DNA from: Clostridia bacterium
GTDB lineage: Bacteria; Bacillota; Clostridia; Christensenellales; Aristaeellaceae
Length of the DNA: 46,261 nt
Assembly: GCA_017459565.1 (NCBI GenBank)
Contig: JAFUCP010000098.1
Span: forward strand, 1 to 46,261
Direction of reading: 5' to 3'
Below, piece by piece: positions 1 through 46,261 of this stretch. The position numbers and the translations under genes were made by a program. How positions within the stretch are numbered: the first letter of the stretch is position 1; each line of letters starts with the position of its first letter. The notes under the pieces are model-generated. The model was not told the DNA's origin and searched no databases. It saw nothing but the letters and a program-made list of their open reading frames with translations.

Positions 1-853
1 AATACTCCGTCTGCGCCTCGAACACCATTTCCACCCTGCCCGTGAGGGTGATGGTTTCATCGGTGACGCGCACCAGCAGCGTGCCGCCGGGCACCTGGAC
101 GCGAATGTCCACGTCCTTTTCACACAGCCCGTTTTCCACGGCGGCGGCGGCCGCGGCGCAGGCCCCGGTGCCGCAGGCCATGGTTTCCCCGCTGCCGCGC
201 TCGAAGCAGCGCATACGCAGGGTGGTGCGGTTGACCACGTGAACGAATTCGGTGTTCACGCGTTCGGGGAAGATGGACGCGTTTTCAAAGGAAGGGCCGA
301 TGGCCGAAAGGTCGAGGGCGTCCACCTGGTTTGTGAACAGCACGCAGTGGGGGTTGCCCATGCTGACGCAGGTGACGGTGTGGCGCCTGCCGCCGATTTC
401 GGCTTCGATGTTCACGGCCCGGTCCCCGGGCAGCGCGCAGGGCACGTCCTTGGGGCTGAAGGAGGCGGGCCCCATGTCCACGGCCACGGAGGACACCTTG
501 CCGTAGCGGGTGAACAGGTGCAGGCGCTTGATGCCGCCGGAGGTCTCCACCGTGATATCCGGCTTCTGGACGATGCCCTTGTCGTACAGGTACTTGGCCA
601 CGCAGCGGATGGCGTTGCCGCCCATGCCGCCCTCGGTGCCGTCCCGGTTGTACTGGCGCATCCTGGCGTCGGCATGGCTGCTTTTTTCAATCAGCGTCAT
701 GCCCTCCGCGCCCACGCCGTAGTGCTGTTCGCACAGCCGCACGCACAGGCTCTCCGGGCAGGCGATTTCGCCGTTTAAGCTGTCGATGATGATGTAATCG
801 TTGCCCGACGCCTGCATCTTGGCAAAGCGCAGCGTCTCGTGCGAGGCGCGCAT
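1..853 (-). other. dapF: DapF (diaminopimelate epimerase) module of the CarB fusion, first catalytic Cys replaced by Gly
   Basis: This segment of the fusion reads TLRFAKMQASGNDYIIIDS at its start and FEAQTEY at the edge, about 285 residues and close to the usual DapF length. DapF interconverts LL- and meso-diaminopimelate for lysine and peptidoglycan, using two cysteines as acid and base. The second-Cys motif is intact (MACGTGACA, Cys1284 of the fusion). The site of the first, usually CGNG in the context MCGNGIRC, reads MGGNAIRC, so residue 1135 is Gly (codon GGC instead of TGC). Other family segments, such as VSMGNPHCV and ERVNTEF, are present. An internal ATG at 853 could restart translation to give a free DapF, but its ribosome site is weak. 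Epimerase activity is therefore uncertain. The fold assignment is secure. Confidence 0.85.
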
Positions 854-3800
854 GTGGTTGATATCCACCAGCTCCGTATTCTGCTGGCTGTAGCGGCTGA
901 GCAGTATGTCCGCCAGCGCCCGGGCCGTGTCCAGCGAGGTCAGGCAGGCGATATTCAGCGTCAGCGCCCGGTGGTGCAGGGCGATGTAGTCCTCCATGGT
1001 GCTGTCCATCAGCGCGCCGGTATAGACGATGTAATTCACCCTTCCGCTCTCCAGCAGCTCGAAGGCGTGGTCGCTTTCGCGGATGCCGGGGATGTGGTGA
1101 ACGGGGATGCCCAGGGTTTCGATGCTCTGGGCGGTGCCCTCGGTGGCGTAGATGGCGCAGCCCAGGTCGCTGAACCGGCGGGCCACGTCCAGCACCTCCA
1201 GATAGTCGTACTCGTCCACGCTCAAAAGCACGCCCACGGGCGCGCCGGGATGGGGCAGGCGGACGCCGGAGCTGACCAGGCCCTTGAACAGCGCCTCGGA
1301 CAGGGTCTTGCCGATGCCCAGCACCTCGCCGGTACTCTTCATTTCGGGGCCGAGGTAGCTGTTGGCGTCGGTGAGCTTTTCAAAGCTGAACACCGGCACC
1401 TTCACGGCCCAGTAGGGCGGCGTTTTGTACAGCCCCGTGCCGTAGCCCAGCGCCTTCAGGCTCTGGCCGACCATCACGCGGCTGGCCAGGTCCACCATGG
1501 GAACGCCCGTCACCTTGCTGATATAGGGAATGGTGCGCGAGGCCCGGGGGTTGACCTCAATCACATACAGCTGACCGTGGTACACCAGGTACTGTATGTT
1601 GACCAGCCCCTTCGTGCCCAGCGCCAGAGCCAGCTTTTCGCTGCTGGCCACCACGGTTTCCATCATGGCGTCGTCCAGGGAGAAGGGGGGATAGACGGCG
1701 ATGGAATCGCCGCTGTGGACGCCCGCGCGCTCCACGTGCTGCATGATGCCGGGGATCAGCACGTCTGTGCCGTCGGAGATCACGTCCACCTCCAGCTCAA
1801 CGCCGGGCATGTACTTGTCCACCAGTACGGGGTTTTCGATGCCGCCGGAGAGGATGCGGTTCATATAGGTGGTCACGTCGCCGTCGTCGTGGGCGATGGT
1901 CATGTTTTGCCCGCCGATGACGTAGCTGGGGCGCAGCAGCACGGGATAGCCCAGGCTGCGCGCGGCCTCGTGGGCCTGTTCCATCGTGCGCACGCCCATG
2001 CCCTTGGGGCGGCGGATGCCGAAGCGCTCCAGCAGCGCGTCAAAGCGCTCCCGGTCCTCGGCCACGTCAATGCCCTCGGCGCTGGTGCCCAGAATTCTCA
2101 CGCCCGCCTGATCCAAATGCTGGGTCAGCTTGATGGCGGTCTGCCCGCCGAAGGCCACCACCACGCCCACGGGCTTTTCCACCTCGATGATGCGCATGAC
2201 ATCCTCGTCGGTCAGCGGCTCAAAGTACAGCCGGTCAGCGGTGTCGTAGTCGGTGGAGACGGTCTCCGGGTTGTTGTTGATGATGGCCACGTCGTAGCCC
2301 AGCTGCTTGAGGGTCCATACGCAGTGGACGCTGGAATAGTCGAATTCGATGCCCTGGCCGATGCGGATGGGGCCGGAGCCAAGCACGATGATGACGGGCT
2401 TGCCGGAGCGCCTGAAGCCGCGGGAATCGCAGACGGTATCGAAGGTGGCGTAAAAATACGGCGTTTCGGCGTCAAATTCCGCGCCGCAGGTGTCCACCAT
2501 CTTGTAGACGGACCGCGCCGTGGGCAGCGCGCTGCGCCCGGAGAGCCGCGCCAGCGCCGCGTCGGGATAGCCCAGCCTTTTGCCGAGGAAATAGTCCTCG
2601 TCCGTAAGGCCGTTGGCGATGCGCGCCTCGTATTCCGCCAGGCGCTTGAGCTTTGACAGGAACCAGCGGTCGATCTTCGTGATATCAAAGATTTCATCAA
2701 TGGATACGCCGGCCTTGATGGCCTCGAATACCGTGAAGATGCGCACATCGTCGCAGTCCTTCAGCCGCTCGGTCACGGGGCGGTCCCCATGATAGGGCCT
2801 GTTCAGCGTGTCCAGCCTGATCTCCGCGCCACGCACGGCCTTCATCAGCGCCATTTCAAAGGAAGGCGCGATGCTCATGACCTCGCCGGTGGCCTTCATC
2901 TGGGTGCCCAGGCGGCGGCTGGCGGTGCCGAACTTGTCGAAGGGCCACTTGGGGAACTTCACCACCACGTAGTCCACCGAGGGCTCAAAGCAGGCGCAGG
3001 TCTTGCCGGTGATCTCGTTTTTGATCTCGTCCAGCCGGTAGCCCAGGGCGATCTGGGTGGTCACCTTGGCGATGGGATAGCCGGTGGCCTTGCTGGCCAG
3101 GGCCGAGGAGCGGCTGACCCGGGGGTTGACCTCGATGACCGCGTATTCGAAGCTGTCGGGGTTCAGCGCGAACTGGCAGTTGCAGCCGCCCACGATGCCC
3201 AGGGCGTTGACGATGTTCAGCGAGGCGCTGCGCAGCATCTGGTATTCCCTGTTGGACAGGGTCAGCGCCGGGGCCACCACGATGGAATCGCCGGTGTGGA
3301 TGCCCACGGGGTCCACGTTTTCCATGCTGCACACGGCGATGGCGTTGCCCGTGGCGTCCCGCATGGTTTCAAACTCGATTTCCTTCCAGCCCGCGATGTA
3401 CTTTTCCACCAGGATCTGGGTGATGGGGGAGGCGTCCAGGCCCACCCGGGCGGCCTCCCTCATCTCCTCGCGGTTCCGGGCCACGCCGCCGCCGGTGCCG
3501 CCCAGCGTGAAGGCGGGGCGGATGATGACGGGATAGCCCACCTTCTGAGCCACATCCAGGGCGGTTTCCACATCCCCGGCGATGTCGGAGGGGATCACCG
3601 GCTCGCCGATTTGGGCCATGGTGTCCTTGAACAGCTGCCGGTCCTCGGCCTTGTCGATGGCGTCCACGTTGGTGCCGATGAGCCTGACGCCGTGGGCCTC
3701 CAGGAAGCCCTCCTTGCCCAGCTGCATGGCCAGCGTCAGCCCTGTCTGGCCGCCCAGCCCGGCCAGCATACTGTCCGGCTTCTCCTTTTCGATGATGCGT

Positions 3801-4024
3801 TTCACGGTTTCCAGCGTCAGCGGCTCCAGATAGATTTCGTCCGCCAGCGCCTTGTCCGTCATGATGGTGGCCGGGTTGCTGTTCACCAGCACCACGTTGA
3901 CGCCCGCCGCCTTCAGCACCCGGCAGGCCTGCGCCCCGGCATAGTCGAACTCCGCCGCCTGCCCGATGACGATGGGGCCGGAGCCGATCATGAGAACCTT
4001 TTTGATTGATGTATTCAGAGGCAT
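1..4024 (-). CDS. carB: Carbamoyl-phosphate synthase large subunit fused in frame to diaminopimelate epimerase (3' end beyond window)
   Basis: The ATG at 4024 follows an AAAGGAAG ribosome site and begins MPLNTSIKKVLMIGSGPIVI. The frame stays open to the window edge, giving 1341 visible residues. Residues 1 to about 1057 are a full CarB: two ATP-grasp halves (the second starts near VIIVLGSGPIRIGQGIEFDY) and a C-terminal MGS-like allosteric domain ending NTELVDINHMR. CarB makes carbamoyl phosphate from bicarbonate, ATP and the ammonia delivered by CarA, for arginine and pyrimidine synthesis. From about residue 1058 the same frame continues into a nearly complete DapF module with no stop and almost no linker. 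Usual CarB length is about 1060-1075 residues. The gene is last in the visible argF-TGL-carA-carB operon. The CarB call is very secure. The single-polypeptide reading depends on there being no sequencing error at the junction, and the codon frame agrees on both sides. Confidence 0.93.
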   Translation of the reverse strand, partial: MPLNTSIKKVLMIGSGPIVIGQAAEFDYAGAQACRVLKAAGVNVVLVNSNPATIMTDKALADEIYLEPLTLETVKRIIEKEKPDSMLAGLGGQTGLTLAMQLGKEGFLEAHGVRLIGTNVDAIDKAEDRQLFKDTMAQIGEPVIPSDIAGDVETALDVAQKVGYPVIIRPAFTLGGTGGGVARNREEMREAARVGLDASPITQILVEKYIAGWKEIEFETMRDATGNAIAVCSMENVDPVGIHTGDSIVVAPALTLSNREYQMLRSASLNIVNALGIVGGCNCQFALNPDSFEYAVIEVNPRVSRSSALASKATGYPIAKVTTQIALGYRLDEIKNEITGKTCACFEPSVDYVVVKFPKWPFDKFGTASRRLGTQMKATGEVMSIAPSFEMALMKAVRGAEIRLDTLNRPYHGDRPVTERLKDCDDVRIFTVFEAIKAGVSIDEIFDITKIDRWFLSKLKRLAEYEARIANGLTDEDYFLGKRLGYPDAALARLSGRSALPTARSVYKMVDTCGAEFDAETPYFYATFDTVCDSRGFRRSGKPVIIVLGSGPIRIGQGIEFDYSSVHCVWTLKQLGYDVAIINNNPETVSTDYDTADRLYFEPLTDEDVMRIIEVEKPVGVVVAFGGQTAIKLTQHLDQAGVRILGTSAEGIDVAEDRERFDALLERFGIRRPKGMGVRTMEQAHEAARSLGYPVLLRPSYVIGGQNMTIAHDDGDVTTYMNRILSGGIENPVLVDKYMPGVELEVDVISDGTDVLIPGIMQHVERAGVHSGDSIAVYPPFSLDDAMMETVVASSEKLALALGTKGLVNIQYLVYHGQLYVIEVNPRASRTIPYISKVTGVPMVDLASRVMVGQSLKALGYGTGLYKTPPYWAVKVPVFSFEKLTDANSYLGPEMKSTGEVLGIGKTLSEALFKGLVSSGVRLPHPGAPVGVLLSVDEYDYLEVLDVARRFSDLGCAIYATEGTAQSIETLGIPVHHIPGIRESDHAFELLESGRVNYIVYTGALMDSTMEDYIALHHRALTLNIACLTSLDTARALADILLSRYSQQNTELVDINHMRASHETLRFAKMQASGNDYIIIDSLNGEIACPESLCVRLCEQHYGVGAEGMTLIEKSSHADARMRQYNRDGTEGGMGGNAIRCVAKYLYDKGIVQKPDITVETSGGIKRLHLFTRYGKVSSVAVDMGPASFSPKDVPCALPGDRAVNIEAEIGGRRHTVTCVSMGNPHCVLFTNQVDALDLSAIGPSFENASIFPERVNTEFVHVVNRTTLRMRCFERGSGETMACGTGACAAAAAAVENGLCEKDVDIRVQVPGGTLLVRVTDETITLTGRVEMVFEAQTEY

Positions 4025-4067
4025 AGCTTGTTACTTCCTTTCGGAGGGGAATCGGCGGGGTTGATTT

Positions 4068-4092
4068 GAGTGTGGAGAGTGGAGTTAAAGTT
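4068..4092. repeat. Short dispersed repeat, copy 1 (pairs with 33158-33182)
   Basis: A 25-base stretch beginning GAGTGTGGAGAGTGGAGTT recurs at 33158-33182 with one difference (A to G). This copy lies in the 141-base spacer between carA and carB. GTGGAGAGTGGAG-type sequence looks like a genome-dispersed intergenic repeat. Two copies in 46 kb suggest more elsewhere. Confidence 0.6.
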
Positions 4093-4165
4093 AGCCCACT
4101 GGCCCGTGCGGAGGGCGGGGTTGAAGCCGGTTGGAGTTCAGCCTGGATTCCACGCCGTGCGGGCG

Positions 4166-5221
4166 TCAGGGCTTCATCATCTTCACAAATCTGTCAAACA
4201 GCACGCTGGTATCCCTGGGGCCGGCGCAGGCTTCGGGGTGGAACTGCACGGAAAAGGCGTTCCATTCGGGATAATCGACGCCCTCGCAGGTCTGGTCGTT
4301 GGCGTTGATGAAGCGCACCCTGCCCGCGGGGAGGCTTTCGGAGACGACCGCGTAGCCGTGGTTCTGGCTGGTGATGTAGGTGTGGCCGGTTTCCAGGTCG
4401 ATCACAGGCTGGTTGCCGCCGCGGTGGCCGTATTTCAGCTTGGTGGTCGCCCCGCCCGCGGCCAGCGCCATCATCTGGTGGCCCAGGCACAGCCCGAACA
4501 GCGGGACCTTGCCCAAAAGGCGACGGATTTCATCGATACAGGCCGTGTTTTCCGCAGGGTCGCCGGGACCGTTGGACAGCATGACGCCGTCGGGGCGGGC
4601 GGCGAGGATTTCCCGGGCGGGAGTGGCGGGGGGAACCACCGTCACCTCGCAGCCCCGGGCCTGCAGCTCCCGTATGATGTTGCGCTTGGTGCCGTAGTCC
4701 ACCAGGGTCACGCCGCATTTTCTTTCGCCCTTCGCGGGGTACAGCGCGCGCTGCCGGGCCGCCACCGCCGCCACGCCGCCGGTCACGGCATAGGCCCTGA
4801 TTTCGGACAGGTCCTCCGGCACGGCGTCGCAGATCATGGCGTTCATGACGCCGCAGTCGCGGATGTGCTGGGTCACGGCGCGGGTATCCACGCCGCAGAT
4901 GCCGGGCACGCCCTGGCTTTTCAGGAACGCGTCCAGCGTGTACTGGCTGCGAAAGTTGCTGGGCTCGCGGCACCATTCGCGCACCACATAGCCCTTCAGG
5001 GCGCACTGCCCCTCAAAATCCTCCTCTATGATGCCGTAGTTGCCCACCTGGGGGAAGGTCTGCATCACGATCTGGCCGTAGTAGCTGGGGTCGGTGAGCG
5101 TTTCGATATAGCCCACCACGCCGGTGTTGAACACCAGCTCGCCGACGGCGGGGGCCGGCGCGCCGAAGCGCTCGCCCTCGTAAACGGTGCCGTCGGACAG
5201 GATCAAATATGCCTTGGACAT
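4166..5221 (-). CDS. carA: Carbamoyl-phosphate synthase small (glutamine amidotransferase) subunit
   Basis: The 351-residue product hydrolyses glutamine and passes ammonia to CarB. The N-terminal CPSase small-chain domain (MSKAYLILSDGTVYEGERFG, VVGYIETLTDPSYYGQ) is followed by a class I amidotransferase domain. That domain has the nucleophile Cys245 in LFGLCLGHQ and the His328/Glu330 pair in FHPE. A GTG 15 bases upstream is also in frame, but the ATG at 5221 has a GAGGTT ribosome site at suitable distance and starts at the usual family position. The gene lies 40 bases after the transglutaminase-like gene and 141 bases before carB, on the same strand. Assignment is certain. Confidence 0.97.
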   Translation of the reverse strand: MSKAYLILSDGTVYEGERFGAPAPAVGELVFNTGVVGYIETLTDPSYYGQIVMQTFPQVGNYGIIEEDFEGQCALKGYVVREWCREPSNFRSQYTLDAFLKSQGVPGICGVDTRAVTQHIRDCGVMNAMICDAVPEDLSEIRAYAVTGGVAAVAARQRALYPAKGERKCGVTLVDYGTKRNIIRELQARGCEVTVVPPATPAREILAARPDGVMLSNGPGDPAENTACIDEIRRLLGKVPLFGLCLGHQMMALAAGGATTKLKYGHRGGNQPVIDLETGHTYITSQNHGYAVVSESLPAGRVRFINANDQTCEGVDYPEWNAFSVQFHPEACAGPRDTSVLFDRFVKMMKP

Positions 5222-5261
5222 GTGGCGTAACCTCACTTTGACGAAAGTTGCCGGGCGAATT

Positions 5262-6254
5262 TCACCGCCAGTGGAACGCGAACACGTGGTTGCCGGGGTC
5301 GAAGCCGTAGGATTTGATGGCGTTGCAGGCGCGGCCCTTCCGGCCGATCCAGCAGTGGTTGCGCAATTTTTGGTAGATTTCCGCGCCCTGACCGGGGATG
5401 CCCGGCACCCTGACCTCGGTCACGGCCTGCTTCAGCGCGTGCTGCGCCACCATGGCCTCCGCCAGGGCGGGAATGTCCCGCGCCACGGGCAGGGGGCAGC
5501 GGCTCGAAGCGCAGGGCGGCAGGGGAAAGTCGGCGCTGGCCCAGTGGTTGTAGCGGATCTCCTCGTCGGAGAGCGCCAGGTAGGCGTGGGAGAGGTAGCT
5601 GTCGTTGTTGTCGTCCCAGGTGACATCCACATGATGGCAATGGCCGTCCACGTGGACGATGTTCCAGGCGTGGGTGCCCGTCTTGCCCTGGGCGTCCTTG
5701 GTGGTGCCGTAGACCACCATGCAGGAAAGCCCGCCCAGGTTCATCAGGTACTTGTAGGCCCGGGCGATGCCGGCGCAGACGCCCACGCCCCCGGCCAGCG
5801 GCCCCTCCAGGGTGTAATAGTGGAAGGGCTTGTTTTCCTCGCCGCCGTAGCTGATGGAGAGGGCCAGCGCGTCGTGCAGGTGGACCATGCGCTCAAAGGG
5901 CGGCAGGCGGTCTGCGCCGTTGAGCAGCCGGGCAATGCTGTCGGCGATGCGCTTCTGGCGCGCGGGCAGCTCCCTGAGGGGATAGAAGTAGCTCAGATCG
6001 ATGCTGTAGCTGGCCTGCGTCCCCGCGCCGAACTGGGTAAAGAGGGTCTTTGAGGCGTCCCAGTAAAAGGCTTCGGGGTGGTCGTGCTGTAAGGCGAGGA
6101 TGATGCGGGCCAAATCAAGGCCCCGCAGGGATTCGGCCTTTACGTTCTGCCGCCCGCCCAACACCCCGGCCAGGATGGCGTCGTAGAGGATCCCCTCCGC
6201 GCCGGACATGCGGCGGCGGTAGTACAGGGACTGTACGGGCTTGATGCCGGCCAT
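5262..6254 (-). CDS. Transglutaminase-like (Cys-His-Asp) domain protein
   Basis: This 330-residue cytoplasmic protein has no signal peptide. The C-terminal half carries a transglutaminase-like core with a probable triad of Cys160 (GGVGVCAGIARAYKYLMN), His195 (GTHAWNIV) and Asp210 (HHVDVTWDD). The segment LEGPLAGGVGVCAGIARAY is typical of bacterial proteins usually annotated as transglutaminase-like. Such folds may be proteases, peptide N-glycanase-like amidases or cross-linkers, and the substrate cannot be read from the sequence. The ATG at 6254 lies two bases after the argF stop. Its CGGAGG ribosome site is inside the argF end, so the two genes look translationally coupled. Its place between argF and carA in an arginine operon is unexpected. 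Confidence 0.85.
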   Translation of the reverse strand: MAGIKPVQSLYYRRRMSGAEGILYDAILAGVLGGRQNVKAESLRGLDLARIILALQHDHPEAFYWDASKTLFTQFGAGTQASYSIDLSYFYPLRELPARQKRIADSIARLLNGADRLPPFERMVHLHDALALSISYGGEENKPFHYYTLEGPLAGGVGVCAGIARAYKYLMNLGGLSCMVVYGTTKDAQGKTGTHAWNIVHVDGHCHHVDVTWDDNNDSYLSHAYLALSDEEIRYNHWASADFPLPPCASSRCPLPVARDIPALAEAMVAQHALKQAVTEVRVPGIPGQGAEIYQKLRNHCWIGRKGRACNAIKSYGFDPGNHVFAFHWR

Positions 6255-6256
6255 GG

Positions 6257-7246
6257 TCAGCCTCCGAGGGTGGCGGCCATGACGGCCTTGATGGTGTGCA
6301 TACGGTTTTCGGCCTCGTCGAACACGATGGATTGGGGCCCCTCGAATACCTCGTCGGTGACCTCCATGGCGTCGATGCCGAACTTATCGTGTATCTTGCG
6401 GCCAATGCCCGTGTTCAGGTCGTGGAAGGCGGGCAGGCAGTGCATGAACACCGCGTCCTTCCCGGCGGCCGCCATCAGCGCGGCATTGACCTGATAGGGC
6501 TTCAGATCGGAAATGCGCTCCTCCCAGACGGTGTCCGGCTCTCCCATGGAGACCCACACGTCGGTGTAGATCACGTCGGCGCCCGCCGCGGCCCGCGCCG
6601 CGTCCTCCGAGAAGCTGAGCGTCGCGCCGGTTTCGGCGGCGATGGCCCGGCACTGCCGGACGAGGGCGGGGTCCGGGAAGTATTTCTCCGGCGCGCAGGC
6701 CACGAAATCCATGCCCATCTTGGCGCAGCCCACCATCAGCGAATTGCCCATGTTGTAGCGCGCATCGCCGCAATAGACCAGCTTGACGCCCTTGATTCTG
6801 CCGAAATGCTCCTGAATGGTCAAGAGATCCGCCAGGATTTGCGTCGGGTGGAATTCGTTGGTCAGCCCGTTCCACACCGGCACGCCCGCGTATTTGGCCA
6901 GCGTCTCCACGATCTGCTGCTCAAAGCCGCGGTACTCGATGCCGTCGTACATCCGGCCCAGGACCCTTGCCGTGTCGGCGATGGACTCCTTTTTGCCGAT
7001 CTGGGAGCCGCTGGGGTCCAGATAGGTGACGCCCATGCCCAGGTCGTGCGCGGCCACCTCGAAGCTGCACCGCGTGCGGGTGCTGGTCTTTTCAAAGATC
7101 AGCGCGATGTTTTTCCCCGCCAGCTCCGCATGGGGGATACCGGCCTTCTTTTTGGCCTTGAGCTGCGCCGCCAGCTCCACCAGGCCCGCGATTTCCTGCG
7201 GCGTGAAATCCATCAGCTTCAGAAAGCTTCTATCCTTGAGATTCAT
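6257..7246 (-). CDS. argF: Ornithine carbamoyltransferase
   Basis: The 329-residue enzyme condenses ornithine and carbamoyl phosphate to citrulline. It shows the carbamoyl-phosphate loop FEKTSTRTR (residues 51-59), HPTQ, the ornithine-side motif [10 protein letters not shown] and DEVFEG, all typical of OTCase rather than aspartate carbamoyltransferase. Start ATG 7246 ([14 protein letters not shown]) follows GGGAGG. An upstream ATG at 7390 would prepend 48 residues encoded by the promoter and operator region and is rejected. It is the first gene of the argF-TGL-carA-carB operon and consumes the carbamoyl phosphate made by its operon partners. Confidence 0.97.
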
Positions 7247-7294
7247 GCGACAACCTCCCGACGTGTATTTCGTGCGTAAAGAACAATATGGATA

Positions 7295-7323
7295 ATAATA
7301 GACCTTTTCTCTCCGAATTACAA
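7295..7323 (-). promoter_or_regulatory. Sigma-A-type promoter for the argF operon
   Basis: On the minus strand TTGTAA (7323-7318) is followed after 17 bases by TATTAT (7300-7295), about 50 bases before the argF start. The two arg-box-like sites lie immediately upstream. Confidence 0.7.
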
Positions 7324-7328
7324 GGCTT

Positions 7329-7380
7329 CGAATGTAAAAATATACGAACAAATCCCCTTTTGAATGTATATATATGCAAA
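7329..7380. promoter_or_regulatory. Pair of arg-box-like operator sites upstream of argF
   Basis: Two related AT-rich sites occur in direct orientation in otherwise GC-rich DNA: CGAATGTAAAAATATACGAA (7329-7348) and TGAATGTATATATATGCAAA (7361-7380), with centres 32 bases apart. The core TGTATATATATGCA of the second matches the ArgR box pattern TGnAT-WWWW-ATnCA. The first is a weaker match. They sit directly upstream of the argF -35 hexamer, which would suit an arginine-responsive regulator. That ArgR binds here is inference from the motif and the gene content. Confidence 0.5.
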
Positions 7381-7506
7381 CATTATGCATAAAACCCGCA
7401 TGGGAACCGGGGCGCCGTCGAAAGCGTCAAAGGAGGGCAGGGGTGCGGTTTGAGCTTCAAATATTGACATTTGGTGGTCGTTTTTTCGCTTTTGAGGCGG
7501 ATGGCG

Positions 7507-7535
7507 TTGCGTTGAAGCGGTTTTCATGATATGAT
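7507..7535 (+). promoter_or_regulatory. Probable promoter of the exported acidic protein gene
   Basis: TTGCGT (7507-7512), a 17-base spacer and TATGAT (7530-7535) lie 88 bases before the ATG at 7624. It is divergent from the argF promoter. The rest of the 7247-7623 gap holds only the argF control sites. Confidence 0.6.
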
Positions 7536-7623
7536 GGCACCGTACCAAAGCGCGCCGGAAGACCGGCGCTGCGCGATAAAAGCCGCGCCTGTCGCGGTGA
7601 GACCAAAAGGAGGAAACAGAACG

Positions 7624-9570
7624 ATGAGCATGAACTTTCTTGCGATCCTGATCAGCTTCGCCATGATGCTGACCGGCGCGGGCGCGGACGGTCAGAGCGC
7701 GGAGGCGTCCCGGACGCTGGTATTGCACAACATCAGCGTTACATACAACGACGAGACCGTGACGCTGGAGCCCTCGCTGCGCCTGGGCGCGTATACCGAC
7801 GGCGAAAAGGCCGTGTTTGACATCGGCCTGCCCATGGGGGACGAGACGCTGTTCCCGTTCCAGCTGGGCGTGGACAAGGACGGCGTCACCCTGCTGCACG
7901 AGGGCAGCGACGTGGCCGTGAGGGTTTCCGAGCAGGCGCTGAACGCCCTGTCGGAGCAGGCGGCGGCCGCCATGAAGAGCATGACCCAGCAGATGCAGAG
8001 CCAGCTTGAGGGCGAAAACGGCGAGGTGCTGTCGGTGCTGACGAACGATTTTCTGCCCGCCTACGCCGGCCTGATGGAGATGGTCAAGGACGCGGACACC
8101 ATGGAGCAGTTCCAGCAGACCGCCCGGCAGGTGCTGGACGAGGTGGTGGACCGGGGCGAGGGCCGCGACGTGTCGATGATGATCGAGGGTGAAAACTATG
8201 ATCTCACCGGCTACAATTACACCATCGAGGGCGTCCAGCTTGGCGAGCTGGCGGACAAGCTCTATGCGTCCAACGAAAAGCTGTCCGCCTTCTCCGGCGC
8301 GCTGTTCAAGCTGTACGGCGTATTGCCCGAGGAGTCCGGCCTGAACGATGTCAAGAGCTTCAAGGACCTTTTTGAGAAGTTCGGCATCGACATGCGCATG
8401 GACATGGACGAGACGGTTTCCGAAGACGGCGAGGTGGAGATCGTCGACGCCGTGATGACCGTCGATTTGAACGGCATGGTTTCCAGGCTTGTCGCCACCA
8501 AGGATGGCGAGCCGGAGAATGTGCCCGAAATCGAGCCCATCGTGATGAACATCCACAGCTCCAGGATGAACGGCGTCAACGAGGGCGTCATAAACATGGA
8601 GTACAACTTCGGCCCCGGCACGATGACCATGGACATGACCATCGCCGGCGACGACATGACCAACATCCAGCTGTCCATGGACATGGCCGTCTATCAGGAC
8701 GACGCCCAGCTGATGGACATGACAATTGCCGTCAACCAGACCGAGGACCGCTATGACCTCTTCTACGACGTGGACAGCATGGACAAAGGCTTTGTCCTCT
8801 CTGCCCGCGGCGCCCGCCAGGGCGATGGCAAGTCCACCAACAGCGTGGATCTGAGCATCGACATGGGCGATGAGGAGTTCGACATTTCCTTCGAGGCGGA
8901 CGTGACCGACGAGCCCTTTGAGGACAAGGTCAACGGCCATGAGGCGTATGTGATCGAGGAGCTGTCCCAGGAAGGCATTCAGGCGCTGCAGCAGGATCAG
9001 ACCTTTGCGGCGAATATCATGCAGGTGGCCGGCGCCGTGAGCGCGGACTTCCAGAAGCTGACGGCCGACGAGGATGTGCAGCAGGCGGCGGGCATGTTCG
9101 CGCTGCTGGGGATGCAGAGCGTGGCCACTCCCGTGGAGGACTATGATTACTCCGACGACAGCTTCGGCGAGGACGAGGATGTTTACGAGTATGAGGAGCC
9201 CGAGGACGACGGCGTGCTGCCCTTCGAACAGCCGGAATTCACCTGGCTGCCCGAGGGCTGGGAGATCGTGGAGACCAACGTGGATACCGCCTATGACATG
9301 GTGGAGGTCCAGATTGCCGACAAGAGCTATGACAACTATGCCTACGCCGTGTTCAACGTGGACTACGATACCGATCAGGTGAACTATCTGGTGAACGAGG
9401 ACGGCAGCTTCGCGCCCGTGGAGGGCCGCGAGGTGACCGTCACCGACTACGGCGACGGCAGCGTGTACGTCTCCATGCGCGACAGCGGCGTGTACACCTA
9501 CCTCTCCCTCGGCGGCCAGAAGCTGGACATGGATACCGTTTCCAAAATCGTCTCCGGAATCAAATTCTGA
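7624..9570 (+). CDS. Large acidic exported protein of unknown function
   Basis: The 648-residue product starts at ATG 7624, with a perfect AGGAGG (7608-7613) ten bases upstream. An upstream in-frame start at 7531 lies in the promoter and is rejected. The N-terminus (MSMNFLAILISFAMMLTGAG) looks like a signal peptide, and no later membrane segment is evident. The mature protein is rich in Asp, Glu and Met. It shows repeated beta-strand-like segments (MTMDMTIAGDDMTNIQLSMD, VDLSIDMGDEEFDISFEADV) and a very acidic linker near residues 515-540 (YDYSDDSFGEDEDVYEYEEP). A C-terminal domain begins around FTWLPEGWEIVETNVD and resembles small DUF4367-like domains of exported clostridial proteins. That resemblance is from memory only. 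I do not recognise the family. It is a single-gene unit closed by a strong terminator. Confidence 0.8.
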   Translation: MSMNFLAILISFAMMLTGAGADGQSAEASRTLVLHNISVTYNDETVTLEPSLRLGAYTDGEKAVFDIGLPMGDETLFPFQLGVDKDGVTLLHEGSDVAVRVSEQALNALSEQAAAAMKSMTQQMQSQLEGENGEVLSVLTNDFLPAYAGLMEMVKDADTMEQFQQTARQVLDEVVDRGEGRDVSMMIEGENYDLTGYNYTIEGVQLGELADKLYASNEKLSAFSGALFKLYGVLPEESGLNDVKSFKDLFEKFGIDMRMDMDETVSEDGEVEIVDAVMTVDLNGMVSRLVATKDGEPENVPEIEPIVMNIHSSRMNGVNEGVINMEYNFGPGTMTMDMTIAGDDMTNIQLSMDMAVYQDDAQLMDMTIAVNQTEDRYDLFYDVDSMDKGFVLSARGARQGDGKSTNSVDLSIDMGDEEFDISFEADVTDEPFEDKVNGHEAYVIEELSQEGIQALQQDQTFAANIMQVAGAVSADFQKLTADEDVQQAAGMFALLGMQSVATPVEDYDYSDDSFGEDEDVYEYEEPEDDGVLPFEQPEFTWLPEGWEIVETNVDTAYDMVEVQIADKSYDNYAYAVFNVDYDTDQVNYLVNEDGSFAPVEGREVTVTDYGDGSVYVSMRDSGVYTYLSLGGQKLDMDTVSKIVSGIKF

Positions 9571-9587
9571 TTTCCTGAAGCGACAAA

Positions 9588-9636
9588 GGGGGCTGTCTCA
9601 AAACCGCACTGTCGGTTTTGAGACAGCCCCCTTTTA
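9588..9636. terminator. Strong bidirectional intrinsic terminator
   Basis: A perfect 19-base inverted repeat, GGGGGCTGTCTCAAAACCG (9588-9606) and its complement (9613-9631), with a 6-base loop, is followed by TTTTA and preceded by AAA. It serves the plus-strand exported gene and the minus-strand GH operon, which converge here. The 3' arm recurs at 43237-43256. Confidence 0.9.
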
Positions 9637-9650
9637 TAGCTCTCCAGGTA

Positions 9651-11003
9651 TCACACGTTCAAGCACTCGCCGTTGGTTTCGATTACCCGGGCGTACCATC
9701 CGGCGGAATCCTTGGGGATGCGCCTCTGGGTGGCGTAATCCACGAAGATGAGGCCGAAGCGCTCGTCATAGCCGGAGCTCCACTCGAAGTTGTCCAAAAA
9801 GCTCCAGTGCAGGTAGCCGAACACCGGCACGCCCTCCTGGACAGCCCTGGAAAGCTCTGAGATATAGCGGTGCAGGTAGTTCACCCGGTCCGGGTCATGC
9901 ACCCTGCCGTCCAGGAATTCCACGTCGTTGCAGGACAGGCCGTTTTCGCTGATGATGATGGGCAGCCTGTAGCGGCGGTGGACGTTCATCGGGCCGTAGT
10001 GCATTACCGCCGGAGTGATGGGCCACTTGCAGGCCGTCAGCGGGTACCCGGCGGGCTTCGGCACGGCTTTGCCCTGGGCGTCCACCATCTGGCCCTGGTA
10101 CACGTTGATGCCGATGAAGTCCGGGGCCTCCATCAGCTCCCAGTCGGAGGCGGGGATGGTGGCGGCGAACTTCTTCACCACCGCCGGGACGGTGTCGTCG
10201 TAGCGCTTCAGCACCAGGCTGTCCAGCACGATGTTGAAGTTGAAGCCCCAGCGATCGCCGTATTCAAAGGAAGCGCGATAGGCGGCCTCGCGGCCCTCGG
10301 GGGTGTCCGCCTGGGGATAGCAGAGATTGCCGCAGGGCACAAAGCCCACCTGCACGCTTTCGCCCGCGACCTGCTTGATGGCGCGCATGGCGGCGCTGTG
10401 GCTGAGGGCGATGTGGTGGTAGATGCGGGCCAGCTCCTCCTCCGGCAGCTTCAGCCCCGGCGCGTGGGTGCCGATGCCGTAGCCCAGGAAGGTGATGCAC
10501 TGGGCCTCGTTGATGGTCATATACCACTTGACGCGGCCCTTGAAGCGCTGGGCGATGATGCGGGCATAGCGGGCGAACCAGTCCACGATCTGCGGGTTTT
10601 GCCAGCCGCCCTTGCGCTGCAGCGCGCTGGGCAGGTCCCAGTGGTACAGCGTGATCATGGGCTCGATGCCGTTGGCGATCAGCTCGTCCAACAGCGCATC
10701 GTAATAGGCAAGCCCGGCCTCGTTCACCTCGCCGTCGCCGTCGGGGATGACCCGGGGCCAGCTGATGGAGAAGCGGTAGGCGCGCAGGTTGTGGGCCTTC
10801 ATCAGCGCCACGTCCTCCCTGTAGCGGTGGTAGCTGTCGCAGGCCACGTCGCCGCTGTCGCCATTGTTGACGTGATGGCCGTTCAGCTCGTGGCAGAAGT
10901 CGTCCCAGATGCCGGGACCCTTGCCGTCCTCGTCCCAGGCGCCTTCGCACTGATAGGCGGCGCAGGCTGCGCCCCAGATGAAGTCAGAGGGGAATTTCAC
11001 CAT
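9651..11003 (-). CDS. Beta-glucosidase, glycoside hydrolase family 1
   Basis: The 450-residue cytoplasmic enzyme hydrolyses beta-linked (possibly 6-phospho) glucosides by a retaining mechanism. It shows the GH1 N-terminal signature FIWGAACAAYQCEGAW, the acid/base Glu166 (TINEAQ) and the nucleophile Glu353 (IISENG), and the C-terminal YLHWSFLDNFEWSSGYDERF. The acid/base motif has Ala-Gln where most GH1 enzymes have Pro after the Glu (TxNEP). No phosphate-binding signature is evident, so plain beta-glucosidase is preferred over 6-phospho-beta-glucosidase. The gene starts 12 bases after the GH3 stop behind GGGAGG and is last in the GT4-GH3-GH1 operon. Confidence 0.93.
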   Translation of the reverse strand: MVKFPSDFIWGAACAAYQCEGAWDEDGKGPGIWDDFCHELNGHHVNNGDSGDVACDSYHRYREDVALMKAHNLRAYRFSISWPRVIPDGDGEVNEAGLAYYDALLDELIANGIEPMITLYHWDLPSALQRKGGWQNPQIVDWFARYARIIAQRFKGRVKWYMTINEAQCITFLGYGIGTHAPGLKLPEEELARIYHHIALSHSAAMRAIKQVAGESVQVGFVPCGNLCYPQADTPEGREAAYRASFEYGDRWGFNFNIVLDSLVLKRYDDTVPAVVKKFAATIPASDWELMEAPDFIGINVYQGQMVDAQGKAVPKPAGYPLTACKWPITPAVMHYGPMNVHRRYRLPIIISENGLSCNDVEFLDGRVHDPDRVNYLHRYISELSRAVQEGVPVFGYLHWSFLDNFEWSSGYDERFGLIFVDYATQRRIPKDSAGWYARVIETNGECLNV

Positions 11004-11015
11004 ATTGAAGCCTCC

Positions 11016-13280
11016 CTATCCGTTGATTTTTTCAAGCAGCTCATCCAGAAAACCGTCCGGCAGCCCGCCGCCGCCGAAGCTGACGATGCCGCGCAGGGGC
11101 ATGTATTGCATCATGGCCATGCTCATATCGCTGGTGATGGCCTCGCTGGCGGAGCTGCCCTCCTCCTCCGGGGCCAGCATCGCGCCGATCTTCGCCATCA
11201 GCGGCTCAAGCGCCTCGCGGCCCCTGGGATCGGCCATGATGTCCATGAAGATGCTGTTCATGTCGTAATGTCTGGGCGGATGGACGGTGCCCTCCACCCG
11301 AACGGCGGCGCTGACGGGCAGGTCGCGGGAGGAGGCGCCCGCCTCGACGGTGTAATCACCGCTCTCCACGCACCAGTCGCGCATGTCGGTGTTCCAGGTG
11401 GCAAAGGCCCGCTTGTCCAGCGTGAACACCACGTCCCTCGCCTCGCCGCTGTCCAGCGCCACCTTTTCAAAGCCCTTGAGCTCCCGGAGGGGCCGGATCA
11501 CGTCGCCGCCCTCCCCGCGGCCCACATACAGCTGCACCGCGACCTTGCCCGGGCGCGGACCGACGTTTTTCACGGTGACGGTGGCGGCGAGGGTGTCCGT
11601 GTCCCGGATGGCGTCCGCGCTCAGGCGCAGATTGGAAAATTCAAAGCGGGTATAGGACAGGCCGTGGCCGAAGGGAAACAGCACGTCCATTTCCTTCTTA
11701 TCATAATAGCGGTAGCCCACGAACACGCCCTCGCGGTATTCCGTGCCCCGGGGCTCGCCGCCGTAGAACAGATAAGAGGGGTTGTCGGACAGCTTTTTCG
11801 GGAAGGTCTCCGGCAGGTGGCCGCAGGGGTTCGCGTCGCCGAACAGCACCCGCACGGTGGCCAGGCCCACGGCCTGTCCGCCCAGATAGGCCTCCAGCAC
11901 GGCCTTCACCCGGCCGATCCAGGGCATTTGGACAGGAGAGCCGTTGTGCAGCACCACCACGGTGTTGGCGTTGGCCCCGGCCACGGCGTCAATCAGCCGG
12001 TTCTGGCACTCTGGCAGGCGCATGTGCCTGCGGTCATAGCCCTCGGATTCATAGGAATCCGGCAGGCCCGCGAACACCACGGCCACCCTTGCGGCCTTCG
12101 CCGCGGCCACGGCCTCGGCGATCAGGGCGTCGTCGGCGCTGTCGGCTGCGGCGTCGTAGCCCCGGGCGTAGGTCACGTTCAGCCCGCGCGCCGCCTCGAG
12201 GGCGCCGGTGGTCTTGAAGCTGTTGATGTGGCTGGAGCCGCCGCCCTGGTAGCGGGGCCTTTCGGCAAATTCGCCGATGAAGGCCACGGCGTCGGACTTG
12301 TCCAGGGGCAAAAGGCCGTCCCCGTTCTTGAGCAGCACCATGCACTCCTCGGCGATCTGCGCAGAGAGCAGGTGCTGGGCCTCCATGTCCCAGGGGGTGT
12401 CGGGCCGGGCGCTTTCGGTGAAGCGGTACACGATGCTCAGGATGCGCTCACAGGCTTCGTCCAGCTTCGATTCCTCCAGACGGCCCTCGCGCACGGCGGC
12501 GACGAGCTTTCGGTCGTTCACGCCGCCGGAGGCGGGCATCTCCAGGTCCAGGCCCGCGGCGACGCCGGCCACGCGGTCGGACACCGCGCCCCAGTCGCTC
12601 ATCACATAGCCGTCAAAGCCCCATTCCTTCCGCAGCACATCGGTGAGCAGCCAGGGGTTTTCAGAGGCGAACACGCCGTTTAAGCGGTTGTAGGAACACA
12701 TCACCGTCCAGGGGCGGGCCTCCTTCACGGGGATTTCGAAGCCGGGGAAGTAGATTTCCCGCAGCGTGCGCTCATCCACGTCGGAGGAGGAACTCATGCG
12801 CCGATGCTCCTGGTTGTTGGCGGCAAAGTGCTTGATGGACACGCCCACGTTCCGGCTCTGTACGCCGCGGATGTAGGCCGCGGCCAGCTTGCCGGTCAGA
12901 TAGGGGTCCTCGCTGAAATATTCAAAGTTCCGGCCGCACAGCGGGCTGCGCTTGATATTGACGGCGGGCCCCAGCACCACGCTGACGCCCTCGTGCTGGC
13001 AGGAATCGCCGATGGCCTGGCCCATGCGGGCGAGCAGATCCCGGTCAAAGGAGGCGGCGGTGGCGCAGGCGGCGGGGAAGCAGACGGCCTTGATGCTTTC
13101 GTTGACGCCCAGGTGGTCGGCCTGCTGGTCCTGCTTGCGCAGCCCGTGAGGGCCGTCGGAGACCATCGTGGCCGGGATGCCCAGCCTTTCGACGGCCTTG
13201 GTGTGCCAAAAATCGCCGCCGGAGCAGAGGGAGGCCTTCTCCTCCAGCGTCATGCGTAAAACGAGCGCTTTGATATCCAT
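11016..13280 (-). CDS. Beta-glucosidase, glycoside hydrolase family 3
   Basis: The 754-residue protein has the GH3 N-terminal TIM barrel with the nucleophile Asp229 in GFDGYVMSDWGAV. It continues with the alpha/beta sandwich domain (VLLKNGDGLLPLD, VVVLHNGSPVQMPW) and a fibronectin-III-like C-terminal domain (PFGHGLSYTRFEFSNLRLS onward). No signal peptide is present, so it acts on imported glucosides. Start ATG 13280 lies two bases after the glycosyltransferase stop and has AAAGGAG upstream. The longer in-frame extension to 13802 overlaps the glycosyltransferase gene and is spurious. Together with the adjacent GH1 enzyme it suggests intracellular breakdown of beta-glucosides or cello-oligosaccharides. 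Confidence 0.95.
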   Translation of the reverse strand: MDIKALVLRMTLEEKASLCSGGDFWHTKAVERLGIPATMVSDGPHGLRKQDQQADHLGVNESIKAVCFPAACATAASFDRDLLARMGQAIGDSCQHEGVSVVLGPAVNIKRSPLCGRNFEYFSEDPYLTGKLAAAYIRGVQSRNVGVSIKHFAANNQEHRRMSSSSDVDERTLREIYFPGFEIPVKEARPWTVMCSYNRLNGVFASENPWLLTDVLRKEWGFDGYVMSDWGAVSDRVAGVAAGLDLEMPASGGVNDRKLVAAVREGRLEESKLDEACERILSIVYRFTESARPDTPWDMEAQHLLSAQIAEECMVLLKNGDGLLPLDKSDAVAFIGEFAERPRYQGGGSSHINSFKTTGALEAARGLNVTYARGYDAAADSADDALIAEAVAAAKAARVAVVFAGLPDSYESEGYDRRHMRLPECQNRLIDAVAGANANTVVVLHNGSPVQMPWIGRVKAVLEAYLGGQAVGLATVRVLFGDANPCGHLPETFPKKLSDNPSYLFYGGEPRGTEYREGVFVGYRYYDKKEMDVLFPFGHGLSYTRFEFSNLRLSADAIRDTDTLAATVTVKNVGPRPGKVAVQLYVGRGEGGDVIRPLRELKGFEKVALDSGEARDVVFTLDKRAFATWNTDMRDWCVESGDYTVEAGASSRDLPVSAAVRVEGTVHPPRHYDMNSIFMDIMADPRGREALEPLMAKIGAMLAPEEEGSSASEAITSDMSMAMMQYMPLRGIVSFGGGGLPDGFLDELLEKING

Positions 13281-13282
13281 AT

Positions 13283-14440
13283 TCAAGCTCCTTTGCCTTT
13301 GCTGTGCGCTTTGATGAGCTGCCCGTAGACCTCCAGAACGTCGTCCATCAGGCGGGCCCAGGGGACGGGGATGGTGTCGCGCGCGCGCTGGCCCACCCGT
13401 TCCAGCGCTTCGGGGTCGGCCAGCGCGCCGTCGATGATGCGGGCGATATCCGCCGCGTCGTCCTGGCACAGAAAGCCGTTTTCGCCGTCGGTCACGCACT
13501 CCGCCGCGCTGCTGCCCCGGGTGACCACGGCGGGGGTGCCCATGGCGGCGGCTTCCCGCACCACGAGGGGGGAGTTGTCGTAGATGGAGGGAAACAAAAA
13601 CAGGTCGGCCCGGCGGTACAGGGCGTTCAGGGTGACGGAATCGGTGATGTGGCCGGTGAGCAGCGTCTGATCCCCGATGCCCAGGGAATTGGCCAGCTGG
13701 CGCACTTCCTTTTCGTGGGGGCCCTGCCCGGCCATCACCAGCTGGAAGGGCCTTTCCAGCTTTGCGCAGGCCTCCAGGATGTGGCGCAGATTTTTCTTCC
13801 AATTAATCTGGCCCACATACAGCAAAACGGGCGTTTCGCCCATCAAGCCGTAGCGCTCCCACACGGCGTGCGCCGCGGCGTCTTCCACGGGATGGATATC
13901 GGTGCCGTTGGGCATGATGCGCACGCTGCCCGTATAGCCGTAGCTGCGCAGCGTGTCCGCGGAGGAGGCGCTGACGGCCCAGACCTCGTCGCACTTTTCA
14001 TAAAAGCTCACGACGTACTTGACCCCCACCTCCGCCAGTAGCTCAATGCCGGTGACCTGGAGAAAGTCGTCGTAATACTTGGAGTGGAAGGTGCCCACGA
14101 TGGGACAGCCCCGCTTCTGGGCGTAGGAGATGCCCGCCTGGCCCGCGGTGAAGGGGCTGTGGACGTGGACGATATCCGCCTGGATGGTCGCCAGCCTGCG
14201 CTTGCAGTGGGCGTCCAGCACCGGCGTGCCCACCTTGTAGCTCTTGAGCTTGGGCAGCGGCACGCCGGTGTAATCCACGATTTCAAAGGGAAAATTGCCG
14301 CGGTAGCCGGTGTCCGTCTGCGGGGCGACGACATAGCTTTCATGGCCGCGAAGCCCCAGGTTCACGGCGTACTGGTACACCACGTTGCCCACGCCGTCCA
14401 TGACGGGCAAAAAGGAATCGGAAAACTGTAACACGCGCAT
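13283..14440 (-). CDS. GT4-family glycosyltransferase
   Basis: The 385-residue GT-B protein has the N-terminal acceptor domain of the diacylglycerol glucosyltransferase/PimB-like group (MRVLQFSDSFLPVMDGVGNV, IVHVHSPFTAGQAG, GTFHSKYYDDF). Its C-terminal nucleotide-sugar domain has VLLYVGQINWKKNLRHILEA and the EX7E-like region DNSPLVVREAAAMGTPAVVT. It probably transfers a hexose from an NDP- or UDP-sugar to a membrane lipid or glycan at the cytoplasmic face. The acceptor cannot be stated. The ATG at 14440 follows AAGGAG. It is the first gene of the operon with the GH3 and GH1 enzymes, an unusual mixture of synthesis and breakdown. Confidence 0.88.
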   Translation of the reverse strand: MRVLQFSDSFLPVMDGVGNVVYQYAVNLGLRGHESYVVAPQTDTGYRGNFPFEIVDYTGVPLPKLKSYKVGTPVLDAHCKRRLATIQADIVHVHSPFTAGQAGISYAQKRGCPIVGTFHSKYYDDFLQVTGIELLAEVGVKYVVSFYEKCDEVWAVSASSADTLRSYGYTGSVRIMPNGTDIHPVEDAAAHAVWERYGLMGETPVLLYVGQINWKKNLRHILEACAKLERPFQLVMAGQGPHEKEVRQLANSLGIGDQTLLTGHITDSVTLNALYRRADLFLFPSIYDNSPLVVREAAAMGTPAVVTRGSSAAECVTDGENGFLCQDDAADIARIIDGALADPEALERVGQRARDTIPVPWARLMDDVLEVYGQLIKAHSKGKGA

Positions 14441-14487
14441 GTGAAAAGGCTCCTTGCTCGTTTGTATCGTTTGACAATCCTTCTTTC

Positions 14488-14516
14488 ATTATAACATGAA
14501 GCCGCCTTTCCCGCAA
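14488..14516 (-). promoter_or_regulatory. Promoter of the GT4-GH3-GH1 operon
   Basis: The minus strand reads TTGCGG (14516-14511), 17 bases, then TATAAT (14493-14488), 48 bases before the glycosyltransferase start. Confidence 0.75.
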
Positions 14517-14621
14517 TGCCGCCGGAGCGGAATTGTCGCATTTTTGACACGATGGGCCGCGAAAGGGGCCCTTCAATTCTTTTTTCGATCTTCATACAAC
14601 CATAAAACAACACAAATTAGG

Positions 14622-14650
14622 TTGACGTGTTCGAATTTTGTGAGTATAAT
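14622..14650 (+). promoter_or_regulatory. Promoter of the secD-secF operon
   Basis: TTGACG (14622-14627), a 17-base spacer and a perfect TATAAT (14645-14650) lie 65 bases before secD. It is divergent from the glycosyltransferase promoter. Confidence 0.85.
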
Positions 14651-14715
14651 ATGGCTTTGTATGATATATGCTGACGTGGCTGTTTCCACAGTCCAAAGCA
14701 GGGAGGACAGACCGA

Positions 14716-15966
14716 ATGAAGAAGAGTTTGATCAAACTGGTGATCGTCGCAGTGCTGATCGCCGTCGTGGCGTTCCTGGCGCTGCACGGCCTGCAGATCG
14801 GCAAGTATGTGCTGAAGCCTGTTTCCAGCGCCATCAGCCTGGGCCTGGATCTGCGCGGCGGCGTCTCCACAGAGTACATCGCCACGGACACCACCATGGA
14901 TAACTACAACAGCCTGCTGGAAGGCACGGTCTCCGCGCTGCGCACGCGCCTGACCAACGCGGGCTTTACCGAAGCCAACGTGGCCATTCAGGGCACGGAC
15001 CGCATCCTGGTTGAGATCCCGGATGTGGACGACCCCGAGGAGGTCGCCCGCATCATCGGCACCCCGGCCCACCTGGAGTTCCGCGATCCCAACGGCAACG
15101 TGGTGGTCGAGGGCAAGGACATCCAGGCCGCCGGTGTGCAGTACGCCAACGATGAGCAAACCCTCTATGGCGTCGGCTTCTCGCTGAACGCCGAGGGCGC
15201 CAGGGCCTTTGAAAACGCCACCCGCGATTTCCTGGGCCAGGCCATCTCCATCTACCTGGATGACGAGCTGATTTCCGCCCCCACGGTGCAGGCCGTGATC
15301 GCCGGCGGCAACGGCATCATCACCGGCTCCAGCAGCGAATCCTCTGAGGATTCCTACAACTGGGCCCGCAACCTGGCCATGCTGATCCAGTCCGGCGCGC
15401 TGCCGATGGACATTGCCGAGGTTGAAACCCGCGCCATTTCCGCCACCCTGGGCATCGAGGCTATCGACGGCGCCGTGATCGCCGGCATCGTGGGCCTGGC
15501 CCTGGTGCTGATCTTCATGCTGGTGATGTACCGCCTGCCCGGCGTGGCCGCGGACATGGCCCTGCTGATCTATGTGCTGATCGTGTTCTACGCCCTGGCC
15601 ATCACCGGCGCGCAGCTGACGCTGCAGGGCATCGCCGGTATCCTGCTGGGCATCGGCATGGCGGTTGACGCCAACGTGGTCATCTTTGAGCGCTTCCGCG
15701 AAGAGCTCAAGGAGGGCCGCACGCCCCTCAACGCCGTGAAGTTCGGCTTCCGCAACGCGGGCCGCGCCGTGCTGGATTCCAACGTGACCACCCTGATCGC
15801 CGCTGTCGTGCTGATGATCTTCGGCACCGGCACCATCAAGGGCTTCGCCACCACGCTGATGATCAGCATCATCGCGTCCTATTTCACCGCGGTTCTGATC
15901 ACGCGCGGCCTGCTGATTCTGATCTGCAAGCTGGGCATCAACAACCGCAAGGCCTATACGCGCTAA
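14716..15966 (+). CDS. secD: Protein translocase subunit SecD
   Basis: The 416-residue membrane protein works with SecF to drive the late steps of Sec-dependent export using the proton motive force. It has one N-terminal membrane segment (about residues 5-25) and the conserved GLDLRGGV motif near residue 45. A first periplasmic-type (P1) domain includes RDFLGQAISIYLDDELISAP. Five C-terminal membrane segments follow, including LLGIGMAVDANVVIFERFRE. ATG 14716 follows AGGGAGGA. An earlier in-frame start at 14668 is closer to the promoter and lacks a ribosome site. The length is normal for a separate SecD. Confidence 0.96.
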   Translation: MKKSLIKLVIVAVLIAVVAFLALHGLQIGKYVLKPVSSAISLGLDLRGGVSTEYIATDTTMDNYNSLLEGTVSALRTRLTNAGFTEANVAIQGTDRILVEIPDVDDPEEVARIIGTPAHLEFRDPNGNVVVEGKDIQAAGVQYANDEQTLYGVGFSLNAEGARAFENATRDFLGQAISIYLDDELISAPTVQAVIAGGNGIITGSSSESSEDSYNWARNLAMLIQSGALPMDIAEVETRAISATLGIEAIDGAVIAGIVGLALVLIFMLVMYRLPGVAADMALLIYVLIVFYALAITGAQLTLQGIAGILLGIGMAVDANVVIFERFREELKEGRTPLNAVKFGFRNAGRAVLDSNVTTLIAAVVLMIFGTGTIKGFATTLMISIIASYFTAVLITRGLLILICKLGINNRKAYTR

Positions 15967-15981
15967 GAGGAGGGAACGAGC

Positions 15982-17709
15982 ATGAAAAAGACGTTTACCG
16001 GAAATACGCGCCTGTTCCTCTGCATCTCCGGCGCCATTATCGTCGTCGCGCTGATCATGCAGATCGCCGGCGTGGGCCTGAATTTGGGCATTGACTTCAC
16101 CGGGGGCTCCATTCTGAATTATTCCGTGGGCGAGGATTACGACGTCAACGACGTCGAGAAGGTTCTGAACGCCTCCGGCTACACCGACAACCAGATCACC
16201 AAGGCCGCGCCCTCCGCCGCGTCCCGGGCGCTGCAGGCGGAGCTGGCCGAGGCTGCCCAGGCCGCTGAGGAAGCCGCCACCGAGACCGCCGAGGCGGCCG
16301 AGGAAGCCGCCACCGAGACCGTCGAGGCCACCGAAGAAGCCGCCACCGAGACCGTCGAGGCCGCCGAGGAAGCCGCCACCGAGACCGCCGAGTCGGCTGA
16401 AGAAGCCGCCACCGAGACCGCCGAGGCGGCTGAGGACGCCGCCACCGAGACCGCTGAGGAAGCGGTTGAGGAAGCTGCCGAGCCCGCCGCGTCCATTTTG
16501 GACACCGACAAGTCCGGCATCGTCGCCGACGGCCTGACCGACCTGCAGATCCGCCTGAAGCTGGCGGACGCCACCGCGGGCATGGAAGACGTCGTGAAGT
16601 CCGCCGTCGCGGGCGTGGTTTCCGGCGCGAATGAGACCGGCTACCGCACCGCCACCAACATGGAGATCAGCAACCTGGGCTATGAGCTGACCTATGCGGG
16701 CGGCAACATCATCGAGTTCGATATGGGCGGCGATTTCGACAAGGAAGCCGTCCAGAGCGCCGTGACCAAGGCTTTGGAGGACGGCGGCTACAAGCTGACC
16801 GACATACTGTTCGTCAAGTACGACGCCGAGGCGGAGGCCGCCGCGCTGGCCGAGGCCGAAGCCGCCGCGCAGGCCGCGGCCGAGGAAGCTGAAGCGACCA
16901 CCGAGGAAACAGCCGAGGAAACAGCCGAGGAAACAGCCGAGGAAGCTGCCGAGGAAGCTGCCGAGGAAGCTGCCGAGGAAGCAACCGAAGAAGCTGCTGA
17001 GGAAGCAACCGAAGAAGCAGTTGAAGGAGCCGCCGAGGAAACCGGCAGCAACCTGCGCATCCTCATCAACATGGACGACGTCACCAGCCAGGTGCGCGCC
17101 CAGCTGGAGCAGGAGATGACCGCGAAGTACCCGAATTTCCGCTTCGTGTCCATCGACCACGTCAGCGCCATCGCGGGCCACGACCTGCTTTCCAACGCCG
17201 TCAAGGCGTTGCTGATCGCCTTCGTGTGCATGCTGATCTATATCGCCATTCGGTTCAGCGCGCTCTCCGGCGCGGCTGCGCTGTTCGCGCTGGTGCATGA
17301 CATACTGATCATGTGCGCGTTCATGGTGTTCTTCCGCGGCTTCTTCCAGGTGAACAGCCCGTTCATCGCCGCAATTCTGACCATCGTGGGTTACTCCATC
17401 AACAATACCATCATCATCTTCGACCGCATCCGCGAGACCCGCGCGAAGCCGGGCTACACGCAGGTGGACATGATGGATGTCGTGGAGGTCTCCGTCGCCA
17501 GCACTCTGTCGCGTACCATCAACACCACGCTGACCACGCTGTTTACGCTGGTGTGCCTGTATATCTTCGGCGTGTCCTCCATCAAGGAGTTCGCGTTCCC
17601 GCTGCTGGTGGGTATGCTGGCCGGTACCTATTCCTCCGTGCTGCTCAGCGGGCAGGTCTGGGCCATGTGGGATAAGAAGCTGTCCGCCAACAAGGCGAAG
17701 AAGGCATAA
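15982..17709 (+). CDS. secF: Protein translocase subunit SecF with two repeat-rich insertions
   Basis: This 575-residue SecF is nearly twice the usual length of about 300. The family core is complete: first membrane segment, GIDFTGGS motif, the loop ending SIDHVSAIAGHDL, and five C-terminal membrane segments with NSPFIAAILTIVGYSINNTI. The extra length lies in the extracytoplasmic loop after the first membrane segment. A Glu/Ala/Thr array (about residues 93-167) is followed by a folded-looking segment (168-290, DLQIRLKLADATAGMEDVV to DILFVKYDAE). A second array (about 300-353) leads back into the core. The arrays are strongly acidic and probably helical or extended. It starts 15 bases after secD behind AGAGGAGG. 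Role as SecF is secure. The purpose of the insertions is unknown. Confidence 0.94.
   Translation: MKKTFTGNTRLFLCISGAIIVVALIMQIAGVGLNLGIDFTGGSILNYSVGEDYDVNDVEKVLNASGYTDNQITKAAPSAASRALQAELAEAAQAAEEAATETAEAAEEAATETVEATEEAATETVEAAEEAATETAESAEEAATETAEAAEDAATETAEEAVEEAAEPAASILDTDKSGIVADGLTDLQIRLKLADATAGMEDVVKSAVAGVVSGANETGYRTATNMEISNLGYELTYAGGNIIEFDMGGDFDKEAVQSAVTKALEDGGYKLTDILFVKYDAEAEAAALAEAEAAAQAAAEEAEATTEETAEETAEETAEEAAEEAAEEAAEEATEEAAEEATEEAVEGAAEETGSNLRILINMDDVTSQVRAQLEQEMTAKYPNFRFVSIDHVSAIAGHDLLSNAVKALLIAFVCMLIYIAIRFSALSGAAALFALVHDILIMCAFMVFFRGFFQVNSPFIAAILTIVGYSINNTIIIFDRIRETRAKPGYTQVDMMDVVEVSVASTLSRTINTTLTTLFTLVCLYIFGVSSIKEFAFPLLVGMLAGTYSSVLLSGQVWAMWDKKLSANKAKKA
16258..16482 (+). repeat. 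Tandem repeat array 1 inside secF
   Basis: About seven imperfect units of roughly 30-33 bases, each encoding variants of AAEEAATETAEA or AAEEAATETVEA, occupy SecF residues 93-167. Units differ mostly by silent or conservative changes (GCC/GCT, GCC/GTC), which suggests an old expansion under selection to stay in frame and acidic. Confidence 0.85.
16879..17040 (+). repeat. Tandem repeat array 2 inside secF
   Basis: A 12-base unit, GAGGAAACAGCC, is repeated and then grades into GAGGAAGCTGCC and GAAGAAGC-type units. It encodes EETA/EEAA/EEAT tetrapeptides at SecF residues about 300-353. The near-identical adjacent units suggest recent slippage, so copy number may vary between strains. Confidence 0.85.
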
Positions 17710-17724
17710 TTTCACAAAATCGCC

Positions 17725-17763
17725 AGAATTAGGAATCGACGAGAGCCGGTTCCTAATTCTTTC
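17725..17763 (+). terminator. Terminator or attenuating hairpin between secF and recJ
   Basis: AGAATTAGGAA (17725-17735) pairs with TTCCTAATTCT (17750-17760), with three further pairs inside and a loop of 8 bases, followed by TTCATTTC. The imperfect T-run suggests partial termination before recJ. Confidence 0.65.
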
Positions 17764-17801
17764 ATTTCACCTGAAAAAAGGGGCACAAAAAGGAACCAGA
17801 C

Positions 17802-20204
17802 ATGCTGAAATACAAGCTGCGCGCCGACGAATTGACTTCCTTTCCGCGCCCGGAGAACATGCCGGAGGCGCTGTACAGGCTGCTGGCCGGGCGGGGCGTC
17901 GCCTCCGCGGAGGCCGCCGCGGCGTTTCTGAACCCGGGGCCGGACAGCCTGCGCGATCCCTTTGAGCTGAACGACATGGCCGCTGCGGCCGGGCGGATCA
18001 AGGCCGCCGTGGACGGAAAAGAGGTCATCTGCGTTTATGGCGATTATGACGTGGACGGGGTGTGCGCCTCGGCCATCCTTTCGGGCTATCTCACCGCCCT
18101 GGGCGCGGATGCGCGGGTCTATCTGCCCTCCCGCCACAGCGAGGGCTACGGGCTGAACGAGGCCGCCATCCGCAAGATTGCGCTTTGGGCGAAGCTGCTG
18201 GTGACGGTGGACTGCGGCGTGACCAGCGTGGCGCTGGTGGCGCTGGCGAAGCAGCTGGGCATGGATGTGATCGTCACCGACCACCACCGGCCCGCCGAGG
18301 CGCTGCCGGACTGCCCGGTGGTCAACCCTCTGCTGGGCGGCTATGCCTTTGCGTCGCTGTGCGGCGCGGGCGTGGCCTGGAAGCTGGTGTGGGCGCTGGG
18401 GGGCAGGGACGCGGCCATGCCCTGGGTGGACGTGGCGGCGCTGGCCACGGTGGCGGACGTGGTGCCCCTGACCGGGGAGAACCGCGCCATCGTGCGCATG
18501 GGGCTGGACGCCATCAACCGGGCCCCCAGGACGGGCGTCGCCGCGCTGATCGGGGCGGCGGGGTTGACGGGAAAGCGCATCACCTCCACGTCCATCGCCT
18601 TCCAGCTGGCCCCCAGGCTGAATGCGGGCGGCAGGCTGGGCTCGGCGCAGCGCTCCCTGGACCTGGTGCTGGCCCGGGAGCCCGCCCTGGCGCACAGGCT
18701 GGCTATGGAACTGGAGGAAGAAAACACCCGCCGGAGGACCGTGGAGGCGCAGATCCTGCGCCAGGCCCAGGCGCAGCTGGAGGACTTTGATTTCCTCGCC
18801 CACCGGGCGCTGATCCTGGCGGGCAGGGACTGGAACCCCGGGGTTATCGGGCTGGCGGCCTCTCGGCTGGTGGAGCAGTACCACTATCCCGTGATCCTGC
18901 TTTCGGATCAGGGGGACAAAATGACCGGCTCCTGCCGCAGCATCGAGGGCGTGGACATTCACGCCGCGCTGACGGGCTGCGCCGACACCCTGGTGAAGTT
19001 CGGCGGGCACAGGCAGGCGGCGGGGCTCACGCTGCTGCCGGACAGGCTGGAGGACTTTGTCCGCGCCATGGATGCCTGGCTGACGGAAAATGTCGCGCCG
19101 GAGGCCTATATCCCCGTCCAGGAGTACGACGCGCCGCTGGATTTTGAAAGCGTCACGTCGGGTTTCGTCGCCGCGCTGGAGGACCTGCAGCCCACGGGCT
19201 TCGGCAATCCCGCGCCGCTGTTCCGCGCCTCGGCAGAGGTGGTGGAGGCCCGCGCCGTGGGGGCGGAGGGCGCGCATTTGAAGCTGACGCTGGCCCAGGG
19301 CGGGCACCGGCTGGGTGGCATCGCCTTTCGGGAGGGGTCCCGGGCGGGGCAGCTGTCCGGCAGCGTGGACGCGCTGTTTGCCGTGGAGATGAACGCCTGG
19401 ATGGGCCGCAGCGAACCGCAGCTACAGGTGAAGGCGCTGGCGGACGCGGACGTGGACGGGCGCCTGCGGTCAAAACTTGCGGATGAATCCGCCCTGCAAT
19501 GCGAATTCTTAACAGAGATATTCTATAATAAAAAAATCCCCCCCGAGATAAGGGACGCGCCGGAAATCGACGATGAGACGCTGGCGGACTGGCTGCGTAA
19601 GCGGCCCCAGGGCACGCTGGTTTTGACCTTTGATATCGCCGCGACGCAGCGCCTCATGCAGCTGTGCGCCAGCTGCCCGCCGGATCTCTGCCTGGGCGAG
19701 CTGCCCGCGGATCCCCGGGCGTTCAACGCAGTGTGCGTCTGTCCCGCAAAGGGACGCGTGCCGCGAAGCTATGACCGGCTGGTGCTGGCGGGGATACCGG
19801 CAGAGGCCGCGCCCGAGGCGGGCGGCGCGCAGGTGTTTCGCCTTGCGGGCTGTGGCGGCCCGGGGGGTGTGATGCCGGATATCGACGGGCTTCGCCTTGC
19901 CTACAGGGCCGCCATGCGCGTGGTGCGCAGGCCGGTTTGGTGCCTGTCGCTGGCGCAGCTGGCCTATATGACCGCCGAGGAGGCGGCGACGGACGATGCC
20001 GCCGCGCAGGGACCCGTGAGTACCCCCGCCGCCGCGGCGGCGATCCTGGCCATGGCGGATATGGGATTGTTTGAGCTGGATATGAATTCGCGCCCCGTCG
20101 CCCTGCGGCGGCTGGCGCGGGCCAAGGCCAGCCCGGAGCAGAGCGCGGTGTGGCGCGTCATGCAGCGCTGGCGGGAGAAGGAACGCGCGCAACAGGATGC
20201 TTGA
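17802..20204 (+). CDS. recJ: Single-stranded-DNA-specific exonuclease RecJ
   Basis: The 800-residue 5'-3' exonuclease acts in recombination and mismatch repair. The DHH phosphoesterase core shows YGDYDVDG (79-86), VDCG (136-139) and TDHH (159-162). The DHHA1 domain includes MTGSCRSIEGVDIHAAL and FGGHRQAAGLTL, and an OB-like domain follows (about residues 450-560). A long C-terminal extension brings it to the length of the Firmicutes RecJ type. ATG 17802 has AAGGA upstream. It stands between secDF and rel, the usual Clostridia/Bacilli order. The apt gene often found between recJ and rel is missing here. Confidence 0.95.
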   Translation: MLKYKLRADELTSFPRPENMPEALYRLLAGRGVASAEAAAAFLNPGPDSLRDPFELNDMAAAAGRIKAAVDGKEVICVYGDYDVDGVCASAILSGYLTALGADARVYLPSRHSEGYGLNEAAIRKIALWAKLLVTVDCGVTSVALVALAKQLGMDVIVTDHHRPAEALPDCPVVNPLLGGYAFASLCGAGVAWKLVWALGGRDAAMPWVDVAALATVADVVPLTGENRAIVRMGLDAINRAPRTGVAALIGAAGLTGKRITSTSIAFQLAPRLNAGGRLGSAQRSLDLVLAREPALAHRLAMELEEENTRRRTVEAQILRQAQAQLEDFDFLAHRALILAGRDWNPGVIGLAASRLVEQYHYPVILLSDQGDKMTGSCRSIEGVDIHAALTGCADTLVKFGGHRQAAGLTLLPDRLEDFVRAMDAWLTENVAPEAYIPVQEYDAPLDFESVTSGFVAALEDLQPTGFGNPAPLFRASAEVVEARAVGAEGAHLKLTLAQGGHRLGGIAFREGSRAGQLSGSVDALFAVEMNAWMGRSEPQLQVKALADADVDGRLRSKLADESALQCEFLTEIFYNKKIPPEIRDAPEIDDETLADWLRKRPQGTLVLTFDIAATQRLMQLCASCPPDLCLGELPADPRAFNAVCVCPAKGRVPRSYDRLVLAGIPAEAAPEAGGAQVFRLAGCGGPGGVMPDIDGLRLAYRAAMRVVRRPVWCLSLAQLAYMTAEEAATDDAAAQGPVSTPAAAAAILAMADMGLFELDMNSRPVALRRLARAKASPEQSAVWRVMQRWREKERAQQDA

Positions 20205-20218
20205 AAGGAGGCTCGCAC

Positions 20219-22414
20219 ATGTCTGAAGGAAATCTGCGCCCCTATATCGGGCCGGAGGAACTGATTTCGCGGATTCGAAAATACCACCCGGACGACGACA
20301 TGGACATGGTACAGCGGGCCTATGAATACGCGGAAAAGGCCCACGAGGGCCAGGTCCGCAAGTCCGGCGACCCCTATTTCAGCCACCCGCTGGCGGTGGC
20401 TGTGATCCTCACGGACCTGATGCTGGACGCCACCACCATCGCCGCCGGCCTGCTGCACGACTGCGTGGAGGACGTGGAGGGCTGCACGCTGGACGGCATC
20501 CGTTCGCTGTTCGGCGAAGAGGTGGCGCTGCTGGTGGACGGCGTGACCAAGCTGAGCCAGCTGAATTTCGCCAACCGCGAGGAGGCCCAGGCGGAGACGC
20601 TGCGCAAGATGTTCCTGGCCATGGCCAAGGATATCCGCGTGGTGCTGATCAAGCTGGCGGACCGGCTGCACAACATGCGCACGCTGAAATGGCAGAAGCC
20701 GGAGCGCCAGGTGCCCATCGCCCGGGAGACGCTGGATATCTACGCGCCGCTGGCCCACCGGCTGGGCGTGTACACGGTGAAGTGGGAGCTGGAGGATCTG
20801 TCCCTGCGCTATCTGGACCCGGACGGCTACTATGAGCTGGTGCGCCTGGTGGGCATGAAGCGCGAGGAGCGGGAGCAGCTGATCGCCCAGGTCACCCAGG
20901 AACTCAAGGGGCGGCTCAGCGAGGCGGGCATACGCTGCGAAATCGACGGACGGCCCAAGCACTTCTATTCCATCTATAAAAAGATGAAGAGCCAGAACAA
21001 GTCCTTCGACCAGATTATGGACCTGATCGCCGTGCGTGTGCTGGTGAACACCAAGCAGGACTGCTATTTCGCGCTGGGCATCGTGCATACCATCTGGCCG
21101 CAGGTGCCGGGCCGGTTCAAGGACTACATCAGTATGCCCAAGGCCAATATGTACCAGTCGCTGCACACCACCGTAGTCAACCAGGGCAGGCCCTTCGAGG
21201 TGCAGATTCGCACCTTTGAGATGCACCGCACGGCGGAATACGGCATCGCAGCCCACTGGCGCTACAAGGAGGGCAAGGCCGCCGACGAGCTGGATACCAA
21301 GCTCAGCTGGCTGCGCCGCATACTGGATTGGCAGTCCGATGCCAAGGACCCCGGCGATTTCAGCGAGCTTTTGAAATTCGACCTGTTTGCCGACGAGGTT
21401 TTCGTGTTCACGCCCCGGGGCGACGTGGTTTCGCTGCCCAGGGGGGCCACGCCGCTGGACTTCGCCTATCGCATCCATTCCGCGGTGGGCAACCGCTGCA
21501 TTGGCGCGAAGGTGAACGGGCGCATTGTGCCCCTGGCCCATCAGCTGGAGACCGGGGATTTCGTGGAGGTCATGACCTCGTCCTCCTCTCACGGCCCGTC
21601 CCGGGACTGGCTGAACATCGTCAAGACCAGCGAGGCCAAGGCCAAGATTCGCGCGTGGCTCAAGAAGGAGCAGCGGGACGAAAACATCGTCCATGGCCGG
21701 GAGCTGCTGGAGCGGGAGGCCAAGCGGCTGGGCTACAGCATGTCCCAGCTGAACAAGCCGCAGCTGGTGGAATCGCTGTACAAGCGCTATTCCGTGCAGA
21801 GCTATGACGATGTCTGCGCCATGGTGGGCTTCGGCGGGCTGAGTACCGTGCAGGTGCTGAACCGGCTGATTGACGAATACAAAAAGACCAACAAGCTGGA
21901 GGAACCCCCCGCCATCCCGCCGGAGCAGCTCCCGGAGCCGCCCCGCAAGAGCTCCAGCAGCAGCTCCAACGGCGTGATCGTGAAGGGCGAAAGCGGTATG
22001 CTGGTTCGCTTTGCCAAGTGCTGCTCCCCCCTGCCGGGAGACAAGATCATCGGCTATATCACCCGCGGGCGCGGGGTTTCGGTCCACCGGGCGGACTGCG
22101 TCAGCCTCAAGGACCCGGGCGTGGAGCAGGGCCGGCTGATCGAGGTCGACTGGGAGGACCGGGATTCCGGCGGCACCTATGAGGCGGAGATCCGCATCGT
22201 GTGCTACAACCGCACGGGCCTGCTGGCGGAGCTGTCGGTGCTGTTCGCCTCCATGGAGGTGCCTGTCAGCGCCATTTCCGCCCATACCCTCAAGGACAGC
22301 ACCTTCCTGTTCCACATCTCGCTGGTCATCAAGACCACCCAGCAGCTGGCCAAGATCATCCGGGAGCTGAACAAGTGGCCGGATATCATCGAGGTCAGCA
22401 GGGTGAACGGCTGA
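20219..22414 (+). CDS. rel: Bifunctional (p)ppGpp synthetase/hydrolase (Rel)
   Basis: The 731-residue stringent-response enzyme has all four regions. The HD hydrolase domain shows FSHPLAVAV, HDCVED (His80, Asp81) and KLADRLHNMRTL. The synthetase domain has RPKHFYSIYKKM and GRFKDYISMPKANMYQSLHT. The TGS domain begins VFVFTPRGDVVSLPRGATPL, and a C-terminal zinc-finger-like and ACT region includes RFAKCCSPLPGDKIIGYITR. The intact HD motif and the RFKD synthetase motif mark a bifunctional enzyme rather than a synthetase-only RelA. ATG 20219 follows AAAGGAGG, only 14 bases after recJ. An upstream in-frame start at 20150 lies inside recJ and is rejected. Confidence 0.96.
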   Translation: MSEGNLRPYIGPEELISRIRKYHPDDDMDMVQRAYEYAEKAHEGQVRKSGDPYFSHPLAVAVILTDLMLDATTIAAGLLHDCVEDVEGCTLDGIRSLFGEEVALLVDGVTKLSQLNFANREEAQAETLRKMFLAMAKDIRVVLIKLADRLHNMRTLKWQKPERQVPIARETLDIYAPLAHRLGVYTVKWELEDLSLRYLDPDGYYELVRLVGMKREEREQLIAQVTQELKGRLSEAGIRCEIDGRPKHFYSIYKKMKSQNKSFDQIMDLIAVRVLVNTKQDCYFALGIVHTIWPQVPGRFKDYISMPKANMYQSLHTTVVNQGRPFEVQIRTFEMHRTAEYGIAAHWRYKEGKAADELDTKLSWLRRILDWQSDAKDPGDFSELLKFDLFADEVFVFTPRGDVVSLPRGATPLDFAYRIHSAVGNRCIGAKVNGRIVPLAHQLETGDFVEVMTSSSSHGPSRDWLNIVKTSEAKAKIRAWLKKEQRDENIVHGRELLEREAKRLGYSMSQLNKPQLVESLYKRYSVQSYDDVCAMVGFGGLSTVQVLNRLIDEYKKTNKLEEPPAIPPEQLPEPPRKSSSSSSNGVIVKGESGMLVRFAKCCSPLPGDKIIGYITRGRGVSVHRADCVSLKDPGVEQGRLIEVDWEDRDSGGTYEAEIRIVCYNRTGLLAELSVLFASMEVPVSAISAHTLKDSTFLFHISLVIKTTQQLAKIIRELNKWPDIIEVSRVNG

Positions 22415-22438
22415 TCCCGGCTTCAAAGGAGGTTGTTT

Positions 22439-22888
22439 ATGCGCTGCGTCATACAGAAGGTCACCCGCGCCGAGGTGTCGGTGGCGGGGGAGAGCGTGGG
22501 CAGAATAGGGGACGGCTATATGGTGCTGGTGGGCGCGCAAACGGGCGACACCGAGGCCGACGCCCGCTATTGCGCGGAAAAGATCGCGGGCCTGCGGGTG
22601 TTTGAGGACGAAAACGACAAGATGAACCTTTCGCTGGCCGACGTGGGCGGCAGCGTGCTGCTGGTCAGCCAGTTCACGCTGCTGGCGGACGCGCGCCACG
22701 GCCGCAGGCCGGACTTCATACAGGCCGCCCGGCCCGAGGTGGCCGAGCCGCTGTGCGAGCTGGTGAAGCGACTCATCGAGGAAAAGGGCGTACACGTCGA
22801 AACCGGGCGCTTTCGCACCCATATGCAGGTGTCCCTGGTCAACGACGGCCCGGTGACGATCCTGCTGGACAGCAAAAAGGGCTTCTGA
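22439..22888 (+). CDS. dtd: D-aminoacyl-tRNA deacylase
   Basis: The 149-residue enzyme removes D-amino acids, and glycine misattached to tRNA-Ala, from tRNA. It begins [20 protein letters not shown] and carries both family motifs, SQFTLLAD and [10 protein letters not shown]. Length is normal. ATG 22439 follows AAAGGAGG. A TTG two codons earlier is in frame but too close to the ribosome site. It lies 24 bases after rel, the conserved rel-dtd pairing of Firmicutes. Confidence 0.95.
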
Positions 22889-22951
22889 TCCGCCGGGAAG
22901 GGGCGGATCGGAGGTTGCTTGCAATAAAATCATCACAAGAAGGAAACGAAA

Positions 22952-23467
22952 ATGATCAAACGGATACTGATGCTGATGCTGTGCCTGGCGCTGCTGGGCG
23001 GCTGCACCGTGCTGGCGGAGGAGGCTGCGGAGGCCATGGAGACGCCGGAGCCCATACCCGCGCCCACCGTGGAAGTGCTGGCGGAGCGCTATTTTGAATC
23101 GCTGGCGGATTTGGAGATCGGCACCGCGGGCGCTTCGCTCAAGACCGCGGAGGCGGCGGAGCGGGTGTGCGCCTTTGCCGTGGAATACGCGCTGTACAAC
23201 CCCGAGGTGGACGCGCTTCGCGCCAACCTGCTCGAGGCACTTGAGGCCATGGACGATGCGCGGCAGGAGGCGTTCTGGCAGGGCTTTTGCGCCGTGCGCG
23301 CGCTGCTGGACGACTGCCTGGACGACTGGGAGGCCAACCGCCCCCTGTTTGAGGACGCCGGCGCGGCGGAGGCGATGGATGAAGTGATGTACGACCCGCT
23401 GAACCGCCTGAGCTGGCAGAACCTGCGGGACCACACGCTGACCCTGGGCAACGAGCCGGCGGCATAA
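22952..23467 (+). CDS. Small predicted lipoprotein, unknown function
   Basis: The 171-residue product has a lipoprotein signal peptide, with lipobox LLGGC and Cys18 (MIKRILMLMLCLALLGGCTV). A short Pro/Glu spacer and a mostly helical acidic domain follow (AERYFESLADLEIGTAGASL, MDDARQEAFWQGFCAVRALL). AAGAAGGAAACG precedes the ATG. No family is recognised. Its place between dtd and the hydrolase interrupts the otherwise conserved block. Confidence 0.75.
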   Translation: MIKRILMLMLCLALLGGCTVLAEEAAEAMETPEPIPAPTVEVLAERYFESLADLEIGTAGASLKTAEAAERVCAFAVEYALYNPEVDALRANLLEALEAMDDARQEAFWQGFCAVRALLDDCLDDWEANRPLFEDAGAAEAMDEVMYDPLNRLSWQNLRDHTLTLGNEPAA

Positions 23468-23512
23468 GGCTCTGCTCATCGCCGCGATAATATTTCAGAT
23501 GGAGAGAGCGCT

Positions 23513-24133
23513 ATGAGCCTCGAAATAACCCGCGTTTTGTGCGGCATGATTCGGGAAAACGCCTATGTCGTCTCCGTGGCCGGGCGGCGGGACTGCGCCG
23601 TCATCGACCCCGGGGACGATTTCCCCGCGCTGAAGCGCGCCGTGGGCGAAAGGCAGCTGGGCGCGATCCTGCTGACCCACGGCCACTTCGACCACATCCT
23701 CGGGGCGGGCCCGCTGGCGCGGGAAACCGGCGCGCCGGTATATGTGGCGGCGGAGGACGCCGAGATGCTGGGCGACGCGCGGCTGAACGGGTACGCGCAC
23801 CTGATGGGCGTGCATGAGATGCCCGGCCCGGCGCTTCAGCCGCGGGCCTATGGCGAACGGCTGTCGGTATGCGGCATGACGTTTGACATACTGCGCACCC
23901 CGGGCCACTCGAAGGGCTCTGTGTGCCTGTATCTGGCCGGGGAGGGCGTGCTGTTCAGCGGCGACACGCTGTTTTGCGCGGGCTATGGACGCCTGGACCT
24001 GCACGGCGGCGACGCGGGGGCCATGCTGCAATCGCTGAAAGCGCTGTTTGAGCTGCCCGGCGGGGTCAAGGTCCTGTCCGGCCACGGCGAGGCCACCACC
24101 ATCGGAGAAGAAAGGGCGCGCTACCGGCTATGA
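23513..24133 (+). CDS. Metallo-beta-lactamase-fold hydrolase (glyoxalase II-like)
   Basis: The 206-residue protein has the metal-binding motif THGHFDH (His56, His58, Asp60, His61), a later histidine in TPGHSKGSV, the bridging Asp in FSGDTLF and a final His in LSGHGEATTIGEE. The size and motifs match the YcbL-type branch often called hydroxyacylglutathione hydrolase, although clostridia usually lack glutathione, so the thioester substrate is uncertain. Its stop overlaps the hemZ start by four bases (ATGA), so the two are translationally coupled. Confidence 0.9.
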   Translation: MSLEITRVLCGMIRENAYVVSVAGRRDCAVIDPGDDFPALKRAVGERQLGAILLTHGHFDHILGAGPLARETGAPVYVAAEDAEMLGDARLNGYAHLMGVHEMPGPALQPRAYGERLSVCGMTFDILRTPGHSKGSVCLYLAGEGVLFSGDTLFCAGYGRLDLHGGDAGAMLQSLKALFELPGGVKVLSGHGEATTIGEERARYRL

Positions 24134-25611
24134 TTTGGATACGCACCGACGAACCCCGCTTTTTTTCCGACCTGGGCGACGTGCTGCGCCTGTTTTACGG
24201 CGATGTGCAGATCAGCCTGGAGGCGGGTGAGACCGTCTTTGAACACCGCTTCACCGAATCGGACGGCCTCTGGACGGACTGCTGGGTATCCCAGGGGCAG
24301 CAGAGTTCACTCTCCCGGCCGGCGCGGGCCGGCTCTGAGGTGGAGGTCAAGCGCCTGCGCAAGCGGCAGATCAAGCAGGCGCTGTACAACCTGCTCCGGC
24401 AGCTCACGGGGATGCGCCCGCCCTGGGGCAGCCTGACCGGCATCCGCCCCACGCGGCTCCTGTACGAGGCCATGGAGGCAGGCATGACGCTGGACGAGGC
24501 CGTGGCTCACGTGACCGAGGTCTACGACGTGACCGAGGATCGGGCGGCGCTGCTGGGGGAAATCGCCCGTATGCAGCGCGGGCTGCGCGAGGCCGGGCCG
24601 GGCCGGTTCGACCTGTATATCGGCATCCCCTTCTGCCGCACCCGCTGCTCCTACTGCTCCTTTTCATCCGGGGAGATCGGGGACGGAAGTCTGGTGGGGC
24701 CCTATGTGGCGGCACTGCTGCGGGAGATCGACCTCTGCCGGGCATTGATGGACCGCGCCGACATGTCCCTGCGCGCGGGGTACATCGGCGGCGGCACGCC
24801 CACGGCCATCCCCTGCGGCGATCTGGAGCGCATCCTCACCGCGGCGCAGTCGGCGTTCCCCGGGGCCGTGGAGTGGACCGTGGAGGCGGGCAGGCCGGAC
24901 ACCATCGACCGGGAGAAGCTGGAGATGCTCAAGAGCAGGGGCGTGGGCCGCATATCCGTCAACCCTCAGACCTTCAGCGACGATACGCTGCGGCGCATCG
25001 GGCGGGCCCACACCGGCGCGGACACCGTGGCCGCCTATGAGCTTGCGCGCAAGCTGGGCTTTGAGGACATCAACATGGACATCATCGCCGCCCTGCCTGG
25101 AGAGGGCGTGGCAGAGTTTGCCCATACCCTGGACGTGGTGGAGGCCCTGTCCCCCGACAGCGTGACGGTCCATTCGCTGGCCATCAAGCGCTCCAGCCGC
25201 CTGCACGAGCAGCTGGCAGTGGCCGGGGACGGCTATGGCCAGGTGACCCGCGAGGGCGCGGCGGAGATGATCGCGATGGCCCGCGCGCGCCTGATGGACG
25301 GGGGCTGGCGGCCCTATTACCTCTACCGGCAAAAGTATATGGCGGGGAACCTGGAAAACGTGGGCTACGCGAAGCCAGGCAAGGCCTGCCTGTACAACAT
25401 CGGCAACATGGAGGAGACCGTCAGCGTGCTGGCGCTGGGCGCGGGAGCCATCACGAAGTGGCTGTTCGACCGGGCCCTGCGGATTGAGCGCGCGCCCAAC
25501 GTGCGCAACATCGGCGAATATATCGCCCGCGTGGATGAAATGGTTGAAAGAAAGCGCAGCATCATTTTTTCTGACAAATCGGAGGCGACCCGTTCATGCA
25601 ATCCCGAGTGA
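24130..25611 (+). CDS. hemZ: HemZ-type radical SAM protein (coproporphyrinogen dehydrogenase-like)
   Basis: The 493-residue protein has an N-terminal HemZ-specific region of about 160 residues (RLRKRQIKQALYNLLRQLTG, GSLTGIRPTRLLYEAME). A radical SAM core follows with the cluster-binding Cys169, Cys173 and Cys176 in IPFCRTRCSYCSF. Further HemN/HemZ segments are AGYIGGGTPTAI, RISVNPQTFSDDTLRRIGR and INMDIIAALPGE. HemZ is usually annotated as oxygen-independent coproporphyrinogen oxidase, but many clostridial members may have other roles. It overlaps the upstream hydrolase by four bases and the downstream cyclophilin by 16. Confidence 0.92.
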   Translation: MIWIRTDEPRFFSDLGDVLRLFYGDVQISLEAGETVFEHRFTESDGLWTDCWVSQGQQSSLSRPARAGSEVEVKRLRKRQIKQALYNLLRQLTGMRPPWGSLTGIRPTRLLYEAMEAGMTLDEAVAHVTEVYDVTEDRAALLGEIARMQRGLREAGPGRFDLYIGIPFCRTRCSYCSFSSGEIGDGSLVGPYVAALLREIDLCRALMDRADMSLRAGYIGGGTPTAIPCGDLERILTAAQSAFPGAVEWTVEAGRPDTIDREKLEMLKSRGVGRISVNPQTFSDDTLRRIGRAHTGADTVAAYELARKLGFEDINMDIIAALPGEGVAEFAHTLDVVEALSPDSVTVHSLAIKRSSRLHEQLAVAGDGYGQVTREGAAEMIAMARARLMDGGWRPYYLYRQKYMAGNLENVGYAKPGKACLYNIGNMEETVSVLALGAGAITKWLFDRALRIERAPNVRNIGEYIARVDEMVERKRSIIFSDKSEATRSCNPE

Positions 25612-26270
25612 GGCGCGGCGGCTTTTTCAGCGACTGGCGCAGGGTGGCGGCGCTGGCCGCGGTCGGCGGCGTGCTGCTGGCGGCGCTGCTGATCCTCCTG
25701 CTGCACCTTTCGCAGCCCAAGCAGACGGTGGAAGAAGCGCCGAACCCCGTCGCCACCATCACCATGCGCGATGGCAAGCGGATGCGCTTTGAGCTGTACC
25801 CGAAGCAGGCGCCCAACACGGTGGCGAACTTCATCTCTCTGGCCAACGGCGGCTTTTACGATGGCCAGCAGTTCTTCCGCGTGGTGGCGGGCGTGTTCAT
25901 ACAGGGCGGCGACCCCAACAACGACGGCACCGGCGATCCCGGTTATGCCATCTATGGCGAGTTTGAGGAGAACGGCTTTGAAAACCCCATCTCCCACATG
26001 CGCGGGGCCATTTCCATGTGCCGGCAGAGCGGCTACGACACGGCGGGCAGCCAGTTCTTCATCATGCAGGGCAGCTATCCCGAATACGACGGCAGCTATG
26101 CCGCCTTCGGCAGCGCGGCCGACGAGGCGAGCCTGGCGGCGCTGGACGCCATCGCCTCCGAGCCCACGGACAGCAGCTATCTGCCGCTGACCCGACAGGT
26201 GATTTCCACCATCCGCGTGAATACCTTCGAGGTGGATTATCCCGAACCTGAAAAGCTTGAACGAGAATGA
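25596..26270 (+). CDS. Membrane-anchored cyclophilin-type peptidyl-prolyl isomerase
   Basis: The 224-residue protein has an N-terminal membrane segment (about residues 17-38, VAALAAVGGVLLAALLILLL) and an outward-facing cyclophilin domain (APNTVANFISLANGGFYDGQ, FFRVVAGVFIQGGDP, AGSQFFIM). The catalytic Arg is kept in FFRVV, but the usual RVIPGFM reads RVVAGVF, which may lower activity or alter specificity. It overlaps the end of hemZ by 16 bases, with GGAGG inside hemZ. It likely folds exported proteins, and the adjacent gene is a soluble paralogue. Confidence 0.92.
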   Translation: MQSRVRRGGFFSDWRRVAALAAVGGVLLAALLILLLHLSQPKQTVEEAPNPVATITMRDGKRMRFELYPKQAPNTVANFISLANGGFYDGQQFFRVVAGVFIQGGDPNNDGTGDPGYAIYGEFEENGFENPISHMRGAISMCRQSGYDTAGSQFFIMQGSYPEYDGSYAAFGSAADEASLAALDAIASEPTDSSYLPLTRQVISTIRVNTFEVDYPEPEKLERE

Positions 26271-26292
26271 TCAATGCGAGGAGGAAAATTCC

Positions 26293-26817
26293 ATGAGCAA
26301 TCCCATTGTCACCATCGAAATGGAAAACGGCGGCGTCATCAAGGCCGAGCTGTATCCCGAAATCGCGCCCAATACCGTGGCCAACTTTGTCACCCTGGTG
26401 GCCTCCGGCTTCTATGACGGCCTGATCTTCCACCGCGTGATCCCCGGCTTCATGATCCAGGGCGGCGATCCCCAGGGCACAGGCATGGGCGGCCCCGGCT
26501 ATTCCATCAAGGGCGAGTTCGCCCGCAACGGCTTTAAGCAGAACAATCTGAAGCACAGCCGCGGCGTGCTGTCCATGGCCCGCAGCATGATGCCCAATTC
26601 CGCGGGCAGCCAGTTCTTCATCATGCACGCCGACGCGCCCCACCTGGACGGCGATTACGCCGCCTTTGGCAGGGTGACGGAGGGCATGGATGTGGTGGAC
26701 GCCATCGCCGCCACGCGCACCGGCTTCCAGGACCGCCCCGTGACCGAGCAGAAAATCAGGCGGGCCACCGTGGATACCTTCGGCGAGAAGTACACTGTGC
26801 AGAAGTACGGAAGATAA
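26293..26817 (+). CDS. Cyclophilin-type peptidyl-prolyl isomerase (cytoplasmic)
   Basis: The 174-residue canonical small bacterial cyclophilin shows FHRVIPGFMIQGGDPQG, NSAGSQFFIMHADAPHLDG and AFGRVTEGMDVVDAI. Start ATG 26293 (MSNPIVTIEMENGGV) follows AGGAGG at 26279-26284. The upstream in-frame start at 26257 lies in the previous gene and is rejected. It is 22 bases after the membrane-anchored paralogue and probably arose by duplication. Confidence 0.95.
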   Translation: MSNPIVTIEMENGGVIKAELYPEIAPNTVANFVTLVASGFYDGLIFHRVIPGFMIQGGDPQGTGMGGPGYSIKGEFARNGFKQNNLKHSRGVLSMARSMMPNSAGSQFFIMHADAPHLDGDYAAFGRVTEGMDVVDAIAATRTGFQDRPVTEQKIRRATVDTFGEKYTVQKYGR

Positions 26818-26837
26818 GCCCGTTTCAGCAAGCGGCA

Positions 26838-26860
26838 CCCGGCCTGTCGTCAGGCCGGGC
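26838..26860. repeat. Hairpin repeat, copy 1
   Basis: The 23-mer beginning CCCGGCCTGTCGTCAGGCCG forms a stem by itself and is present again, identically and in the same orientation, at 26973-26995. The two flank the terminator at 26891-26929. Confidence 0.7.
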
Positions 26861-26890
26861 GCTCAGAGCGCTGACAAGGCCCGCAAACAC

Positions 26891-26929
26891 AAAATCCCCG
26901 CCGATCAAGGAGCATCGGCGGGGATTTTT
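26891..26929. terminator. Bidirectional intrinsic terminator after the cyclophilin
   Basis: AAAATCCCCGCCGAT (26891-26905), an 8-base loop, and ATCGGCGGGGATTTTT (26914-26929) form a GC-rich stem with T-runs on both strands. It ends the plus-strand hemZ/cyclophilin run and the convergent minus-strand isomerase gene. Confidence 0.9.
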
Positions 26930-26972
26930 GCTTGCCGCGCTGGCATCGCCCGCAAAATGCGGTCATTTTCGG

Positions 26973-26995
26973 CCCGGCCTGTCGTCAGGCCGGGC
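26973..26995. repeat. Hairpin repeat, copy 2 (overlaps the 3' end of the isomerase-like gene)
   Basis: Identical to 26838-26860. Here it supplies the last codons and the TGA stop of the minus-strand TIM-barrel gene, so the repeat or its spread has shaped that gene's C-terminus. Confidence 0.7.
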
Positions 26996-27752
26996 ACTGC
27001 GTATGCCGCCGGAGCCCTTCGACCCACGCCGCCGCCCCGGCCGCGTCAGGGCACTCCAGCGTGACGCTGGCCTTGGGCGCGAGGCGGTCCAGCAGCGCAA
27101 GCAGCCCGGCTATGTCGATGGTCCCGCCGCCCGGCGGGTTGTGTTCGTCCCAACCGCCGTGGTTGTCGTGCAAATGGACGTGGGACAGGAAGGGCGCCAG
27201 CGCCTCCACCCAGGCGGACAGGGGCCGAGGGGAGGCGACGTTGGCGTGGCCCACGTCCAGACAGAAGCGGGCGCGGGGGTCGTTCACGGCCTCAAGCATC
27301 CGAGCCAGGGAGCGCGGGTCCTCGTCCAGCACGTTTTCCACCAGCAGCTCAAAGTCCGCGCCCTGCTTTTCAAGAAATTCCCGCCAGAATTCCGCGGAGC
27401 GCGCCTCGAACCACTCCGGGAAGTACACCCGGGGGATGAAGCCGGAGTGGGCCACCATGCGCCGGATGCCATAGCCCCGGGCGATATCCGCAGCGCGGCA
27501 CAGCCTTTGCATGGCCAGCGCCCGGGCCGCGGGGTCGATGGCACAGGGGAACAGCTCTGCGAAGGGGGCGTGCAGCACCCGCCCCGGGGCCACGGCCAGC
27601 TGCCCGCGAACCGCCGCGTCCCATTGGGGAAAGCCCTCGTCCATATTCGCCGCCGTGCAAAACGCGTCGATTTCAAGACCCAATCCATGCTCCGCCGCCA
27701 GGCGCGGCGCGTCCTCCGACAGCGTCGCCAGCAGCCATTGCCGCCCCGCCAT
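26985..27752 (-). CDS. Sugar phosphate isomerase/epimerase-like TIM-barrel protein
   Basis: The 255-residue protein belongs to the xylose isomerase-like/AP endonuclease 2 fold. It shows EIDAFC near the start, HAPFAELFP, MVAHSGFIP, LLVENVLDEDPRSLARMLEA, FCLDVGHAN, HVHLHDNHGGWDEHNPPG and a late VTLECPD. These supply the His, Glu and Asp residues that normally bind a divalent metal. The reaction cannot be assigned. Start ATG 27752 (MAGRQWLLATLSED) has AGGAGGG upstream. A longer frame from 27866 runs through the promoter and is rejected. The stop lies inside hairpin repeat copy 2. It is a single-gene unit. Confidence 0.85.
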   Translation of the reverse strand: MAGRQWLLATLSEDAPRLAAEHGLGLEIDAFCTAANMDEGFPQWDAAVRGQLAVAPGRVLHAPFAELFPCAIDPAARALAMQRLCRAADIARGYGIRRMVAHSGFIPRVYFPEWFEARSAEFWREFLEKQGADFELLVENVLDEDPRSLARMLEAVNDPRARFCLDVGHANVASPRPLSAWVEALAPFLSHVHLHDNHGGWDEHNPPGGGTIDIAGLLALLDRLAPKASVTLECPDAAGAAAWVEGLRRHTQCPA

Positions 27753-27783
27753 GCCCAAAGCCCTCCTGTATGGTGTCCCATAC

Positions 27784-27813
27784 ATTATACTACAGCCGCG
27801 CCGCCGGGGACAA
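27784..27813 (-). promoter_or_regulatory. Promoter of the TIM-barrel gene
   Basis: The minus strand reads TTGTCC (27813-27808), 18 bases, then a perfect TATAAT (27789-27784), about 32 bases before the start codon. Confidence 0.7.
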
Positions 27814-27824
27814 GGGCCGACGGG

Positions 27825-27853
27825 TTGCAAACTTAAAGCGCGGCTGATACAAT
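27825..27853 (+). promoter_or_regulatory. Promoter of topB
   Basis: TTGCAA (27825-27830), 17 bases and TACAAT (27848-27853) lie 40 bases before the topB ATG. It is divergent from the TIM-barrel promoter. Confidence 0.75.
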
Positions 27854-27892
27854 AAAGCAGTCGCAAAGCCTCGACAAGGATGGGAGAGACAT

Positions 27893-29788
27893 ATGACCAA
27901 GAAGCTGATCGTGGCCGAGAAGCCCTCCGTGGGCCGGGATATCGCCCGGGTGCTGGGCGTGAAGGGCCGGGGAGAGGGCTGCCTGTTGGGCGAGGAATAT
28001 GTGGTGACGTGGGCCATCGGCCACCTGGTTTCGCTGTGCGAGCCGGGGGAGACGGACGCGCGCTGGGTGAAGTGGAGCATGGACGATCTGCCCATGCTGC
28101 CCGAGCGCATCCCCCTGAAGGTGCTGCCGGGCACCAAGAGCCAGTTTGCCGTGGTGAAGAAGCTGATGCTGGACAAGCAGTTCGACAGCCTGATCTGCGC
28201 CACGGACTCCGCCAGGGAGGGCGAGCTGATCTTTCGGTACATCTATCAGATGGCGGGCTGCAAGAAGCCGGTGGAGCGGCTGTGGATATCCTCCATGACG
28301 GACGCGGCCATCAAGCAGGGCTTTGCCCAGCTGAAGCCCGCCGCCTTCTATGATTCGCTGTATGAGAGCGCGCGCTGCCGCAGCGAGGCGGACTGGCTGG
28401 TGGGCATGAACGCCTCCCGGGCCTTTTCGCTGGCCTACGACGCCCACCTGTCCGTGGGAAGGGTGCAGACGCCCACGCTGAATCTGATCGTAAAGAGAGA
28501 CATGGAGATCGAGCGCTTCGTACCCACGGACTACTGGGAGATTCGAGCCGATTTTGGCGATTACGAGGGCCTTTGGCAGAACCCCGAGACCCGGGACACC
28601 CGCTGCATGGACGAGGCGCAGGCCAGGGCTGTCTGCCAGGCGGTGACGGGCGGGGAGGGGACCGTGCGGGAGAGCCGGCGGGATCGCAAACAGGTGCCGC
28701 CGCCCCAGCTGTACGATTTGACCAGCCTGCAACAGGAGGCCAATCGGAAGCTGGGCTTTTCCGCGGACAAGACGCTCAAGACGGCCCAGGCGCTGTATGA
28801 GACCCACAAGCTGATCACCTATCCCCGCACGGACAGCCGGTACCTGCCGGACGACATGAAGCCCAGGATCGCCGCGACGCTCAAGCGGCTGCCCGCGGCC
28901 TATCAGGATTTCGTGAACGCGCCGGAGCTGAACTGGGGCCTGAAGTCCAAGCGCTTTTACGACAATGCCAAGATCAGCGACCACCACGCCATCGTGCCCA
29001 CGGAAAAGACGGCGAACTCCGCGTCGCTGACGCGGGACGAGGCGATGCTGTTCGACATGATCGCCCGGCGGCTGATCGCGGCCCACTATCCCAATTACGA
29101 GTATGAGGCGGCGAAGGTGATCACCCAGGTGGGACAGCACAGCTTCAAATCCACCGGAGCTATGCCGCTGGCGGAGGGCTGGCGGGCGCTGTACCGCGGC
29201 GACAAGGCCGAGGACGACAGGGAGCCGCCGCTGCCCAGGCTGGCCGTGGGGGACGCGCGCCGGGTGGAGAAGGCGACGGTGAAGGCATTAAAGACCAAGC
29301 CCCCCGCGCCCCACACGGACGCCTCGCTGCTGAAGCTGATGGAGAACGCGGGCCGGGATATCGAGGACGAGGCGCTGCGGGAGCAGATGAAGTCCTCCGG
29401 CCTGGGCACCCCGGCCACCCGCGCCGCCACCATCGAGCGGCTCATCGACGTGGGCTATGCCCGGCGGCAGGGCAAGACCATTCTGTCCACCGAAAAGGGA
29501 CGGCAGCTGATCGCCGTGGTGCCGGAGCAGATCGCCTCCGCCGTCACAACGGGCAAGTGGGAAAAGTTTTTGAGCGACATGGCCGGCCAGCGGGACGAGG
29601 CGCAGCGCAGCGCGAAGTCCGACCGCTTCATGGACGGCATACGCCGGTTCTCCGTGTTTCTGGTGGAGGCGGCGAAGAACGGCCCGGCGGTGAAGTTTGA
29701 AAGGGAAGCGCCCGCAAAGAAAAAGACCGCCCGGCGCACGGGCGGCGCGCGCAAGAAGCGCACGGGCGGCAAAAAGGCGGAAAAGTAA
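27893..29788 (+). CDS. topB: DNA topoisomerase III (type IA)
   Basis: The 631-residue enzyme has the TOPRIM domain (MTKKLIVAEKPSVGRDIARV, ATDSAREGELIFR) and the type IA core with nucleophile Tyr310 in LITYPRTDSRYLPDDM. Other family motifs are SVGRVQTPTL and GLGTPATRAATIERLI. No C-terminal zinc-finger domains are present. Instead there is a basic tail (APAKKKTARRTGGARKKRTG) likely to bind DNA. Length and tail match chromosomal clostridial TopB rather than large conjugative-element versions. GGGAGA precedes the ATG. It is followed convergently by the methyltransferase, and no clear terminator is seen in the 72-base gap. Confidence 0.95.
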   Translation: MTKKLIVAEKPSVGRDIARVLGVKGRGEGCLLGEEYVVTWAIGHLVSLCEPGETDARWVKWSMDDLPMLPERIPLKVLPGTKSQFAVVKKLMLDKQFDSLICATDSAREGELIFRYIYQMAGCKKPVERLWISSMTDAAIKQGFAQLKPAAFYDSLYESARCRSEADWLVGMNASRAFSLAYDAHLSVGRVQTPTLNLIVKRDMEIERFVPTDYWEIRADFGDYEGLWQNPETRDTRCMDEAQARAVCQAVTGGEGTVRESRRDRKQVPPPQLYDLTSLQQEANRKLGFSADKTLKTAQALYETHKLITYPRTDSRYLPDDMKPRIAATLKRLPAAYQDFVNAPELNWGLKSKRFYDNAKISDHHAIVPTEKTANSASLTRDEAMLFDMIARRLIAAHYPNYEYEAAKVITQVGQHSFKSTGAMPLAEGWRALYRGDKAEDDREPPLPRLAVGDARRVEKATVKALKTKPPAPHTDASLLKLMENAGRDIEDEALREQMKSSGLGTPATRAATIERLIDVGYARRQGKTILSTEKGRQLIAVVPEQIASAVTTGKWEKFLSDMAGQRDEAQRSAKSDRFMDGIRRFSVFLVEAAKNGPAVKFEREAPAKKKTARRTGGARKKRTGGKKAEK

Positions 29789-29860
29789 GCGGCATATGCG
29801 GAAAGCGGCCCCATCGCGCCCCGTAAGCGCCGTTTGAGGCCGCGCAGGCGGCAAGGCCCG

Positions 29861-30868
29861 CTACCGGCCCTTGCCGGAGGAGGCTTCGTCCCTGGCCTCC
29901 GCGACATGGGCGCGGCCCTTTTGGGGAGCGCGGCCCTGCCGGGAAAGCGCGTTCCGCTCCCAGAAAACGCCGTCCTCATAGCCCTGTATCCGCGCGTCTG
30001 AGGCCGCGGCCTCCAGGCGCTGCTCCGCCCACAGGCAGTACTGCGCCTCGATTTCGATGCCCAGATAATGGCGGTTCAGCTTCCGGGCCACCACGCTGGT
30101 GGTGCCCGAGCCGAGGAAGGGGTCAAGCACGGTATCGCCGGGATTGGAGCTGGCCAGCATCAGCCTGGCCACCAGCTTTTCGCTCTTCTGGGTGGGATGC
30201 GCCGTGTTTTCCGGCATCGACCAGAAGGGAATGGTGATGTCGTCCCAGAAATTGGAGGGACAGGTATCCCGGAAATTCCCGTCTTCCGTCTCCGCCCAGC
30301 CCTTGGGCTGTCCGTTTTCGCGGTAGGGGGCGAGGACACGCCGCCGGGTCTTTACGGCGTCGAGGTTGAAGGTGTAGCCGTCGCCCCTGGTGGCGAACCA
30401 TATGTCCTCAAGAGCGTTTTTCCAGTTGGACCCGGCCCCGCGGCCCTTTTCCCGCTGCCAGGTGATGCGGTTCCTGACGTTGAAATAATCGCCCAGCACC
30501 CGCCCGATGATCAGGCTCGACTGCCAATCGCAGCACACATAGATGGAGCCACCGGGCCGGAGCAGGGGATGGAGCAGCGACAGCCAGCTTCGGGTGTACG
30601 CCTCGTAGTCCCCGGGCTTTTTTCTGGCAAACGTGCCTTCGCCGAAGGTCTTTGTCAGGTTGTAGGGCGGATCGGCGATGATCAGATCCACGCTCTGCTC
30701 CGGCAGCAGCGGGCACACGGCAAAGCTGTCGCCCAGGACCGTGCGGTCCAGTACGGCGCGAAGGTCGCTCACGGGGGCGTCGATTGAGATGCACCGCGCG
30801 AGGTATTCGGCTCCCTGGGAGACGGGGGTATCCATCGTCCTGTTCCGGGGCGCTTTTTGCTTTGGCAT
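29861..30868 (-). CDS. Site-specific DNA methyltransferase (amino-methyltransferase, beta class), apparently solitary
   Basis: The 335-residue enzyme transfers a methyl group from S-adenosylmethionine to adenine N6 or cytosine N4. The catalytic motif IV DPPY (residues 66-69, LIIADPPYN) precedes the cofactor motif I FLGSGT (251-256, VLDPFLGSGTTSVVARKLNR). This order with the target-recognition region between them defines the beta class. HPTQKSEKLVARLM is also typical. The C-terminus is basic and probably disordered. No restriction endonuclease gene lies next to it, so it is either an orphan regulator/protector or a partner of a distant enzyme. AGAGGGA precedes the ATG. Recognition sequence cannot be inferred. 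Confidence 0.93.
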   Translation of the reverse strand: MPKQKAPRNRTMDTPVSQGAEYLARCISIDAPVSDLRAVLDRTVLGDSFAVCPLLPEQSVDLIIADPPYNLTKTFGEGTFARKKPGDYEAYTRSWLSLLHPLLRPGGSIYVCCDWQSSLIIGRVLGDYFNVRNRITWQREKGRGAGSNWKNALEDIWFATRGDGYTFNLDAVKTRRRVLAPYRENGQPKGWAETEDGNFRDTCPSNFWDDITIPFWSMPENTAHPTQKSEKLVARLMLASSNPGDTVLDPFLGSGTTSVVARKLNRHYLGIEIEAQYCLWAEQRLEAAASDARIQGYEDGVFWERNALSRQGRAPQKGRAHVAEARDEASSGKGR

Positions 30869-30910
30869 GTTTTTCCCTCTTTTGCTGACATATGCATGGG
30901 CCCACGCAGC

Positions 30911-30939
30911 ATTTTATCACATCCGCGCCCGGCGCACAA
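30911..30939 (-). promoter_or_regulatory. Promoter of the DNA methyltransferase gene
   Basis: The minus strand reads TTGTGC (30939-30934), 17 bases, then TAAAAT (30916-30911), about 45 bases before the start codon. Confidence 0.6.
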
Positions 30940-30977
30940 CCGACAATTCCGCCTCGCGAAAAAAAGAGCGCCGCCAC

Positions 30978-31006
30978 TTGCGTTTTGGATAAATATGCGC
31001 TATATT
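30978..31006 (+). promoter_or_regulatory. Promoter of the clostripain-family protease gene
   Basis: TTGCGT (30978-30983), 17 bases and TATATT (31001-31006) lie 50 bases before ATG 31057. It is divergent from the methyltransferase promoter. Confidence 0.65.
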
Positions 31007-31056
31007 GTTTTCAGTTCACAAGCGACGGGCATCCGGCCCGGAAAGGATATCTGCCT

Positions 31057-33117
31057 ATGAAAAAGCTGTTGCGATACGCCCTGTGTCTGCTGGCGCTTGC
31101 GGGGCTTTCGGCGCTGACCGGGCCCGCGGCGCGGGCGGAGGCGGCGGAGCTGTCGGAATGGACGGTCATGATGTACATGTGCGGCTCTGACCTGGAATCC
31201 CAGAACGCGCTGGCGAGCTACAACCTGCGGGAGATCGCCTCCATGTGGTTCCCGTCGAAGGTGGCGGTGAACCAGGAGACGGGCATTGAGCTGGTGGACT
31301 GGCAGGCCAAAGGCGTCAATGTGCTGGTAGAGACCGGCGGAGCGCGGCAGTGGCACAGCATGGAGATGAACGAAAAAGGGCTTTCGCTGGGCGTGGACAT
31401 TGCCACGGACCGCTTGCAGCGCTATGCCTTTGAAGTGGCGTACGATGAGGAGCAATACGGCTTTAAACCAAAGCTGGAGCTGGTGGACGAGCAGCCCCTG
31501 GCCAGCATGTCCGCGCCGGAAACCCTGTCGGACTTCATACAATGGGCCCAGCGGTCCTATCCGGCGAAGAAGTACATGCTTTTGCTGTGGGACCACGGCG
31601 GCGGCAGCCGCACGGGGCTTTTTGTGGATGAGCTGTTTGACAACGACGTCATGTACCTTTATCAGCTGGAGCAGGCCCTTGCGGGGGGCGGCGTGTATTT
31701 TGAGCTGGTCGCCATCGATGCCTGCCTGATGTGCAGCCTGGAGACGGCCCAGATTCTCGCGCCGTATGCGAATTTCATGGTCGCCTCGGAGGAGGTGGCC
31801 GCGGGCTACGGCAGTGCTTTTTCGGAGTGGATGTATGAGCTTTACCGCGATCCGGGCTGCAACGGGCAGCTGCTGGGCTGCGAATTTTGCGACGCGGCGC
31901 AGAGAAAGTATGCCGAGAAGGGCGATACCCTGTCGGAGACGCAGCTGACGTATTCGCTGATCGATTTGGAGTATATTGACGAGGTTGGCCGCGGCTTTGA
32001 TCGGTTGTTTGAATATGTGGGGCGGCTCTACGAGAGCATGCCCACGCGGTTCAACGTGCTGTTCAACTATCTGAGCGACGCGGAGCGATACGGCACCGAG
32101 GATATAGACATGATCGATATCGGCAGCTTTCTCTACAACGAGGATACGATTTCGCTGCTGGACGCCGATTGCCGCAACGCCCTTGCCAGCGCGCTGGACA
32201 ATGCCGTGTCCTACAACATCAAGGGCAGCGGCAGGAGCAAATCAAAGGGGCTGTCCTTCTGCTTCGCGCCGGAGATGACGCCCGAGGAGCTGGACATCTA
32301 CGAAAAGAATTGCAAAAACGCGCCGTATTTGGCGCTGCTGGATGCCGTCAATGCCGATTGGAGCGCGCCGGACTGGGTATATGAAAGCACGCGGAGGCTG
32401 ACGCAGATCGAGGAAATCCCGGATTATCGGTTGGGGATGGAGCTGTCCCGGGATGATCATGGGCTGCCCCGGCTGAAGATTACCAATCAGTCCAGCCGTA
32501 TGCTCAATTGCAAGTACAACCTCTATTTTGAGGACGAGGATACGGGGCAGATCTGCGAGCTGGGAAACACCGTCGCGCTGGTTGAGGTGGACAGGGAGGC
32601 CATGGAATTCTGGTACGCGATGGATACCAACGGGCATTGGCCCACCATGGAGGGTGAGCCGTGCTGCGCGTACCTGATCGATCTGTTGGAGGATCAGTCC
32701 CTGTATAACGTGCCGGTGCAGATCGGGACCAATGTCCTCAACCTCCGCATGATGGCCGTTTCGAATTACGACGAGGACAGCGACGAGCTGATATATGAAT
32801 ATGAGGCGATCGGGCTGTGGCAGGGCTACAACAAGGAGACGCGGATGCCCAGCCGCTCCGTCATATCCTTCAACCAGATGCAGGGACAGGAGTTCCGGCT
32901 GCTGTACCCTGTGAACAAGGAGAACGACGCGCAGCGCGATTATTATATCACCAGCGCCCCCTTGACGCTGTACCGCTCTATCGAAGTGGAATATGCCCCC
33001 CTGCCCGTGGGGACATACTATTGCAGCTTCACCGTGGAGGATATCTTCAAGTGCGAATATGAAACGGAGCTTGTGGAGCTGTACTGGGATGGCAGCGAAT
33101 TTACCGCGGCGGAATGA
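31057..33117 (+). CDS. Secreted clostripain-family (C11) cysteine protease
   Basis: The 686-residue protein starts at ATG 31057 behind GGAAAGGA and has a signal peptide (MKKLLRYALCLLALAGLSAL, cleavage probably after ARA). The caspase-like C11 domain opens with WTVMMYMCGSDLES. It carries the catalytic His180 in LLLWDHGGGS and Cys223 in VAIDACLMCSLE. C11 enzymes cut after Arg or Lys and often self-activate. The region beyond residue 450 is a beta-rich accessory domain of unknown role, with no cell-wall anchor visible. The in-frame upstream start at 30892 lies in the promoter region and is rejected. It points toward the double-glycine peptide array, but the two are convergent and a functional link is only a guess. 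Confidence 0.93.
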   Translation: MKKLLRYALCLLALAGLSALTGPAARAEAAELSEWTVMMYMCGSDLESQNALASYNLREIASMWFPSKVAVNQETGIELVDWQAKGVNVLVETGGARQWHSMEMNEKGLSLGVDIATDRLQRYAFEVAYDEEQYGFKPKLELVDEQPLASMSAPETLSDFIQWAQRSYPAKKYMLLLWDHGGGSRTGLFVDELFDNDVMYLYQLEQALAGGGVYFELVAIDACLMCSLETAQILAPYANFMVASEEVAAGYGSAFSEWMYELYRDPGCNGQLLGCEFCDAAQRKYAEKGDTLSETQLTYSLIDLEYIDEVGRGFDRLFEYVGRLYESMPTRFNVLFNYLSDAERYGTEDIDMIDIGSFLYNEDTISLLDADCRNALASALDNAVSYNIKGSGRSKSKGLSFCFAPEMTPEELDIYEKNCKNAPYLALLDAVNADWSAPDWVYESTRRLTQIEEIPDYRLGMELSRDDHGLPRLKITNQSSRMLNCKYNLYFEDEDTGQICELGNTVALVEVDREAMEFWYAMDTNGHWPTMEGEPCCAYLIDLLEDQSLYNVPVQIGTNVLNLRMMAVSNYDEDSDELIYEYEAIGLWQGYNKETRMPSRSVISFNQMQGQEFRLLYPVNKENDAQRDYYITSAPLTLYRSIEVEYAPLPVGTYYCSFTVEDIFKCEYETELVELYWDGSEFTAAE

Positions 33118-33157
33118 AATTGGGACAGGCCGTTGAGAACGGGGGTTCCTGAGAGTG

Positions 33158-33182
33158 GAGTGTGGAGAGTGGAGTTGAAGTT
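33158..33182. repeat. Short dispersed repeat, copy 2 (pairs with 4068-4092)
   Basis: A 25-base match, one difference, to the carA-carB spacer repeat. It lies 41 bases after the protease stop codon at the start of a 347-base gene-free stretch (33118-33464) that otherwise holds only REP-like elements. Confidence 0.6.
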
Positions 33183-33204
33183 GGTGGCTACGGGGTGATA
33201 TCGC

Positions 33205-33352
33205 TTTCCCCCTCTGGCGAGGCCGGCCGGCAGGCCCCGGTGGCGCAAAGCGCCGGATGAGGTCATTTTCGAACACCACTGCGCAGCTGATAAACACCTC
33301 CGCCGTTTCAGCCTTCCCCCTTGGGAAGGTGCACCGAAGGGCGGATGAGGTC
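33205..33352. repeat. Two REP-like palindromic intergenic elements
   Basis: Element 1 (33205-33264) starts TTTCCCCCTC, contains GGTGGCGCAAAGCGCCGG and ends GGATGAGGTC. Element 2 (33311-33352) starts GCCTTCCCCC, contains TTGGGAAGGTGCACCGAAGG and ends GGATGAGGTC. Both fold into stems and share the CGGATGAGGTC end. They resemble, from memory, the short repeats scattered in Faecalibacterium-like genomes. Confidence 0.65.
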
Positions 33353-33464
33353 GCCTTCCGCCAACATGACAGTCGGGCGGATCATTTTTCGCTGTCTGCC
33401 TCTGTCACGGCGGCGAAATGCTGCCTGAGCAGGGGGCAAGGCATGGATGGCGCGGGCCGCGCTA

Positions 33465-33663
33465 TTATCGTGAGGTTTTTTCTGCCACCATACAGATCAT
33501 GCAGATGTATTTTCCGTCGGCGGTGAGGCTGTGCTGAGTTTTAAGGCGCACTTGGGACACTGGAGGTTGATGGCATGGTCCCCATACCCCCGCTGACGGA
33601 TTCAAGCTCCTGAGGGGTGAGTCTGCTGATCTATTCATGGTGCGGATGGTTCCCGTTTTCCAT
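33465..33663 (-). pseudogene. Decayed fourth copy of the double-glycine leader/zinc-ribbon peptide gene
   Basis: Reading from ATG 33663, the frame gives MENGNHPHHE, a TAG stop, then ISRLTPQELESVSGG. This aligns position for position with the 26-residue leader of the gene at 33726-33944. After a frameshift the strand reads DHAINLQCPKCAL, and after a second shift KTQHSLTADGKYICMICMV. This restores the family core of two CxxC pairs separated by 15 residues, ending at TAA 33465. One nonsense codon and two frameshifts therefore separate it from a working gene. It lies 62 bases after the intact copy, in the same direction, and retains only a weak ribosome site. Confidence 0.85.
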
Positions 33664-33725
33664 GAAAATCTCGCCTCGTTGCGCTTCTTTGGGTTTGCGA
33701 GAATCGCCGCGGAAGTCGATTGGCG

Positions 33726-33944
33726 TCATTGAACCATGGGGTCATTGGGCGTGTTGTCTGTTCCACAAATAAGGCAGATGTACCGATGCTTCCTGGTCAG
33801 GCTGTGCTGGGTCCTGACGCGACACTTGGAACACAGAAGGTTGATGGCCTTGTTCGGTCTGGTCGTGCCGCCGGAGACTTCCCGGAGTTCCTCCGGGCTG
33901 AGCCGGCGAAGCTCACCGCTTTTCTGGCTGTTCCCGTTTTCCAT
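33726..33944 (-). CDS. Small peptide with double-glycine-type leader and zinc-ribbon-like core (copy 3)
   Basis: The 72-residue product has leader residues 1-26 (MENGNSQKSGELRRLSPEEL then REVSGG), matching the L-x3-EL-x2-V-x-GG pattern of peptides cut by C39-type ABC transporters. The remaining 46 residues carry CSKC, 15 residues including TQHSLT, and CLIC. The ATG at 33944 has AAGGAGG upstream and lies 13 bases after the stop of copy 2. Paralogy with its neighbours and the strong ribosome site argue that it is expressed. Whether it is cleaved, exported and binds zinc is inference. Confidence 0.8.
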   Translation of the reverse strand: MENGNSQKSGELRRLSPEELREVSGGTTRPNKAINLLCSKCRVRTQHSLTRKHRYICLICGTDNTPNDPMVQ

Positions 33945-33957
33945 AGCCGCGCCCTCC

Positions 33958-34206
33958 TTATGGCTTGTTTTCTGTTCGGCAGAAATGGCAGAAATACTTG
34001 TTCTCGCGGGTCATGCTGTGCGGGGTCTTGAAGCAGCATGTGCGGCAGAAAATATTGAAGGTCTGGCCGTCATCGACGCCGCTGAAGTTAAAGTCCATTG
34101 AGCCTAAGCCGGACCCGTAATAATCGAACCCGCCCTGGACGTGATTGAGTTCCTTCTGGTTAAGCGCGTGGATTTCACTGTCGCGCCGCTCATTGTTGTT
34201 CTTCAT
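33958..34206 (-). CDS. Small peptide with double-glycine-type leader and zinc-ribbon-like core (copy 2)
   Basis: The 82-residue product has a 26-residue leader ending LNQKELNHVQGG. A Gly/Ser/Phe-rich spacer (FDYYGSGLGSMDFNFSG) and a core with CRTC, 15 residues including KTPHSMT, and CHFC follow. The start at 34206 is chosen because GGGAGG lies seven bases upstream. The ATG six bases earlier is too near that site, and the longer frame from 34266 runs into copy 1. It begins 13 bases after copy 1 stops and ends 13 bases before copy 3 starts, so the three form a tight operon. Confidence 0.8.
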   Translation of the reverse strand: MKNNNERRDSEIHALNQKELNHVQGGFDYYGSGLGSMDFNFSGVDDGQTFNIFCRTCCFKTPHSMTRENKYFCHFCRTENKP

Positions 34207-34219
34207 GATCATACCTCCC

Positions 34220-34441
34220 TTACATATCGGCCACTGTGCCGCAAAAGTTGCAGATGAGTTTCCCATCGCTGGTCAAGCTGTGCGGGGTTTTATAGCCGCA
34301 CGTGGAACAGATGACATTGAAGGTCTGGCCGTTTGTTATGCTTAAAATCGGGTCTTGGAAGACGCCGCCATGGATGCGGTTGAGTTCTGTCTGGTCGAGC
34401 ACGCGGGTTTCTTCATCGTGCCGTTCACGCCTGTTCTCCAT
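34220..34441 (-). CDS. Small peptide with double-glycine-type leader and zinc-ribbon-like core (copy 1)
   Basis: The 73-residue product has a 26-residue leader ending LDQTELNRIHGG. The rest of the peptide, VFQDPILSITNGQTFNV, leads into a core with CSTC, 15 residues including KTPHSLT, and CNFC. It shares the segment GQTFN with copy 2, showing recent duplication. The ATG at 34441 has AAGGAGGG nine bases upstream. It is first of the array, behind its own putative promoter. The family is not one I recognise as characterised. Confidence 0.8.
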   Translation of the reverse strand: MENRRERHDEETRVLDQTELNRIHGGVFQDPILSITNGQTFNVICSTCGYKTPHSLTSDGKLICNFCGTVADM

Positions 34442-34528
34442 AAATACACCCTCCTTCGGGGTCGTCGCTGCGCTGCCGTCTCATGGGGTTACGGCTTCCG
34501 GCGTCGCCGTATTTCTGTTTACGGGGAC

Positions 34529-34562
34529 ATTGTACCAGATCAATCGTCACAGAACTGTCACA
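34529..34562 (-). promoter_or_regulatory. Extended -10 promoter with tandem TGTGAC repeats upstream of the peptide array
   Basis: On the minus strand TGGTACAAT (extended -10, hexamer 34534-34529) lacks a good -35. In its place are two direct repeats of TGTGAC (34562-34557 and 34551-34546), spaced 11 bases apart, about one helical turn. Such an arrangement often marks an activator-dependent promoter. The activator is unknown. Confidence 0.5.
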
Positions 34563-34577
34563 TGCCGGCGCGGGAAA

Positions 34578-35009
34578 TCATTCATCTGCCAGCAGTGCTT
34601 CCAGCGCCTGGTTGTACTTCGCCTGACGCCGAACGTCCTTCATGGTCACGCGGGGGATGCGGCTGAGGTTGCTGTTGTCGATGAGATCGCTGATCTTGAC
34701 CCGGCGCGCCACGGGGTTGGCCCGCACCCTCATAATATAATCCGGCCAGGCCTCGCCCTCCCGGCGGCTGACGGCGTCCACGGCGGCGGCGGTCTCCGGG
34801 CCGAAGCGGGCCTCGACCTCCTTCAGCGTAAGAGCGGTGTCCTCCACGGTGTCGTGCAGCCAGCCGACCACCTGAGCCTCGGGGTCCTCCAGCCGCGAAG
34901 CCACGCGCTGGGGATGGGTGATGTAGGGCAGGCCGGCCTTGTCCGTCTGGCCCTCGTGCAGCCTTTCTGCCAGCGCCCTGGCCGCCGCGACGTCTGTGCT
35001 GTAAGCCAT
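34578..35009 (-). CDS. Small HD-domain phosphohydrolase, possible (p)ppGpp hydrolase
   Basis: The 143-residue stand-alone HD protein has the RelA/SpoT hydrolase-like motif set: LHEGQTDKAGLPYITHPQRV, HDTVED (His52, Asp53) and KISDLIDNSN. The order and spacing match small alarmone hydrolases of the MESH1 type, with no synthetase domain. Other small HD nucleotidases remain possible. ATG 35009 has AGGAGG upstream. It follows the P-type ATPase by 46 bases and precedes the peptide array on the same strand, and it may be read in one transcript from the AIM24 promoter. Confidence 0.88.
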   Translation of the reverse strand: MAYSTDVAAARALAERLHEGQTDKAGLPYITHPQRVASRLEDPEAQVVGWLHDTVEDTALTLKEVEARFGPETAAAVDAVSRREGEAWPDYIMRVRANPVARRVKISDLIDNSNLSRIPRVTMKDVRRQAKYNQALEALLADE

Positions 35010-35055
35010 ATGCGCACCTCCTGTGGTCTGATGGGTTCAAGTGTTGCGCCTTGCG

Positions 35056-37428
35056 CTACAGCCGCTTCATGACCGGACGCAGCGCCAGCCTGCCGAGCGC
35101 CAGCACCGCGACGCCCCCGGCGGTCAGCTCCGCCAGCAGCAGCCAGTGCTGCGGGCCCATGAGCTGCGTGTTGAGGGCAAACATCCCCGGCATGAAGGCG
35201 ACCAGCGCCGCGAAGGCTGCGCTCATCGCCACGCAGACCGCGAGGCGCAGCTTTGTGAAGGGGATGCAGGTTGCGTACAGGTTGCAAAGCCCGATGACGC
35301 CCGCCGACAGCGCCGCGATGGTGGAGGCGATTTCGTCCGGCGTGCCCAGATGGTTGGCGATCATCGCCCCCAGCGCGCAGCCCGCCACGCCCAGCGCGCC
35401 GGGGGCCGCCGTGAGGATGATGCGCTTGAGGAAGCTGCCCCGGGCGCGCTCGCTGCTGGGTTCCAGCGCCAGGAAGAACGAGGGCGCGCCCACCGACAGC
35501 ATACCGATGAAGGTGAGGTGGATGGGCTGGAAGGGATAGCGCAGCGGCAAAAACAGCGCGATCAGCAGGTTCAGCACGCTCAATATCAGGGAATACAGCG
35601 TCTTTTGCAGAAACAGGGACGCGGTCCGTGTGATATTGCCGATGACCCTGCGCCCCTCGGCCACCACCGCCGGCAGGGCGTTGAAATCGTTGTCCAGCAG
35701 CACCAGCTGGGCGGCGTGTTCCGTCGCCTCCGCGCCGCCGGCCATGGCGATGGAGCAGTCCGCCGCCTTCAGAGAGGGAATGTCGTTTACGCCGTCGCCC
35801 GTCATGGCCACGTTGCGGCCCTTGGCCTTCAGCGCCTCCACCAGGATGCGCTTTCTTTCCGGGGTGAGCCGGCCGAAGATGACGCCGTCCTCCGCGGCGG
35901 CGGCGAGGGCCTCGTCCGACAGCTTCGCGCAGTCCACTCGCCTGTCGCAGCCCGGCAGCCCCAGCGCCCGCCCGACGGCGGCTACGGTGCGCGGGTCGTC
36001 GCCGCTCATGATCCGCACGGAAACGCCCTGGCCGGCGAACCATTCCAGCGTCTCCTTCGCGTTGGGGCGCAGCGTCTCCCGCAGCATGAACAGGCCCAGT
36101 AGCCGCTTGACGGGCGGCAGCTGTTCTGCGTCGATGGCGCCGTCAGCCTCCGCCAGCAGCAGCACCCGGAAGCCCTCCTCCGCGGCCTGCGCGGCGGGCT
36201 GGGGCACGTCGTCTGTCACAAAGGAGGGCGCGCCGAGGATCAGCGTCCTGCCGTCCTCAAAGGACGCGGCGGATTTTTTGCGCGCCGAGGAAAACGGCAG
36301 CACCGCGCGCACGGCGCGGCTGCCCTTCGCGGGATAGGCTTCGGCGATGGCCCGCAGGGTGCCGGATTCCGCCTCGAAGGCCGAAACGAAGTCCGATGCC
36401 AGGCGGCTGAATTCCGCCTCGTCGGCGTCCAGGGGCAGCGCGTGGTCCAGGACCATCTCCCCGGTGGTCAGCGTGCCGGTCTTGTCCGTGCAAAGGGTGT
36501 CCACCCGGGCCAGGGTCTCGATGCCGAACAGCTCCTGCACCAGGGTCCTGCGCCGCCCCAGCTTCACCACGCCCGCCATCAGCGCCACGGAGGTGAGCAG
36601 CATCAGCCCCTCCGGGATCATACCGATCATGGCGGCGACGGCCGGGGGCACGGCTTCGCGGACCGGGGTTTTGAGTATGTAGACCTGCTCCAGAAAAAGC
36701 AGGATGCCGATGGGGATGAGCAGCTTGCTGACCAGGGATACCAAGCGGTTGAGCTGGGTCATCAGTTCGGACCTGGGGGAGCGGATGCGCTTGGCCTCCT
36801 TCATCAGCCGCGCGGCATAGCAATCGTCGCCCACGGCGGTCAGCTGGGCGGTGACGCGGCCTTCGGTCAAAAAGCTGCCGGACATGAGCGTGTCCCCCTG
36901 GCGGTGGACGACGCTCTCGCTTTCGCCGGTGAGCAGCGATTCATCCGCCGCGCAGAGCCCCGAGGCGATTACGGCGTCGGCGGGCAGCTGGTCGCCCGCG
37001 CTGAACACCGCCAGGTCCCCCAGCACCAGCTCGTCCGGGGGCAGCTTCTTTTCCTGCCCGTCCCGGATCACGCGCACGGGACGGACCTCCAGCAGCCGCA
37101 GCTTGTTCAGCGTGGCCCGGGCCCTGAGCGCCTGCACCGTGCCGATCAGCGTGTTGGAAAACACCACGCCCAAAAACAGCATGTTCCGCCAGGAGCCCAC
37201 CAGCGCCAGGCACGCGGCCAGCGCAAAATTCAGCAGGTTGAACGGGGTGAACAGGTTGTCGGCCAGGATGCGGCCGGTACTCTTGCCCTTTTCCGCCGTC
37301 TGGCGGTTGCCCTGTCCCGCCGCCGCGCGCCGGGCGGCCTCGCTTGTGGTCAGCCCCTCCGGCGGGGTGGGCGCGGAGGCGGGACGGCCCGCCTTGGGGC
37401 CTTGGCTTTGTGCGTCTGCTTGCTTCAT
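35056..37428 (-). CDS. P-type cation-transporting ATPase (CtpE-like)
   Basis: The 790-residue membrane pump has the actuator-domain motif LLTGES, the phosphorylated Asp315 in CTDKTGTLTTG, and TGDGVNDIPSLKAADCSIAM. The membrane motif MIPEGLMLLTSVALMAG has the PEGL pattern of the CtpE/calcium-pump branch. It has about ten membrane segments and no N-terminal heavy-metal-binding CxxC domain, so copper, zinc or cadmium transport is unlikely. Calcium is the best guess by family. ATG 37428 is preferred because GGAGA lies seven bases before it. The in-frame ATG at 37449 has no ribosome site. Confidence 0.9.
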   Translation of the reverse strand: MKQADAQSQGPKAGRPASAPTPPEGLTTSEAARRAAAGQGNRQTAEKGKSTGRILADNLFTPFNLLNFALAACLALVGSWRNMLFLGVVFSNTLIGTVQALRARATLNKLRLLEVRPVRVIRDGQEKKLPPDELVLGDLAVFSAGDQLPADAVIASGLCAADESLLTGESESVVHRQGDTLMSGSFLTEGRVTAQLTAVGDDCYAARLMKEAKRIRSPRSELMTQLNRLVSLVSKLLIPIGILLFLEQVYILKTPVREAVPPAVAAMIGMIPEGLMLLTSVALMAGVVKLGRRRTLVQELFGIETLARVDTLCTDKTGTLTTGEMVLDHALPLDADEAEFSRLASDFVSAFEAESGTLRAIAEAYPAKGSRAVRAVLPFSSARKKSAASFEDGRTLILGAPSFVTDDVPQPAAQAAEEGFRVLLLAEADGAIDAEQLPPVKRLLGLFMLRETLRPNAKETLEWFAGQGVSVRIMSGDDPRTVAAVGRALGLPGCDRRVDCAKLSDEALAAAAEDGVIFGRLTPERKRILVEALKAKGRNVAMTGDGVNDIPSLKAADCSIAMAGGAEATEHAAQLVLLDNDFNALPAVVAEGRRVIGNITRTASLFLQKTLYSLILSVLNLLIALFLPLRYPFQPIHLTFIGMLSVGAPSFFLALEPSSERARGSFLKRIILTAAPGALGVAGCALGAMIANHLGTPDEIASTIAALSAGVIGLCNLYATCIPFTKLRLAVCVAMSAAFAALVAFMPGMFALNTQLMGPQHWLLLAELTAGGVAVLALGRLALRPVMKRL

Positions 37429-37495
37429 TGCTTTGTCTCCGGTATTCATGTTCTGGCCGACGCACCGCGAATGTGGGCATCGCCCTTTTGTACGG

Positions 37496-38179
37496 TCAGC
37501 TGTTGGTGTTGTGGGGCAGCAGCGTGGCCAGTATGCTGGCGAAGTTGGACATGGGCATGGTTTGCAGCAGCACCCTGCCGGGGCCGGTGACCACGGTGTT
37601 GAAGAAGCCCTCGCCGCCCAGCAGCGCGTTTTTCGCGCCCTTCACGGCCTGGATATCCAGCTGCACCGTGGCGTCCATCATGGCCAGATAGCCGGTGTCC
37701 AGCACCAGCTGCTGCCCGGCGGCCAGGTTGTATTCCACCGTCGCGCCGTCGATCTCCAGGAACACGGTGCCGCTGCCGGAAATCTTCTGCATGACAAAGC
37801 CCTCGCCGCCGAAGAAGCCGCCGCTCAGCCTCTTTTGCAGGTGGGTACTCAGCTCCACGCCGCCGGTGGAGGCGAGAAAAGACCGCTTCTGGCAGATGAT
37901 GGGGGTGGAGGGGGTGATCTCATAGGCCCGTATGCAGCCGGGGAAGCTGGCCGCAAAGGCGATCATGCCCGCGCCGCCCCGGGCGGTGTAGTGGTTCTGC
38001 ATGGCGTTTTCGCCGGAAAACAGCCTCCCGAACACCTTGCCGATGCCGCCGCCGCTGGTTTCCATTTGCATGTTGGGGGTCATCCAGCTCATGGCGCCGG
38101 ATTCGCAGATCATGGTCTCGCCGTTGTCAACCTGGCAGATGACGACCGGCATGGGCTCTCCCTTGATTTCATATCGCAT
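37496..38179 (-). CDS. AIM24/TIGR00266 family protein
   Basis: The 227-residue beta-rich protein is related to yeast mitochondrial Aim24 and bacterial YpqP/TIGR00266-type proteins. Family traits include VICQVDNGETMICESGAMSW, MQMETSGGGIGKVFGRLFSG and Gly-rich strand repeats such as SGTVFLEIDGATVEYNLAAG and LLGGEGFFNTVVTGPGRVLL. Function is unknown. A membrane-associated or oligomeric scaffold role has been suggested for the family. ATG 38179 is preferred, with AAGGAGG seven bases upstream. The ATG at 38185 almost touches that site. It lies 67 bases before the P-type ATPase on the same strand. Confidence 0.9.
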   Translation of the reverse strand: MRYEIKGEPMPVVICQVDNGETMICESGAMSWMTPNMQMETSGGGIGKVFGRLFSGENAMQNHYTARGGAGMIAFAASFPGCIRAYEITPSTPIICQKRSFLASTGGVELSTHLQKRLSGGFFGGEGFVMQKISGSGTVFLEIDGATVEYNLAAGQQLVLDTGYLAMMDATVQLDIQAVKGAKNALLGGEGFFNTVVTGPGRVLLQTMPMSNFASILATLLPHNTNS

Positions 38180-38200
38180 GGTCATACCTCCTTAATTGTG

Positions 38201-38219
38201 GTCGCCCGTCGCGGGCGAC
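38201..38219 (-). promoter_or_regulatory. Hairpin in the AIM24 gene leader
   Basis: GTCGCCCGTCGCGGGCGAC is an almost perfect palindrome lying about 10 bases upstream of the ribosome site of the AIM24 gene. It may stabilise the message or limit translation. Confidence 0.5.
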
Positions 38220-38311
38220 AGACTTTGCGCAAGGCGCCGCCGCCGGGACTTTGTTCGATTGTCGGCGTCTTGCCCTCCACAGGCCGCCGCCCCGGAAAAC
38301 GTGCCGTTTTC

Positions 38312-38339
38312 ATTATAGCACATTTCATGCCAATTGTAA
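38312..38339 (-). promoter_or_regulatory. Promoter of the AIM24-ATPase-HD unit
   Basis: The minus strand reads TTACAA (38339-38334), 16 bases, then a perfect TATAAT (38317-38312), giving a leader of about 125 bases. It lies just after the azlD stop. No other strong promoter is evident before the ATPase or HD genes. Confidence 0.7.
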
Positions 38340-38365
38340 CCAACTTTTCAAATAAATGCGGGCCG

Positions 38366-38677
38366 CTAAAGCGCCAGCTGTATCAGCGTCATGTACAGCG
38401 CCGTCCCCGCCAGGATGCTGAGCAGGGAATTGCGCTTCAGCGCCTGCACGCCCGCGACGCAGGCCACCGCCGCCGCCTCCGGCAATCCGAAGGGGCGGGC
38501 GGACAGCGAAACATCCTTCAGGCAGTAGACGACCAGCATACCGATGATGGCCGGGGGAAGGACCCTGCCCAGATTTGCGACCCAGGGCGGCGTTTGGCGC
38601 TTGAACACGATAAACGGCAGCGCCCGCAGCGCGATGGTCACGGCGGACATGACGGCGATGAGGACGGCCGATCTCAT
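38366..38677 (-). CDS. azlD: AzlD-family branched-chain amino acid exporter subunit
   Basis: The 103-residue protein has four hydrophobic segments and the AzlD signature ALRALPFIVFKRQTPPWVAN followed by LGRVLPPAIIGMLVVYCLKD. It pairs with AzlC in a small exporter for branched-chain amino acids or their analogues. Its ATG at 38677 overlaps the AzlC stop (ATGA), so the two are translationally coupled. Confidence 0.92.
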   Translation of the reverse strand: MRSAVLIAVMSAVTIALRALPFIVFKRQTPPWVANLGRVLPPAIIGMLVVYCLKDVSLSARPFGLPEAAAVACVAGVQALKRNSLLSILAGTALYMTLIQLAL

Positions 38678-39360
38678 TTTGCACCCTCCTTTCGCCCGCG
38701 CAGCAGCGCCAGCACGAGGGTGATCAACAGCATGGCGGGAACGAGGAAGCTGTCCCGCCCGAAAACCAACAGGCACAAAAGCGTACACAAAAGGCCGGTG
38801 ATCGCGGGCAGATGGTCCTTCGCGGTGATCCACTGCTCCGTAAACGAGGCGACAAACAGCGCCGTCATGGAAAATTCGATGCCCGCCGTCGAAAACGGCA
38901 GCGCCGTGCCCAGCAGGCTCCCCATGACGCTGCCCGCGACCCAGTAGCCGTGGTTGAACAGGGAAACCAGAAAGCAGAAAAGGCCGCTGTCCGCCTCCTC
39001 GGGCGCCTTCGCGCCGCAGAGCAGGGAATAGGTCTCGTCCGTGAGCGCGAAGATCAGATAGGGCTTGTATTTGCCGGCGCCCTTGTACTTGTCGATCATG
39101 GAGATGCTGTAAAACAGGTGCCGGGCGTTGACCATAAAGGTGGTGACGGCGGTCGTCAGCACGGACGCGCCCCCGGCCAGCAGCCCCACGCCCACGTATT
39201 GCATGGAGCCGGCATAGATAAACAGGCTCATGGCCGCCGCCCATACCACGCCGTAGCCGGCGTTGCGGAGCAGGATGCCAAAGCCCATGCCCAATACCAG
39301 ATAGCCCGCCATGACGGGAACCGATTTGTAAAAAGCCTGCCTGATGAGCTGTGCCTTCAT
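38674..39360 (-). CDS. azlC: AzlC-family branched-chain amino acid exporter subunit
   Basis: The 228-residue membrane protein has AzlC family segments: PVMAGYLVLGMGFGILLRNA, SLFIYAGSMQYVGVGLLAGG, VNARHLFYSISMIDKYKG and DETYSLL. Start ATG 39360 (MKAQLIRQAFYKS). The GGGAGGG upstream is 13 bases away, longer than usual. An in-frame start at 39429 lies inside the promoter and is rejected. It forms an operon with azlD under a palindromic operator, as expected of a regulated exporter. Confidence 0.92.
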   Translation of the reverse strand: MKAQLIRQAFYKSVPVMAGYLVLGMGFGILLRNAGYGVVWAAAMSLFIYAGSMQYVGVGLLAGGASVLTTAVTTFMVNARHLFYSISMIDKYKGAGKYKPYLIFALTDETYSLLCGAKAPEEADSGLFCFLVSLFNHGYWVAGSVMGSLLGTALPFSTAGIEFSMTALFVASFTEQWITAKDHLPAITGLLCTLLCLLVFGRDSFLVPAMLLITLVLALLRGRKEGAK

Positions 39361-39384
39361 GGCCGAACCATGCCCTCCCGATAA

Positions 39385-39429
39385 ATACCAGTATGCTGGT
39401 ATATTACCACAGCCCGGGCCTTTCCACAA
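39385..39429 (-). promoter_or_regulatory. azlCD promoter with overlapping palindromic operator
   Basis: The minus strand reads TTGTGG (39429-39424), 17 bases, then TAATAT (39406-39401). A perfect inverted repeat, ATACCAG-TATG-CTGGTAT (39385-39402), overlaps the -10 hexamer and the likely start of transcription. This position fits a repressor site. The repressor is not in the window next to azlC. Confidence 0.7.
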
Positions 39430-39494
39430 TAGGAAAGGGATAATTTGAGACGATGGGAATATGATGGATTGCGATAAGACCGCCCCCGCCGCTC

Positions 39495-41186
39495 TTACTG
39501 GGCGAGGGAATAGTAGCGCTCCAGGGCGCTCCGGCAGTTCACGAACACGATATACATATTGGGGTCGAACTGGGTGCCCATGCCCTCCCGCATGATTTGC
39601 GCGGCCTTTTCATAGCTCATGGGCTCCTTGTAGACGCGCTTGCTGACCAGAGCGTCATACACGTCCGCCACGGCCATGATCCGGGCCTCCAGGGGGATCA
39701 TTTCGCCGACCAGGCCCTCGGGATAGCCCTTGCCGTCCCAGCGCTCATGGTGATAGCGGGCCACATGATAGGCGGTTTGCACCAAATGGGGCTCCTCCAT
39801 GCCGTCCAGCAGGATCTTCACCATCTGTCCGCTGATGGTGGAGTGGGTTTTCATGATGGCGAACTCCTCCGGCGTCAGCCGCGCGGGCTTGTTGAGGATG
39901 CTGGAATCGATGCTGACCTTTCCCAGATCATGCATAGGCGCGGCGCGGACGGTGTCCCTGGCCAGGGTGTCGCTGAGGGGGAAATACCGGTTTGCCTGGA
40001 TATCCTCCACCAGGATGCGCACCACGTCGCTGGTTCGCTTGACATGGCCGCCGGTGTTGCTGTCCCGGTTTTCGACCATGTCCGCCAGACTCAGGACCAG
40101 CTTTTCCTGCATATTTTCGACGCTCCGTGTCTTTTCGGCCACCTCCTGATTGAGACGGGCGTTGAAATCGGAAAGGATTTCCATGTTCCGGGTCTCCTCC
40201 GTCGCGTCCCGGATATCGATGAGATAGCCCTGGGAAAGCCCGCGGCGGTGGAACCTGAATGGGGCGATTTCATAGGCGAAGGTCCTGTCCTGCGCCCGGA
40301 ACGTGGCCGCGGCGGTTCCACTGGTTTTGTAATTTTCGATGATGCCCAGCAGGGTTTTCCCGGAGGGGCTGTCCTGGGAAAGGCGCGTGTCGGCCCGCTG
40401 GCTCTTCAGGTCGGGGAGAAAATCGAAGCACCGCTCGTTCGCGCTGAGGAACAGCCCGTTGAGGCCGATGGCCACATAGCCGCGGCTCATGGCCTTCTGG
40501 CTGTCGGAAATCAGGCTGGAAATATCGTGGGTGCGGTTGCGGTCATAATTCAGCACCAGCAGCACGTCTCCGGTCATATACAGATAGGGCAGGGCGGAGA
40601 AATTCATGTCCAGCAGGCTTTCGAGGGCATACATCAGCATCCCTGCAAACACGAAGAGCATATAAAAGGCCAGCGTTCGCCGGGAATAGGTCTTCTGCCG
40701 CGCCTGGAAAATGGACACGACGCCGATGATGACGATCAGCAGCACCAGCGCGAAGGTGAAGTAGGAGAAGGCGAAGGAGCCGCCCAGCATCCGTGTGGAA
40801 TAGCCGTCCCCGGTGTTTGTGATCTGGATGAGATCGTCGGGCGCGCCCCTGTGGACGGTTGTCCATACCGGGAGAAGCTGGGCGAACGTGGCGGCGTATA
40901 TGCCGAACTTCACCCAGGGATTCACGGGTATCTTCAGGTGCCGCAGCATGGAAAACAGTATCACGGCCAGCAGCACCGTGGAGGCCAGGTTGATGAATAC
41001 AAACAGGATCAGGGCGGCTTCCTGCGAGGCGGTCTGTGTCTTTATCCAATAAGCCAGTATGATGAACGGCAGCAGCAGCGATATGGACCAGTCATATCTG
41101 TTTACATGATCGTCGTTTCTCATGGCGAACAGGAGCGTGGCCAGAACCGAGATCACCAAACAGATGCCAAAGCCGATAGTAACCAT
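39495..41186 (-). CDS. Membrane HD-GYP domain phosphodiesterase-like protein with PAS-like sensor
   Basis: The 563-residue protein has about seven N-terminal membrane segments (residues 3-230, the 7TM type of sensor input), a PAS-like domain (AIGLNGLFLSANERCFDFLP), a short coiled coil around residues 335-365, and a C-terminal HD-GYP domain. The HD-GYP motifs are complete: GGHVKRTSDVV, HDLGK (His419, Asp420) and HHERWDGKGYP (479-489). HD-GYP domains hydrolyse cyclic dinucleotides such as c-di-GMP. ATG 41186 follows AAAGGAAA. It lies 55 bases downstream of the pseudokinase-like sensor and is probably co-transcribed with it. Confidence 0.92.
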   Translation of the reverse strand: MVTIGFGICLVISVLATLLFAMRNDDHVNRYDWSISLLLPFIILAYWIKTQTASQEAALILFVFINLASTVLLAVILFSMLRHLKIPVNPWVKFGIYAATFAQLLPVWTTVHRGAPDDLIQITNTGDGYSTRMLGGSFAFSYFTFALVLLIVIIGVVSIFQARQKTYSRRTLAFYMLFVFAGMLMYALESLLDMNFSALPYLYMTGDVLLVLNYDRNRTHDISSLISDSQKAMSRGYVAIGLNGLFLSANERCFDFLPDLKSQRADTRLSQDSPSGKTLLGIIENYKTSGTAAATFRAQDRTFAYEIAPFRFHRRGLSQGYLIDIRDATEETRNMEILSDFNARLNQEVAEKTRSVENMQEKLVLSLADMVENRDSNTGGHVKRTSDVVRILVEDIQANRYFPLSDTLARDTVRAAPMHDLGKVSIDSSILNKPARLTPEEFAIMKTHSTISGQMVKILLDGMEEPHLVQTAYHVARYHHERWDGKGYPEGLVGEMIPLEARIMAVADVYDALVSKRVYKEPMSYEKAAQIMREGMGTQFDPNMYIVFVNCRSALERYYSLAQ

Positions 41187-41241
41187 CTTGCGGTTTCCTT
41201 TCGTCGGAATTCAGATCAGTGAAGCAGTCGGGCCGCCCGAA

Positions 41242-43086
41242 TCATCCCTCCGCGTCCCCGACGCAGAGCTTCCCGATGGGCGCGGCGTCCAGCACGCGCT
41301 GTTCGATTTCAAAGTAGACCTCGCTGTGGCCGGCGGGGGAGCGGACGGTTTTCAGCGCCGAACCCAAGCCGTTGAGCAGGGCGGAGACCACATCCGCGCC
41401 GAGGCCGGAGGCTTCGCGCACGTTCGCCGATTGCGACTGCACGCGCACGGAAAAGAGCAGGTGAATCCCCTCCTCCAACGACTTTCCGTAGACGGCCAGC
41501 TGCACCCTTCCGCCGTCGGCCGCGGAAAGGCTCCCGAAAACCATATTTACGAGGACCTCCCGGAGCAGCCTGGCATCGCCCAAGAGCCCGTCGGGCAGTG
41601 TCTCCGAGGCGTCCACCGCCACGTCGAACCCGCTGTCCCTTGCCTGGGGCAGGACGGTTTGCAGGGTGTCTGTCAGGAGCCGTCGCAACGAATAGGCCTC
41701 GGAAGCGGGCTGGATTTTGCCGGATTCGATGCCGAAGCCGTCCACAAGGCCGTCGGTCAGCGTCAGCAGCCTTTGCGCCGCGCCGTGGGCGCTGCGCGCA
41801 TAATGCCTGACGGCATCCCCGTCGCTTTCCGCGAGGATTCTGCCGCTTAGATCGACCATGCTTTGCAGCGGATGCTGCAAATCGCGGGCCAGGCTGGCCA
41901 CAAAGGCGGCCTTGGCCTCGTTGCCGGATTCGGCCTCCTCGATGCGGTGGACGATGGCCTCCTGCTCCTCCCTTTCGTCGTTGATGTTCTGCACGGTAAA
42001 GACCACGTTCTCCAGAGGCTTGCCTTCAACGCGGTCCATGGCGCAAAAGCGGATGGAACACCAGCCGTATTGGATGCTGCGGAAATCGATGGCGACGCTG
42101 TTGCGGTCCTTCAGGCGGCTGGCCAGCGTGTCCGTGTCCACAAATTCCAACATGCAGTCCCGGTATACTTCCTCGGCGTCCCGCATGATCAGCTCGGTGA
42201 GCAGCTCCTTCGCGGTGCGGTTCTTCGGGCGCTCGCGCTCCACCTTGTCGTCCACGGAAACCGGCGTCATCTCCCCGGTGGGCAGGTGGATGATGTAGAT
42301 GAGGTCATAGATATCGGACATGCTGAAGATGCCGGATTTGCGCAGCTCCATCTCCTTTACGGCCCGGCGGTAGGCGACATTGCCGGCGATCATCATGATC
42401 ACGGAAATCAGACTCAGCACGGCCAGGGCGATGAAGATACAAAAGGTGATGCCCTGTGTAAACTGGCGGTGGAAATGCAGCTGCAAATCATAATCGGACA
42501 AATCCAGCTCGTCCAGATAATAGAATATCACGCCGATCTTGACGTCGCCTCCGCCGTCGACGGGCATTTCGCTGAAGCGGGTGCTGGGGTAGTAGATCAC
42601 ATAATCGCCCTGCTGCAGGGGGATCAGCAAATCCCCGTCGTAGTAGTTCTTGAAGGTCACGTCCTCCAGCTGGTAATTTTGCAGGTTCATCCGCTGGACC
42701 TTTTCCGCGTCCGTGCCGACAAACTGGTGAATTTCCACTTCGCCGTTCCAGGCCTGGTTGATAAAGCAGTCCCCGGTGATGTTGATCCGCAGCTCCCAAT
42801 CCTGAACGGCATCCCTGCTTTGGTTGACCAGCGTGCCGTCGATGGTCTGCCCGGTCAGATCGACCACGCGGCCGTCGTCCATCTGAAAGGACCGTTTCAG
42901 CCAGGTGCTGGTGCTGTCGGCCCTGGCGTCAATTTCCATTCGAACCGCTTCGGCGCTGTCGTTGCCGTGAATGTAGAGCGCCCTTCGGTTGAACCGGACC
43001 AGGGATTCCATGTGAATGACCAGTGTGATCAGCAATAGAACGAATAGGACGATGCTGAGCCGTTTCAGTCTGATCTGATCTAACAT
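41242..43086 (-). CDS. Sensor histidine kinase-like protein, apparently catalytically dead
   Basis: The 614-residue protein has two membrane segments (about residues 11-28 and 212-236) flanking an extracytoplasmic sensor domain of some 180 residues. A PAS-like domain follows (IDFRSIQYGWCSIRFCAMDR, ENVVFTVQNINDEREEQ), then a dimerisation helix and an ATPase-like domain. In the H-box, where kinases read SHDIRTPM, this protein reads ARDLQHPL, with Arg401 in place of the phosphoacceptor His. The N-box region reads VNMVFGSLSAADGG without the key Asn, and no DxGxG loop is visible. It is therefore probably a signal-relay pseudokinase. ATG 43086 follows GAGGGA. The HD-GYP gene downstream is the likely partner. 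Confidence 0.88.
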   Translation of the reverse strand: MLDQIRLKRLSIVLFVLLLITLVIHMESLVRFNRRALYIHGNDSAEAVRMEIDARADSTSTWLKRSFQMDDGRVVDLTGQTIDGTLVNQSRDAVQDWELRINITGDCFINQAWNGEVEIHQFVGTDAEKVQRMNLQNYQLEDVTFKNYYDGDLLIPLQQGDYVIYYPSTRFSEMPVDGGGDVKIGVIFYYLDELDLSDYDLQLHFHRQFTQGITFCIFIALAVLSLISVIMMIAGNVAYRRAVKEMELRKSGIFSMSDIYDLIYIIHLPTGEMTPVSVDDKVERERPKNRTAKELLTELIMRDAEEVYRDCMLEFVDTDTLASRLKDRNSVAIDFRSIQYGWCSIRFCAMDRVEGKPLENVVFTVQNINDEREEQEAIVHRIEEAESGNEAKAAFVASLARDLQHPLQSMVDLSGRILAESDGDAVRHYARSAHGAAQRLLTLTDGLVDGFGIESGKIQPASEAYSLRRLLTDTLQTVLPQARDSGFDVAVDASETLPDGLLGDARLLREVLVNMVFGSLSAADGGRVQLAVYGKSLEEGIHLLFSVRVQSQSANVREASGLGADVVSALLNGLGSALKTVRSPAGHSEVYFEIEQRVLDAAPIGKLCVGDAEG

Positions 43087-43119
43087 TGTCACATTCCCTC
43101 TTTATCCTTTATATTGATC

Positions 43120-43148
43120 AGCTTATCATTACAGGGGCGCTTTGTCAA
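43120..43148 (-). promoter_or_regulatory. Promoter of the pseudokinase/HD-GYP operon
   Basis: The minus strand reads a perfect TTGACA (43148-43143), 17 bases, then TAAGCT (43125-43120), 33 bases before the start codon. Confidence 0.7.
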
Positions 43149-43223
43149 TTGCGCGGCTGTGCCCGAACCCGGTTGCGGCGCGAAGCGGGTTCGCATATCC
43201 CGCACGCCGCAACCCAAAACACT

Positions 43224-43256
43224 GGGGCTGCCTCTATTTTGAGACAGCCCCCTTTT
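43224..43256. terminator. Terminator-like hairpin sharing the GAGACAGCCCCC arm with the one at 9588
   Basis: GGGGCTGCCTC (43224-43234) and GAGACAGCCCC (43241-43251) pair with one mismatch, followed by CTTTT. The sequence TTTTGAGACAGCCCCCTTTT (43237-43256) is identical to 9616-9635. It overlaps the end of the 47-codon ORF. Confidence 0.65.
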
Positions 43257-43377
43257 GGCGGCCTGGGCAGAATTTGAACCGGTGGCCCCATAGAGGTGAA
43301 CAATGCGCGCTGTCATGGTGGCCTTTGCACATGATGCATTTGTGCCAGGAGAAACGTCCCCGTGACACGTCATCCAT
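43234..43377 (-). CDS. Possible 47-residue Cys/His-rich small protein
   Basis: This short frame starts at ATG 43377 with AAGGA about 11 bases upstream. It encodes RFSWHKCIMCKGHHDSAHCS, then PLWGHRFKFCPG and a tail GRQKGAVSK. Four Cys and several His in a C-x2-C-x8-C-x10-C layout suggest metal binding, with KFCPG resembling the second knuckle of a zinc ribbon that would normally continue CPxCG. The last codons are supplied by the terminator-type repeat, as if an insertion had replaced the original end. It may be a truncated relic rather than a functional gene. Confidence 0.45.
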   Translation of the reverse strand: MDDVSRGRFSWHKCIMCKGHHDSAHCSPLWGHRFKFCPGRQKGAVSK

Positions 43378-43394
43378 ATAACCAACTATCCTTC

Positions 43395-43419
43395 AGGCGT
43401 CTCTTCGGAGGCGCTTTTT
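43395..43419 (+). terminator. Plus-strand terminator-like hairpin without an upstream gene
   Basis: GCGTCTC, a TTCG tetraloop and GAGGCGC are followed by TTTTTA. It reads as a classic intrinsic terminator on the plus strand, yet no plus-strand gene precedes it for 10 kb. Either a small RNA is made here or it is a chance or relic structure. Confidence 0.45.
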
Positions 43420-43465
43420 ATCCTGTTTCCCTTGTCTCTTTGACTATTTGTGCCATCAATATGTT

Positions 43466-43495
43466 GCCGGCGGACGGGCTTTCCCGTCCGCCGGC
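43466..43495 (-). terminator. Strong hairpin after the exported nucleotidyltransferase gene
   Basis: GCCGGCGGACGGG (43466-43478) and its exact complement (43483-43495) form a 13-base stem with a 4-base loop, about 20 bases after the gene's stop. No T-run follows, so it may end transcription weakly or protect the 3' end. Confidence 0.55.
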
Positions 43496-43514
43496 ACACG
43501 CTGCAACACGTCGT

Positions 43515-46013
43515 TTAAGCCGCGTCGTCCAGGGCGTCCATCGCTTCCTGCGCGTCGGCTTCATTCCAGAACTCGGCCTGCTTCGCCAGAGCGCTGTTCG
43601 TCTGCGCCTTTATGTTCAGAAGCGCCCGCGCGTCCTCAAAGTATTCGGACTGCCGGACCGCGTCCTTCAGGAAGCGGGAGGACAGCTGCTCCATGTCGTG
43701 GGCGAGCAGGGAGATGCATTCGATATCCGGCCGGGAGCGATCCAGGATAAAGCTGGTTTCCTGTTCGTCCAGTACGCCGCACAGGGCGGTCTCGTAGCCG
43801 GAGCGCTGCGCCCGGCGATCAATCTCCGGCTGCAGGAAGGCCAGCAGGGCCAGCGCCTCGGAGACATCCTCGCCGCTGTCATTGACCAGCTGGTCTATGT
43901 ACATAAGGCCCTTGTCCAGGTAGTTCAGATACTTCTCGTCGTCCGCCAGGCGGATCAGCGGCGGATAAAGCGCGTCCAGCAGGCCGTAATCCGCGAGTAT
44001 GCGCCATGCGCTGGAGGAATAGCCCCCGACCATCATCTTGCTGGCGTTCATGACGACATCCGAACGCCCCATGGTGCTGATACCCGCCACGCCATATTCC
44101 CGGATGGCGCGTTCCAGGCTATCGGAGAATTCAAAGCCAAAGCGCGCCTTGAAGCGGATGGCCCGAAGGATCGCCCTGGGATCGTCCTGTACCTTGACAG
44201 AGCCGTCCACCATGGTGTTCAGCACGCCATCGCGCAGGTCGTGAATACCGCCGTGGTAGTCCACAAGATCCCCGTTGGACATGTCATAGTAGATGGCGTT
44301 CATCGTCAGGTCGCGCTGGAAGGAATCCGCCACCAGGGAATCGCTGGTCGTGGAGGAAGGGTCGAATTCCGGCACGCCGGAGATCCCGTAAAAGGCTGCG
44401 GGTATATTCTGGTAGGTAGCCAGGTCCACCAGCTCGTTGGGGAATATTACGCCGCCGAACACCCTGCCGCCGCCCCAGTGGGTTTCCAGGGCATCGCCGA
44501 AGATTGCCCGCTGCTGCTCCAGCGTGGCGTTGGTCGTGATGTCGATGTCATTGCTGTCCGTACCCAGGATGAAATCGCGGATGCAGCCGCCAACCACATA
44601 GGCCTCGTAGCCGTTTTCCATCAGCTTCCTGCCCACTTCGATGCTGTTCGCGGTGAGCATCTCATCGGTGATGCCATGCAGGGACATGGGAATGCGCAGC
44701 TCGGCATAGCCCTCTCCCTGCACCCGCTGGTAGTTCTCGTCAATCATGCGGTTGATCTCTTCATTGGCAAATATGCCGGTGGACGCGGCTTGCGCCTCTC
44801 CGGAAGACAGCAGCTCCAGGAGTCTCTGCGCAGTCAGGTCGCGCTCGTCGCCATAGAAGCCGTACACGGGGTCCATCTCCGCAAGCGCCGCCTCCACGGC
44901 GTCCTCGGCGCTCATGGTGTCCAGGCGCCTGCGGACGGCGGGCAGCAGTATCGCGGCCGTGCCCATGGGGGTGGTGATGTCCTCGCCCTTATCGTAGGCG
45001 GCGTCCAGCGCGGCGAGGGCGGCGCGCGCTTCGGCCAGATAGGCCTCGTCGGCGCACAGCTCGGCCACGGGCTTATAGAAGTGACCCAGCAGGCCGTAGT
45101 CCAGCAATGTGTCAAAGCAGGTTACGGCATAGCCGCCGATCCACATGCGGCGAAGCTGGTTCTGAGCGTTGGAGGGATCCATATTCCCGACATAGTCCAG
45201 ACAATGCTGCATGACGGATTCCAGGTCCGGCGAGAAGCGGCTGCCCTCATAGCGGGAGAGGAAGCGGAGGTAGCGGATCATCTGCGCGGGCCGGTTCGCC
45301 AGCTGCGCATGCGGATCCACGAGTACCCTGATCACCTTATCCTGAATGTCGCGCAGGCCGCCGTGATAGTCCAGGATGTCTCCGGTGGCCAGATCGTAGT
45401 AGAGCGCGTTGATGGTCAGATCCCGGCCGTAGCTGTCATACAGCGGGGAATCCGCGGTGAGCGCTTCGGGATCAGTCTCGGGCACGCCGGGCAGGCCCAT
45501 TAGGAAGGCGGGTACATTGCACAGCGATGCCAGGTCGATGCCCTCGCCGTTATAGTGTACCAAGCCGTATTGCAGCTCGCTGCCCTCCACGCCATGGAGG
45601 AACAGGTCATCCCCAAAGAGCTCCTGCCAGAGCTCCAGAGGCGCGTCCGTGGCGATGTCAAAATCGTTGACGGACTTATTCAGTATCATATCCCGCACCG
45701 CGCCGCCGGTAAGGTAGGCCTGATAGCCCCTGTCGATCAGCTGCTGACCGACGGCGATGGCATTCGGGGAGATAAACGCCTGACTGATCCCGTGGACGCT
45801 GAGTGGAATGCGAAGCTCCGACCAGCCCACCTCGGCGGCTTCTTCCGCGGCCTCGTCGATCTTCTGCGCGAGCTCCGGATTTTTAAAAACGCCGGTCGCA
45901 GGCGTCTGTTCCTCCGCCAACGCGCTCAAAACGCCGCTCAGCGACAGTATCGCCGCCAGCAGCAGCCCCAGCCATGTATTTTTTCTCCTTGCGCCTGAAA
46001 ACATGAACAACAT
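43515..46013 (-). CDS. Exported protein with two tandem CCA-adding/poly(A)-polymerase-type nucleotidyltransferase units
   Basis: The 832-residue product begins at ATG 46013 behind AAGGA and has a signal peptide (RRKNTWLGLLLAAILSLSGV, cleavage likely after ALA33). Two homologous halves follow. Each starts with a matching lead (GWSELRIPLSVHGIS, GYAELRIPMSLHGIT) and has the class II nucleotidyltransferase motifs. Half 1 has TGGAVRDMILNKSVNDFDI with Asp117/Asp119, GRDLTINALYYD and DYHGGLRDIQDKVIR. Half 2 has VGGCIRDFILGTDSNDIDI with Asp489/Asp491, QRDLTMNAIYYD, DYHGGIHDLRDG and DDPRAILRAIRF. Both metal-binding Asp pairs remain. Normal CCA enzymes are single-unit, cytoplasmic and about 400-450 residues. 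There is no other membrane segment. Its substrate outside the cell is unknown. A frame extension to 46091 lacks a ribosome site and crosses the promoter. Confidence 0.92.
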   Translation of the reverse strand: MLFMFSGARRKNTWLGLLLAAILSLSGVLSALAEEQTPATGVFKNPELAQKIDEAAEEAAEVGWSELRIPLSVHGISQAFISPNAIAVGQQLIDRGYQAYLTGGAVRDMILNKSVNDFDIATDAPLELWQELFGDDLFLHGVEGSELQYGLVHYNGEGIDLASLCNVPAFLMGLPGVPETDPEALTADSPLYDSYGRDLTINALYYDLATGDILDYHGGLRDIQDKVIRVLVDPHAQLANRPAQMIRYLRFLSRYEGSRFSPDLESVMQHCLDYVGNMDPSNAQNQLRRMWIGGYAVTCFDTLLDYGLLGHFYKPVAELCADEAYLAEARAALAALDAAYDKGEDITTPMGTAAILLPAVRRRLDTMSAEDAVEAALAEMDPVYGFYGDERDLTAQRLLELLSSGEAQAASTGIFANEEINRMIDENYQRVQGEGYAELRIPMSLHGITDEMLTANSIEVGRKLMENGYEAYVVGGCIRDFILGTDSNDIDITTNATLEQQRAIFGDALETHWGGGRVFGGVIFPNELVDLATYQNIPAAFYGISGVPEFDPSSTTSDSLVADSFQRDLTMNAIYYDMSNGDLVDYHGGIHDLRDGVLNTMVDGSVKVQDDPRAILRAIRFKARFGFEFSDSLERAIREYGVAGISTMGRSDVVMNASKMMVGGYSSSAWRILADYGLLDALYPPLIRLADDEKYLNYLDKGLMYIDQLVNDSGEDVSEALALLAFLQPEIDRRAQRSGYETALCGVLDEQETSFILDRSRPDIECISLLAHDMEQLSSRFLKDAVRQSEYFEDARALLNIKAQTNSALAKQAEFWNEADAQEAMDALDDAA

Positions 46014-46103
46014 CCTTTTTCCTTCTTCTTTGCCCGCCTGTTCCATCCCGGGCGGTCTGGCGCCGTCATCCGCGCGGTTTCTGGCATCCAAGCTTATGAC
46101 TCT

Positions 46104-46132
46104 ATTATACCAGAATCAATGTGTTCTTTCAA
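46104..46132 (-). promoter_or_regulatory. Strong promoter of the exported nucleotidyltransferase gene
   Basis: The minus strand reads TTGAAA (46132-46127), 17 bases, then an extended, perfect -10, TGGTATAAT (hexamer 46109-46104), leaving a leader of about 85 bases. The remaining 46133-46261 holds a small stem (CCATGC/GCATGG) and no supportable gene. Confidence 0.85.
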
Positions 46133-46261
46133 CATTTTTCCCTCATGTACAGTGGGGACGGTTTGTGCGAAAAACCAACACGAGAAAAGAGACAAAAACC
46201 AACCATGCAGAAGCATGGCAATCAAGCGGGAATGGAAGAAAGCTAAACTGCTACTGGGGCG

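Follow-up and report, generated by a model that had tools for sequence, protein, structure and literature searches.

The closest described relatives of the protein considered here are the poly(A) polymerase PcnB (TIGR01942; E. coli 3aql) and the class II CCA-adding enzymes of the PolyA_pol head family. The LicD phosphotransferases are nucleotidyltransferase (NTase)-fold enzymes that act on glycans, and the same is described for FKRP (PMC6965139). FKRP/fukutin and LicD belong to a different family and serve only as a precedent for the NTase fold working away from NTP and RNA. For the class II CCA enzymes, one study describes a base held by two Arg/Asp couples (PMC8563995), and in another, on the human CCA enzyme, no variant selected from a partly randomised library had the D or R of the EDxxR motif replaced (PMC11784652). 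A literature search, largely confined to openly available papers, found no description of a poly(A) polymerase or nucleotidyltransferase family that is exported or secreted.

The gene described here encodes a predicted exported protein built from two PcnB-like units. Its fold, including the neck, body and C-terminal part, is that of PcnB, and the catalytic DxD and GGxxRD motifs are present in all 18 exported units that were compared. In contrast to PcnB, the exported family has an export-type N terminus, RRD has become xRD, and EDxxR is lost together with R124, R245 and E249; in addition, the protein studied here is doubled and the exported proteins are mostly acidic. Compared with class II CCA-adding enzymes, the exported units show a lower structural match, form a separate clade, lack the template motif and reach no CCA family cut-off. 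The family thus shares the fold and core of PcnB and departs from it in the export signal, the nucleotide site and the architecture.

The window gene and its product

The window, that is the whole stretch of DNA analysed, is a contig of 46,261 bases from a Clostridia bacterium genome of 3.40 Mb in 249 contigs. The gene lies at the end of this contig, where its upstream side is cut off. An intact open reading frame on the minus strand runs from an ATG at 46013 to a stop codon ending at 43515 (832 codons plus stop), so that an earlier note made from the DNA sequence had the coordinates and strand right. An alternative in-frame ATG at 46004 (Met4) shows good spacing from the AAGGAAAAAGG ribosome site and, judged by this spacing, is as likely to be the start. 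A signal peptide is retained with either start, the n-region ARRKN being followed by the hydrophobic stretch GLLLAAILSLSGVLSALA and then EEQ. The features of the locus are as follows.

43515..46013, minus strand: coding sequence of the predicted exported double PcnB-like protein, 832 aa, or 829 aa from the ATG at 46004
45915..46013, minus strand: putative Sec-type signal peptide, residues 1–33 (sequence features and homologues)
44802..45914, minus strand: unit 1, residues 34–404, grouping with the stand-alone gene L035:49-1320 (RUG311)
45327..45719, minus strand: PolyA_pol head domain 1 (81.5 bits)
45657..45665, minus strand: DxD catalytic pair of unit 1, D117 and D119 (motif comparison)
43518..44801, minus strand: unit 2, residues 405–832, grouping with the stand-alone genes L035:1472-2854 and L185:5857-7218
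44220..44603, minus strand: PolyA_pol head domain 2 (88.3 bits)
44541..44549, minus strand: DxD catalytic pair of unit 2, D489 and D491 (motif comparison)
46104..46132, minus strand: promoter-like site TTGAAA-17-TATAAT with extended −10 (11/12 matches; TG before the −10)
43224..43251, minus strand: weak terminator-like hairpin downstream of the gene and before the next one (41242-43092, minus strand); 4 found, 2.2 expected

Pfam PolyA_pol (PF01743) matched the whole protein at E 1.2e-47, with 161.8 bits over two stretches and a curated cut-off of 23 bits, and the genome gave the two head domains as separate matches (45327-45719 and 44220-44603). The GGxxRD motif, the DxD pair and RDLTxNA are retained in both units. 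The tandem nucleotidyltransferase units claimed by the earlier note, with their catalytic Asp pairs (D117/D119 and D489/D491), RDLTINAL-type motif and neck region, were confirmed. A full-length model of the protein reached a pTM of 0.50, from which the mutual arrangement of the two units is not readable.

The strong promoter proposed for the gene corresponds to the TTGAAA-17-TATAAT site with its TG, which is promoter-like by sequence; four such sites were found in the scanned stretch against 1.1 expected. By eye, no adjacent immunity gene or delivery domain was seen at the window gene, as far as the contig end allows on the upstream side, or at the other loci read, in agreement with the earlier remark that no immunity gene was obvious. 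The 47-codon frame downstream (43234-43377, minus strand) encodes several Cys and His residues, overlaps the terminator-like hairpin and gave no Pfam match. Elsewhere in the window, an AIM24-family protein (PF01987, 239.7 bits) is encoded at 37496-38185 (minus strand), downstream of an AzlC-type transporter gene (38674-39429). The same genome carries a separate ordinary CCA enzyme on contig C75 (L046), which has no export-type start, and the housekeeping CCA job is therefore covered.

Predicted export and active site across the family

All 16 genes with a readable N terminus have, by sequence, an export-type start, either signal or lipoprotein-like, and the family members therefore appear to be exported; the signal peptide named in the earlier note rests on its own sequence features and on these homologue starts. 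Thirteen of the genes were measured and gave peak N-terminal hydrophobicities of 2.02 to 3.66, whereas none of 46 ordinary enzymes, with N termini set at the first Met of the frame, exceeded 1.75; the starts of L182, L184 and L185 were judged by eye. Lipobox-like starts (LSSC, LTGC) are present in L037, L038, L040 and L158 and would anchor these proteins to the membrane. Such predicted lipoprotein forms would point to activity on the surface of the producer itself. Two members, L039 and L041, have a lysine-rich C-terminal tail. The isoelectric point is 4.2–4.7 in nine of 11 family proteins, compared with 9.67 for E. coli PcnB. Acidity was also considered as evidence. Net charge per 100 residues was −6.2 to −13.7 in five of six other exported-looking proteins (+3.1 in the sixth) and −7.8 in one cytosolic protein, so that charge was given no weight.

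The active site was compared across 18 exported units, using E. coli PcnB numbering. The set includes two broken copies (L044 and L183) and leaves out L037, a near-copy of L038, as well as L040 (cut by a contig end), L042 (head deleted) and L045 (a remnant). The 46 ordinary enzymes comprised 39 of 43 fetched loci that passed a filter, together with seven named enzymes; PAP_Aeromonas, a fragment only, was kept outside. The filter used length and the motifs GGx[VIC]RD and RRD[FLW], so that the counts for those motif letters among the 46 hold partly by construction; R124, R208, R245 and E249 were no part of this selection.

Every exported unit retains G66, G67, R70, D71, D80, D82, R161, D162, N166 and R211, and the acid at position 119 is Asp throughout. 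D80, D82 and D162 are the catalytic acids of E. coli PcnB. In contrast, R124 (45/46 ordinary enzymes), R245 (46/46) and E249 (45/46) occur in none of the 18. R160, the first Arg of RRD, is likewise absent from all 18, compared with 46/46 ordinary enzymes, a count partly due to selection, or 16/16 without the RR selection. R208 of the base-reading EDxxR motif was found in none of 16 exported units (two gaps; one Lys, in L185) and in 46/46 ordinary enzymes, while D205 of the same motif, the template Asp, is kept in 8/18 compared with 46/46. In six of the 18 units an Arg is found one residue ahead, at 207. It could be that part of the nucleotide site persists in some members, as D205, Arg 207 and the Lys at 208 of L185 may indicate.

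Other positions have become fixed. His 100, Glu 114 and Ser 158 are new residues present in all 18 units, and Asn 125, Pro 127 and His 181 are present in 17; in unit 2 of the window protein the new invariant residues are H512, E527 and S564 and the nearly invariant ones N536 and H587. Taken together with the role of the Arg/Asp couples in CCA enzymes, these counts indicate that the exported family has retained the metal site and largely dropped the base reader.

Distribution, origin and surroundings of the family

A scan of named genome contigs returned nine loci, of which eight are relatives of the exported kind; the ninth, L043, was considered as a member and rejected as an ordinary CCA enzyme by its motifs. 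The relatives share 31–63% identity with unit 1 of the window protein. The earlier note suggested a search for homologues with a signal peptide and two PolyA_pol domains: two of 16 genes are double (the window gene and L060), single genes being the common form, and the Asp pairs are present in 18/18 units. Rumen or omasum is named in the record titles of three of the eight relatives, and one record is Lachnospiraceae bacterium V9D3004; RUG names denote rumen genomes. The exported family appears in some gut bacteria, several from ruminant forestomachs, and this ruminant bias may mirror the choice of genomes sequenced.

Profile searches found the family in 4/28 genomes of the window's genus and in 8/307 genomes of a taxonomic family inferred to be the same as the window's. 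Among genomes sampled from the families to which the genomes with L038 and L041 belong, 2/397 and 2/329 were positive, one genome being shared. The class sample (1/391) and the phylum sample (1/378, one ordinary CCA match removed) each returned only the own genome. From these counts the family is rare and patchy. One further candidate, G1468, lay above the profile threshold, yet its motifs mark it as an ordinary CCA enzyme. A search with the window protein itself matched 94 of 100 family genomes, the best hit outside the own genome having E 8.6e-24, and these outside matches were taken for ordinary CCA enzymes.

A viral origin was considered and rejected. In viral contigs there was no pattern match for the window protein; a profile matched widely there, with at least 549 of 600 stretches confirmed and 80 kept at 26–38% identity, and these, as listed, were taken for ordinary CCA/PAP relatives. 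Two plasmid searches matched 80 and 74 records, all below 60% identity. Among the best 15 of the 80 and 40 of the 74, the annotated genes were pcnB/poly(A) polymerase, CCA enzyme, polynucleotide adenylyltransferase region and HD-domain protein.

In the tree, exported, PcnB and CCA units form three clades, the exported one on a very long stem branch (1.5–1.6). The drawn root shifted between two trees, the second of which carried a long-branch warning, so that the tree does not establish the exported clade as the sister of PcnB. Kinship with PcnB rests on the fold score, the HMM scores and the shared C-terminal domain. Scores against TIGR01942 fell below its cut-off of 305.65 bits (window protein 289.9, L060 double protein 265.6, eight others 126–174; E. 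coli 523). In some comparisons the rows for L036 and L060 carry extra or double domains. The window protein scored 21.2 bits for PF12627 against a cut-off of 22, and PF12626 was not among the matches listed; elsewhere, PF12626 was above cut-off in L061, L158, L182 and L184, and PF12627 in L060 and L185.

The two window units have different partners. Unit 1 forms a pair with L035:49-1320 (support 100/100); L035:1472-2854, together with the single gene L185, forms a group with unit 2 (100/99). In RUG311 (L035) the two single-unit genes stand head to head across a gap of 151 bases, and both encode a signal peptide. A grouping of L060 unit 2 with window unit 2 and L035:1472-2854, a group chosen after the first tree had been seen, was rejected (AU p 0.00016). 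Since a single shared doubling is thereby rejected for L060, two units were probably joined in at least two separate events.

In comparison with RUG311, dN/dS was 0.29 for one unit of the window protein and 0.41 for the other, and two further pairs gave 0.10 and 0.16; purifying selection has thus maintained the proteins. Decayed copies also occur. In the own genome, L044 (C211, 1-1110, minus strand, at a contig edge) is a family member whose signal peptide is interrupted by a stop codon and whose frame is broken; by eye it is closest to unit 1 of L060. L045 (C24, 3794-4336, minus strand) is a decayed paralogue, a C-terminal remnant with 58% identity to the end of unit 2 (residues 712–766). L183 has a frame break, and in V9D3004 both the signal peptide and the DxD region are missing from the family gene L042 (5940-6100), as if deleted. 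Assembly error is a possible source of the frame breaks.

Several neighbours and fusions were recorded. An exported-looking adenosine-deaminase-family protein (L036, 7713-9218, plus strand) lies between two exported PcnB-like genes, and a relative of it occurs in 1/28 genomes of the window's genus. At L060, an exported-looking 773-aa fusion of HAD phosphatase and histidine acid phosphatase (4190-6511, minus strand) is divergent from the double gene; its relatives occur in 24/28 genus genomes, often in several copies, far wider than the PcnB-like family. L158 has a lipoprotein-like tyrosine phosphatase (Y_phosphatase3; 2729-3910, plus strand), whose longest frame overlaps the end of the lipoprotein-like PcnB-like gene, and L182 has a 5'-nucleotidase gene split in two frames beside the PcnB-like gene. 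The L182 protein itself (4972-7488, minus strand) has a C-terminal region of ~370 residues with a weak AAT (Ntn hydrolase) match (E 0.16). At L036, a PcnB-like protein (9552-11753, plus strand) has an extra N-terminal region of ~260 residues, with no convincing Pfam or PDB sequence match and a ParB-like look. No phosphatase, deaminase or nucleotidase neighbour of this kind was recognised by eye at L037, L038, L039, L041, L061, L184 (frames partly on the wrong strand) or L185. Fusions and neighbours loosely match an extracellular ester chemistry and are inconsistent between loci. Gene neighbourhood was set aside as functional evidence and is a hint at most, the neighbours differing between loci and the deaminase and phosphatase not being tied to the family.

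Candidate functions

Because the catalytic acids are kept and R124, R160, R208 and R245 are gone, a rebuilt substrate site is most likely, rather than extracellular RNA tailing. We consider it moderately probable that the family consists of exported, PcnB-derived, metal-dependent enzymes with a substrate other than NTP and an RNA end. In some Clostridia, a PcnB-type protein would have gained an export signal and turned into a metal-dependent transferase that works at the surface or outside the cell. Its two-metal DxD site would still serve to transfer or cleave a phosphate-ester bond, the donor or acceptor being presumably other than an NTP and an RNA 3' end, and in the window two such units have been joined into one protein. 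A tentative first guess for the job is that extracellular nucleotides or other phosphate esters are broken down or salvaged. A second guess, itself unlikely but ahead of others, is that polymers on the cell's own surface are modified, by analogy with the FKRP-type NTase-fold phosphotransferases. Against an exported enzyme, note that little NTP or activated donor is available outside cells, that the conserved acids could be partly structural, and that neighbour genes vary between loci with no clear pathway. The earlier proposal of an exported, doubled nucleotidyltransferase acting on extracellular RNA, nucleotides or otherwise stands as to export-type starts (16/16) and the kept DxD (18/18); RNA tailing outside the cell is unlikely, given R124, R160 and R245 in 0/18 units and R208 in 0/16.

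One other interpretation of these data is a non-catalytic fold reused outside the cell, in which the PcnB scaffold would bind a ligand (nucleic acid, glycan or metal) and the acids would be structural or metal-binding. The loss of the NTP-contacting arginines in the 18 compared units and the very long stem branch would fit such a protein. However, D80, D82, D162, R70, D71, R161 and N166 are present in 18/18 units across proteins with 31–63% identity to unit 1 of the window protein, a pattern usual for active sites, and we regard this interpretation as rather unlikely.

It is less likely again that the proteins are secreted toxins or effectors that act inside other cells (rumen protozoa, fungi or bacteria) and take the nucleotide from the target. 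The predicted export, the patchy occurrence, the broken copy and remnant in the own genome and the extra N-terminal region of one relative (L036), ParB-like in look, are consistent with that role. However, the lipoprotein-like starts of L037, L038, L040 and L158 would hold the protein on its producer, the base-reading residues are lost, PADLOC found nothing in the window protein, and neither an immunity gene nor a repeat scaffold or a delivery domain was seen beside the gene.

A genuine polymerase of the poly(A) or CCA type working outside the cell, where it would tail free RNA with NTPs from lysed cells, would explain the fold and catalytic acids shared with E. coli PAP; it is improbable with the EDxxR Arg in 0/16 units, the first Arg of RRD, R124 and R245 in 0/18, and scores under the pcnB family cut-off. 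Most improbable of all is an ordinary cytoplasmic CCA/PcnB paralogue with a mis-called signal peptide, as 16 genes have independent export-type starts, including lipobox-like versions, and the own genome has an ordinary CCA enzyme without one (C75, L046).

It is a real possibility, though falling somewhat short of probable, that the exported PcnB-derived proteins form an undescribed extracellular metalloenzyme family descended from poly(A) polymerase, which would have lost the residues that read the nucleotide, acquired a different conserved pocket, come to catalyse a reaction new to the superfamily (phospho-transfer or phosphodiester), and undergone repeated doubling and fusion to other exported domains. 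Textbooks place the polymerases of this superfamily inside the cell, and a conserved exported branch with the catalytic acids but without the nucleotide-reading residues would show a template-independent polymerase turned to other chemistry. The single-domain relatives (L035:1472-2854 and L185:5857-7218), with matching Asp positions, would offer a clean test set for extracellular NTase cores in the rumen.
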